Below the pieces are notes generated by a model, which saw only the letters and a list, made by a program, of their open reading frames with translations, searched no databases and had not been told where the DNA came from. Below are positions 1 to 49,004 of a DNA stretch of 49,004 nucleotides, in pieces. Where the stretch lies: assembly GCA_947503115.1 (NCBI GenBank), contig CANNCS010000014.1, positions 1 through 49,004 of the forward strand. The letters run 5' to 3'. Numbering within the stretch: position 1 is the first letter of the stretch; each line of letters starts with the position of its first letter. Source of the DNA: an uncultured Marivita sp. Its GTDB lineage: Bacteria > Pseudomonadota > Alphaproteobacteria > Rhodobacterales > Rhodobacteraceae. The translations under genes were made by a program, and so were the position numbers.

Positions 1-146
1 TGTTCCGCCCAGAACCCGTCAGGATCGGACACCGAACGCGCATACATCTCTTCGTACCCAGCCGCATCAATATGGGCCCGAGATACTGTTTCAGCGGATG
101 GCGGATATACGCCCATTCCATCTTTGGTGGTGACTTGATCATTCAT
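1..146 (-). CDS. acs: Acetyl-CoA synthetase, N-terminal fragment
   Basis: This is the first 48 codons of a gene that runs off the left edge. The translation reads YPPSAE, then RAHIDAAGYEEMY, then SDPDGFWAE, which is the conserved N-terminal cap of AMP-forming acetyl-CoA synthetase (acetate + ATP + CoA to acetyl-CoA). The ATG at 146 is preceded by a purine-rich GAGGGGAG at suitable spacing. A 7-bp hairpin (CGCCCGA 168-174 with TCGGGCG 181-187) lies just upstream of that ribosome site in the leader. The adenylation motifs lie outside the window, so function rests on the N-terminal signature alone. Propionyl-CoA synthetase is a less likely alternative. Confidence 0.8.
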   Translation of the reverse strand, partial: MNDQVTTKDGMGVYPPSAETVSRAHIDAAGYEEMYARSVSDPDGFWAE

Positions 147-618
147 GGCTTTGGTCTCCCCTCGCGCCGCCCGATCCCCTTCGGGCGCTTCAGACTGCGA
201 TCACAGACGTGTTATCGCGGATTGGATGGATCATACGCGATGGTGAAAACAAATAAATAAGCAAATAAAAAACAGTTGGTTAGCTGTAAATATTTTTCAG
301 CGCGAAAGGAAAATACGTAAACAAATTTACGCGACGCAACGTAAAGTACTCAAAAACAAGACAAGTTCTAATTGGTGTTTATTCGACTGTTTGCGGTAAC
401 CGCGACAGGCTGAAGCAGGCTGCGCACTCGCGCTCAGGGTGTGACATATTGATCCGGTATGCCACAGTATGCCGAATTTTGAGGGCCTGTTTTTTAATCG
501 CCGCCCAAAAGATCGCCAAGATTTCGGGCGCTGAGTCGTCAATCGGGGTCATACGGGGCTTGGTGGCCATGCCGCGCATCGCGTAGACTTGGAGAAAACC
601 ACAGGAGCGTTACACCCC
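147..618. other. Intergenic region between divergent acs and ade
   Basis: A 472-bp gap between two divergent genes. Positions about 245-360 are markedly AT-rich and probably carry the acs promoter; they include a perfect inverted repeat at 316-331. A 66-codon open frame on the minus strand (379-579) has no clear ribosome site or recognisable family, and I do not call it a gene. I see no tRNA or mobile element here. Confidence 0.5.
316..331. promoter_or_regulatory. Perfect palindrome upstream of acs, candidate operator
   Basis: CGTAAA-CAAA-TTTACG is a perfect 6-bp inverted repeat with a 4-bp spacer. It lies in the AT-rich stretch about 170 bp upstream of the acs start. The symmetry is seen directly; that a regulator of acetate or short-chain acyl metabolism binds it is inference. 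Confidence 0.35.
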
Positions 619-2322
619 ATGCCTGATTTCAGCCCTTTGGACCGACGCATTGCTGTTGGACGCGGCGATGCGCCCGCCGATCTGGTTTTGCGTGGCGCCA
701 AGACGCTCGATTTGGTGACCGGTGAACTGCTTGACGGCGATGTCGCCATCTGTGACGGCATGATTGTTGGCACCTGTGGGCAATACGACGGGGCCGAGGT
801 CCGGGATATGACAGGCCTCATCCTAGTGCCAGGCTTTATCGACACGCATCTGCACATCGAAAGCTCTTTGGTCACTCCTTATGAATTTGACCGCTGCGTC
901 GCCCCGCACGGGATCACCACAGCTATTTGTGATCCACACGAAATCGCTAATGTCATCGGCGCCGCAGGCATCCGCTATTTTCAGAAGGCGAGCGGCCACA
1001 CGCTGATGGACATCCGCGTACAATTGTCCTCCTGTGTGCCCTCGACACATATGGAGACCGCCGGAGCCGAGCTGCTTGCTGCCGATCTGGCTTCGCTCAT
1101 GGGGCATCCGTCGGGCATTGGTCTGGCGGAATTTATGAACTATCCGGGCGTGATCCACCGCGATCCTCAGGTAATGGAAAAGCTGCATCTGTTCGAGGGC
1201 GGCCATATCGACGGCCATTGCCCTCAACTGCGCGGAATGGACCTTAACGCTTATATCGCGGCGGGGATTTCCACCGAGCACGAAGCGACGACTGCCGAAG
1301 AGGCGCGCGAGAAGCTGCAAAAAGGCATGCGCGTGTTGATCCGCGAAGGATCGGTGTCAAAGGATTTGCATGCGTTGCAACCATTGCTGACCGAACGCAC
1401 CGCGCCCTACATGTGCCTGTGTACCGATGATCGGAATCCGCTCGACATCGCGGAGGAGGGGCATCTGGATTACATGATCCGGACACTGATCGCCTTGGGC
1501 ACGCCACCGCTGGCGGCCTATCGCGCGGCGTCGCTGTCAGGGGCCGAGGCGTTCGGGCTCAAGGACCGCGGTCTCATCGCGCCGGGGAAACGGGCGGATA
1601 TCGTGGCGGTTGGGTCGCTTGACGCGTGTGATGTGCAGACGGTGTTCTGTGCCGGGGTAGAGGCCACGGCAGAGAATTTTACCAAGCGGTCAAAAATCGA
1701 CCCCGTTGGCACCGGTTCCGTCCATGCGCCGCACCTGACGCCCGAGGATTTCCGTGCCAAGGCCAACCGGGCGGAGACCGATGTGATCGGTATTGTCGAA
1801 GGCAAGATCATCACAGAACATTTGCACGAGACCATTGTGGTTGAAGACGGCGACAAACATCCCGACCCGGCACGCGACCTCATTCGCATCGCGGTGGTTG
1901 AACGACATGGGAAGAATGGCAATATCGCCACCGGGTTCGTGCGTGGTTTCGGGTTGCAGCGCGGCGCGATCGCGTCGACCGTCTGCCACGATCACCACAA
2001 CATCGCTTGTGTGGGGGTGGATTACGCCGACATGGCGCTGGCTGCGAACCGGCTGTCCGAGATCGAAGGCGGGTTCGTCGTTGCGGCAGGGGGCGACGTA
2101 CTGGCCGAATTGGCCTTACCCGTTGCCGGGTTGATGAGCCTTGAATCGTTTGAAGAGGTGCACGATCGGCTGGTTGATCTCCGAGCAGCGGCGAAAAGCC
2201 TTGGCGTCACTCTCAATGAGCCGTTTTTACAACTGGCTTTCCTTGCACTTCCGGTCATTCCAGCACTCAAGATCACCGACCGAGGGATGGTCGATGTGAC
2301 CAAGTTCGAGATCATTCCCTAA
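619..2322 (+). CDS. ade: Adenine deaminase
   Basis: Amidohydrolase-superfamily enzyme predicted to convert adenine to hypoxanthine and ammonia (purine salvage, cytoplasmic). At 567 aa it has the usual length for bacterial Ade. The metal-binding HxH sits in [13 protein letters not shown] (H77 and H79), followed by DPHEIANV, a DGHCP motif, a TDDRNP motif and the C-terminal adenine deaminase domain with VCHDHHN. The ATG at 619 is chosen because AGGAG lies 12 bp upstream; a TTG at 589 would add ten residues with no better site. The 3' end overlaps the stop of the convergent LysR gene by 4 bp. No purine gene is adjacent, so it is probably transcribed alone. Confidence 0.9.
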
Positions 2323-3194
2323 CGCGTTGCGGTCGCGAGCAATTCGGTCAGCAGTGGGTTCGGATAGCGGCGGTTCAGCGTGACCGCGTAGAACAGTTCG
2401 TGCAGGTCAAGCATTGCTGCCTGCACAAGATCGCCGCGTGCGAGCTCGTCCTGTACGACGATCGGTGGCACCACAGCCAGACCGGTGCCGCGCAAAGCGA
2501 GAAGGCGGATCATGGCCATGTCATCGACTTCGGCTGCGATAGTGGGTTTGTCCTGAACCCGCGCTAAAAGAGTGTCGAAGGCGTTGCGGATTTGCGTGTC
2601 TCGGGTGGGCAGGATCAGCGGGTGTTCTGCCACAAGATCTTCGAATGGCCGATTGCCGCGCACCCGGTCGGGTGTGCCGAAAAGACCAACCGTCTGATCG
2701 GCGAGCTTCTGCGTCAGATACGGGCTGATCGCGTCGCGTGCGGGGGGCGTGTTGGTCAGCACCACGTCGAGGTTCAGCGCATCCAGCGCGGTGAACAGCT
2801 CGGCGGCGCTGCCAGAACGCAGGATAACTTCGACATCGGGGCGGCCCAGTACCGGTTCCAGGAAGGTTATCTGAAAGTTGCGCGACAGGGTGGAGAGTGC
2901 TCCGACCCGCAAGGCGCGAGCAGGCCGCGCCGTTTCGCGTAGAGTGTCGAGCAGTTCTTCGCCCGCTGCAAAAATCGTGTCTGCATGATCCAACGTGATA
3001 CGGCCAGCTTCGGTCAGGTGTAGGGCGCGGCCGCGGCGTTCAAACAGTGTTTGACCTATCCTTTCCTCCAACCGTTTGATTTGAGTGGATAAAGCCGATT
3101 GTGACAGGTTCAGCCGTTCGGCTGTCCGGGTAAGGTTTCCGTCATGGGCCACGGCCCAGAAATAGCGCAAGTGGTGGTAATTGAGATCTGACAT
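2319..3194 (-). CDS. LysR-family regulator, likely of dabBA
   Basis: A 291-aa LysR-type regulator. The N-terminal winged helix-turn-helix (about residues 5-63) contains [25 protein letters not shown], and the rest is the periplasmic-binding-like effector domain. It is transcribed divergently from dabB with 106 bp between start codons, the usual layout for a LysR regulator of its neighbour. LysR genes are known beside dab operons in chemolithotrophs. An imperfect palindrome covers its own start, suggesting autoregulation. The effector is unknown; a signal of low inorganic carbon would fit the context but cannot be read from the sequence. Confidence 0.85.
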
Positions 3195-3217
3195 TCATTC
3201 TATTTAAGTGAACGAAT
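3193..3217. promoter_or_regulatory. Candidate LysR operator in dab divergent promoter
   Basis: ATTCATTC-N9-GAACGAAT is an inverted repeat matching 7 of 8 positions. It overlaps the LysR start codon and lies about 85-110 bp upstream of dabB. The size and T-N11-A-like symmetry suit a LysR recognition site. Confidence 0.4.
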
Positions 3218-3300
3218 ATCTTCAAACAATGTATTTTTATTAACCAAAGCTGCGCGTTAGGTCGCTGTTCAAGATCACGACTTCAAAAGGAGACCGTATC

Positions 3301-4854
3301 ATGATCACCGCCTTGCCGCTTTTGGCACCTGCCGTTTTCGTCATCATCGGGTTCGTCTATGTGCGCCGCGAAATGCCGCGCGGATCTGCCCAGCTTCGTC
3401 TGGGGGAGTACGCGGGATTGGCTGCAATGGTGGTGTCGCTGGGGTCGCTGGGGTTGTTGGTCGCCAGCGGATCAGCCACCAGCCCGTTGATCGGCGCGGC
3501 AGAGATGGGGCTTGCCGCCCGGATCGACGCGGTGAGCGTGACAATGCTGATACTGGTGAGCTTTATCGGCTGGGTCGTGATGCGGTTTGCAGTGACTTAC
3601 ACCGATGGGGAGGCGAACCAGACGCGGTTTCTGGGTTGGCTGAGCCTTGGTCTGGCATCGGTTCTATTATTGGTGACGGCGGGCAACCTGATCCAGCTGA
3701 TTATCGGCTGGGGTGCGGTCGGAGTTTGCGTCAACCGGCTGCTGCTGACCTACCCGGAGCGGGCGGCCGCACAGCGGGCCGCGCGGAAGAAGGCGTTGTG
3801 TTCGATGGCGTCTGACGGTGGCCTGATCCTTGGCGCGTTTGCGCTGGCGGCGGCCTATGGCACGGCGGACATCCACACCATCATCGAAGCTGCGCGGGCA
3901 GGTGAGGGCGGTGGGGCTGCGATCCTTGCGGCAGGTCTACTGGCGATTTCGGCGCTGTTCAAATCGGCACAGGTGCCGACCCACGGCTGGTTGACCGAAG
4001 TGATGGAAGCGCCGACGCCGGTGTCGGCCTTGCTGCACGCTGGTGTGGTGAACGCGGGCGGTTTTCTGTTGATCCGGTTTGCCGATGTGATGCTGCTGGC
4101 CCCCGGCGTGCTGTCGGTGCTGGTGATCCTCGGCGGGTTCTCGGCGCTGTTTGGCGGGTTGGTGATGCTGACCCAGCCGTCGGTCAAGACGTCGCTCGCG
4201 TGGTCCACGGTCGCGCAGATGGGGTTCATGATCCTTCAGTGTGGTCTGGCACTGTTCCCGCTGGCGCTGCTGCACATCGTGGCGCACTCGCTTTACAAGG
4301 CGCATGCGTTCCTTGCCTCGGGTGGAGCCGTGGCGCAGGTGGCGTCGATCCGGCGGCCCGGTCCAGTGGCGATCCCGAATGGCAAAGCTGTGGTCAAGGC
4401 GTTTGCCATTGCGCTGGCGATCTACGGCACGCTGGGTCTGCTTCTGGGCATTGACGGCAAGTCGGCGCAGGCCATCGCGTTGGGGGCAGTGCTGGTGATG
4501 GGGGTGGCCTATCTGCTGGCGCAAGGTTTGGCGGATCACGCGCCCGAGGTTCTGACCCGGCGCATGGTGGTCTATTCAGTAGCGACCACATTCAGCTACT
4601 TCGCGCTGCAATCCATCGCGATCTGGCTGACCACAGGCGCGCTGCCCGCAACCCCGGCCCCCGGTCCGCTGCAATGGGCGCTGATGGTGTTGACCATCCT
4701 GAGCTTTGGGACAGTTGCGCTTGCGCAGGCGACCTTCCCGAACTGGGCCAGCCATCCGGCCGCCCAAGGGCTTCGGGTGCACCTTTCAAACGGATTTTAC
4801 CTCAACGCGGTGTTTGACCGGCTGACCGGCGGCTGGGCCGCTCGGTCACGGTAA
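3301..4854 (+). CDS. dabB: DabB, membrane subunit of inorganic-carbon uptake complex
   Basis: A 517-aa polytopic membrane protein of the NuoL/MrpA proton-channel family. The conserved core includes the segment around SALFKSAQVPTHGWL, then EAPTPVSALLHAGVVNAGG, and HSLYKAHAFLASG, which carry the lysine and histidine residues of the proton path in this family. It is adjacent to a DUF2309 (DabA) gene rather than other nuo genes, which identifies it as the coupling subunit of the DAB bicarbonate/CO2 accumulation complex and not respiratory complex I. ATG 3301 follows AAGGAG at good spacing. Its TAA at 4852-4854 abuts dabA, so the two are probably translationally coupled. Confidence 0.88.
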   Translation: MITALPLLAPAVFVIIGFVYVRREMPRGSAQLRLGEYAGLAAMVVSLGSLGLLVASGSATSPLIGAAEMGLAARIDAVSVTMLILVSFIGWVVMRFAVTYTDGEANQTRFLGWLSLGLASVLLLVTAGNLIQLIIGWGAVGVCVNRLLLTYPERAAAQRAARKKALCSMASDGGLILGAFALAAAYGTADIHTIIEAARAGEGGGAAILAAGLLAISALFKSAQVPTHGWLTEVMEAPTPVSALLHAGVVNAGGFLLIRFADVMLLAPGVLSVLVILGGFSALFGGLVMLTQPSVKTSLAWSTVAQMGFMILQCGLALFPLALLHIVAHSLYKAHAFLASGGAVAQVASIRRPGPVAIPNGKAVVKAFAIALAIYGTLGLLLGIDGKSAQAIALGAVLVMGVAYLLAQGLADHAPEVLTRRMVVYSVATTFSYFALQSIAIWLTTGALPATPAPGPLQWALMVLTILSFGTVALAQATFPNWASHPAAQGLRVHLSNGFYLNAVFDRLTGGWAARSR

Positions 4855-4877
4855 TGAACAGGATAGGAGATCAAGAC

Positions 4878-7277
4878 ATGCTGACAATGGTTGAACGGTT
4901 CTCGGGTCCGGCGCTTGAGATCATGGCAGGCGCCAAGAACGCCGCCGCGCACATCCCGCCGCTCTGGTCGCTCGAGGCGACGGTGGCTGTGAATCCTTAC
5001 GTGGGGCAGGCGGGCGAACCTTTGCAGATGGCCGCTGCGCGTCTGGCGCGAGTGGCTGGGGTACGGACAGTGCCAGAGCGGGCGCATTTCAAGGCGAAAT
5101 TCACGGCGGGTGAGTTGAGCGTGGCGGACCTAGAGGCCGGTCTGGCCGAGGTGCCTGAACTGAGCGCGTCTGTCGACGACCTGATCGTGGCGATGGACAA
5201 GACCGTGGCTGCACCCGAAACCCTGCCGACGCTGGCTGATTTGGCCGAAGAGGTGTCGGATATCAACTGGCCTGACTTCGTGGCCGAACGGATCGGTCAC
5301 TGGGCGGGTGGCCATTATGACACCGGACAGGCCCTGTGGCCTGCGCCCAAGACACGGGCGTGGCTGTCGTGGCGGTCTTTTGCTCAGCGCGATCTGACGC
5401 CTGAGATTTTCGGTTTGACCGGGTTTGCCTCGCGAGTCGCTGGTATGTCGATGTCGGCACGGGGGGCTTTGACCAAATGCGCCGAGGACATGGGCATTAC
5501 GGCGGATGCCTGCGAAAGCTACTTCCACACGCTGTTGATGCGGCTGGGGGGCTGGGCGCAGTTTGCTTCCGGCGAGGCATTCCGTGCGAACCTGAAGGGC
5601 GAGGGCAACAATGACATCACCGACCTATTGACCGCCAAGCTGGTCTTTGAGGCGGCGCTTCTGGCGCGGTACAAGGACAAGATCGGGTGTGCGTGGGAAA
5701 GGGTGCTTCAAGAGCACGCGCTGCCCATTGTTCCGAGCGAGGACGATCTGATTGACGCGGCCCTGCAGGCGGCAGCGGATCATGAGGCGGCGCGGGCGCT
5801 GGACGACACGTTGGCGCAGCCGGTGTCGGCCAAAGGCGATGCGCCGAAGGTGCAAGCCGCGTTCTGCATCGACGTGCGGTCCGAAGTGTTCCGGCGGGCG
5901 CTGGAGGCCTCGGGCGACGGGATCGAAACAATCGGTTTTGCGGGCTTCTTCGGCATCGCGGCGGCGCATTACGGGTTTGCGTCGGACGTGCTTGAGACGC
6001 GGGGTCCGGTTCTGATCAATCCGGGTGCGTCTTCGGCTGCGACCGACCCGCAGGACAGCGATATGCTGACCCGTGTGGCCAAGCGGGTGACGCGGGCTTG
6101 GGGCCGGTTCCGGCTGGCGGCGGTGTCTAGCTTTGCCTTCGTGGAGGCAACCGGGCCTCTATACCTTGGCAAACTGGTCCGGGATTCGCTTGCGCAGAAA
6201 CACCCGAGCCTTGGCGTCGGTCCTGCGCCTGCCTTGTCCGACGGCCTGACGGTTGAGGATCGGATTGGCATGGCGGCGACCATTCTGTCGGCCATGTCGA
6301 TGAAATCTGGCTTTGCCAAGGTTGTCCTGCTGGCGGGTCATGGGGCGGGCGTGGTTAATAATCCCCACGCAAGTGCACTTCAATGCGGTGCCTGTGGCGG
6401 CCATGCCGGGGACGTAAACGCGCGCTTGGTTGCGCTGCTGCTAAACGACACTGATGTGCGGGCAGGGCTTACTGCGAAGGGCATTGAAGTGCCTGTTGAC
6501 ACAGTGTTCCTTGCCGGTCTGCATGACACGGTGACGGATGAAGTGCGGCTCTATGAAGATGATCTTCCGGCGGGACATACACAGGGCGCGACGATTGCAT
6601 CACTCAAGCAGGCGTTGTCGATGGCGGCCAAGGTGACGCGGACGGAGCGGTCCGCTCGGTTGCCTCGGGCCACAGATCAGGCAGCGGTTATGGAACGGGC
6701 TAAGAACTGGTCGGAGACCCGGCCAGAATGGGGGCTCGCGGGCTGTTCGGCCTTCATCGCGGCGCCCCGGTCGCGGACCACTGGCCGGAGCCTGAGCGGG
6801 CGGTCGTTCCTGCACAGCTATGACTGGCGGCAGGACAAGAACTTTCAGGTTCTTGAATTGATCCTGACTGCGCCCGTTGTCGTGGCAAGCTGGATCAGTT
6901 TGCAATATTACGGATCGTCCGTCGCGCCGGATGCATTTGGTGCTGGGAACAAGCTGCTGCACAATGTGACTGGCGGGATTGGCGTGGTCGAAGGCAACGG
7001 TGGCGTGCTGCGCGGTGGGTTGCCGTGGCAATCGGTACATGACGGTGAGGGGTTCATGCACGATCCGTTGCGGTTGTCGGTTGCGATCGAAGCCCCGCGC
7101 GAGGCAATGACCGAGGTCCTAAGGCGTCACGCTGGTGTGGCTGCTCTGTTTGATAACGGCTGGCTCAAGCTTTTTGCGATGGATGACGAAGGGCGGCTTG
7201 GCTGGCGGTACACAGGCGGCGGCACATGGCTGTCGTTGCGGGGCGATCAAACGGCGGCGCGGATTGCGGCAGAGTGA
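4878..7277 (+). CDS. dabA: DabA, carbonic-anhydrase-like subunit (DUF2309)
   Basis: A soluble subunit of 799 aa that, in Halothiobacillus, is a zinc protein related to beta-carbonic anhydrase and works with DabB to trap CO2 as bicarbonate in the cytoplasm. The four predicted zinc-site residues are present: Cys and Asp of FCIDVRSE (C330, D332), His of LLAGHGAG (H488) and Cys of LQCGACGG (C503). The His-Cys spacing of 15 residues equals that of the characterised protein (H524, C539). Start 4878 is chosen because AGGAG lies 8 bp upstream; the ATG at 4854, which overlaps the dabB stop, has no ribosome site. It ends 6 bp before the convergent aroA. Confidence 0.9.
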   Translation: MLTMVERFSGPALEIMAGAKNAAAHIPPLWSLEATVAVNPYVGQAGEPLQMAAARLARVAGVRTVPERAHFKAKFTAGELSVADLEAGLAEVPELSASVDDLIVAMDKTVAAPETLPTLADLAEEVSDINWPDFVAERIGHWAGGHYDTGQALWPAPKTRAWLSWRSFAQRDLTPEIFGLTGFASRVAGMSMSARGALTKCAEDMGITADACESYFHTLLMRLGGWAQFASGEAFRANLKGEGNNDITDLLTAKLVFEAALLARYKDKIGCAWERVLQEHALPIVPSEDDLIDAALQAAADHEAARALDDTLAQPVSAKGDAPKVQAAFCIDVRSEVFRRALEASGDGIETIGFAGFFGIAAAHYGFASDVLETRGPVLINPGASSAATDPQDSDMLTRVAKRVTRAWGRFRLAAVSSFAFVEATGPLYLGKLVRDSLAQKHPSLGVGPAPALSDGLTVEDRIGMAATILSAMSMKSGFAKVVLLAGHGAGVVNNPHASALQCGACGGHAGDVNARLVALLLNDTDVRAGLTAKGIEVPVDTVFLAGLHDTVTDEVRLYEDDLPAGHTQGATIASLKQALSMAAKVTRTERSARLPRATDQAAVMERAKNWSETRPEWGLAGCSAFIAAPRSRTTGRSLSGRSFLHSYDWRQDKNFQVLELILTAPVVVASWISLQYYGSSVAPDAFGAGNKLLHNVTGGIGVVEGNGGVLRGGLPWQSVHDGEGFMHDPLRLSVAIEAPREAMTEVLRRHAGVAALFDNGWLKLFAMDDEGRLGWRYTGGGTWLSLRGDQTAARIAAE

Positions 7278-7283
7278 CCGACG

Positions 7284-8546
7284 TCAGGGCTGGGTGATGT
7301 CAACCGACACGTCCAGCCCGCGCAGCACGTCCCAGTAATTCGGGAAAGTCTTGGACACGCAGTAGGGGTCTTCGATCCGAACGCCTTCGACCTTGATCGC
7401 GGCAAGTGCAAAGCACATGGCGATACGGTGGTCGGCGTGGCTGTCAATCAGGCCGTCGCTGGTGTGGTTGGTCAGCGCAGGATCGGCATGCACAATCAGG
7501 TCGTCGCCCTCGACCGAGGCCAGGCCTGCGCGCACCTGCATCAGACCTTTATGTACCGCGTCGATCCGGTCGCATTCCTTGACGCGCAGGTTTTCGATCC
7601 CGGTAAAGCGCACGGGCGTTTCGTTGAACGCGGCCAGCACGGCAAGGGTTGGGATGGCGTCCTGCATCTGTGATCCGTCGATTTGCGCGGGCATGTGCGG
7701 GAAGGCGGCGATCATTTCATAGGCTTTGGCGTCGGGCTGGTTCATGTCACCGGGAGCGGTACCGATGTCGATGTTTCCCCCGGTCAACCTTTCAGCGGCC
7801 CAAAGATAGGTCGCTGCACTGGCGTCGGGTTCGACATGGTAGTTGGCAGCGCTGTAACCACCGGGTGCCACGACAATCTGGTTCTCGGCTGGGAATGCCA
7901 CGGTTGCCCCGAATGCGCGCATCACGGCTGCGGTGATATGCAGATACCCCACCGCACCGATCTTTCCGCCGCCGATGGTGATACGAGTTTCGCCGTCGCC
8001 CATCGCCGCCAACATCATGATCGCAGAGATATACTGGCTGGAGAGCTTTCCACTCACCTCAATCTCACCGCTATGGAAAGTGCCAGTGCCTTTGACAGTC
8101 ACAGGCGGGCAGCCTGTTTCGGACGTGGCGTTGACGCCCATTGCCTGCAAAGTGTCGAGCAGGGGCGCGATGGGGCGTTTTTGCATGTGTTCGTCACCGG
8201 TGACGATTGTGGTGCCATTTACCAGCGCAACAGCGGCGGTCAGAAAACGTGTCGCAGTACCGGCATTGCCAAGGAACAGCGGCTCGGATGCCGGTTGCAG
8301 AGCGCCAGAGCTTGTGACCTCGACTGTCGTTTCGTCGATTTCGGTGATGCCCACGCCCATCGCGCGAAGGGCGGTCATCATGTAATGCGTGTCGTCGCTG
8401 CGCAGGATGCCGGTCAGGCGGCTGGTGCCGCGGGCGAGTGCCGCCACCAGAAGTGCGCGGTTTGTTACCGATTTCGAACCGGGCAGGGTCACATGGCCCA
8501 CCAGTGGCTGGGTCACGGGGGTGATCTGGGCGATGGGCAGCGACAT
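7284..8546 (-). CDS. aroA: 3-phosphoshikimate 1-carboxyvinyltransferase (EPSP synthase)
   Basis: Sixth enzyme of the shikimate pathway: shikimate-3-phosphate + PEP to EPSP + phosphate. At 420 aa the length is normal. Signatures seen are LPGSKSVTNRALLVAALA at the N-terminus, GNAGTATRFLTAAVAL, the RVKECDRI segment and SHADHRIAM near the C-terminus. The PEP-loop reads GNAGTATR, without an obvious class II glyphosate-tolerant signature; this is only a visual judgement. ATG 8546 has GGAG 8 bp upstream. It is a stand-alone housekeeping gene between the dab and ars loci, divergent from ars. Confidence 0.95.
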   Translation of the reverse strand: MSLPIAQITPVTQPLVGHVTLPGSKSVTNRALLVAALARGTSRLTGILRSDDTHYMMTALRAMGVGITEIDETTVEVTSSGALQPASEPLFLGNAGTATRFLTAAVALVNGTTIVTGDEHMQKRPIAPLLDTLQAMGVNATSETGCPPVTVKGTGTFHSGEIEVSGKLSSQYISAIMMLAAMGDGETRITIGGGKIGAVGYLHITAAVMRAFGATVAFPAENQIVVAPGGYSAANYHVEPDASAATYLWAAERLTGGNIDIGTAPGDMNQPDAKAYEMIAAFPHMPAQIDGSQMQDAIPTLAVLAAFNETPVRFTGIENLRVKECDRIDAVHKGLMQVRAGLASVEGDDLIVHADPALTNHTSDGLIDSHADHRIAMCFALAAIKVEGVRIEDPYCVSKTFPNYWDVLRGLDVSVDITQP

Positions 8547-8650
8547 GGCGGAACTCCGGTCGGAACGTCTGATGCGGGTTTACGGGTTTTGCCGCGCGTC
8601 GCAATCCGAAAGTCGCAGCGCATGACGCAGGTGCATGGTCAAACGACTCC

Positions 8651-8684
8651 TTGACTGGCGATATATTTCGATTATTCACGAAAT
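8651..8684 (+). promoter_or_regulatory. Predicted promoter of ars operon, probably leaderless
   Basis: TTGACT (8651-8656) and TATTCA (8673-8678) are separated by 16 bp and resemble -35 and -10 elements. A start site 6-7 bp downstream would fall on the A of the ATG at 8685. No Shine-Dalgarno sequence precedes that ATG, consistent with a leaderless mRNA. Confidence 0.4.
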
Positions 8685-8686
8685 AT
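8663..8686. promoter_or_regulatory. ArsR-type operator palindrome
   Basis: ATATTTCG-N8-CGAAATAT is a perfect 8-bp inverted repeat. It covers the predicted -10 element and reaches into the start codon of the ArsR-ArsC fusion gene. The position suits autorepression relieved by arsenite, as is usual for ArsR proteins. Confidence 0.6.
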
Positions 8687-9533
8687 GGAAATAAGAATCG
8701 CCTCGCAACTCTCGACCCTCGGCCACCCCCAACGGTTGGCCATTTTTCGAATGCTTATGCGGCGGCTGCCTGACAGTGTTCCAGCTGGCGAAATCGCTGA
8801 CGCGTTGGATATCAAACCGTCCACGCTGTCGGCTTATCTGTCGAACCTGCTGGACGCCGGATTGTTGAGCCAGACGCGGGTTGGGACATCGCTTCGTTAC
8901 AATGTGAACGTAACAAACGTGCAGGGGATGCTTGATTTCCTGTTGCTCGATTGTTGTCGGGGCAGACCGGACATGTGTAGCCCTCTGGCCGTGGGCTTTG
9001 GACAAGGAATGACGGACATGTCTTTTTCGAAATTCAACGTTCTCTTTATTTGCACCGGAAATTCGGCGCGGTCGATCTTTGCTGAAACGATCCTGCGCGA
9101 CATGGCCGGAGATCGGTTCGATGTGTATTCCGCAGGTACTAGGCCTTTTTCGGAATTGAATCCGATGGCCGTCGATGTGCTGCGCAAAAAAGGGCATGGC
9201 GTGACTGCTTTGCGAGCCAAGAACGTGCAGGAATTCATGGGTGAGGGCGCTCCTGCGTTCGATTTCGTTTTCACCGTCTGTGATCAGGCGGCGAACGAAG
9301 AATGCCCGGCATGGTCGGGCCAGCCGATTAGCGCGCATTGGGGCATGATCGACCCAGTCAAGGCGACGGGGTCCGACGCCCAACGGAGTCTTGCGTTTCA
9401 GGCAGCCTATGGCGCGCTACGCAATCGTATCAGCGCCTTTACGGCGCTGCCCATGAGCACACTTGATCGTATTTCTTTGCAAAAAGCGGTCGATGACATT
9501 GGACAAATGAACGAAGAGGACACCTTGGCATGA
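8685..9533 (+). CDS. ArsR-ArsC fusion: arsenic repressor and arsenate reductase
   Basis: A 282-aa two-domain protein. Residues 1 to about 95 form an ArsR/SmtB winged helix ([21 protein letters not shown], then the recognition helix around [16 protein letters not shown]) that should repress the operon. Residues about 117-282 are a low-molecular-weight phosphatase-fold arsenate reductase. Its P-loop is CTGNSARS (C123 to R129, CX5R), and C199 and C207 in [13 protein letters not shown] match the resolving cysteines of thioredoxin-coupled ArsC. It would sense arsenite and reduce arsenate. It is the first gene of the operon and overlaps the GAPDH start by 4 bp (ATGA). The metal-binding residues of the ArsR domain cannot be assigned with certainty; a Cys pair in LLLDCCRG (near residue 90) is a candidate. 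Confidence 0.85.
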
Positions 9534-10528
9534 CCACATACGCGCTGAACGGGCTTGGCCGCATTGGCAAGCTTGCCCTTAAACCCTTGTTAGAGAAGGG
9601 CGCGAAAATTGCGTGGATCAATGACGCGGTGGGTGATCCTGAGATGCACGCGCATCTGTTCGAATTCGACACCGTGCACGGGCGTTGGAATGCCGCGTTT
9701 TCGCATGACGCCGACAGCATCACCATCGACGGTGCGCGCCTGCCGTTTGTGGGAACATCTGACCTGTCGGCGTTGCCGATGGACGGTGTCGATGTGGTGA
9801 TTGACTGCACCGGTGTTTTTAAAACGGAGGCGAAGATCGCGCCCTATTTTCAAATGGGAGCGAAGAAAGTCGTGGTTTCAGCCCCGGTCAAGGACGGGCC
9901 GACGGCGAATATCGTTTTTGGTGTGAACGACGACATCTATAATGCTGAAACCCATGACATCGTGACGGCGGCAAGCTGTACGACCAATTGCTTGGCGCCG
10001 GTTGTGAAGGTATTGCACGAAAATATTGGCATAAGTCACGGATCAATAACGACGATTCATGATGTCACAAATACGCAAACCATCGTCGATCGCCCCGCAA
10101 AAGACCTGCGCCGTGCGCGGTCGGCATTGAATTCCCTGATCCCGACAACCACGGGCAGCGCCACGGCGATCACTCTGATTTATCCCGAACTCAAGGGGCG
10201 GTTGAACGGTCACGCGGTGCGCGTGCCGCTTCTGAACGCGTCGCTGACTGATTGCGTGTTCGAGATGGACCGCGCGACCACCGTGGAGGAAGTGAACGCA
10301 CTGTTCCAGGCGGCGTCTGAAGGCGGGCTCAAGGACATTCTGGGCTATGAAGAACGCCCGCTCGTGTCGACGGATTACACCAACGATACGCGGTCGACCA
10401 TTGTTGATGCGCAGTCCACCATGGTGGTGAATGGCACGCAGGTGAAAGTCTATGCGTGGTATGACAACGAGATGGGCTATGCGCACCGTTTGGTGGATGT
10501 CGCGCTGATGGTGGGCGGTCGGTTGTGA
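9530..10528 (+). CDS. ArsJ-associated glyceraldehyde-3-phosphate dehydrogenase
   Basis: A 332-aa GAPDH with the NAD-binding start [13 protein letters not shown] and the catalytic SCTTNCLAP motif (Cys150). In arsJ operons this enzyme uses arsenate in place of phosphate to form 1-arseno-3-phosphoglycerate, the substrate ArsJ exports. Placement between an arsenate-handling protein and arsJ, with 4-bp overlaps on both sides, supports that role rather than central glycolysis. The N-terminus is slightly divergent from housekeeping GAPDH ([16 protein letters not shown]). The sequence alone does not exclude ordinary GAPDH activity. Confidence 0.9.
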
Positions 10529-11787
10529 GCAAACCCGAAGGTCTTTCCGCCTATATCGCTGTCACAGCGGCGTATTGGGCGTTCATGCTGACCGATGGTG
10601 CCTTGCGAATGTTGGTGCTCTTGCACTTTCACACGCTTGGTTTTTCGCCGATTCAGTTGGCGTATCTATTCGTCCTCTATGAGATCGCCGGGATGGTCAC
10701 GAACCTGAGTGCCGGATGGATCGCGGCGCGGTTTGGCCTGACCTCCACGCTTTATGCAGGGCTTGGTTTGCAGGTGGTGGCGCTTTTGGCGCTGGCGCAG
10801 TTGGACCCATCTTGGGCCATCACCGCCTCGGTCGCCTTTGTCATGTGTGTGCAGGGTGCGTCGGGCGTGGCCAAAGATCTTGCCAAGATGTCTTCCAAAT
10901 CGGCGGTCAAGCTTCTCGCCCCGACTGAAGGTGGCGGGCTGTTCCGCTGGGTCGCGGTTCTGACCGGATCAAAGAATGCGGTAAAGGGGGTAGGGTTTCT
11001 GCTGGGGGCCGCACTTTTGGCGATGCTGGGATTTGTCGCGGCGATCTACGCGATGGCGGCTGTGCTGGCGGTGATCCTGCTTGCAATCATCATGTTCATG
11101 CCGTCGGGCCTGCCGAAAGGGCGTAAGGGCGCGAAGTTCTCGGACGTGTTTTCCAAGTCCGCCAACGTGAACTGGCTGTCAGCGGCGCGGGTGTTCCTGT
11201 TTGGCGCGCGCGATGTGTGGTTCGTTGTGGGTATCCCGATCTACTTCTATGCGGTGCTGTCGGACGGAACCGAAGCGGGCAACCGCGCGACGTTTTTCCT
11301 GATTGGGACGTTCATGGCGGTTTGGATCATCCTGTATGGAATCGTGCAGGCGAACACGCCAAAGCTTTTGCGGGCGGCAGAGCGGAGCGAAGGTGCGCTA
11401 ATCGCGGATGCTCGGAAGTGGGCTTTTCTGTTGTTGACGGTGCCTGTGGCGTTGACTGTCGCGGCGGTGTTGTCGCCGGCGCCACAGATGTGGCTGACAG
11501 TGACTTTGGTGGTCGGGTTGTTGGTTTTCGGTGCGCTGTTCGCCATTAATTCGGCGCTGCATTCCTACCTCATCCTTGCTTTTACCCAAAGTGAACGGGT
11601 TACGATGGATGTCGGGTTCTACTACATGGCCAATGCCGGTGGGCGGCTGTTGGGGACGGTTCTGTCCGGCCTAAGCTATCAGGTGGGCGGGTTGCCATTG
11701 GTGCTGGGCACGGCATCCGTGATGGTGGCCTTGGCTGCGATGGCGGCGGGGCGGTTGCGCAGTGAAGCTGTGGGGCAGACGGTTTAG
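10525..11787 (+). CDS. arsJ: Organoarsenical efflux MFS transporter ArsJ
   Basis: A 420-aa major facilitator with about 12 hydrophobic segments. The N-terminal stretch [20 protein letters not shown] and the region around [19 protein letters not shown] are characteristic of ArsJ. The family exports 1-arseno-3-phosphoglycerate, which breaks down to arsenate outside, giving net arsenate efflux. The GTG start at 10525 overlaps the TGA of the GAPDH gene. No arsB, acr3 or arsM is present in the window, so this operon handles arsenate by the organoarsenical route plus reduction. Confidence 0.9.
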
Positions 11788-11856
11788 GCGGCGACCCTCG
11801 ACACGGGGGGCAAACACAGGCACATCTTTGGGCGAGACCTGACCATAGGAGTGCCC

Positions 11857-12999
11857 ATGACCACCTTTGCATTTGCTACAGCAGACATGATCCGGTTCGG
11901 ACGCGGTGAAGCAGTGCAGGCGGTGCCTGCGCTGGTTGCGCTAGGCAAAACGGTGTTGCTTGTCACCGGAGCGACCCCGGCGCGGGTGGGGTGGCTCAAG
12001 GATGCGCTTGAAGCCGAAGGCGTTGCCGTGACGGTGTTTTCCGTCGCGAAAGAGCCGGATGTGGCACTGATCGAAAGCGGTGTTGCTGTAGCGCGGGTCG
12101 CACAGGTTGCAGCGGTCATCGCAATTGGTGGGGGAGCAGTGGTCGATGCGGGCAAGGCGATTGCGGCGCTGACACCTGCGACGCGGCCGATGCTTGACCA
12201 TTTGGAGGTGGTGGGACAAGGCTTGCCGCTGGACGTCGCACCTTTGCCTTATGCCGCATTACCGACAACTGCGGGAACCGGTGCGGAAGTGACCAAGAAT
12301 GCCGTGATTTCGGTACCCGATGCCCAGCGTAAGGTGAGTTTGCGCGATCCGCGCATGTTGCCGACGCTGGCGATTGTCGATCCGGCGCTGACTGATAATT
12401 GCCCGCGTGGCGTGACCTTGGCGTCGGGTCTGGATGCGGTCACTCAGGTGATCGAACCGTATTTGTCCTCAAAGGCCAATCCGCTGACCGACACGATCTG
12501 CCGCGATGCGATTCCCAAAGGGTTGGTGGCAATCCAACAGATCGTGGCAAGTGAAGACCCCGATGCACGCGATGCGCTGGCTTGGGTTAGCCTGTGTGGT
12601 GGATTGGCTTTGGCAAATTCAGGCTTGGGCGTCGTACACGGGTTGGCCGGGCCGTTGGGCGGGCTGTCCCATGCGGCGCATGGGGCGATTTGCGGCGCCT
12701 TGTTGCCGCATGGTTTGCGCGCCAATGCCGAGGCGGGGAATGATCCGGCTCTACAGGTGCGGATTGCCGAGGTGCAGGGCTGGATCGCGCAAGCTTTTGG
12801 CGGTGCGGCCGAGGATGCAGTCGAGACTTTGCATCACTGGTCACGCGAAGCCGGATTACCGGGGCTGGATGCGCAAGGCATCACTGAGGCAACGCGGGCT
12901 AAGGCCGCGCGGGATGCGGTGAGTTCATCGTCGATGAAGGCGAACCCGGTGGCGCTGACCGAAGAACAGCTATTGAACCTGATGGAGCGGGCGCGATGA
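11857..12999 (+). CDS. Iron-containing alcohol dehydrogenase family protein
   Basis: A 380-aa group III (iron-type) dehydrogenase. It has the nucleotide-binding GGGAVVDAGKAIAAL, the LPTTAGTGAEVTKNAV motif and a C-terminal metal region with HGLAGPLGGLSHAAHGAICGALLPH that supplies the His ligands. The ATG at 11857 has AGGAG 6 bp upstream; a GTG at 11851 is an alternative. The family includes alcohol and lactaldehyde dehydrogenases and maleylacetate reductases, and the substrate is not evident here. Its stop overlaps the aminotransferase start (ATGA at 12996), so the two likely act on linked substrates, for example an amino alcohol or hydroxy acid. Confidence 0.85.
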   Translation: MTTFAFATADMIRFGRGEAVQAVPALVALGKTVLLVTGATPARVGWLKDALEAEGVAVTVFSVAKEPDVALIESGVAVARVAQVAAVIAIGGGAVVDAGKAIAALTPATRPMLDHLEVVGQGLPLDVAPLPYAALPTTAGTGAEVTKNAVISVPDAQRKVSLRDPRMLPTLAIVDPALTDNCPRGVTLASGLDAVTQVIEPYLSSKANPLTDTICRDAIPKGLVAIQQIVASEDPDARDALAWVSLCGGLALANSGLGVVHGLAGPLGGLSHAAHGAICGALLPHGLRANAEAGNDPALQVRIAEVQGWIAQAFGGAAEDAVETLHHWSREAGLPGLDAQGITEATRAKAARDAVSSSSMKANPVALTEEQLLNLMERAR

Positions 13000-13925
13000 C
13001 CGATCACACCACAACCCATGACGCTGAAGAGGACGCCCGTAACCGCGATATTCTTATCTACATCAATGGAGAGCTTTTCCCGCGCGAGGACGCAAAGGTG
13101 TCGGTCTACGATTCTGGGTTCCTGTTGGGTGATGGCATGTGGGAAGGAATGCGCCTTTATGACGGCGTTTGGGCATTCTTTGACGAACACATGGATCGGT
13201 TTTTCGACAGCTGCTACGCGGTTGGCCTTGATGTCGGAATGGACCGCGACGGGATTGCCGAAGCGCTGCGGATAACGGCAGAGGCAAACGGAATGACCAC
13301 GGATGTGCATTGCCGGTTGATGTTGACGCGGGGCACCAAGGTGAAACCGTTCCAGCATCCGAGTTTGTCCCGGTCGGGGCCGACTCTGGTGATCATCATG
13401 GAGCATTCAAAACCCGCTCAGACCTTGCAGGCGCAGGGTATTCGGTTGGCCTCGGTCCCACAGGTGCGGGGGCTGCCGCACAGTCAGGACGCCAAGTTCA
13501 ACAGCCATTCCAAACTGAACTGTGTGATCGCCTGCCTTCAGGCCGAGGCGGCAGGGGCAGACGAGGCGTTGATGCTTGACCCGCATGGGTTTGTGAACAC
13601 CGCAAACGCCTGCAACTTCTTCATTGTGCGCAAGGGCGAGGTTTGGACCTCGACCGGGGACTATTGCATGAATGGAGTCACGCGGCAGAAGGTGATCGAC
13701 CTGTGCCGCGAAGATGGGATTCCGGTGTTCGAGAAGAATTATTCGCTTTACGAAGCGTATTCAGCGGATGAGGCGTTTCTGACCGGGACGTTTGGGGCGC
13801 AGACGCCGGTGGCGTCGATTGATGGCAAAACAATTGGATCAGTTGATCGCGCGCTGACGCACCGTATCCGCGCGCTCTATAAAGAGGCGATTGCCAAGGA
13901 TATCGCAGCCCACAAGGCGGGTTAG
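12996..13925 (+). CDS. Class IV aminotransferase (branched-chain / D-amino acid type)
   Basis: A 309-aa PLP enzyme of fold type IV. The N-terminus (YINGELFPREDAKVSVYDSGFLLGDGMWEGMR) and the segment DAKFNSHSKLNCVIACLQA, which carries the presumed PLP lysine, place it in the family of IlvE, D-amino acid transaminase and aminodeoxychorismate lyase. The C-terminal LTGTFGAQTPV resembles the cofactor-phosphate region. About 20 extra N-terminal residues precede the first strand. It is translationally coupled to the upstream iron-type dehydrogenase and convergent, with a 4-bp overlap, with the DUF3237 gene. Substrate and stereospecificity are unknown. Confidence 0.85.
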   Translation: MTDHTTTHDAEEDARNRDILIYINGELFPREDAKVSVYDSGFLLGDGMWEGMRLYDGVWAFFDEHMDRFFDSCYAVGLDVGMDRDGIAEALRITAEANGMTTDVHCRLMLTRGTKVKPFQHPSLSRSGPTLVIIMEHSKPAQTLQAQGIRLASVPQVRGLPHSQDAKFNSHSKLNCVIACLQAEAAGADEALMLDPHGFVNTANACNFFIVRKGEVWTSTGDYCMNGVTRQKVIDLCREDGIPVFEKNYSLYEAYSADEAFLTGTFGAQTPVASIDGKTIGSVDRALTHRIRALYKEAIAKDIAAHKAG

Positions 13926-14386
13926 GTGATCGCATAAAGTTCGACTTGAACGCTGCTTTGGTTTCGAGCTCCGACACCAATAAAGAGCGTGCGGTTGACC
14001 CAATCATATCGCGGGTCGCCAGTTTCAAGCCGGGCATGGGTGCGCATGTAATAGGAGGCGGGATCTACGGGTTCGCCGCGTGCCACGGCCTCCAGCACAT
14101 CTTTAGGGCCGTGGCGGAAGCCGTAATTGACGATTTCGATGGTCGCGCCGTCGTCGGTTTCCATCGCGTAGCGCGTGTCGAGCTCGGCCAGGCCATCGGC
14201 AAATAGCGTCTGCCAATCCGCGCCGATATTTAAGATGCGCCCAGTGATGCGCGGTCCGGTGACGGTGCCGCCAACGATTGGTATGATGCGCCGAGCCCCG
14301 GCGCGGCCTGCACCCATTTCACGTATCGGATCAAGCGACACGTTGAGAGTGCAGACGTGATCGAGCTTGGGCTGTGGCAGTATCAT
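13922..14386 (-). CDS. DUF3237 family protein
   Basis: A 154-aa protein matching the DUF3237 pattern: a small beta-barrel with LNVSLDPIREMG, then GRRIIPIVGGTVTGP-like residues, the GADWQ segment and a tail ending in a WVNRTLFIGVGAR motif. No signal peptide or membrane segment is visible. The biochemical role of the family is not established. The gene is divergent from the MarR regulator (78 bp between starts) and shares that promoter region, so it may belong to the hydroxycinnamate regulon. Confidence 0.75.
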   Translation of the reverse strand: MILPQPKLDHVCTLNVSLDPIREMGAGRAGARRIIPIVGGTVTGPRITGRILNIGADWQTLFADGLAELDTRYAMETDDGATIEIVNYGFRHGPKDVLEAVARGEPVDPASYYMRTHARLETGDPRYDWVNRTLFIGVGARNQSSVQVELYAIT

Positions 14387-14403
14387 CGAGACCCTTTCGA
14401 TTA

Positions 14404-14414
14404 TAAACTGTTTA
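14404..14414. promoter_or_regulatory. Candidate MarR operator (TAAAC-N-GTTTA)
   Basis: A perfect palindrome, TAAAC-T-GTTTA, in the 78-bp gap between the divergent DUF3237 and MarR genes. A related TAAAC-G-GTTTT occurs at 23253-23263 between the crotonase and amidohydrolase genes. A second imperfect 17-bp repeat (TGTT to AACA, 14409-14425) overlaps it. Confidence 0.45.
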
Positions 14415-14464
14415 CTAGATTAACAATATGGGATATTTGTCCCGACGACAACAGGAGATGGCCC

Positions 14465-14941
14465 ATGGCATCGCTGCGCAAGACCAACCGGCAGACCGAA
14501 GACGAGACCCTTGTGGAAACGCCGGACCTTGAGGAGTTCATCGGCTACAATCTGAAACGTGCCTACGTGATCGTACAAGCGGATTTCAGGCGTGCGCTGG
14601 GTGAAGACGGCTTTGCGCCACGCGTGTTTTCGGCGCTTTCTTTGGTCGTGCAATACCCGAACGTGACGCAAAGCGGTCTGGCGCGGATGCTTGGAATCGA
14701 ACGCTCGGGTCTTGTGGCCATTGTCGATGAACTGGAAGGGCGTGGTCTTCTGAAGCGGACCAATGTGCCGGGGGATCGCCGTGTTCAGGCATTGGTTCCC
14801 ACAAATGCCGGTGCCAAGGCCTATGCCGATGCGCGTGCTGCGGTGCGGTCACATGAGGAACGGCTTTTGTCCAATTTGAATGACGACGAGAAAGCAACAC
14901 TGATGTCGCTGCTTGCGAAAATAAGAGCCAGTGAGGTGTGA
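14465..14941 (+). CDS. MarR-family regulator of hydroxycinnamate catabolism
   Basis: A 158-aa MarR regulator. It has a helix-turn-helix with VTQSGLARMLGIERSGLVAIVDELEGRGLL and the wing RTNVPGDRRVQALVPTNAG. The ATG at 14465 has AGGAG 7 bp upstream; the open frame continues to 14357, but that stretch is the promoter. Beside a hydroxycinnamoyl-CoA ligase and a short-chain dehydrogenase, it fits CouR/PhdR/FerR-type repressors, which release DNA on binding the aryl-CoA thioester. That ligand is inferred from family and context. Its stop overlaps the start region of the following gene. Confidence 0.88.
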   Translation: MASLRKTNRQTEDETLVETPDLEEFIGYNLKRAYVIVQADFRRALGEDGFAPRVFSALSLVVQYPNVTQSGLARMLGIERSGLVAIVDELEGRGLLKRTNVPGDRRVQALVPTNAGAKAYADARAAVRSHEERLLSNLNDDEKATLMSLLAKIRASEV

Positions 14942-14943
14942 CG

Positions 14944-15711
14944 ATGCAGGACTGGGCCGGTTGTGGTGCAATTGTTACCGGAGGGGCATCTGGCTTGGGG
15001 GCTTCGACGGCTCGGCGTTTGGCCGAGGACGGGTTGAAGGTCACATTGTTCGACATGAATGCGGAGCTGGCCTCTGAACATGCCGCTGCCATTGGTGGGA
15101 CATTCGCGCATGTAGATGTGAGTGATCCTGCGTCGGTGGCCGCGGGTCTGGACATCGCGGTTGCTGCAAACGGTGTGCCTCGGGTTTTGGTGAATTGCGC
15201 GGGCATTGGCAGTGCTGCCAAGACAGTGTCACGGGGCGTGCCGCATGATCCGGACATGTTCGACCGCACCATTCGGGTGAATTTGATTGGCAGCTTTAAC
15301 TGCGCAAGCCAAGCCGCCGCACGCATGGTGGCCTCTGATCCGGTGGGGGCTGATGGCGCGCGTGGTGTCATTATCAATACGGCTTCCGTCGCGGCGTTTG
15401 ACGGGCAGGTGGGTCAGTTGGCCTACGCCGCGTCCAAAGGTGGGATCGCTTCGATGACCTTGCCGATGGCGCGCGACCTGGCGAACAAGGGCGTGCGCGT
15501 CTGTACGGTTGCGCCTGGCCTTTTCATGACACCGATGCTGCATGGTTTGCCAGAAGAGGTGCAGGTGTCCCTTGGGGCGCAGGTGCCGTTCCCGACGCGT
15601 TTGGGCGATCCGGCGGAATACGCCGCGCTGGTTTCCCACATTGCGCGGAACTCGATGTTGAATGGTGAAGTGATCCGCCTTGACGGCGCGATCCGCATGG
15701 CACCGCGATAA
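14944..15711 (+). CDS. Short-chain dehydrogenase, beta-hydroxyacyl-CoA type
   Basis: A 255-aa SDR. It has the GxxxGxG motif TGGASGLG at the N-terminus, NCAGIG, the catalytic Ser of NTASVAAFDGQ and YAASK. It resembles type II 3-hydroxyacyl-CoA dehydrogenases (HSD10-like): a PGLFMTPML loop and the ending NGEVIRLDGAIRM. In cou/phd-type clusters the SDR (CouN, PhdB) oxidises the beta-hydroxy-aryl-propionyl-CoA to the beta-keto thioester, and I infer the same here. ATG 14944 has GAGG upstream; a GTG at 14938 is possible. It sits between the MarR gene and the CoA ligase, in the same direction. Confidence 0.85.
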   Translation: MQDWAGCGAIVTGGASGLGASTARRLAEDGLKVTLFDMNAELASEHAAAIGGTFAHVDVSDPASVAAGLDIAVAANGVPRVLVNCAGIGSAAKTVSRGVPHDPDMFDRTIRVNLIGSFNCASQAAARMVASDPVGADGARGVIINTASVAAFDGQVGQLAYAASKGGIASMTLPMARDLANKGVRVCTVAPGLFMTPMLHGLPEEVQVSLGAQVPFPTRLGDPAEYAALVSHIARNSMLNGEVIRLDGAIRMAPR

Positions 15712-15733
15712 CGGTTTCCAAGGGGGGGAGGCC

Positions 15734-17521
15734 ATGAACATCAAGACAGATTTGATCGGCAGTGATTTCTGGAGTCCGGAATTCGAGATCGAAACCCGCG
15801 ACGATGGTACGATTGTCATGCGCCAAGCGGATGAGCTTACAGGCTATCTTCCCACATTGGCGGACTATCTCGACAAATGGGCCGATCAAACGCCGGATCA
15901 GCCATGGATTGCCCGGCGAGGGGCGGACGGCGAGTGGGTGCGCATCACCTACGGGACAGCCCGGGACCAGGCCCGTCGCATTGGGGGCGCGCTGCTGTCA
16001 TTGGGGCTGGGGCCGGACCGGCCGTTGTTGATCCTGTCCGAAAACAGCCTTGAACACGCGTTGTTAGGGGCCGCGTGTTTCTACGTCGGTATCCCTTATG
16101 CACCGGTGTCTCCGGCCTATTCGCTTGTGTCGAAGGATCATGGCAAGCTGAGGGATATTGCAGCGACGCTGAACCCCGGTGCGATCTTTGCCGATCGCGC
16201 AGCCGCATTTGCTCCGGCATTGGAAGCGATTGCGGCTGACGGCCGTTACGTGCTCGCCGTGCAAGATGTGATAGGCGGGGCAATTCTGTTTGACGATCTG
16301 TTGAACGGTGACGCGGAATTGGCCAAAAAGGCCCGTCGTGACGTGAATTCCGACAAGGTTGTGAAGTACCTCTTCACATCCGGATCGACCGGATCACCTA
16401 AAGCGGTGATCAACACCAATGGCATGATCTGCGCGATGGAGGCGATGGTTCGGGATTGCTATCGCTTTCTGACCAAGACGCCCCCGATTGTGTTGGATTG
16501 GGCACCGTGGAACCATACGGCTGCTGGTAACAAGGTGTCGTATCTCGTGCTGACCAACGGTGGCACCTATTATATTGACGACGGCAAACCAGCGCCGGGC
16601 AAGTTTGACGAAACCTTGCGCAATCTGCGGGATGTGTCCTGCACATGGTATTTCAACGTGCCCATTGGGTGGGACATGTTGATCGACAAGCTTGAGCAGG
16701 ATGCCGATCTGGCAGAGACCTTTTTCAAGGATCTCAAGATGATGTTCTATGCCGGGGCAGGCATGGCGCAGCACACGTGGAACCGTTTGCGCACCATCGG
16801 ACGCAAGACCACCGGGCACGAAGTGCTGTTGGCCACGTCGCTTGGTGCAACGGAAACCGCGCCTTTTGCGTTGGCTTGCACGGAAGTTCAGGACAAGTCC
16901 GGTAACGTCGGTGTGCCGTCTCGTGGTTTGCTGCTCAAACTGGTGCCGAACAGTGGCAAGTTGGAGTTGCGCCTTAAAGGACCGAGCATCACGCCGGGGT
17001 ATTACGGTGATCCGGAAAAAACCCGTCAAGCCTTTGACGAAGAGGGTTACTATTGCATGGGCGATGCGCTGCGCCCCGCGGACCCGGATGATCTGAGCAA
17101 GGGCTTCTTTTTCGACGGGCGCGTGGCCGAAAACTTCAAGCTGAACACGGGCACTTGGGTTGCGGTGGGTTCGGTCCGCGCATCGTTGGTGGATGCGATG
17201 GATGGGTTGATCCGCGACGCGGTGATCACAGGCGAGAACGAAGCCGAACTAGGGGCGTTGGTGCTGCTGTCCGAGCGCGCAGCCAAGATGGATGAGGCGG
17301 ATTTGACTGCGGCATTGGGCGAAAGGCTGGCGCAAGCCGCGAAGTCTGCGACAGGGTCGGCCAGCCGCGTTCGGCGCATTTTTGTGCTGACCGAAGCACC
17401 GAGTTTCGACAAGGGCGAGATCACTGAAAAGGGGTCTTTGAACCAGCGGGCCATGCGCGCAAACTTCGCGGATGCCGCTCGCCATTTGCACATCGGTGGC
17501 CCGGGCGTAATTTCGGTCTAA
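15734..17521 (+). CDS. Feruloyl/p-coumaroyl-CoA synthetase-like ligase
   Basis: A 595-aa ANL-superfamily adenylating enzyme. The P-loop is YLFTSGSTGSPKAVINT, followed by DWAPWNHTAAGN, the NVPIGWDML segment, the ATSLGATETAP motif and GYYCMGDALRP. The WxPWNHT and NVPxGW patterns are typical of the feruloyl-CoA synthetase subgroup. It would activate a hydroxycinnamate with ATP and CoA. ATG 15734 lies behind GGGGGAG. It is the third gene of the MarR-SDR-ligase set and meets the sulfatase tail to tail with a 9-bp gap. Whether p-coumarate, ferulate or caffeate is preferred cannot be read; pobA downstream favours p-coumarate. Confidence 0.85.
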   Translation: MNIKTDLIGSDFWSPEFEIETRDDGTIVMRQADELTGYLPTLADYLDKWADQTPDQPWIARRGADGEWVRITYGTARDQARRIGGALLSLGLGPDRPLLILSENSLEHALLGAACFYVGIPYAPVSPAYSLVSKDHGKLRDIAATLNPGAIFADRAAAFAPALEAIAADGRYVLAVQDVIGGAILFDDLLNGDAELAKKARRDVNSDKVVKYLFTSGSTGSPKAVINTNGMICAMEAMVRDCYRFLTKTPPIVLDWAPWNHTAAGNKVSYLVLTNGGTYYIDDGKPAPGKFDETLRNLRDVSCTWYFNVPIGWDMLIDKLEQDADLAETFFKDLKMMFYAGAGMAQHTWNRLRTIGRKTTGHEVLLATSLGATETAPFALACTEVQDKSGNVGVPSRGLLLKLVPNSGKLELRLKGPSITPGYYGDPEKTRQAFDEEGYYCMGDALRPADPDDLSKGFFFDGRVAENFKLNTGTWVAVGSVRASLVDAMDGLIRDAVITGENEAELGALVLLSERAAKMDEADLTAALGERLAQAAKSATGSASRVRRIFVLTEAPSFDKGEITEKGSLNQRAMRANFADAARHLHIGGPGVISV

Positions 17522-17530
17522 ACGTGCAGA

Positions 17531-19180
17531 TCAGTTTGGGCAGCCGACGGGTTTTAGGCTGTCGAAGGGTTTGCCTGTTTCGGCCTCGTATTCCTGTTCA
17601 TCCCAGAACCCAATGAGGATACCGACATCGGCCGCAACTTTCTGGCCCTCGAGCACCTGCGGTGTGGCAGTGATCCTTGTGTGATGCCGCGTGGCCCAGT
17701 CGAGAAGGGCACCTTCCATCCGGGCACGGACTGCTTGATGTTCTGGCAGGTCTGACGCGCCCAGATCGGTCAGTTCCTGCGGGTCGGTTTCCAGATCGAA
17801 CAGAATTGGACGAAAGGTTTCGCACCGGATGTATTTCCAGCGCCCGTCAAAGATCATTTTGGTGTGTGCATGTTCCTGCGGGACGCCAAGGGATCGCGCC
17901 ATTTCGGACCAGTGGTAGTCATGTTCACTGATCGCATATTGGCGGGAAAATCCTTCGGCACCGTGCAAAATCGGCGTCAGGTCGCGGCCTTCGAGGACGT
18001 ACGGTTTCGGAACACCTCCGACGGCTGACAGGAAGGTCGGTGCAAGGTCGATCATCTCGACCAGCGCGTCAGACACCAGTCCGCGGGTTGCGTTGGCTTG
18101 GGGGCGTGGATCGTAGAGGATCAAAGGCACTTTTACCGCCACGTCGTGGTAGAAATCCTTGTCACCCATCCAATGGTCGCCCATGTAATCGCCGTGATCC
18201 GAAGTGAAGGCGATGATGGTGTTCTCGGCAACGCCTGTGTCGGTCATCCATTGGAACAGGCGCCCCAGATTGTCGTCCAACTGTTTGATCAGTCCCATAT
18301 ACGCCGGGATCACATGGTCGCGTACGTTATCCCGCGCAAAGCTGCGGCAAACGCGGGCGTTCAGGTAGGCTTGCATCAGGGGGTGGTCGGTGGCGCGTTC
18401 CAAGTCGGAACGCACCGGATCGATGATGTGCCGTTCATCGTACATATCGTGGTACGGCGCAGGCACGATATAGGGCCAGTGTGGCTTGATATAGCTAAGG
18501 TGGCAGACCCACGGCTGGCCGTCTTTTTGTGCCGCTTGCATGAAGTCCATCGCCCGGTTGGTCATGTAGGCTGTCTCAGAGTGTTCCTCGGGTACGTTTG
18601 CCGCAAGCCGGGAGTTCTTGAGCAACCACGCAGAGAGCAATTCGCCATCGGCATCGACACCGGAATTGGCAAAATCCCCCCATGGGTTGTCCGAGGAATA
18701 CCCGTGCGCCACAAGGTAGTCGTCATAGGCGGACCAGCTTTGTCGCGCACTGTCGGGGTGCAGGCCGTCATCGCGTTCGAAGAGTTCAAATCCGCATTCG
18801 GCGCGGCGCACTCCGATTTCGCTATTTGGATCGATCCCCAACCACGCCATGCCTTCGGCGTCAGCCTTCATATGCGTCTTTCCCACCAACACCGCGCGTG
18901 ATCCTGCCTCGCGCAGGTGATCGCCCAAGGTCGGTTCGCCTATGCGCAGGGGCATGCCGTTCCAGGTTGATCCGTGGCTGTGCACATAGCGTCCGGTATA
19001 GGCGGACATGCGCGACGGTCCACAGACGGGCGATTGCACGTAGGCATTGGTAAAGCGCACTCCGCGCTGGGCGAGGGCGTCAATATGAGGTGTGTGCAGG
19101 TGCGGATGGCCGTAGCAGCTCAGGTAATCGAAGCGCAGCTGATCTGCCATGATCCAAAGGACGTTGGGACGGTCTGACAT
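17531..19180 (-). CDS. Sulfatase (alkaline phosphatase superfamily), cytoplasmic
   Basis: A 549-aa type I sulfatase-like hydrolase. The formylglycine motif CGPSR (C53 to R57) is followed by MSAYTGRYVHSHG; the N-terminal VLWIMADQLRFDYL supplies metal-binding Asp, and FTSDHGDYMGDH a further metal site. There is no signal peptide: the first beta-strand begins at residue 5, so the enzyme should be cytoplasmic and its substrate imported. It lies between the ligase and a TRAP operon of a hydroxycinnamate cluster, so a sulfated phenolic is a plausible substrate. Phosphonate monoester or choline-sulfate hydrolysis are alternatives within this superfamily. No formylglycine-generating enzyme is in the window. 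Confidence 0.82.
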   Translation of the reverse strand: MSDRPNVLWIMADQLRFDYLSCYGHPHLHTPHIDALAQRGVRFTNAYVQSPVCGPSRMSAYTGRYVHSHGSTWNGMPLRIGEPTLGDHLREAGSRAVLVGKTHMKADAEGMAWLGIDPNSEIGVRRAECGFELFERDDGLHPDSARQSWSAYDDYLVAHGYSSDNPWGDFANSGVDADGELLSAWLLKNSRLAANVPEEHSETAYMTNRAMDFMQAAQKDGQPWVCHLSYIKPHWPYIVPAPYHDMYDERHIIDPVRSDLERATDHPLMQAYLNARVCRSFARDNVRDHVIPAYMGLIKQLDDNLGRLFQWMTDTGVAENTIIAFTSDHGDYMGDHWMGDKDFYHDVAVKVPLILYDPRPQANATRGLVSDALVEMIDLAPTFLSAVGGVPKPYVLEGRDLTPILHGAEGFSRQYAISEHDYHWSEMARSLGVPQEHAHTKMIFDGRWKYIRCETFRPILFDLETDPQELTDLGASDLPEHQAVRARMEGALLDWATRHHTRITATPQVLEGQKVAADVGILIGFWDEQEYEAETGKPFDSLKPVGCPN

Positions 19181-19252
19181 ACTGCACTCGCGTTGTGGGG
19201 GTCATGGAGCCTAGATGTGCCGTAGCGACGGGGCGCTGTCCAGCGTCAGGGC

Positions 19253-19287
19253 GTCCCCTGCGCCATGGGGACCATGGCGCTAGGGAC
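19253..19287 (-). terminator. Strong stem-loop after the TRAP operon
   Basis: GCGCCATGG (19260-19268) pairs perfectly with CCATGGCGC (19272-19280) around a 3-nt loop. GTCCC (19253-19257) pairs with GGGAC (19283-19287) beyond a 2x2 internal bulge. It begins 5 bp past the dctM stop and before the sulfatase start. There is no T-tract, so it may be an mRNA-stabilising or partial-termination hairpin. Confidence 0.5.
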
Positions 19288-19292
19288 ACAGG

Positions 19293-20621
19293 TCACAACG
19301 CGTCGATAACCCAGACCAGCCAGAGCGTGATTGGCGGGAAAGCTGCAAGGATCACCACGCGCACCATGTCGGTCAGGACAAAGGGAAGGGCGCCTTTGTA
19401 GGTCTGGCCAATGGGCGTTTCCTTTGCCATCGAATTGATGATGAAAAGGTTCATCCCCACTGGCGGTGTGATCAACCCAACCTCGACCACGATGAGGACA
19501 AGGATGCCGAACCAGAGACCGAAATCGTTGACGCTCATCCCGAAGTCGAGGATGGACATGATCGGGAAGATGATCGGGACGGTCAGCAGGACCATCGAGA
19601 GGCTGTCCATTACGCAGCCGAAGACTAGGTACATGATAAGCACAATGGTCAGCACGAACCATGGTGAGAAGCCTTGATCCCCGACCCAGACTGACGCGGT
19701 TTGTGGCAGTTGGGTCAGCGAGAGGAAGTTATTGTAGATGCCTGCGCCAAGGATGATGAGGAAAATCATCGCCGAGGAGGCGGCAGTCGACAGTATCGCT
19801 TGGTTGAGCTTGGACCAGTTCATCTGTCCCGAAGCCAAAGCAACGAGCCCGGTTCCCGCCGCGCCGACAGCGGCGGCCTCGGTCGGGGTGAAGATGCCGG
19901 CATAGATGCCGCCCACAACCGCGACGAAGATCAGGATGACGGGCCAGACCTGACCCAGTGCCTTCATCCGCTGGCCCCACGGCACGCGGTCTTTGACGGC
20001 TGCGCTATTGGGGGACATGCGGACCCACACGGAGATTGCGATCATATAGCCAATGGCGGCAAGAATGCCGGGGATCAGCGCGGCGACGAACAGTTTTTCG
20101 ATATTCTGCTCGGCAAGAATAGCGTAAATCACAAGGATCACTGAGGGCGGGATCAAGATGCCCAAGGTGCCCCCAGCCGCTAAAGCACCGGTTGCCAGTG
20201 ACCCCGGGTAGCCATAGCGACGCAATTCGGGCAGGGCGACCTGTCCCATCGTGGCGGCGGTGGCCAGCGACGATCCGCAGATTGCGCCGAACCCGGCGCA
20301 CGCGCCTACTGCCGACATGGCGACGCCGCCCTTGCGGTGACCAAGAAAGCTTTCGGCGGCGCGGAACAGGGCTGCGGACATGCCGGACAGGGTCGCAAAT
20401 TGGCCCATCAGCAGAAACAGCGGGATGATCGAAAAAGAATAGTTGGAAAACGTGCCATACGTTAGCGTTTTCAGTTGGTTCAGTGTCATCATCGACGACC
20501 CGATCACCAGATATGTGCCGCCAACGCCGACACCGATCATTGCCAATGCAATAGGTGCCCGCAGGAAGACGAGGATCAGAAGAACGGGAAAGGACCAGAG
20601 CGCCAGTTCGATATTCGTCAT
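19293..20621 (-). CDS. TRAP transporter large permease (DctM type)
   Basis: A 442-aa membrane protein with about 12 hydrophobic segments. The DctM features are LRAPIALAMIGVG near the N-terminus, the GACAGFGAICGSSLATAATMGQ core, GILIPPSVILVIYA, and VGLITPPVGMNLFI near the C-terminus. It forms the sodium-coupled channel subunit of a tripartite transporter. It is the last gene of the dctP-dctQ-dctM set on the minus strand, 12 bp after dctQ. Context points to aromatic acid uptake, as in the TarPQM coumarate system of Rhodopseudomonas, but the membrane subunit does not reveal the substrate. Confidence 0.92.
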   Translation of the reverse strand: MTNIELALWSFPVLLILVFLRAPIALAMIGVGVGGTYLVIGSSMMTLNQLKTLTYGTFSNYSFSIIPLFLLMGQFATLSGMSAALFRAAESFLGHRKGGVAMSAVGACAGFGAICGSSLATAATMGQVALPELRRYGYPGSLATGALAAGGTLGILIPPSVILVIYAILAEQNIEKLFVAALIPGILAAIGYMIAISVWVRMSPNSAAVKDRVPWGQRMKALGQVWPVILIFVAVVGGIYAGIFTPTEAAAVGAAGTGLVALASGQMNWSKLNQAILSTAASSAMIFLIILGAGIYNNFLSLTQLPQTASVWVGDQGFSPWFVLTIVLIMYLVFGCVMDSLSMVLLTVPIIFPIMSILDFGMSVNDFGLWFGILVLIVVEVGLITPPVGMNLFIINSMAKETPIGQTYKGALPFVLTDMVRVVILAAFPPITLWLVWVIDAL

Positions 20622-20633
20622 ATGATGTGGTTC

Positions 20634-21191
20634 CTAGTCCGGCAGTCCGGCCATGCGCCGCCCGGAGCGCAGCACGCAAAAGGCGGCAACGATGATGAAC
20701 CCCATCGCACCAAGCAGGCTGGCGGCATAGCCTTGCCAGACCGGGATCTGCGCGATCAGGGTGGTTTCGCCGAAAGACAGTTTGTCCTGCATGCCAAGAT
20801 ACAAGCGCCATGTTCCGACGGCCGCGACCAACAGCATGGCAAGGTTGAAGGCGAGGTCCAGAAACCGATCCATAGACTTGGGCATGATCGGTTGGAAGAG
20901 GTCGACGCGGGCGTGTGCTTCGCTCAGTTGCGCCCAAGGCAGGAACGCAAAGATCGCGGCCGCCATTCCGATTTCTGTCATGTCATAGATTCCGCGGATC
21001 GGGCCAAGGCCGATGTCCAAAGGGACCAACGCGCGGCCGATGATGGAAACGCAGGTCAGCACGATCAGGCACAGAAGCACAAACCCACCCGCGATCGCCA
21101 GTACGCGGGCAATGAATTCGACAAGGTTCTGAAGTCGCCGATACATGCCATTCTCCTTCGCGGAACAGTGGGCCGCTGTGACACGGCCCAT
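20634..21191 (-). CDS. TRAP transporter small permease (DctQ type)
   Basis: A 185-aa protein with four predicted membrane segments. The middle region AQLSEAHARVDLFQPIMPKSMDRFLD matches the DctQ family signature (W.EAHARVD pattern). It partners the large permease. It lies between dctP (22 bp gap) and dctM (12 bp gap), clearly co-transcribed. Confidence 0.9.
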   Translation of the reverse strand: MGRVTAAHCSAKENGMYRRLQNLVEFIARVLAIAGGFVLLCLIVLTCVSIIGRALVPLDIGLGPIRGIYDMTEIGMAAAIFAFLPWAQLSEAHARVDLFQPIMPKSMDRFLDLAFNLAMLLVAAVGTWRLYLGMQDKLSFGETTLIAQIPVWQGYAASLLGAMGFIIVAAFCVLRSGRRMAGLPD

Positions 21192-21213
21192 TGCTATCTG
21201 CTGTTCGAAATCG

Positions 21214-22251
21214 TTAGCCGCCGTGCTTGGCGATCAGCGATTTGGCCTGTTCGATCAGGGCTGCGCCGTCGATGCCCTTGGCGTCCATATCGGCGATCCA
21301 GCGGTCGATCACCGGCTGGGAAGCTTCTTTCCAGCGGGCAACTTCGGCTTCATCGAGTTGCACGATAGTGTTGCCAGCGTTCACGGCGATTTCGCGCGCC
21401 GGGGCATCCATATCCCACATCACTTGTGTGGCGAACGCCGAAAGCTTTGCGCCGGATTCCGCGTCAATGATCGCACGCAGATCGTCGGGCAAGGCTTCGT
21501 ACTTGGCCTTGTTCATCACCAGAACGATGGCTGCGGTGTAAAGCGACTCGTCGCCTGTGAATTCTGTGTGGTTGCTCACCAGTTCCGAAAGGCGGATTGC
21601 GGTGGTCACCTCCCACGGGATCACGGTCGCTTTGACGACGCCCTTGGACAGCGCCTCGGGGATCGCTGGGAGCGGCATGCCCACGGGTTCTGCGCCCAGT
21701 TCAGCCATCAGGTCGTTGATGATCCGGGTCGGGCCACGCAAGGTTAGCCCATCCATGTCCTCAAGGTTGGTCACGCCATCGGCTGAGTGGATCACTCCGG
21801 GGCCGTGGACCCACGCGCCCAGAACCTTCATGTCCTTGTATTCGTTGTTCTGGAAATCGGTCTCGACCATTTCCCAATAGGCTTTGGCGGTCGCGACCGG
21901 ATTTGTCATCATGAACGGCAATTCGAACACTTCGGTGCGCGGGAAGCGGCCGGGGGTATAGCCCACAACGGTCATCGCGAGATCGACCACGCCGTCACGT
22001 GCCTGATCCATCAATTCGGGCGGACGACCGCCAAGCGACATGGCGTCGAAATGTTCGATCTTGATGCGGCCACCAGAGGCCTCTTCGACCATCGCGCCCC
22101 AAGGCTTCAGGATCTGTGCGGGCACTGGCGCGGGTGGCGGCAGGAACTGGTGCAGGCGCAGTGTCACGTCCTGCGCATAAGCCGCGCCGGACACCGTGAG
22201 TGCAGTGGCGGCGCCAAGTAGCGCGCTTTTTACAAAGCTTCTTCTCTTCAT
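21214..22251 (-). CDS. TRAP substrate-binding protein (DctP type)
   Basis: A 345-aa periplasmic binding protein. The signal peptide is MKRRSFVKSALLGAATALTV, ending SGAAYAQ with cleavage near residue 26; its RR start is weakly Tat-like. The body carries the DctP features MSLGGRPPELMDQARDGVVDLAM and LTLRGPTRIINDLMAELGAEP, where the Arg of LRGP normally contacts a substrate carboxylate. A carboxylated ligand is therefore expected, consistent with a hydroxycinnamate or a sulfated derivative. A 172-bp gap separates it from the upstream crotonase gene, so it may also have its own promoter. Confidence 0.9.
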   Translation of the reverse strand: MKRRSFVKSALLGAATALTVSGAAYAQDVTLRLHQFLPPPAPVPAQILKPWGAMVEEASGGRIKIEHFDAMSLGGRPPELMDQARDGVVDLAMTVVGYTPGRFPRTEVFELPFMMTNPVATAKAYWEMVETDFQNNEYKDMKVLGAWVHGPGVIHSADGVTNLEDMDGLTLRGPTRIINDLMAELGAEPVGMPLPAIPEALSKGVVKATVIPWEVTTAIRLSELVSNHTEFTGDESLYTAAIVLVMNKAKYEALPDDLRAIIDAESGAKLSAFATQVMWDMDAPAREIAVNAGNTIVQLDEAEVARWKEASQPVIDRWIADMDAKGIDGAALIEQAKSLIAKHGG

Positions 22252-22423
22252 GGTAAATCCTCCCAGATTTGTTGGTTATTTCGGTGTTTCTTGACGAACA
22301 CTCCGATGCATTAGATATTTTCCTCTGCAGAACGGAATGTCTCCACTGGTCAGGTGGTGGTAGAAACGTGCATCTCCATTTTCCCTCATGCCACGGTTCA
22401 AAGATCGACCAAGTCCCTCCGTC

Positions 22424-23212
22424 TTACTTTCTGAAAACCGGTTCGCGCTTTTCGAGAAAGGCTCGCAGACCTTCTTTTGCGCCCTCCGATGTTTGACACA
22501 TCGCGGCGGCAAGGCTTTCGGTGAAAAGACCGTCCGACCGTGACATGTCGCCGATCCGCGCCAAGGCGTTGATCATCAGGTAATTTGAGAAGGGTGCGTT
22601 GTCAGCGATCTTGCGGGCCAGTTTTTTCGCCAATTCAAGCCCTTCGCCTTCGCCAACTGAGTAATGCGCGAGGCCCAGCGAAACGGCGTCTTCGGCCCCG
22701 TAATTTCGTCCGGTCAGCATCATTTCACGCATGCGATCAGGGCCGATGATGCGGCCAACTCGCACGGTTGCGCCACCTCCGACAAAGATGCCGCGGCGGC
22801 CCTCGGGCAGTTGAAAGCGGGCGGTGGGTTCGGCGATCCGCACATGCGTCGAGGCTGCGATTTCCAAACCGCCGCCGATCACCGCTCCGGTCAGAACCGA
22901 GATCACGGGCAGGCCGCCGAATTCGATCAATTCGGACACGCGGTGCCAGTTGCGGGAATGGTGAACGCCTTCGACCGGGGCGCGGTGTTCGTGTTCCTCA
23001 AGGTCCAAGCCAGAGCAGAAGTGCCCACCTTCTCCGCGTAGGATCACGGCGTTCACACCTTCGGGTGGATGGGAAAAGAACTGGTCCAGATCGTCGATCA
23101 GCGCATCATTCATCGCGTTACGCTTTTCTGGGCGATCAAATATCAGCGTTGCAATGTCACCGTCGATTTCGACACGTGTGACCGCGCCGGAGCGAGCTGC
23201 GCCATCGTGCAT
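22424..23212 (-). CDS. Enoyl-CoA hydratase/crotonase family protein
   Basis: A 262-aa crotonase-fold enzyme. The first oxyanion-hole region is GEGGHFCSGLDLEEHEHR, the second GAVIGGGLEIAASTHVRIAEPTARFQLPE. In the catalytic region the E of the ARFQLPEGRRGIFVG segment is a candidate acid-base residue. ATG 23212 has GGAGG 5 bp upstream. In the inferred pathway it hydrates the hydroxycinnamoyl-CoA double bond (CouM/PhdE role). A hydratase-lyase (Ech) forming an aldehyde is the alternative, but no aldehyde dehydrogenase is nearby. It is divergent from the amidohydrolase gene (102 bp). Confidence 0.87.
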   Translation of the reverse strand: MHDGAARSGAVTRVEIDGDIATLIFDRPEKRNAMNDALIDDLDQFFSHPPEGVNAVILRGEGGHFCSGLDLEEHEHRAPVEGVHHSRNWHRVSELIEFGGLPVISVLTGAVIGGGLEIAASTHVRIAEPTARFQLPEGRRGIFVGGGATVRVGRIIGPDRMREMMLTGRNYGAEDAVSLGLAHYSVGEGEGLELAKKLARKIADNAPFSNYLMINALARIGDMSRSDGLFTESLAAAMCQTSEGAKEGLRAFLEKREPVFRK

Positions 23213-23220
23213 GTGATCCT

Positions 23221-23289
23221 CCCCAATCTTTCGATTAGATTTGTTGTATATGTAAACGGTTTTGCTGTATAGCGTTTTTTAGATTGGGG
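23221..23289. promoter_or_regulatory. Divergent promoter flanked by 9-bp inverted repeat
   Basis: CCCCAATCT (23221-23229) and AGATTGGGG (23281-23289) are perfect inverted copies 51 bp apart, framing an AT-rich centre. Each arm sits close to the ribosome site of one of the two divergent genes (crotonase and amidohydrolase). The TAAAC-N-GTTTT motif at 23253-23263 lies near the middle. Confidence 0.45.
23253..23263. promoter_or_regulatory. Second candidate MarR operator (TAAAC-N-GTTTT)
   Basis: TAAAC-G-GTTTT matches the perfect palindrome at 14404-14414 except for its central and last bases. It is central in the crotonase/amidohydrolase divergent promoter. Sharing between two promoters of the same pathway is what one regulator would need; binding itself is inference. 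Confidence 0.4.
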
Positions 23290-23314
23290 TATTTCATACG
23301 TCGGGAGGACGATC

Positions 23315-24211
23315 ATGGTCGATTTTTCTAAGGTCCAAGCCATTGATTTTCATACGCATGCGGAAGAGCCCTGCAATCACGGCCGGGATGATGGGTATAA
23401 TGAATTCCAGTCCGGCATGGCCGCTTACTTCAAGAATCCGGCAGGCGCAGAGGGTATGTTGCCGACGGTTCAGGACACCGCAGATTACTACCGCGAGCGC
23501 AACATTGCGGCTGTGATCTTTCCGGTTGATGCCGAACGCGAAACTGGATTTCGCCGCTATTCCAACGAAGAAGTTGCCCAGCTTTGCGCCGAGAATGACG
23601 ATATCCTGATCCCGTTTGCCTCGATTGATCCGCACAAAGGCAAGGCTGGTGCGCGGGAGGTGCGGCGACTGGTGCGCGAGTTTGGAGTGCGTGGCTTCAA
23701 GTTCCACCCGACGATGCAGGGGTTTTTCCCCAATGACCGCGAAGCGTGTTACACCGTGCTTGAAGCTTGTGCCGAGGAAGGCGTGATCACCTTGTTCCAC
23801 ACCGGTCAGACAGGGGTAGGATCTGGTATGCGCGGGGGCATGGGTATGCGGCTCAAGTATTCGAACCCGATGCATCTGGACGATGTGGCGGTCGATTTCC
23901 CAGACATGCCGATCATTCTCGCGCATCCAAGTTTCCCCTGGACCGAAGAGGGATTGGCCGTCGCGCAGCACAAGCCGAATGTCTATTTCGATATGTCTGG
24001 ATGGTCGCCGAAATACTTTCCGGAGATCTTCATCAAATACGCCAATTCGATCCTGAAGAAGAAGATGCTGTTCGGATCAGATTGGCCTGCCATCACTCCG
24101 GACCGTTGGCTTAAGGATTTTGCCGATGCGCCTTTCAAGGACGAGGTGCGACCTCTGATCCTAAAGGAAAATGCGATGCGTCTGCTGGGTGTTACGGACA
24201 AGAGCGCCTGA
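23315..24211 (+). CDS. TIM-barrel amidohydrolase, probable beta-keto-aryl-CoA hydrolase
   Basis: A 298-aa amidohydrolase-2 family protein. The metal-binding HxH is in AIDFHTHAEEP (H13 and H15), with further ligands likely in GFKFHPTMQGF, ILAHPSFPW and LFGSDWPAI (terminal Asp). The family includes gamma-resorcylate decarboxylase and ACMSD, but in the cou and phd clusters its members (CouO, PhdC) cleave the beta-keto-aryl-propionyl-CoA hydrolytically to hydroxybenzoate and acetyl-CoA. Company with a CoA ligase, crotonase and SDR makes that role likely here. It overlaps no gene but sits 3 bp from the acyl-CoA dehydrogenase start. Confidence 0.82.
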   Translation: MVDFSKVQAIDFHTHAEEPCNHGRDDGYNEFQSGMAAYFKNPAGAEGMLPTVQDTADYYRERNIAAVIFPVDAERETGFRRYSNEEVAQLCAENDDILIPFASIDPHKGKAGAREVRRLVREFGVRGFKFHPTMQGFFPNDREACYTVLEACAEEGVITLFHTGQTGVGSGMRGGMGMRLKYSNPMHLDDVAVDFPDMPIILAHPSFPWTEEGLAVAQHKPNVYFDMSGWSPKYFPEIFIKYANSILKKKMLFGSDWPAITPDRWLKDFADAPFKDEVRPLILKENAMRLLGVTDKSA

Positions 24212-24214
24212 TCC

Positions 24215-25733
24215 ATGACCGATTTCATCGCGCCGACGGATGATATTCTGTTTTCCCTAAGGCACGTGGCTGACGCGCGTCGCGTCGACGGCTGGGACGA
24301 TGGGCTGGCTTCTGACATCCTTGGACATTTCGCACAGTTTGCCGAAGGTGTTCTGGCGCCGCTGAACGCGATTGGCGATGAGCAGTGCGCACGGTTGGTA
24401 GATGGTCGTGTCCTGATGCCCGACGGGTTTCGCGACGCCTACGCCCAGCTTGCGGAAGGTGGATGGCAGGGTTTGCGCGCACCAGAACGGTTCGGTGGTA
24501 TGGATCAATCCGCGCTTGTTGCGTCGGGTGTGTCCGAGGTGTTTACCGGAGCCAATCATGCCATGCAGATGGTTTGCGGGCTTGTGCCGGGCGCAATTGA
24601 GACGCTGCTGCATTTCGGTACGGTAGACCAGCAAGAGGCTTGGATTCCGCGTCTGGCCTCAGGCGACGTGTTGTCTACCATGTGCCTGACCGAGGCAGGC
24701 GCAGGCTCTGATTTGTCGGGCATTCGGTGCAAGGCGGTGCGAGATGGTTCAGACTGGCGGCTGGACGGGGAAAAAGTCTTCATCTCCGGTGGCGATCAGA
24801 ACATGTCGTCGGGCGTGCTGCATCTGGTGCTTGCCCGCAGTGGGTCTTTGGAGGACGGGCTGAAAGGTCTGTCGCTGTTCCTGTGTTCGGCGGGTCAGGG
24901 TGTGACCGTCACGAGGATTGAGGAAAAGCTGGGGCTGCATGCATCTCCGACCTGTCAGTTGGCGTTCAGCGGTGCCCATGCAGAACTGATTGGGGTCGAG
25001 GGCGATGGCCTGCGGGCCATGTTCACAGTGATGAACCACGCGCGCCTTGATGTGGCGTTACAAGGTGTCGCCCATGCCGCGCGCGCATCGCAGATTGCCA
25101 CGGCCTACGCTCAAGACCGTGTGCAAGGGCGTCGCAAGGATGGCAGCCCGGCGCGGCTGATTGACCATTCGGATGTGCAACGGATGTTGGCAGAGCAATC
25201 GTCGTTGGCAATCGGCGCACGCGCGATGTGCCATGTGGCATTTGTTGAGTTGGAGCGCAGCGACCGGCCGGACCTCGTGGCGTTTCTGACCCCTTTGTGC
25301 AAAGTGTTCAGCTCGGAAGCGGGGATCAAGGCGGCTGATCTGGGGATTCAGATCCTAGGTGGATATGGGTATTTGAACGAATACCAAATGGGGCAGGTTT
25401 GGCGCGATGCGCGGATCACCTCAATCTACGAGGGCGCCAACGGCATCCACGAACGTAGCATAGCCACGCGGGGTCTGAAGGGACCAGGGGCGGATCAGTT
25501 TGTAGATTTGGTTCAAGAGCTTGGTGGTGCATCTGACATAGTTCGCTCCGATCTTGCCACATGGGTCGAATGGCGCGACCGTATGCGTATGACCGACGAT
25601 TCGGAGCGTGAGGCGCATGGTTTTGCGCAAGCGACGGCGTGGCTGCTCTTCCGCGCGTGCTGGGCCAAATGCGCTTTGGTCGCCGACCTGCATCCTGATC
25701 CCACGCGGATCAAAACTTTGGCCGAGCGGGTTC

Positions 25734-25744
<11 letters not shown>
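24215..25744 (+). CDS. Acyl-CoA dehydrogenase
   Basis: A 509-aa flavoprotein. The ACAD signatures are STMCLTEAGAGSDLSGIRCKAV, GEKVFISGGDQNM and QILGGYGYLNEYQMGQVWRDARITSIYEGANGIH, where the Glu of YEGANGI is the usual catalytic base. It is longer than typical ACADs, with an N-terminal extension of about 50 residues as in the FadE5/AidB-like large subgroup. It follows the amidohydrolase directly. A matching dehydrogenase (PhdD) in the phd cluster is thought to unsaturate dihydro-phenylpropanoyl-CoA, so dihydrocoumarate may also feed the pathway. The 3' end overlaps pobR by 11 bp. Confidence 0.88.
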
Positions 25745-28776
<3,032 letters not shown>

Positions 28777-28778
28777 GT

Positions 28779-28794
28779 ATAACTCATGGGTTAA
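28779..28794. promoter_or_regulatory. PcaQ-binding site
   Basis: ATAACT-CATG-GGTTAA differs at one base from the published PcaQ consensus ATAACC-N4-GGTTAA. It lies 2 bp upstream of the pcaQ start codon and 73 bp before the pcaD start, placing it to activate pcaD and repress pcaQ. The consensus is recalled from work on Sinorhizobium and Agrobacterium. Confidence 0.75.
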
Positions 28795-28866
28795 CTAAAC
28801 GGTTCAAGATTATAATTTTCAGACAGCAAAAGAAATGCGAAAGTAGAGATGGGGAGATTTGCACAT

Positions 28867-29655
28867 ATGAGAACAGTCACATCGCATGGCGTCACGCTGC
28901 ACGTGCAGGTGGAAGGGCCGGACACAGGACCCGTTGTTATGTTGGCCAATTCACTTGGCACCGATATGCGTGTCTGGGACCCGCTCTTGCCGTTTCTGCC
29001 CAAGGGGATGCGGATTGTTCGTTTTGACAAACGGGGGCACGGGCTGTCGGATTGCCCGGATGCGCCCTATGACATGGACACGCTTGTGTCTGATGCTGAA
29101 GCGGTGATCGATGCGCTGGGTCTGCAGAACATCGCATTTGTCGGTCTGTCCATTGGTGGGTTAATCGGGCAGGGGCTGGCTGCGCGCCGGTCTGATATCA
29201 TACGTGCCTTGGTCCTGATGGATACGGCTGCCAAGATTGGTTCGTCCGAGATGTGGCAGGATCGGATCGCAGGATTGCGGGCTGGCGGCATCGGGTCGAT
29301 GGCCGATGCCATTCTTGACCGTTGGTTCGCGCCTGAGATGCGCAATGATGCAGCGCGGCTTGCCCCGTGGCGGAATATGCTGACCCGCACCCCGATCGAA
29401 GGGTATATCGGATGCTGCGCCGCAATTGCCGGTGCGGATTTCACTCAATCGACTTCCAATTTGGCCCTTCCTGTCATGGCGATGACCGGGGCAGAGGATG
29501 GCTCCACCACACCCGAAATGGTGCAAGGCACAGCAAACCTGTGCAACGCGGCCTTCCACGTGATCCCGGACGCAGGCCATTTACCTTGTATTGAAGCGCC
29601 CGAACATGTGGGTGCGCTGATCTCGGAGTTCCTCAAGGAGGTGGGCCATGTCTGA
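28867..29655 (+). CDS. pcaD: 3-oxoadipate enol-lactonase
   Basis: A 262-aa alpha/beta hydrolase converting 3-oxoadipate enol-lactone to 3-oxoadipate. The nucleophile elbow is GLSIGG (Ser in FVGLSIGGLIGQGLAARR), the oxyanion region is ANSLGTDMRVWDPLLP, and the catalytic His is in PDAGHLPCIEAPE. ATG 28867 is chosen with GGGGAG 10 bp upstream; an in-frame ATG at 28849 is the alternative. It is the first gene of the pcaDCHGB operon and overlaps pcaC by 8 bp. Confidence 0.93.
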   Translation: MRTVTSHGVTLHVQVEGPDTGPVVMLANSLGTDMRVWDPLLPFLPKGMRIVRFDKRGHGLSDCPDAPYDMDTLVSDAEAVIDALGLQNIAFVGLSIGGLIGQGLAARRSDIIRALVLMDTAAKIGSSEMWQDRIAGLRAGGIGSMADAILDRWFAPEMRNDAARLAPWRNMLTRTPIEGYIGCCAAIAGADFTQSTSNLALPVMAMTGAEDGSTTPEMVQGTANLCNAAFHVIPDAGHLPCIEAPEHVGALISEFLKEVGHV

Positions 29656-30031
29656 CCGGTTCGACCAAGGTATGAAAACTCGTCGCGAGGTCTTAGGCGA
29701 TGTCCATGTCGACCGCGCTGAAGCGGCCAAAACTGATTTCGATCTGCCATTTCAAACACTGATCACCGAAGGAGCTTGGGGCACCGTCTGGTCGTCTGAT
29801 GGGATCAGCCGCCGGGAACGGTCGATGCTCACACTGGCGCTTTTGGCGGCCACTGGAAATTTTGAGGAAATCCCAATGCACATACGCGCGACCGCGCGGA
29901 CCGGAGCCAGCAAACAGGACGTGATGGAGGCGTTCCAGCATGTCGCGATTTATGCCGGCGTGCCCAAAGCCAACCACGCCATCAAGCTGGCCAAACAGAC
30001 TTACGCAGAAATGGAGAGATCCGATGACTGA
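29648..30031 (+). CDS. pcaC: 4-carboxymuconolactone decarboxylase
   Basis: A 127-aa member of the CMD family, decarboxylating 4-carboxymuconolactone to 3-oxoadipate enol-lactone. It shows the typical ITEGAWGTVWSSDGISRRERSMLTLALLAA core, followed by the HIRATARTGASKQDVMEAFQHVAIYAGVP segment, with the catalytic Glu and His in those two regions. A strong AAGGAGGTG lies before ATG 29648. It overlaps both pcaD and pcaH, indicating coupled translation. Confidence 0.95.
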   Translation: MSDRFDQGMKTRREVLGDVHVDRAEAAKTDFDLPFQTLITEGAWGTVWSSDGISRRERSMLTLALLAATGNFEEIPMHIRATARTGASKQDVMEAFQHVAIYAGVPKANHAIKLAKQTYAEMERSDD

Positions 30032-30752
30032 CACCGCAGCCCTGATGCCGCGACGCCGCGAGGTGCATCCGGACCCGTATTACACGGATTACAAGACGTC
30101 GATCACACGGTCCCCGTCGCTGCCTCTTTTGTCAATGGAATCAACCCCCAGCGAAGAAACCGGCCCACGCTTTGGGCATGACCGGCTTGGGGCGCTCGAT
30201 AACAACCTGATCAGCAACTACACCCAAGGCAAGGCATTGGCCGTAGGGGAACGCATCCGCGTGCACGGCCGGGTGCTGGATGAATTGGGGCGCCCTGTAC
30301 CGCATACGCTGGTCGAAATTTGGCAGGCCAATGCAGGCGGGCGGTATCGGCACATCAAGGATACGTATTTCGCGCCGCTCGACCCCAACTTCGGCGGTTG
30401 CGGGCGGACGATCACGGATGAGAACGGATATTACGAATTCATGACCATCCGTCCCGGGGCGTATCCATGGCCAAACCGCGCCAATGACTGGCGTCCGATG
30501 CACATTCACTTTTCGATCTTCGGTCATGCTTTTGGTCAACGGCTTATCAGTCAGATGTATTTCCAAGGCGATCCGTTGATCGACCTCTGCCCGATTGCCG
30601 CGACGGTTCGGGATCGCAGTCAGTTGGACCGGTTGGTTGCCCCTCTCGATATGCAGAATTCGCGGGGCATGGATTACTTGGCCTATAAGTTCGACATCGT
30701 CCTGCGCGGGCGCCGTCAGACGATGTTCGAAAATAAGCCGGAAGGGATGTAA
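30024..30752 (+). CDS. pcaH: Protocatechuate 3,4-dioxygenase, beta subunit
   Basis: A 242-aa iron-binding subunit of the intradiol ring-cleavage dioxygenase. From ATG 30024 the four Fe(III) ligands fall at Y108 (GGRYRH), Y147 (GAYPWPN), H160 and H162 (PMHIHFS). These are the same numbers as in the Pseudomonas enzyme (Tyr408, Tyr447, His460, His462 in beta-subunit numbering), which also supports the start choice. The start overlaps the pcaC stop by 8 bp. With PcaG it opens protocatechuate to 3-carboxy-cis,cis-muconate. Confidence 0.97.
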   Translation: MTDTAALMPRRREVHPDPYYTDYKTSITRSPSLPLLSMESTPSEETGPRFGHDRLGALDNNLISNYTQGKALAVGERIRVHGRVLDELGRPVPHTLVEIWQANAGGRYRHIKDTYFAPLDPNFGGCGRTITDENGYYEFMTIRPGAYPWPNRANDWRPMHIHFSIFGHAFGQRLISQMYFQGDPLIDLCPIAATVRDRSQLDRLVAPLDMQNSRGMDYLAYKFDIVLRGRRQTMFENKPEGM

Positions 30753-30755
30753 GTC

Positions 30756-31355
30756 ATGACACAACCGCTTGATATTCTGGTGGAAACACCCAGCCAAACT
30801 GCTGGTCCTTATGTCCATATCGGTTGCATCCCGACATTCGCTGGTGTCGAAGGTGTCTATCCCGAAGATCTTGGCTTAAGCCCGATCGAAGACGGCGCCA
30901 AGGGTGAGGTGATCACCATCGTCGGGTCGATCTATGACGGTACTGGCTGGGCGATGCGCGACGCAATGCTGGAAAGCTGGCAGGCCGATGCAGCAGGTGT
31001 GTATCCCGGTCAGGATGGGGCTGATCCCAAAGTGTCGGGATTTTGCCGGTTCGCCGCTGACAAGGATACGGGTGAATACACGCTGGGCACCATCAAGCCG
31101 GGTACGGTAAAGGGCCGGAATGGTCTGGTGTTCGCGCCGCATGTCTCGATCTGGATCGTGGCGCGGGGGATCAATATTGGCCTCAACACCCGCATCTATT
31201 TCGATGACGAAGATAACAGCGCCGATCCGCTGCTGGCCCGCATCGAACAGCGACCCCGCGTGGACACGCTTATTGCCAAGAAAACCGGCGATGGCAGCTA
31301 TCGGTTCGATATTCGGCTTCAGGGCGAAGGCGAAACGGTGTTTCTTGACCTGTGA
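30756..31355 (+). CDS. pcaG: Protocatechuate 3,4-dioxygenase, alpha subunit
   Basis: A 199-aa partner of PcaH with the same fold but no iron ligands. It has PSQTAGPYVHIGCIP at the N-terminus, LESWQADAAGVYPGQ in the core and FAPHVSIWIVARGINIGLNTRIYF, where the beta subunit has its metal histidines. It lies 3 bp after pcaH and overlaps the pcaB start (TGATG). Confidence 0.96.
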   Translation: MTQPLDILVETPSQTAGPYVHIGCIPTFAGVEGVYPEDLGLSPIEDGAKGEVITIVGSIYDGTGWAMRDAMLESWQADAAGVYPGQDGADPKVSGFCRFAADKDTGEYTLGTIKPGTVKGRNGLVFAPHVSIWIVARGINIGLNTRIYFDDEDNSADPLLARIEQRPRVDTLIAKKTGDGSYRFDIRLQGEGETVFLDL

Positions 31356-32416
31356 TGACAGGCGTTTTTGACCATCCTTGGTTGTCTGGTTTGTTTGCCG
31401 ATGCCGAAATCGCTGCGCTTTGGTCCGCCGAAGCGCAGCTTTCGCATATGATCGCGTTCGAGGCGGCGTGGTCTCGACATGGGCATCAGGCGGGCTTCTG
31501 GACCGAAACGAATGGTGCATTGGCGGCAGCTGCCATTGACGGCGTGACCCTTGCACCCGAAGAACTGCGCGACGGGACGGCGCAGGACGGGGTTTGTGTT
31601 CCTGCCTTGGTGCGCCTGCTGAAACAGCGGACGGGTGCCAAAGCGATCCACCAAGGCGCGACGTCGCAGGATGTGATCGATACGGCGACGGTTTTGTCGC
31701 TGGTGCGGAGTTTGGACCTGATCGACCAACGACTGGTGCAATTGGTTTCGGATCTTGAGGCTTTGGAAGACCGTTTCGGGACAACCCCTTTGATGGGGCG
31801 GACGCGTATGCAGGCGGCGATGCCGATCTCTGTGGCAGATCGGTTGCAAACGTGGCGTCTACCGCTGGTTTCACACCAAGAAAGGATGGCACAACTGCGC
31901 CCTCGTGTGGCGCTGGTGCAGATCGGAGGAGCGGCTGGGGATCGCGCGGCGTTGGGAGACGGCGCAGAGGCCGTCTGCATAGCAGTTGCGGCTGACCTTG
32001 GGCTATCCGCCACACCGCAAAGCTGGCACGCGATGCGCGACGGGATGGCGGAAGCTGCGTCGCTCTTGTCGCTTGTCACGGGAACCTTGGGCAAGATGGG
32101 GCAGGACATCTGCTTGATGGCCCAGCAGGGGATTGACGAAATCACCATAGCAGGGGGCGGCGGGTCGTCGGCCATGCCACACAAGCAGAATCCGGTTCAG
32201 GCCGAGCTGTTGGACACGCTGGCCCGCTACAACGCGGTGCAGCTTTCAGGAATGCATCATGCCATGATCCATGAACAGGAACGCTCGGGCGCTGCGTGGT
32301 CGCTGGAATGGATGCTCCTGCCGCAGATGGTGCAGGCCACCGGACGGGCTTTGGTTTTGGCGTCCGAGGTGACATCGCAGGTCACATCGCTTGGCACGCC
32401 GGATCTGTTGTCTTGA
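31355..32416 (+). CDS. pcaB: 3-carboxy-cis,cis-muconate cycloisomerase
   Basis: A 353-aa fumarase/aspartase superfamily enzyme forming 4-carboxymuconolactone. The superfamily signature GSSAMPHKQNPVQAELLD is present, as are GATSQDVIDTATVL and the GRTRMQAAMP segment. It is shorter than the roughly 450-aa Pseudomonas protein, as is usual for alphaproteobacterial PcaB. ATG 31355 shares its A with the pcaG stop; a GTG at 31352 would add one residue. It is the last pca gene before a flavin enzyme of uncertain role. Confidence 0.93.
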   Translation: MTGVFDHPWLSGLFADAEIAALWSAEAQLSHMIAFEAAWSRHGHQAGFWTETNGALAAAAIDGVTLAPEELRDGTAQDGVCVPALVRLLKQRTGAKAIHQGATSQDVIDTATVLSLVRSLDLIDQRLVQLVSDLEALEDRFGTTPLMGRTRMQAAMPISVADRLQTWRLPLVSHQERMAQLRPRVALVQIGGAAGDRAALGDGAEAVCIAVAADLGLSATPQSWHAMRDGMAEAASLLSLVTGTLGKMGQDICLMAQQGIDEITIAGGGGSSAMPHKQNPVQAELLDTLARYNAVQLSGMHHAMIHEQERSGAAWSLEWMLLPQMVQATGRALVLASEVTSQVTSLGTPDLLS

Positions 32417-32461
32417 CTAAAACCTAGCCGTAAATCAGCGGAAACCATGGGGAACGCCAAT

Positions 32462-33739
32462 ATGTTCGACAGCAAGGTCATCATCGCCGGGGGCGGTATC
32501 GCGGGTTTGACGCTTGGACTGACGCTGCACCAGATCGGTGTGCCCTTTACCGTGTTCGAAGCCGCGCGCGAGATGAAACCATTAGGTGTGGGCATCAACC
32601 TGCAGCCCAACGCCGTGCGCGAACTGTTCGATCTTGGAATCACAGCCGATGAATTGGACAAGGTTGGTCTGCCTGCCGAGGAGTGGGCGCTGGTCGGCTT
32701 AAACGGGCGCGAGGTCTATGCCGAACCGCGCGGGTTGGGTGCGGGCTACAACTGGCCGCAATATGCCGTGCATCGCGGGCAGCTTCACATGTTGCTTTAC
32801 GACACGCTGATCAGCCGGGCAGGGGCGGACGCGGTTCAGCTCGGGGCTAAGGTCACAGGCTATACCAAAGACAGCGCTGGTGTGGTGGCTACAGTGCACG
32901 CAGCGGGTGCAAACCACACCGAGACAGGCGCGGTCTTGGTCGCCGCCGATGGTATCCACTCAGCAATCCGCGCGCAGATGTATCCCGATCAGCCGCCGAT
33001 CCATTGGGGTGGGGCTGTCATGTGGCGCGGGACGGTGCAGGCCAAACCTATGCGTACTGCGTCGTCTTTTGTTGGGTTGGGCACGCACCGTCATCGCATG
33101 GTGATCTATCCGATATCCAAACCCGATGAGGACGGCACTGCGCTGATCAACTGGATTGCCGAAGTCACGATGGACGATGCTGGCGCATGGCAGCAGGATG
33201 GCTGGTTCAAACCGGTCGCGATTGACGAGTTCATCCATCATTTCGAAGAGTTCCGCTATGACTGGCTGGATGTCCCCGCAATGCTGCGTGACGCCGATTG
33301 TGCTTATGTGAACCCGATGATCGACCGCGATCCAGTGCCAAGCTGGGTCGATGGCGCGGTGGCGCTGATGGGCGACGCAGCCCATGCGATGTACCCAACC
33401 GGGTCGAACGGGGCCAGTCAGGCAATTGTGGACGCGCGGGTGATCGGGGCGAAGATGTTCGAGCATGGCGTGACCAAGACGGCGCTTGCGGCTTATGATG
33501 CACAGCTTTGCGCCCCGGTGTCGGAATTGGTGCTGCGCAACCGCGGCGCAGGGCCTTTCGGTCTACTCAATCTATTGGACGAACGCTGTGGCGGTGTTTT
33601 CGACGATATCGAAACCGTCATTCCTGCCGACGAACGCAAGGACTTCATGGCCAAATATAAAGCCGCTGCTGGATTTGCCATCGAAACCCTGAACGCCGCC
33701 GCCCCAACGATCCCGCAGGGGGCTCGATTGAACCGCTGA
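32462..33739 (+). CDS. Flavin-dependent aromatic monooxygenase-like protein
   Basis: A 425-aa class A flavoprotein monooxygenase. It has the dinucleotide motif VIIAGGGIAGLTLGLTLHQ, VGINLQPNAVREL, LVAADGIHSAIRAQM and GDAAHAMYPTGSNGASQAI. It resembles salicylate hydroxylase and PhzS-like enzymes rather than PobA. ATG 32462 is preferred for the GGGGA 8 bp upstream; an ATG at 32447 adds five residues. It lies in the same direction 45 bp after pcaB and 66 bp before pcaF, so it is probably in the pca transcript. It may hydroxylate a further aromatic feeding protocatechuate; the substrate is not evident. Confidence 0.82.
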   Translation: MFDSKVIIAGGGIAGLTLGLTLHQIGVPFTVFEAAREMKPLGVGINLQPNAVRELFDLGITADELDKVGLPAEEWALVGLNGREVYAEPRGLGAGYNWPQYAVHRGQLHMLLYDTLISRAGADAVQLGAKVTGYTKDSAGVVATVHAAGANHTETGAVLVAADGIHSAIRAQMYPDQPPIHWGGAVMWRGTVQAKPMRTASSFVGLGTHRHRMVIYPISKPDEDGTALINWIAEVTMDDAGAWQQDGWFKPVAIDEFIHHFEEFRYDWLDVPAMLRDADCAYVNPMIDRDPVPSWVDGAVALMGDAAHAMYPTGSNGASQAIVDARVIGAKMFEHGVTKTALAAYDAQLCAPVSELVLRNRGAGPFGLLNLLDERCGGVFDDIETVIPADERKDFMAKYKAAAGFAIETLNAAAPTIPQGARLNR

Positions 33740-33805
33740 CTTGCAAACCAGGTCGGTTCTACGGCCTTATGCACAAACCACATTCCTCGACCTGGAGCCA
33801 CCAAC

Positions 33806-35008
33806 ATGCCAGACGCCTTTATCTGTGACTACATCCGCACGCCCATTGGCCGTTATGGCGGCGCATTGGCGTTGGTCCGGGCTGATGACCTGGCTGCTGT
33901 GCCTCTGGCGGCCTTGGCTGCGCGCAACCCATCTTTTGACCTGTCTGCCATTGACGAGGTGGTCCTTGGCTGTGCCAATCAGGCGGGCGAAGACAATCGC
34001 AACGTGGCCCGTATGGCAGTTCTGCTGGCGGGCTACCCCGAAACAGTGCCGGGGACTACGATGAACCGTCTTTGCGGATCGGGCATGGATGCGGTTCTGG
34101 CTGCGGCCCGCGCGATCAAGGCGGGTGAGGCGGAACTGGTGGTCGCTGGCGGCGTTGAAAGCATGACGCGGGCGCCCTTCGTGATGCCAAAGGCACAACA
34201 GGCCTTTTCGCGGCAGAACGAGGTCTTCGATACCACCATCGGCTGGCGCTTTGTGAATCCATTGCTCAAGGCGCAATACGGCGTCGATTCCATGCCCGAG
34301 ACCGCAGAGAACGTGGCCGAAGACTTCAACATATCGCGCGAGGATCAGGATGCGTTTGCGCTCCGCAGCCAGCAAAAGGCAGGGGCTGCGCAACAGAGCG
34401 GTCGTCTGGCGCAAGAAATCGCACCTGTGACAATTCCCCGCCGTAAGGGAGACCCGGTCATCGTCGAGACCGACGAGCATCCGCGCCCCGAGACATCGGC
34501 CTCTGATCTGGCACGGCTGAGGGCGTTTGTCCGCGAAGGCGGTACGATCACGGCAGGCAATGCGTCGGGTGTGAATGACGGTGCCGCCGCACTGATCATC
34601 GCTTCCGAGGCGGCCGTCCGGCAGCATGGTTTGACCCCCATTGCCCGTGTCTTGGGAGGCGCGTCCATCGGGGTCGCCCCGCGGATCATGGGGATCGGGC
34701 CCGCCCCGGCTTCGGAAAAGCTGATGGCGCGGCTGGAGCTGACACAATCCGATTTCGACGTGATCGAGCTTAACGAAGCGTTTGCTTCGCAGGGGTTGGC
34801 GACGCTGCGCCGCTTGGGCATTGCCGATGACGATCCGCGCGTAAACCGCAACGGTGGAGCCATCGCGCTGGGCCATCCTCTGGGTATGTCAGGAGCACGG
34901 ATCACAGGGTCCGCGGCACTGGATCTGCGCCCCGGCCAAAAGGCGCTGGCCACCATGTGCATTGGCGTCGGGCAGGGGATCTCGATTGCGCTGGAAGCGG
35001 CGAGCTAA
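33806..35008 (+). CDS. pcaF: 3-oxoadipyl-CoA thiolase
   Basis: A 400-aa thiolase splitting 3-oxoadipyl-CoA to succinyl-CoA and acetyl-CoA. The nucleophile C90 lies in TMNRLCGSGMDAV, followed by AGGVESMTRAPFVM, NEAFASQGLA, GGAIALGHPLGMSGAR and CIGVGQGIS with the second catalytic Cys. The GGVESM and RAPFVM residues plus gene context favour PcaF over a general acetyl-CoA acetyltransferase. It is the last step of the protocatechuate branch. The preceding CoA-transferase genes (pcaIJ) are not in the window. Confidence 0.93.
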   Translation: MPDAFICDYIRTPIGRYGGALALVRADDLAAVPLAALAARNPSFDLSAIDEVVLGCANQAGEDNRNVARMAVLLAGYPETVPGTTMNRLCGSGMDAVLAAARAIKAGEAELVVAGGVESMTRAPFVMPKAQQAFSRQNEVFDTTIGWRFVNPLLKAQYGVDSMPETAENVAEDFNISREDQDAFALRSQQKAGAAQQSGRLAQEIAPVTIPRRKGDPVIVETDEHPRPETSASDLARLRAFVREGGTITAGNASGVNDGAAALIIASEAAVRQHGLTPIARVLGGASIGVAPRIMGIGPAPASEKLMARLELTQSDFDVIELNEAFASQGLATLRRLGIADDDPRVNRNGGAIALGHPLGMSGARITGSAALDLRPGQKALATMCIGVGQGISIALEAAS

Positions 35009-35088
35009 ACGCGCCCATCTGCCAATTCTCAGATCAGCGCTGGGGCTGAAGGAGTGGGTGTTGGTCGTGGATTCTAGTCGCCCGTTGG

Positions 35089-35108
35089 TCGCATTTTGGC
35101 GATTTTTT
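35089..35108 (+). terminator. Weak candidate terminator after pcaF
   Basis: A short stem, TCGC-N6-GCGA (35089-35102), is followed by six T residues (35103-35108), 80 bp past the pcaF stop. The stem has only 4 bp, so the call is tentative. Confidence 0.25.
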
Positions 35109-35242
35109 CCTCGGGTAATATCATTTTTATAACAAGGTGCTATCGCGCGTTGTTGTCATAGTGGTTGAATTGTATTTTTTTTGTCAAAAAACTGGGATAC
35201 GGCGACTTTTCCGACGACTTGGACTTGCACGCAATCCACGCC

Positions 35243-35264
35243 GCCCGGTCTGCATGAACCGGGC
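35243..35264 (-). terminator. Hairpin after cynS
   Basis: GCCCGGT (35243-35249) pairs perfectly with ACCGGGC (35258-35264) over an 8-nt loop, 13 bp past the cynS stop. No T-run follows on the minus strand, so it may be a processing or stabilising structure rather than an intrinsic terminator. Confidence 0.35.
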
Positions 35265-35277
35265 AGCGCTTGCTGAC

Positions 35278-35748
35278 TTACCAGGAATTATAAGCCAGAT
35301 ACTTGCCTGACATTTCCAACTTCACCCGGTCGCCCTTTTCATGCGGAACGCGGGTCAGCTGCATGTCAAAGTCGATAGCCGACATGATGCCTGTGCCAAA
35401 CTTCTCTTCGATCAGCGCCTTGATGGTCGGGCCGTAAACGCCGACAATCTCATACAGACGGTAGATGCAGGGATCGGTCGGAACCGATTGTTCCCAGACC
35501 TTGGTGGGCGGCTCTTCCAGCACACTGGCCGCTTCCTGCGGAAGACCCATGACCGACACCAACGCCTCGGCCTTATCCTTCGGAAAGGCGTTCATACCCA
35601 TGCAGGCCGAATGGGTCCAGATCGGAGACATATCGATCTTCTCGGCGATGCCCTCCCACGTCATGCCCGCCTGCTTTTTGGCGGACAGGATCATCATCGT
35701 CACGTCTTCCTTGGTCATCATGACTGGCACCTCGTAATTGTCTTTCAT
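35278..35748 (-). CDS. cynS: Cyanase (cyanate hydratase)
   Basis: A 156-aa enzyme of exact family length that decomposes cyanate with bicarbonate to ammonia and CO2. Catalytic residues of the E. coli enzyme (R96, E99, S122) correspond to R97, E100 and S123 in YRLYEIVGVYGPTIKALIEEKFGTGIMSAIDF. The N-terminal helix-turn-helix-like domain is intact. AGGAGG lies 7 bp before the ATG. It is the last gene of the importer operon on the minus strand and provides nitrogen from imported or internally formed cyanate. Confidence 0.96.
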   Translation of the reverse strand: MKDNYEVPVMMTKEDVTMMILSAKKQAGMTWEGIAEKIDMSPIWTHSACMGMNAFPKDKAEALVSVMGLPQEAASVLEEPPTKVWEQSVPTDPCIYRLYEIVGVYGPTIKALIEEKFGTGIMSAIDFDMQLTRVPHEKGDRVKLEMSGKYLAYNSW

Positions 35749-35785
35749 TGTTTGTCCTCCTGGGTCGTATGGTAATTCTTGTGCG

Positions 35786-36265
35786 TCAGAGCCCTAGCTC
35801 GGTCAGGCCCGGATGGTCGTCAGGGCGTCTGCCCTGCGGCCAGTGGAACAGTCGCTCAGCGTCGGTGATGGGCACGTCGTTGATTGATGCATGGCGCACG
35901 GCCATGTAACCAAGCGCGTCGAACTCCCAGTTCTCGTTGCCATAGGCGCGGAACCACTGGCCCTCTTCGTTGTGCCATTCGTAGCAAAAACGCACGGCGA
36001 TCCGATTGTCCTCATGCGCCCAGATCTCTTTGATCAGGCGATAGCCGTTTTCTTTGGCCCATTTGTCGGTCAGGAACGCTTCAACTTCGGCCCGACCATT
36101 CAGAAAAACGTCCCGGTTGCGCCACGCCGTGTCGCGGGTATAGGCCAGCGCGACCTTGGCGGGGTCACGGCTGTTCCAGGCGTCCTCGGCCATCCGAACC
36201 TTCTGCACCGCGTCTTCATAGGAAAACGGGGGCAGGGGCGCGCGCGGGGTGTCTTGATGTGTCAT
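35786..36265 (-). CDS. NTF2-like / DUF1348 family protein
   Basis: A 159-aa protein of the SnoaL/NTF2-like cone fold. It has [30 protein letters not shown], then [34 protein letters not shown] and a terminal [15 protein letters not shown]. These match the DUF1348 pattern. It has no signal peptide. It lies between the ABC ATPase gene (13 bp) and cynS (37 bp), clearly in the cyanate operon. Its function is unknown; a small-molecule binding or hydrolytic role near cyanate metabolism is possible. Confidence 0.8.
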
Positions 36266-36278
36266 GGCTCTTGCTCGA

Positions 36279-37181
36279 TTACGTGTTTACCGCCCGCAAG
36301 GGCGGCGGTGCGCTGGGTTCATCTTCGGTGGCCGTCTTGTCGATCCGCACTGTGTCCGGGCGCTGATCGGCATCATCGCTTTGCTTGCCAGCCAGTTCCT
36401 TGGATCGTTGGCCAAGGAAGTGCACCAGATGGTTGCGGATCGCATAGTAGTTCGGATGCTCAACGATCTCGGTCCGGGTGCGCGGACGCGGGATGGTGAT
36501 CTCGACCGACTCCGCAACGCGCGCAAACGGACCGTTGGTCATCAGCAGGATGCGGTCGGCCAGCAAGATCGCCTCGTCGATGTCATGGGTGATCATGAAC
36601 ACCGTTTGTTCCGTGCCCGCCCAAACCTTGATAAGCTCTTCTTGAATGGTGCCCCGTGTCAGCGCATCCAGCGCACCGAACGGTTCATCCAACAGAAGCA
36701 GCTTGGGCTGGTTGGCAAAGGCCCGCGCGATCGACACGCGCTGACGCATGCCGCCAGACAATTGGCTGGGTTTGCGATGCACCACGTCACCTTCAAGACC
36801 GACCTTGGCAAGGTAGTCACGGGCATGCGCCTCGACTTGTTCTGTATCCCAGCCCGGGTGGCGAGCCTTGACGCCGAAGGTCACGTTCTTAAGCGCCGAA
36901 AGCCACGGCAAAAGCGAATAGTTTTGGAACACAACGCCCCGGTCTAGGGACGGACCCGACACTTCGAACCCGTCCATCTTGACCACGCCGGCCGTAGGCT
37001 CAGCCAGACCGGCAAGGATGTTCATGATCGTCGACTTACCACAGCCGGAATGGCCAAGGATGCAGACGAATTCGCCCTTTTCGATCCCGAAGCTGGCATT
37101 TTCGAACACGGTCATCGTGCCGCCTTGGCCATCCGGGTATTGCTGGGTCAATCGCTCGATACTGAGAAAAGGTTTCGACAT
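36279..37181 (-). CDS. ABC importer ATPase (cyanate/nitrate type)
   Basis: A 300-aa nucleotide-binding subunit. It has Walker [10 protein letters not shown], the Q-loop [13 protein letters not shown], signature [14 protein letters not shown], Walker [17 protein letters not shown] and the switch His in MITHDIDEA. This is the NrtD/CynD/SsuB/TauB class. The C-terminal extension ends in a proline-rich tail. Coupling with a CmpA/NrtA-type binding protein and cynS makes cyanate the probable cargo; nitrate, bicarbonate or another small anion is not excluded. AAAGGAG precedes the ATG. Confidence 0.9.
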
Positions 37182-37193
37182 GAGGTGTCTCCT

Positions 37194-38030
37194 TTATTCG
37201 GCGTAGGCGACCGCGCGCTGCAGGACGCCAAAGGCCGAGTCCAGCAACATGCCGACAACGCCGATCATGAGGATTGAAAAGATGACTGAGGTCAGGTCGA
37301 GGTTGTTCCACTCGTTCCAGACGTAGTAGCCAATGCCAGTTCCGCCCACGAGCATCTCAGCCGCGACGATAACCAGCCACGCGATGCCGATGGAAATTCG
37401 CATCCCGGTTACAATGGTGGGCGCGGCGGCGGGCAGGATCACGGTGAATGCTGTCTTGAATGGGCCAAGCTCATGCGTGCGCGCCACATTCACCCAGTCC
37501 TTGCGGACCCCAGCCACACCAAACGCGGTGTTGAGCAGCATCGGCCAGATCGAACAGACGAAGATCACAAAGATCGCTGATGCCTCTGAATCCTGAATTA
37601 TGAACAGCGCAAGCGGCATCCATGCCAGTGGCGAAATGGGGCGCAGCACCTGAATGAAGGGGTTGAACGCCTTGTAGGCGATCTGGCTCATCCCGATGAG
37701 GAAGCCCAAAGGAATGGCAACCAGTGCGGCAAGGAAATACCCCGCCAGAACACGATAGATCGAATACCCAATCTGGATACCGATCCCTTTGTCGTTGGGG
37801 CCCGCGTCATAGAACGGGTTCGACAATTCCGCCCATGCCTTGGCGATCACTTGGCTGGGTGGCGGAACACCCGCCTTTTGCGCGCCACCTCCGGTAAGGC
37901 GTTCGTATTCGGTAAGCTCACCCGCTGCCTTTTGCGCCGGTATGGCGGCCTCCCAAATCAGGAGGCCAACCACCAGCATGACAATCGACAAAAGCGCGGC
38001 GCGCTTGTTGATCGAAAGACTGTCCAACAT
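37194..38030 (-). CDS. ABC importer permease (cyanate/nitrate type)
   Basis: A 278-aa permease with about six membrane segments. It carries the EAA-type cytoplasmic loop (around ARTHELGPFKTAFTVILPAAAPTIVTGMRISIGIAW), typical of the NrtB/CynB/SsuC family. The N-terminal SLSINKRAALLSIVMLVVGLLIWE is a first membrane helix. It is spaced 3 bp from the binding-protein gene and 12 bp from the ATPase gene. The substrate is assigned by context only. Confidence 0.9.
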   Translation of the reverse strand: MLDSLSINKRAALLSIVMLVVGLLIWEAAIPAQKAAGELTEYERLTGGGAQKAGVPPPSQVIAKAWAELSNPFYDAGPNDKGIGIQIGYSIYRVLAGYFLAALVAIPLGFLIGMSQIAYKAFNPFIQVLRPISPLAWMPLALFIIQDSEASAIFVIFVCSIWPMLLNTAFGVAGVRKDWVNVARTHELGPFKTAFTVILPAAAPTIVTGMRISIGIAWLVIVAAEMLVGGTGIGYYVWNEWNNLDLTSVIFSILMIGVVGMLLDSAFGVLQRAVAYAE

Positions 38031-38033
38031 GGA

Positions 38034-39428
38034 TCAGCCCTTTCCGATCGGGAAGCTGGAAACATAGGCTTCAGGTTCCGCTGGATCGAACGTCTTGCCC
38101 ATAATCGTATGCGACTTGTAGGTGATGTCCGGCGCATCATAGCCGAGATCGTTCATCACTTTCTTAGCATCAGCAGCAAGATAAACCTGCTCGGCCACCG
38201 CCTTGTAGTCGACATCGCCGTCGATGTAGCCCCAACGCTTCATCTGGGTGAGGATCCACACCCCCATTGAGTGCCACGGGAACGGATCAAAGTCGATTCT
38301 GTCCGGCACCTGCTGCACTTCGCCCAGACCGTCGGCAAAGGTGCCTGTCAGGACCTGTTCGATCACCGGGACTGGTTGGTTGAGGTAATTGGTTGGTGCA
38401 ATCGCCGCCGAGATTTCTTTTCGGTTGTCCGGGTTAGAAGCATACTGCGTCGCATCGATGATCGACTTCAAAAGCGCGCCATAGGTGTTCGGCAACTCGG
38501 TCGCAAAGGACAGCGGTGCGGCAAATGCACAGCACGGGTGTCCCTCCCAAATGTCTTTGGTCAGCATGTGGATAAAGCCGATACCTTCCCAGACCGCGCG
38601 TTGGTTGAACGGATCGGGCGACAGGTAGCCGTCTAGGTTGCCAGCACGCAGGTTCGCAACCATCTCGGGCGGCGGCACCACACGGATTTGGATGTCCACA
38701 TCCGGGTCCAGACCGAATTCAGCCACATAGTAGCGCAGCAGGAAGTTGTGCATCGAGTATTCGAACGGCACACCGAAGGTGAAGCCCTTCCACTGTTTCG
38801 GATCGCGCTTGTCTAGGTGCTCGTTGGACAGGACGATGGCCTGACCGTTGATGTTTTCCACCGCTGGCATGATGTACGGTTCGGCCACCGAACCTGCACC
38901 GAGTGTCATCGCCAAAGGCATCGGTGTCAGCATGTGGGACGCGTCGTATTCGCCCGACAGCGACTTGTCGCGTGCCACGGCCCAGCCAGCTGTTTTGATG
39001 ACCTGCGCGTTCAGGCCATAACGTTCGTAAAACCCCAAAGGTTGCGCCATGATGATCGGAGTGGCGCAGGTGATTGGCACGAAGCCAATGCTCAGATCTG
39101 TCTTTTCAGGTGTACCCAGATTGTCGAGGATTGCTGCCTTTGCTTCGTTCATCGGAAAAACCGAAGCAAGCGCCCCCGCTACGGTGCTGCCGCCCAGCAT
39201 TCCCATAAAGGAGCGGCGGCCAATGTCGCTTTGGCCAAAGACCGATCGTACGATCGCGCTTTCAACAGCGCGTTCCATCATCTGCTCTGATGACATCTGC
39301 GTTGGGTCGAGGTCTTTGGAGGTGTGGCTGTGACTATGACCGGATGCGCAGCTGTCGCAACCGCAATCCGCGCCATGACGCAGATCTGTGTCTGCCGAAA
39401 ACGGGTTTCCTAGGCTCTTGATCGTCAT
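38034..39428 (-). CDS. CmpA/NrtA-family substrate-binding protein, cyanate importer
   Basis: A 464-aa binding protein, first gene of the operon. The mature part (from about residue 90) has the NrtA-type features GFVPITCATPIIMAQPLGFYE, SGEYDASHMLTPMPLAM and VRAGNLDGYLSPDPFN-like residues. It is unusual in carrying a long N-region before the twin-arginine-like GRRSFMGMLGG (near residue 71): HGADCGCDSCASGHSHSH is rich in Cys and His. Such Cys-rich leaders occur in alphaproteobacterial relatives. Export is probably by Tat. Cyanate is inferred from cynS; nitrate or bicarbonate are alternatives. Confidence 0.87.
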   Translation of the reverse strand: MTIKSLGNPFSADTDLRHGADCGCDSCASGHSHSHTSKDLDPTQMSSEQMMERAVESAIVRSVFGQSDIGRRSFMGMLGGSTVAGALASVFPMNEAKAAILDNLGTPEKTDLSIGFVPITCATPIIMAQPLGFYERYGLNAQVIKTAGWAVARDKSLSGEYDASHMLTPMPLAMTLGAGSVAEPYIMPAVENINGQAIVLSNEHLDKRDPKQWKGFTFGVPFEYSMHNFLLRYYVAEFGLDPDVDIQIRVVPPPEMVANLRAGNLDGYLSPDPFNQRAVWEGIGFIHMLTKDIWEGHPCCAFAAPLSFATELPNTYGALLKSIIDATQYASNPDNRKEISAAIAPTNYLNQPVPVIEQVLTGTFADGLGEVQQVPDRIDFDPFPWHSMGVWILTQMKRWGYIDGDVDYKAVAEQVYLAADAKKVMNDLGYDAPDITYKSHTIMGKTFDPAEPEAYVSSFPIGKG

Positions 39429-39577
39429 ATGCAGTCCCCTGTCTGGTGGATGTTCCTAGTGATTGACGCCATGTTGACAGGAGGGCGGCACCAGAAAAAC
39501 CATGTGCTCAATATTTGCTCAAAGTGAAAATAATATTTATATACAGTAAGTTATTGGATTTATCCGAAGGTCAAAAT

Positions 39578-39610
39578 TTACGAATAATCGTAAATTACGA
39601 AATTTCGTTA
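39578..39610. promoter_or_regulatory. Tandem palindromes in cyanate-operon divergent promoter
   Basis: TTACGA-ATAA-TCGTAA (39578-39593) and TTACGA-AATT-TCGTTA (39595-39610) are two copies of one inverted repeat, 17 bp centre to centre. They lie 35 bp before the regulator start and about 150 bp before the importer start. They are strong candidates for the binding site of the adjacent Fis-type regulator. Confidence 0.6.
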
Positions 39611-39644
39611 GACAGTTCTGCGCTGCAGCGTCAGGCTTTGGAGT

Positions 39645-41510
39645 ATGCTTGATACCAAAGCCCGATCTGATTCCCTTTTGGCCGCATTTCCCGATGCCGC
39701 ACTGCTACTCGACACCTCTCAAGACAAGGTGGTCGCGCTTAATGGTGCGGCGGCAGCCCTGTTTGGAATCGACCAGGGGGCAACCCATGCGTTGCGGTTC
39801 TCCGGTTTCCTTGGCGCCGCGCTGGCCAAGTTCGTTGTCTTTGTTGAAGAGGTTGATCACCGGGGGGAATGCTGGACGCGGGATGTGCCGCTCTGCAAGG
39901 TCGACGGATCGCCCTTGCGCTGCGAAATCCGTGCTCGGGGTGTGCCCGATCAGGCGGGATTTCTGTTGCTTAGCTTCACTGATCTCGACGCGTTCGACAA
40001 ACGCACCCAAATCGCAGAGTCGGCAGAGCTGCACCGCGCAGGACTGCTTGAATGGAAACGGGCCGAGACCTTTTTTGCCGAACTAGAACGCCAGAACCAA
40101 TTGATCCTGAATGCAGCGGGCGAAGGGATCTATGGTGTAAATGCTGAGGGCAAGACAACCTTCGTAAATCGCGCCGCACAGGAAATGCTGGGTTGGACGA
40201 CACAGGATTTATTGGGCAAGGACATCCATTCGATGATCCACCACCACCACCTGAACGGCGAGGTCTACCCTTCGCAGCAATGCCCGATCTACCGCTCGTT
40301 CCGCTTTGAACAGGTGCACCGGATCGAGGACGAGGTGTTCTGGCGCAAGGACGGCAAGCCGATCCGTGTCGAATATGTCTCGACCCCGATCTACGATCAA
40401 AAAGTTTTGGCAGGCGCAGTGGTCATCTTTCGCGACATCACTGAACGCAAAGAAGGCGAACGCAAGCTGCGTGAGGCGCTGGACGAGGTGGCGGCACTGC
40501 GCGACAGGCTGGAGCAGGAAAACGAATACCTGCAAGAGGCGATCAGCTCGGAGCGGGCGCACCACGATATCATCGGCAGCTCGCCCGCGATCCGTCAAGT
40601 CGTGACCCGCATCGACCTAGTGGCGGGTACCGACGCCACCGTCCTGATCACCGGCGAAGCAGGGACTGGCAAAGCGCTGGTCGCCACCGAAATTCATAAG
40701 GCCAGTCCTCGGTCGCGGCGACCTCTGATCCATTTCAAATGTGGTTCCGTCGCACCAGAGGATGTCGAAGCTGAACTTTTCGGCCAAGTACGCGGGGCAG
40801 GGCCGAACGCAGCGCGGGACAAGCCAGGTAAGCTTGAGCTGGCGCATGGCGGATCGCTTTTTCTAGACGATGTCGAAGAATTGCCGTTCGAAATTCAGGG
40901 CAAGCTGTTGTACGCGCTGCAGAAAAGCACGGTTACACGCGTTGGGGATACGCGGGAAAAGCCGCTGGATATCCGGGTGGTTGCAGCCACCACCCATGCA
41001 CCGACGGACACGCGATCTGGCAATCGGATCCGCGAAGACCTGTATCTGTTCCTGAACGTGTTTCCGATTACCTGTATGCCACTTAGGGACCGTCTGGAAG
41101 ACATACCACTGTTGGCCGCGCATCTGCTGAAGCTCGCATGTCGGCGGCACGGTCGCCCGGTGCCGGTGTTGACTGAACGGGTGGTCCAGCAGATGCAGGC
41201 TTATCACTGGCCAGGCAACGTGCGCGAATTGCACAATGTCATCGAAAGGGCGGCCATCGTGTCGCCTGACCGCAAGTTGGTGTTGGAACTGGGCGGCGGC
41301 GGGCAGGTGGCGTCGTTAACCAATGTGTCGGTCCGCACCGAGGCTGAGATGCAAGAAATGATGCGTCGCAACATCATTGCCGCCTTGCGCGAAACCGGGG
41401 GGCGGGTGTCCGGCGCGTCGGGCGCGGCGGCGCTTTTGGATATCCAGCCAACCACGCTCTATTCCCGGATCAAGGCGCTTGGGATTGATCGGGCGGCAAG
41501 TCAGACTTGA
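39645..41510 (+). CDS. PAS-AAA+-Fis regulator with degenerate GAFTGA motif
   Basis: A 621-aa regulator of the sigma-54 enhancer-binding family. Two PAS-like regions span about 10-115 and 150-268, and a short coiled coil about 270-305. The AAA+ domain spans about 308-540: Walker A GEAGTGK (337-343), Walker B LFLDD (405-409, where LFLDE is usual). The Fis helix-turn-helix lies about 578-615. The loop that contacts sigma-54, normally GAFTGA, reads GAGPNA at 384-389. Arg of RIREDLYLFLNVFP is kept. It is divergent from the cyanate importer and probably controls it, perhaps with the vegetative sigma factor rather than sigma-54. No strong ribosome site precedes ATG 39645. Confidence 0.87.
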   Translation: MLDTKARSDSLLAAFPDAALLLDTSQDKVVALNGAAAALFGIDQGATHALRFSGFLGAALAKFVVFVEEVDHRGECWTRDVPLCKVDGSPLRCEIRARGVPDQAGFLLLSFTDLDAFDKRTQIAESAELHRAGLLEWKRAETFFAELERQNQLILNAAGEGIYGVNAEGKTTFVNRAAQEMLGWTTQDLLGKDIHSMIHHHHLNGEVYPSQQCPIYRSFRFEQVHRIEDEVFWRKDGKPIRVEYVSTPIYDQKVLAGAVVIFRDITERKEGERKLREALDEVAALRDRLEQENEYLQEAISSERAHHDIIGSSPAIRQVVTRIDLVAGTDATVLITGEAGTGKALVATEIHKASPRSRRPLIHFKCGSVAPEDVEAELFGQVRGAGPNAARDKPGKLELAHGGSLFLDDVEELPFEIQGKLLYALQKSTVTRVGDTREKPLDIRVVAATTHAPTDTRSGNRIREDLYLFLNVFPITCMPLRDRLEDIPLLAAHLLKLACRRHGRPVPVLTERVVQQMQAYHWPGNVRELHNVIERAAIVSPDRKLVLELGGGGQVASLTNVSVRTEAEMQEMMRRNIIAALRETGGRVSGASGAAALLDIQPTTLYSRIKALGIDRAASQT

Positions 41511-41638
41511 TCACAGGCTTTCGTCGCGACCATCGGCTTGCGGTTCAGCGCGGCTTGCGGCCTAACTAACCCGTACGGATGAGACAGATCACTCGTACGG
41601 ACAGTTGCGCGACCTCGAAAACAAAAAAGGCCATAACC

Positions 41639-42670
41639 ATGTCCCCTGTCGAAACCCAAATGCGACGCGAAGTGCGGGAAATTCCGGTTGCCGTGCAACG
41701 CCTGCTTGATCATGGCGGTGAGGAAATTCGGAGCGCAGCATCAGCAATCCGCGCCCGCGATCCAGCCTTTATGATCAGCGTCGCACGTGGGTCGTCCGAT
41801 CATGTGGCAACTTATCTGAAATACGCCGCTGAACTGTTGACCGGCACACCTATCGCGTCGGTTGGGCCTTCGATCGCTTCAATATACAAGCGCCAGTTGC
41901 GATTGACTGGGGGCGTCTGCCTGTCGGTATCGCAATCTGGAAAAAGTCCTGACATCGTTGACATGACGCAGATGGCGCGTGACGGCGGAGCGTTGACAGT
42001 TGCTATGACAAACCACCCGGACAGTCCGTTGGCGGGTGTTGCGGACCATACTTTGGCACTGCATGCCGGTCCCGAACTCAGCGTTGCTGCCACCAAAACG
42101 TTCGTCAACTCGGCCGTTGCCGGTATCTGGCTGTTGGCCGAATGGGCTGAGGATGCCGCGCTTTGCGCCGCGATCCATGATCTTCCAAACAGACTGGAAG
42201 CGGCGATCGGAGTGGATTGGTCGGCTGCGCAAGATGCGTTGAGCGACCGGAATTCGATCTATTGTCTGGGGCGGGGTCCAGCATACGCGATTTCGAATGA
42301 AGCGGCGCTCAAGTTCAAAGAAACCTGCCAAATTCATGCTGAGTCCTATTCTTCGGCAGAGGTGCTCCATGGGCCGGTGTCGATCGTCGACCGCGGTTTT
42401 CCCGTCATCGCCTTTGCTGCTGCAGATGAAGCCGAGTCTGTCTTGGCAGATGTGGCTGATGAGATTGCGCAAAAGGGTGCCACGGTCTTTGGCACCACTT
42501 CGAAGCTCCGATATGCGACAGCACTACCGACTGAACGCACCGGACATCCGCTGACCGATCCGATTGCCCTCATCGCCAGCTTCTACGCCATGGTCGAACA
42601 GGTCGCGACCTCGCGCGGAATCGACCCGGACGCACCGCGACATCTGAAGAAAGTGACGGAAACCCGATGA
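41639..42670 (+). CDS. SIS-domain amino-sugar phosphate isomerase/deaminase
   Basis: A 343-aa protein with two SIS domains, like the isomerase half of GlmS but without the glutaminase domain. Motifs are ISVARGSSDHVATYLKY, LSVSQSGKSPD, AATKTFVNSAVA, LGRGPAYAISNEAALKFKETCQIHAESYSSAEVLHGP. Such GlmS-like proteins next to nagA act as glucosamine-6-phosphate deaminases (NagB-II), giving fructose-6-phosphate and ammonia; that is the likely role. ATG 41639 is preferred over an upstream in-frame ATG at 41579, which lies in leader sequence. It overlaps nagA by 4 bp (ATGA). Confidence 0.87.
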   Translation: MSPVETQMRREVREIPVAVQRLLDHGGEEIRSAASAIRARDPAFMISVARGSSDHVATYLKYAAELLTGTPIASVGPSIASIYKRQLRLTGGVCLSVSQSGKSPDIVDMTQMARDGGALTVAMTNHPDSPLAGVADHTLALHAGPELSVAATKTFVNSAVAGIWLLAEWAEDAALCAAIHDLPNRLEAAIGVDWSAAQDALSDRNSIYCLGRGPAYAISNEAALKFKETCQIHAESYSSAEVLHGPVSIVDRGFPVIAFAAADEAESVLADVADEIAQKGATVFGTTSKLRYATALPTERTGHPLTDPIALIASFYAMVEQVATSRGIDPDAPRHLKKVTETR

Positions 42671-43818
42671 CTGTTTTGATCAAAGCTTACACGGGTGTTC
42701 TGATCCATGATGGGGAAAGGCTTCACTCGGGGCAGGCCTTGCTGATGTCTAAAGCTGAAGGCTGTCGCATCGTCCCCGACGTAGACCTGCCTGAGGATTG
42801 CGAGGTTGAGGCGTTGGATGGTGGTCTGATCGCACCCGGATTTGTCGATCTCCAGGTCAATGGGGGTGGGGGGGTTCTTTTGAACGACAATCCATCCGTG
42901 GACACATTGCGCATCATGGCGGCAGCCCATGCACGGCTGGGCACAGAAGCGTTCCTGCCGACGCTTATCACCGACACGGCAGACCGGACCCGCGCTGCCA
43001 TCGACGCGGTTGCATCGGCCTTGGACGATCGCGTGCCGGGAATTGTTGGGTTGCATCTGGAAGGGCCACACCTGTCGGTGGCGCGTAAGGGTGCGCATGA
43101 TGGGGCTTTGATCCGGGCAATGACGGACGTCGACTTGGCGTTGTTGGTCGAGGCGGCTGAACGTTTGCCCAATGTTATGCTTACCGTTGCGCCCGAGAGC
43201 GTGACGTTGGACCAGATGCGGCGTCTGACTGATGCGGGGGTAATCCTATCGCTAGGACATACAGATGCCGACCGGGCGACCTGCCACGCTGCCTTTGATG
43301 CTGGCGTACGCTGTGTCACCCACCTGTTCAACGCGATGAGCCAGCTTGGCAGTCGCGAACCCGGTCTTGTTGGCGCGACGCTCGAGCGCGAGGAGGTTCA
43401 TGCGGGGCTGATTGCCGATGCGGTGCATGTGCATCCTGCTAGCATACGGATCGCGCTGAATGCCAAACCCCGATCCGACCGAGTGTTTCTTGTCACGGAT
43501 GCGATGGCCCCGGCAGGGTCCGACATCGACGGGTTCACATTGTCCGGGCGCGAGGTATTTCGTTGCGACGGGCGTTTAACCTTGTCCGATGGCACGCTGG
43601 CGGGGGCAGACCTTGATATGGCCACCGCCTTAAACGTGATGGTTGAAGAGGTAGGTGACACCACTGAGAACGCCGTTGCCCGCGCCACTGCCACCCCTGC
43701 CGCGCTATTGCGCGACATTGGCGGGGCAGGGTTCATAGGTAAGTCAACGCAATGGGTGAACTACATCGCTCGCGCAGATGAGAAAGGCACTTCTACAAGG
43801 CGGCTCGGCTTGGTGTGA
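42667..43818 (+). CDS. nagA: N-acetylglucosamine-6-phosphate deacetylase
   Basis: A 383-aa amidohydrolase of normal length. Its product, glucosamine-6-phosphate, passes to the upstream SIS enzyme. The N-terminal metal region reads [19 protein letters not shown], followed by [50 protein letters not shown] and [11 protein letters not shown], which carry the expected Glu, His and Asp ligands. No sugar kinase or transporter follows, so the phosphorylated sugar must come from elsewhere, for example wall recycling or chitin oligomer import. The last 26 bp overlap the end of the convergent RTX gene. Confidence 0.94.
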
Positions 43819-46800
43819 ACGCAGACCCCACCGACGACCCACGAATGGGCATCGCAGCGCTGGGGACCATCCTTTTCTTGCGATGAGCCTTGAGTGCTTT
43901 CAAATGGCTTGGCAAGTGTGAGAAACGCGCAAAATTCCGTGCCTTTGCGCCATAACCTGTGTTTGCATCCAGTCGCCGCAAATCCGGGAAAAGTTCGAAG
44001 ATCTCGTGACGCACCTTGGTCTGTAGGGACGCCAGTGCAAAATTGCCCGGAAAAAAGCTTTCCGATGGGGCGCCGTTGGCGAACACAATTTGATGATCTT
44101 CGAACATCAAGTGGAAATAGGTCACCTTACGGCAGCCTTTCATGATCCGTGCCGCGCCGCCTTTCATCTTGGCAAGGTGGATTGCTCGGATCAAAGTTTC
44201 CTCTCCGTCAAGGTCCAGAAGAACGCCGTGCTGCGGAGACACGATCAGCGGCGCGTCGGCGCCGGTCAATTCGGGGGAAAGCAAGATTGGGCGCAGCTTG
44301 GGGGCGTGTCCAAGGTCGGATGCGTCCAAATGTCGATGACCAATCCAGCATAGCGTCTGCACACCGTTGTCGCACGTGACAATCTGGTCTCCGGCGCGAA
44401 GACTTTCTACTGGGCAATCACCGTTCACGGTCAGGATCCGCGTACCGGCCGCGAAACACACCACACCGGTGTTTTCGACATTGAAGAAGCTGGTACTTGC
44501 AACGCCGTTGGTGAACACCAATCCACCATTGCCAAACTGTGTATTGTCGGCGTAATCCGCGCCCGCTAATCCGTCATTGGATTGGTTCAGAACACCGTCA
44601 TCCCGGTAGTCAGACGTCAGTTCCCAGATGTTATCGTAATAGGCGGAAAGGTCGACGAAGTCATTGTTCTCGCGGTCGCCATCGGTGAGAGTGCCGGTGA
44701 TACCGACATTGAAATCGCTGATCGTGTCAATGCCATCGCCGGGCGCATAGGTGAAGGTGTCGTCACCATCGCCGCCTGTCAGCGCGTCGTTACCAACACC
44801 ACCGTTGATCGTATCGTTGCCAGCGCCGCCGTTGATCGTATCGTTACCAGCACCGCCGTCGATGACATCCGCGCCCGCGACGTTATGGAGCGAGACATTG
44901 TCTGGAATAACGCCCGTGCCGTTGTCGTCCCCGACCTCGGTGAAGCGCAGCGTATACGTGCCCGCCGAAGGCAGCGCCGCATCTAGCGTGTAGGTGCCCC
45001 AGCCGGTGTTTGTCGGCACCACTGTATCGGTCGCAACAACCGCGCCGGTATCGTCAAGAATCTCGGCTGTGACCCCATCTTCACCGAGGCTCGCACCCGG
45101 ACGGGCCGCCACGTCGAATATGACCGAGGTCGAGCCCGCCTCGGAGACAGTAAAGGGCTGACCCAGCAAGGTTGTCTGACCGCTGATCCCGTCCATCTCG
45201 GTGACCACGTTGGCCGACCCATTCCCAAGGAAGGTGTCTTCCGTACCAGTCTCGTTGTCCCAACCGCCCCAACCTAACAGACCGCCGGATTCAAAATCGC
45301 CATTTGCGATATTTGCCGTGACGTTGTCACCATAAATCAGGTCGTCGCCGTCGCCGCCATCCAACGTGTCGGTGCCGCCGCCACCATAGACTGTGTCGGC
45401 CTCGGTGCCGCCCGAGACGCTGTCCCAACCAGAACCGCCCAGCAGCGTATCGCTGCCCGCGCCGCCGTCAATCGTATCCGCCCAGTCGCCGCCGCTGACA
45501 TAGTCCGCGCCGTCGCCCGAGGTGACGCTGTCATTGCCCTTCTGGCCAATGATAGTGTCATCGCCATCGCTACCAAGGATGGTGTCATTGCCATCACCGC
45601 CAAGGATGGTGTCATCGCCTACGCCACCGTAGAGGAAATCATCGCCTGCGCCGCCGTCGATGCTGTCCGCCGAACCGGCAAGACCACCGTCGGCGATCGT
45701 GTCATTGCCGTCGCCGCCCAGCAGTGTGTCACTGCCATCACCGCCGTCGATGGTGTCACTGCCAACACCGCCATCAATGGTGTCAGAGCCTGCGCCACCG
45801 TGGACGTAATCACCGCCCGCGCTGCCGTCGACGCTGTCATCGCCGGAACCTGCAATGACGGTATCATTGCCGTCACCGGCCAGAATGAAATCGTCATCCG
45901 AGCCATCAGTCGCATCGCCCGCGTCAACCATGTCGCCTTCCGGGTCGCCCAGGTAGGAGCCGTCGATCGTGTCATTGCCCGCCGTGCCTTCTACGATGAA
46001 GTCCGGTGCCGGGATGCCGAGGGATGCCAATTGCGTCGGGGTCGATACTGCGTTGGACAGGACACCAACAAGTGTGATGCTTTCGCCGCCGGGGAAGGTC
46101 AGGATCGCGTCGCCGGTGCCGTCGCCATTGGTGTCGGTGACCGTCACGTCGCCGGTGTTGACAGGTGCGCCATTCGCATCGGTCATGCCCGACACATCCA
46201 GCTGGTCGTTGGTCGTGCCATCGCCGCTGTCGGTCATGTCGAAGGCCTGGACCGTATCATCGCCCGAGCCATCCGCCAGAACAATGGTATCACGCCCGCC
46301 GCCCAGAACGATGTTCTCGATATCTACGAAGCTGGCCGTTGACGTGCCATCGCTGACCGTGCCGTTCTCGGGATCGACGTTGGTCAGATCAACCGTCGTG
46401 TCGGTGGTGATGGCCGAGAGATCGAGGGTGTCGTCGTCAACGCCAGCTTCGCCGCCGCCCAGCGTCTCATTGCCGAAATTGTCTTCGAGAACGATGGTAT
46501 CCGCGTCAGCACCGCCCCAGATATTATCGTCGCCACCGCCGCCATAAATCAGGTCGTCGCCGTCGTCGCCGTCAATGACATCATTGCCATCCGCGCCCAT
46601 GTCGACAATGCTCAGGGAGGGATTGGTCAGCGCCACGTCCGAACTGCCGTTCACGGTGTCGCCATTGGGCGTCACATCTTGGATCACGATGTCGGTGGTC
46701 GTGTCCGTCGCTGTGAAGGTGTACGTGTAGGTCTGTGCGCCCGCCATATCGGCAGGGATCGTGATCGTCTGGTTGCCGATTTGCAGGACGTGATCGCCCT

Positions 46801-49004
46801 CTTCGGTGCCAATATGTTCAAGATCGAAGGTCAGCCTATAGGTTTCGCCGATTTCGGTGAACTGGCTATAGGTCAGCGTGCCGCCCGTCGTATCCCCAAA
46901 GCCAAAGTGGTATCCACCGGCCCCGAAATTCGTAACGCCCGCGCTCAGGGTTGGGGTGCCAAGGGCAACCGTAACGTCCACAGGTGTATCCCCGTGGATC
47001 GTATCGTCGCCGATGTTACCAGACAAGTTGTCGTCGCCACCACCGCCGATGACTATGTCATTACCGTAATCGCCCCAAACGGTATCATTCCCTGCACCAC
47101 CGATGACGGTGTCGTTGCCAGGCCCGCCATCGATGGTGTCACTTCCCGCACCGCCGTCGATAGAGTCGGCCGAATTGGTGCCCCCACTGTCGACGATGTC
47201 GTCGTTGCCATCACCGCCCAGCAGCGTGTCGCCTGCAATCCCGCCATCTATGGTGTCGTCACCTGAGCCGCCGTCGATTGTGTCTCTGCCGGTTCCGCCA
47301 AGAAGCGTGTCATCGCCATCATTGCCGGCAATAATATCATTGCCGTCGCCACCGGTGATACGGTCATTGGCGCCTGTATCGTTACTCGGCATGGTCGTGG
47401 TGAAGATGTTATCCATCGTCGGTGCCACGCCTTCACCTTCGATAGTGAAGGACTGCGCGTTGCCGGACGCATAGGCGATCTTGACCGTTACACTGTAATC
47501 ATTGTCGCTGCTGCGCGTCGCGCTGAACGAGAAATCGACATAGGGCTCTTGCAGGACGATCTTGTCCAAGCCGTAGTCAAAACTGCGCAGGGCGAGCGTG
47601 TTGGTGTTATTCGTGGTCGCAACAAGGATGTAGTCCGCCACACCGTCACCCGAACGGTCGCCGTTTGTTCCCGCATCCAAAGATATGAAGGCGTTCGAGG
47701 ATGGTTCCGCCAACCATTGAAAATAGTTACTGTCCGAGTTGCCAAAGGCGTTCTGCCCATTCGCCACATCAATAAAGTTGACCGCGGAAAAGCCAGTGCC
47801 TCCATCCAGCGTATCGTTCCCGGTGCCACCATCGATGACATCCGCGCCGGACCCGCCATCGACGATATCATCGCCATCGCCCGCCAGAATAGTATCGTTG
47901 CCCTCAAAGCCATTGATGACGTCACCGTCGCCACTGGTGCCTTGCACCCCTAGCGAGTCGTTGTTGTCGACCCGATCTCCTTGAGGATCCCCGGTGTAAT
48001 TAACGTCGATCAAATCCGCATCGGTGGTGCCGTCCACATACCCATCGGGGTCTGGCACCGCTGCTGTAGTGACCGTGACATAGCCGACATCGGTGATGCC
48101 GTTGCCGTCTGTCACCTCATATGTGAACGTTGAGGCCGTCAGATCACCATCCGTGACCACCGAAAGCGTACCATCTGAGTTGAGCGTGATGGCTTCGCCA
48201 GTTCCGAAACTGACCGTGTCGCCCGCCACCACATCAACATCATTGATCTTGGTAACCGTCAGCCCTTGGCCTGAGAAATCGGTATCATTCGCGAGGACGT
48301 CGATAATTCCAGGACTGTTTGGCAACAGTTCGATTTCGTCTGCAAAGGCGATGGCAACGGTTTGCAGACTGTTCGCGGCAATCAGAAAGTTGGAGTCGAG
48401 CGCATCATCTCCGCCATCGGCGACACCGATCTTGATCGTGTTTTCCACCCCGATATTGACCGGGGCCTTGAAGGCCATCGTGATGGTCAACCCATCCATT
48501 TCGGAGTTGTATGGGTCGGTGGCCGCTGGATTGTCGATGTAGAGGTTGGAATTCGCGACCGTGTTAACGGTGTCGACGGAAACCGTATCCCCAGTTGGGG
48601 TCAGTTCGACAACTGTTCCGTTGACCATGACTGCGATAACGTCGTTAAAGCCACCATCGACGAATTCGAGGTATTCTTCCGACGAGAAGACGAACTGCAT
48701 CGTCAGGAAGTCATTGTCCGGGATGAACACCGCTTCGAAGACAACGGCGTCGAACGTTTCGACACCTGACATTGCTGTCAAGTCTGTATCGCCAGCACCG
48801 CCATACGCTGTTGTCGTTCCTTGTTGCGTGTTGGTGTCTGTCGTACCGCTGGAATTTGTGAAATCCGCAACATTGCCGGTTGAGAAAATTACACCGCTGT
48901 CGCTTGGGACAACGTTAGGTGACGTTGTAATACCAAGGGCTGCGATCATTGACCCACTTTCGCCCAATCTCTGGTTCCGATTGACGTGATGACGTCCGGT
49001 AGGG
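43793..49004 (-). CDS. Giant RTX calcium-binding protein with Hint domain, 5' truncated
   Basis: At least 1,736 codons on the minus strand; the frame is open to the window edge, and the only nearby start (TTG 48967) cuts into the first domain, so the true start is outside. Order from the N-terminus: a choice-of-anchor-L domain ([22 protein letters not shown]); a cadherin/Ig-like domain ([10 protein letters not shown]); RTX blocks of GGxGxD nonapeptides interrupted by beta-sandwich inserts, including a DUF642-like one (about 44890-45310); and a C-terminal Hint domain starting CFAAGTRIL (Cys codon at 44456-44458). The composition is strongly acidic. It is probably secreted by a type I system and calcium-folded, and may be autoprocessed at the Hint Cys. 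No toxin or protease domain is seen. Confidence 0.88.
44756..44882 (-). repeat. RTX repeat block nearest the Hint domain
   Basis: Tandem 27-bp units encoding GGxGNDxxx nonapeptides ([20 protein letters not shown] in the protein) precede the Hint domain. The DNA units are near-identical (ccgttgatcgtatcgttgcc repeated on the plus strand), which favours slippage. Confidence 0.85.
45325..45990 (-). repeat. Main RTX repeat array
   Basis: The longest run of GGxGxD nonapeptides, with some twenty units of 27 bp. It binds Ca2+ as a beta-roll. It starts with a '[16 protein letters not shown]' spacer that is echoed in the other blocks. Confidence 0.85.
46985..47375 (-). repeat. Third RTX repeat array
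   Basis: About fourteen nonapeptide units of the GGxGNDxxx type, with the motif [20 protein letters not shown] also seen in altered form in the main array, suggesting internal duplication. Confidence 0.8.
47795..47950 (-). repeat. RTX repeat block nearest the N-terminus
   Basis: Five to six nonapeptides ([20 protein letters not shown] and following) come after a [17 protein letters not shown] spacer. Confidence 0.8.

Follow-up and report, generated by a model that had tools for sequence, protein, structure and literature searches.

We found that a gene within a hydroxycinnamate cluster of an uncultured Marivita sp. encodes a predicted arylsulfatase of the SpAS1 type, and that in relatives this gene stands beside a conserved importer, a regulator and an operator-like sequence. 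In the reading that we consider probable, the enzyme is an intracellular aryl sulfatase for an imported sulfated phenolic acid, and it arrived as part of a module whose other members were later lost. The imported compound would be desulfated inside the cell, and the free phenol would be degraded by the surrounding CoA ligase/hydratase/PobA pathway. The module would have entered the cluster as a TAXI-type TRAP importer and a MarR-sulfatase operon with TRTGACTTGTCACG between them; the window lineage would then have lost the importer, regulator and operator and retained the sulfatase, and import at present may proceed via TarPQM or another carrier. On this reading, sulfated phenolics from plants or algae would be a likely source of food.

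The cluster around the sulfatase gene

The window, that is, the whole stretch of DNA analysed (49,004 nucleotides), contains the following features.

13922..14386, minus strand: DUF3237 protein, of the family whose member joins the module elsewhere
14357..14941, plus strand: MarR-like regulator of the hydroxycinnamate cluster, not the module's MarR (by eye; start uncertain)
14938..15711, plus strand: short-chain dehydrogenase (SDR) of the cluster
15734..17521, plus strand: AMP-binding acyl-CoA ligase, probably a hydroxycinnamate-CoA ligase (PRK12582, 655 bits, below the cut-off of 777)
17522..19292: stretch missing from the empty site of genome G309, by comparison with relatives
17531..19180, minus strand: predicted SpAS-type cytoplasmic arylsulfatase, 549 aa (C53 in CGPSR, K101, H103, D13, Q14, K232, H234, D328, H329, K341)
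19181..19292, minus strand: tarM-sulfatase gap, with a hairpin and a box CTGGACAG...CGGCACATCTAGG
19260..19280: perfect 9-bp inverted repeat GCGCCATGG-3-CCATGGCGC, within the gap
19293-20621, minus strand: TarM-like TRAP large permease (TIGR00786, above cut-off)
20634-21191, minus strand: TarQ-like TRAP small permease (assigned from its position and conservation, with no NCBIfam match; start uncertain)
21214-22251, minus strand: TarP-like DctP binding protein (PF03480; 53% identity to the coumarate-bound TarP_Sse)
22424..23212, minus strand: crotonase-family hydratase
23315..24211, plus strand: amidohydrolase of the cluster (PF04909)
24215..25744, plus strand: acyl-CoA dehydrogenase-like protein
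26678..27847, plus strand: PobA-like 4-hydroxybenzoate 3-monooxygenase (by eye)

The sulfatase gene lies inside a hydroxycinnamate cluster beside a TRAP system, where the earlier note had placed it: the tarPQM operon (19293-22251) is upstream on the same strand, and the CoA ligase gene converges on it from the opposite side. The SDR, CoA ligase, crotonase, amidohydrolase, acyl-CoA dehydrogenase, PobA and Pca set fits hydroxycinnamate breakdown, and two relatives that match the window PobA at 60-63% exceed the TIGR02360 cut-off. The Pca genes of the wider cluster were identified by eye.

The gap begins right after tarM with a hairpin that lacks a T run; its sequence varies, but relatives retain a stem (by eye). 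The box CTGGACAG...CGGCACATCTAGG, located 5' of the sulfatase start and similar in relatives (by eye), is possibly the sulfatase's own promoter. Because the hairpin and the promoter-like box both stand between tarM and the sulfatase, co-transcription of the latter with tarPQM is unsure. A consensus scan of 17400-23400 gave one promoter-like site against 2.2 expected, with none before the sulfatase, and four terminator-like sites against 5.1 expected. An inverted-repeat search allowing three mismatches gave a match also in 16 of 100 shuffles. No remnant of a TAXI or MarR gene or promoter was seen in the gap, the local alignment being no better than the best of 30 shuffles in all 16 comparisons, and no 8-mer common to the gap and two intergenic regions of the cluster was shared in more than one of seven genomes.

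Features and class of the sulfatase

The protein is a class I sulfatase that matches Pfam PF00884 (162.6 bits; cut-off, 25) and carries a formylglycine motif of the CxPSR form, C53-G-P-S-R57, the C, S and R of which are invariant in all 102 aligned rows; both the alignment and the tree comprise 102 rows, the second sulfatase copy of L118 being excluded. The metal-binding Asp, Asp and His are found as D13, D328 and H329 in 102/102 rows, their role as ligands being assigned by analogy to Asp14, Asp296 and His297 of SmCS, as given in PMC5870055. The open frame spans 556 aa and has just seven codons 5' of the ATG, and the alignment with 4upi starts at residue 2, which leaves no space for a signal peptide. 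A periplasmic enzyme is ruled out in this way, and the description of a cytoplasmic CxPSR sulfatase without a signal holds.

The best relatives in the PDB are 4upi (SpAS1, 688 bits) and 4upl (662 bits), the latter of which we take to be SpAS2. Both are dimeric arylsulfatases of Silicibacter pomeroyi, to which the window protein is matched over nearly its full length with a common active-site set. K101 and H103, together with ten further listed residues, are invariant in 102/102 rows and correspond to the Lys and His at K101/H103 of SpAS1. These two positions are the published discriminator between arylsulfatases and phosphonate hydrolases, and the phosphonate hydrolase RlPMH has Y105/T107 in their place. 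Judged from these residues and the model scores, the enzyme is of the SpAS1 type, with aryl-sulfate activity predicted; at the sequence level, the arylsulfatase assignment is thus favoured over the choline sulfatase and phosphonate hydrolase activities that the earlier note had named as its refutation. The choline sulfatase BetC belongs to the same superfamily, but the window protein reaches 204.9 bits with the BetC model TIGR03417, below its cut-off of 433.45. A genuine BetC (899 bits) is encoded elsewhere in the window genome (C30), and PMC5870055 reports no hydrolysis of choline-O-sulfate by SpAS1 or SpAS2. On these grounds, a choline sulfatase identity is unlikely. The window genome yielded no formylglycine-generating enzyme and only weak radical-SAM matches. 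This leaves no explanation for how C53 is matured in this host, and we count it against our preferred reading.

In the laboratory, SpAS-type sulfatases serve as models for the study of promiscuity in enzymes. In the available portions of the literature on SpAS1 and SpAS2, model substrates are used and no physiological substrate is named. The window enzyme differs from both in that it falls in a separate tree clade, with 53-64% identity to the SpAS-like loci fetched, and in that it is part of a defined module. The sulfatase of L132, which is 72% identical to that of the window, groups with the window clade.

The TAXI/MarR module and one site in three states

A TAXI permease, a TAXI binding protein and a MarR regulator accompany the sulfatase in 43 of 74 loci, a set limited to those with 4.9 kb or more of upstream sequence (L085, L089, L090, L098, L106 and L109 excluded). 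In this module, a TAXI-type TRAP importer, consisting of a binding protein and a fused permease, is divergent from a MarR-sulfatase operon. The locus counts were made by tblastn, because L039, L057, L070, L079 and L091 lacked a sulfatase ORF in the gene-order comparison. The importer of L037 reaches 342 bits against 320.65 for TIGR02123 (permease) and 65.7 against 27 for PF16868 (binding protein), and thus shares with TAXI-type TRAP transporters the fused permease and the NMT1_3 binding protein; the model of the TAXI binding protein had a mean pLDDT of 64.3 and was not used for fold searches. The operator-like TRTGACTTGTCACG is exact in 44 of the 47 divergent regions, with one mismatch in the remaining three, and across 17 genomes of the genus it occurs only in the two that have the full module, once in each. 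We infer that the module's MarR binds this sequence. The pairing is often broken, since TAXI genes and MarR are both absent from 25 of the 74 loci and the sulfatase tree requires 16 or more switches between having and lacking the TAXI binding protein (98 of the 102 rows scored; L085, L089, L090 and L109 left out). DUF3237 is a rare family, with 16 copies among 61 genomes, yet 8 of 44 loci have a member gene adjoining the TAXI genes. The family includes decarboxylases of lignin-dimer breakdown, and according to PMC12607616, PinX, PhcF and PhcG are members of it or resemble it.

Within the window's genus, a tarM ortholog of at least 95% identity is present in ten genomes, loci occurring twice among the records being counted once, and in nine of them the sulfatase adjoins tarM; its absence from syntenic clusters, which would have spoken against the earlier proposal, is confined here to one genome. 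The same site is found in three states: empty (n = 1), occupied by the full TAXI-TRAP/MarR/sulfatase module (n = 2, G300 and G306) and occupied by the sulfatase alone (n = 7, including the window). Marivita cryptomonadis (L038) has a site of the sulfatase-only kind. In the empty site of G309, the CoA ligase and tarM are ~50 bp apart and tarPQM is present. The CoA ligase is gone from four of the nine occupied sites, and two further genomes, G296 and G301, carry a sulfatase of 80-83% at other sites. The TAXI importer is absent from the window genome, where the best match to the L113 binding protein has 27% identity and 20 bits. These states suggest that insertion of the module preceded the loss of the sulfatase's partners.

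The importer, the regulator and the operator-like sequence conserved beside the sulfatase open the question of its natural substrate to testing, as the substrate or product should be recognised by the TAXI binding protein and by MarR. Should the enzyme turn out to act on a sulfated phenolic acid, the recycling of seagrass and algal sulfated phenolics by coastal bacteria would find an explanation, and a group of TAXI transporters would gain a function. By title, we found no publication in which a TAXI transporter handles sulfate esters, an absence that is weak because subscription journals were mostly outside the search; by titles and abstract starts, with the same coverage, we found none on the sulfatase-TAXI pair or on a sulfatase of bacteria that acts on zosteric acid.

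Substrate, carrier and competing readings

The tie between the sulfatase and phenolic-acid genes is supported in several lineages, in line with the earlier proposal. In addition to the genus clusters, three further lineages have the sulfatase beside hydroxycinnamate/4-hydroxybenzoate genes, and such linkage changes at least four times on the sulfatase tree, the hydroxycinnamate label for this count having been chosen after the loci had been inspected and the branches placing L050, L053 and L085 having SH-aLRT values of 81-94 only. In 61 of 80 loci, none of eight genes from the window's phenolic cluster has a match of at least 50% within the stretch covered. We infer a sulfated phenolic acid as the substrate class. 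Zosteric acid (p-coumarate sulfate) is a good candidate, but to name it as the main substrate would be a guess; the analysis does not tell it apart from the sulfates of ferulate and 4-hydroxybenzoate or from further aryl sulfates. More tentatively, and rather against the balance of probability, marine roseobacters and their relatives may share a mobile module for the uptake and desulfation of sulfated phenolic acids, made up of a TAXI-TRAP aryl-sulfate importer, an SpAS-type cytoplasmic sulfatase, an optional DUF3237 decarboxylase-like enzyme and MarR/TRTGACTTGTCACG, that can join one aromatic cluster or another. The Marivita copy would have entered the hydroxycinnamate cluster, made zosteric acid and similar sulfates from seagrasses or algae usable as food, and then been shed except for the sulfatase.

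It is somewhat unlikely that the substrate is another aryl sulfate (hydroxybenzoate, flavonoid, tyrosine-type or indoxyl sulfates) for which the hydroxycinnamate cluster offers no more than a convenient location. The module is self-contained, and relatives lie beside a salicylyl-CoA 5-hydroxylase cluster in L042, beside the phenylacetate genes paaZ/paaG/paaK in L119 and ~5 kb from pobA in L126 and L085; the repeated tree changes to a hydroxycinnamate or 4-hydroxybenzoate setting and the presence of the sulfatase in nine of the ten genus clusters argue the other way.

The earlier note had TarPQM import zosteric acid, with the sulfatase yielding p-coumarate for the adjacent CoA ligase, which we regard as unlikely. 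The closest relatives of the window TarP are 7nr2 by sequence and 7nr2/7nra and 5im2 by structure, with coumarate and cinnamate as crystal ligands, and the DctP fold together with this kinship supports the prediction of a hydroxycinnamate binder. R172 in the LRGP stretch is invariant in 9/9 aligned sequences, so the conservation claimed for the carboxylate-contact Arg region stands; its putative contact role is assigned by analogy to Arg149 (mature numbering) of TarP in PMC3610893. Retention of the sulfatase without the TAXI importer at seven of the nine occupied sites would suit such import, as would the occurrence of both zosteric acid and p-coumarate in eelgrass extracts and the release of p-coumarate from zosteric acid by a sulfatase in vivo, the latter being cited from another study (PMC6389981). 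However, G309 has tarPQM and no sulfatase, so TarPQM is not a dedicated importer of the sulfatase, whose partner elsewhere is mostly a TAXI TRAP. No fixed TarP difference separates genomes with and without the TAXI importer (column test, G298 excluded), and thus there is no sign of adaptation to a sulfated ligand. The TarP of R. palustris binds free coumarate, ferulate and caffeate with nanomolar Kd (PMC3610893), so that the carrier makes sense without a sulfated ligand. Compared with TarPQM of R. palustris, TarP_Sse (7nr2/7nra) and TarP_Csal, the window carrier differs by the sulfatase gene 3' of tarM.

That the sulfatase is a passenger gene of the insertion, functionless now, is very improbable: the regulator, importer and operator-like sequence are missing from the window genome and a maturase was not found, but purifying selection acts on the gene (dN/dS = 0.055-0.074, window copy against eight relatives), and the reading frame and active-site residues are intact in nine genus cluster copies. 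A phosphonate monoester or phosphodiester hydrolase (PMH/PehA) is scarcely credible and was rejected, because the top-scoring NCBIfam model, PehA, gives 289 bits, far under its cut-off of 900, and K101/H103 replace Tyr and Thr/Asp.

The window sulfatase and its enzyme type

The earlier note had described a cytoplasmic CxPSR sulfatase beside a TRAP carrier, and this description is borne out: the window encodes a signal-less CGPSR sulfatase with tarM, tarQ, a DctP-type binding protein and a CoA ligase as neighbours.

17531-19180, minus strand: sulfatase of 549 amino acids, with a Pfam sulfatase domain

The formylglycine-type motif CGPSR occupies residues 53-57, and the protein lacks a signal peptide: the open frame has only 556 amino acids and the fold begins immediately. 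The tarM, tarQ and DctP-type genes lie upstream of the sulfatase on the same strand, and the CoA ligase converges on it from the opposite side.

The best PDB matches, nearly full length, are 4upi (SpAS1, 688 bits) and 4upl (662 bits), the latter of which we take to be SpAS2. An excerpt of PMC5488252 sets PMHs apart from these arylsulfatases by two active-site residues: SpAS1 has K101/H103 where RlPMH has Y105/T107. It also names His as the residue best suited at position 103 to sulfate ester hydrolysis. The window sulfatase has K101 and H103 in SpAS1 numbering, and both are kept in 102 of 102 aligned rows, as are D13, Q14, C53, S56, R57, K232, H234, D328, H329 and K341. Identities as a PMH or a choline sulfatase were rejected, the model score of the window sulfatase being far under the cut-off in each case; neither SpAS1 nor SpAS2 showed choline-O-sulfate activity, according to an excerpt of PMC5870055. 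The window genome (G000) contains two more PF00884 proteins, a true BetC (899 bits) and a PehA-like protein (387 bits, under its cut-off), and the motifs of the three are CGPSR (window, C60 copy) and CAPGR (BetC on C30). Among 102 relatives, the motif search gave CGPSR in 87, CGSSR in 11 and CGASR in 2, with 2 not read properly.

A profile search of the window genome gave no match to PF03781, and a full anaerobic maturase was not found there, its model scoring just 65 bits where the cut-off is 349. In a hand count over 149 genomes, with handles taken as G000-G148, 66 hold a sulfatase relative with an E value no worse than 1e-60; a few of these are probably PMH-like, and PF03781 is unmatched in 28 of the 66. 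An unrecognised maturation route is possible; formylglycine is also made in E. coli by an enzyme of unknown identity, as stated in the excerpt of PMC5870055.

The TAXI-TRAP module and its operator-like sequence

The genome scan yielded 381 stretches with a sulfatase relative, the best 80 of which were retained as loci (L handles), and the module counts rest on the 74 whose upstream flank measures 4.9 kb or more. Of these 74 loci, 43 have the permease and binding protein of a TAXI-TRAP system along with a MarR gene, families named from the TIGR02123, PF16868 and MarR models for the copies at locus L037; one further locus has TRAP detected in part, five have MarR alone and 25 have none. Where present, the binding protein and permease are divergent from MarR and the sulfatase, and in Marivita genomes G300 and G306 the stop of MarR and the start of the sulfatase overlap. 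TAXI- or TarPM-like genes were counted within 1.5 kb of the sulfatase and at 5 kb or more. For more distant sulfatases (53-64% identity, and L132 with 72%) the two zones gave 7/18 and 0/18 loci with full flanks; for the closer clade, leaving aside the Marivita hydroxycinnamate cluster, they gave 34/51 and 8/51. This count would miss divergent TRAP genes in near and far zones alike. The presence of the TAXI binding protein requires at least 16 changes on the sulfatase tree (98 rows), which counts against a tight bond with the sulfatase. At one locus a SulP-family sulfate permease (PF00916; L085:3096-4673) lies directly 3' of the sulfatase and could handle released sulfate.

We scanned 47 divergent regions, 46 from the best 80 loci plus L132. 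A sequence within two mismatches of TATGACTTGTCACG was found in 43, and in the other four it is present where the MarR start had been placed too far upstream. Read as TRTGACTTGTCACG, it is exact in 44 of the 47 and has one mismatch in three (L062, L092 and L106). This is a near-perfect inverted repeat, GTGAC-TT-GTCAC, situated between the TAXI binding protein and MarR (e.g., L037:9048-9189). The best 80 loci contain 47 sites that differ from TATGACTTGTCACG by one mismatch at most, 44 of them within the module; the other three directly precede MarR-sulfatase pairs with TAXI genes undetected (L089, on a short contig; L091; L097). Across 17 genus genomes there are two exact copies, one per full-module genome. 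We infer that MarR binds this operator-like sequence.

Site history in Marivita

A sulfatase of at least 80% identity is present in 11 of 17 Marivita genomes and a tarM ortholog of at least 95% in 10; the sulfatase adjoins tarM in nine, and the copies in G296 and G301 are at other sites. The site is empty in G309, with CoA ligase and tarM about 50 bp apart.

States of the occupied site in Marivita genomes
G300, G306: full module
Window, G298, G299: sulfatase and CoA ligase
G295, G303, G307, G308: sulfatase, CoA ligase gone from the site

Genomes whose site lost the CoA ligase carry a 73-76% ligase elsewhere. The nine sulfatases at the occupied site group together in one clade (SH-aLRT 98), and the simplest history is one insertion followed by loss of importer and regulator. 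In the window genome, we found no close TAXI binding protein (best 27% identity, 20 bits), no module MarR (best 26%, 42 bits) and no exact operator sequence. The window sulfatase is still constrained: dN/dS against eight relatives is 0.055-0.074 by a simple Nei-Gojobori count, figures that are rough because dS is 0.78-1.32. No fixed TarP differences were found between six sulfatase-only genomes, G298 being left out, and G300, G306 and G309.

Phenolic-acid neighbours and the substrate

A hydroxycinnamate or 4-hydroxybenzoate neighbourhood marks 12 of 102 tree rows and needs at least four changes.

Phenolic-linked lineages
Marivita clade
L050: crotonase, amidohydrolase and PobA; PcaGH by eye
L053 (Pelagimonas): a complete cluster (42-70% identity) with a TAXI module
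L085: SDR 73%, PobA 60%

The branches placing L050, L053 and L085 have SH-aLRT values of only 81-94. With a chance of about 1% per lineage, a rough estimate from target size (40 kb of a 4-Mb genome), about one linkage is expected. When eight window genes from the phenolic cluster were compared with the best 80 loci, 61 loci had no match of at least 50%.

DUF3237 genes adjoin the TAXI genes at 8 of 44 loci, on the same strand at seven, and lie directly 3' of the TAXI permease (e.g., L068:5511-5954, L084:5422-5868 and L101:5503-5958); the family has 16 copies across 61 genomes. The window's hydroxycinnamate cluster has its own copy:

13922-14386: DUF3237 gene

An excerpt of PMC12607616 places a DUF3237 domain in PinX, which is similar to the decarboxylases PhcF and PhcG, and reports that lariciresinoate builds up in a pinX deletion. 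Sulfatase relatives also lie beside the phenylacetate genes paaZ, paaG and paaK (L119:10485-15182) and a salicylyl-CoA 5-hydroxylase cluster (L042:706-7782), each at one locus and with no control.

Sulfate is abundant in seawater, so the substrate more probably serves as a source of carbon than as a means of scavenging sulfur. An excerpt of PMC6389981 reports zosteric acid, p-coumarate, caffeate and ferulate in eelgrass extracts and, citing another study, the in vivo release of p-coumarate from zosteric acid by a sulfatase. On these grounds together, zosteric acid, the substrate suggested by the earlier note, is a good guess, no more.

Elsewhere in the window, the genes at 8685-11787 look by eye like an arsenate-export operon of the GAPDH/ArsJ kind, with a GAPDH, an MFS protein and an ArsR regulator that carries a fused low-molecular-weight phosphatase-like domain; genes for GAPDH and the MFS protein adjoin the cluster in nine of ten tarM-bearing genus genomes, the exception being G298. 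The crotonase-amidohydrolase divergent region (23213-23314) contains, by eye, TGTTGTA-N4-TAAACGGTTTTGYTGTATAGC, seen in nine genus genomes examined and possibly the site of the hydroxycinnamate regulator.
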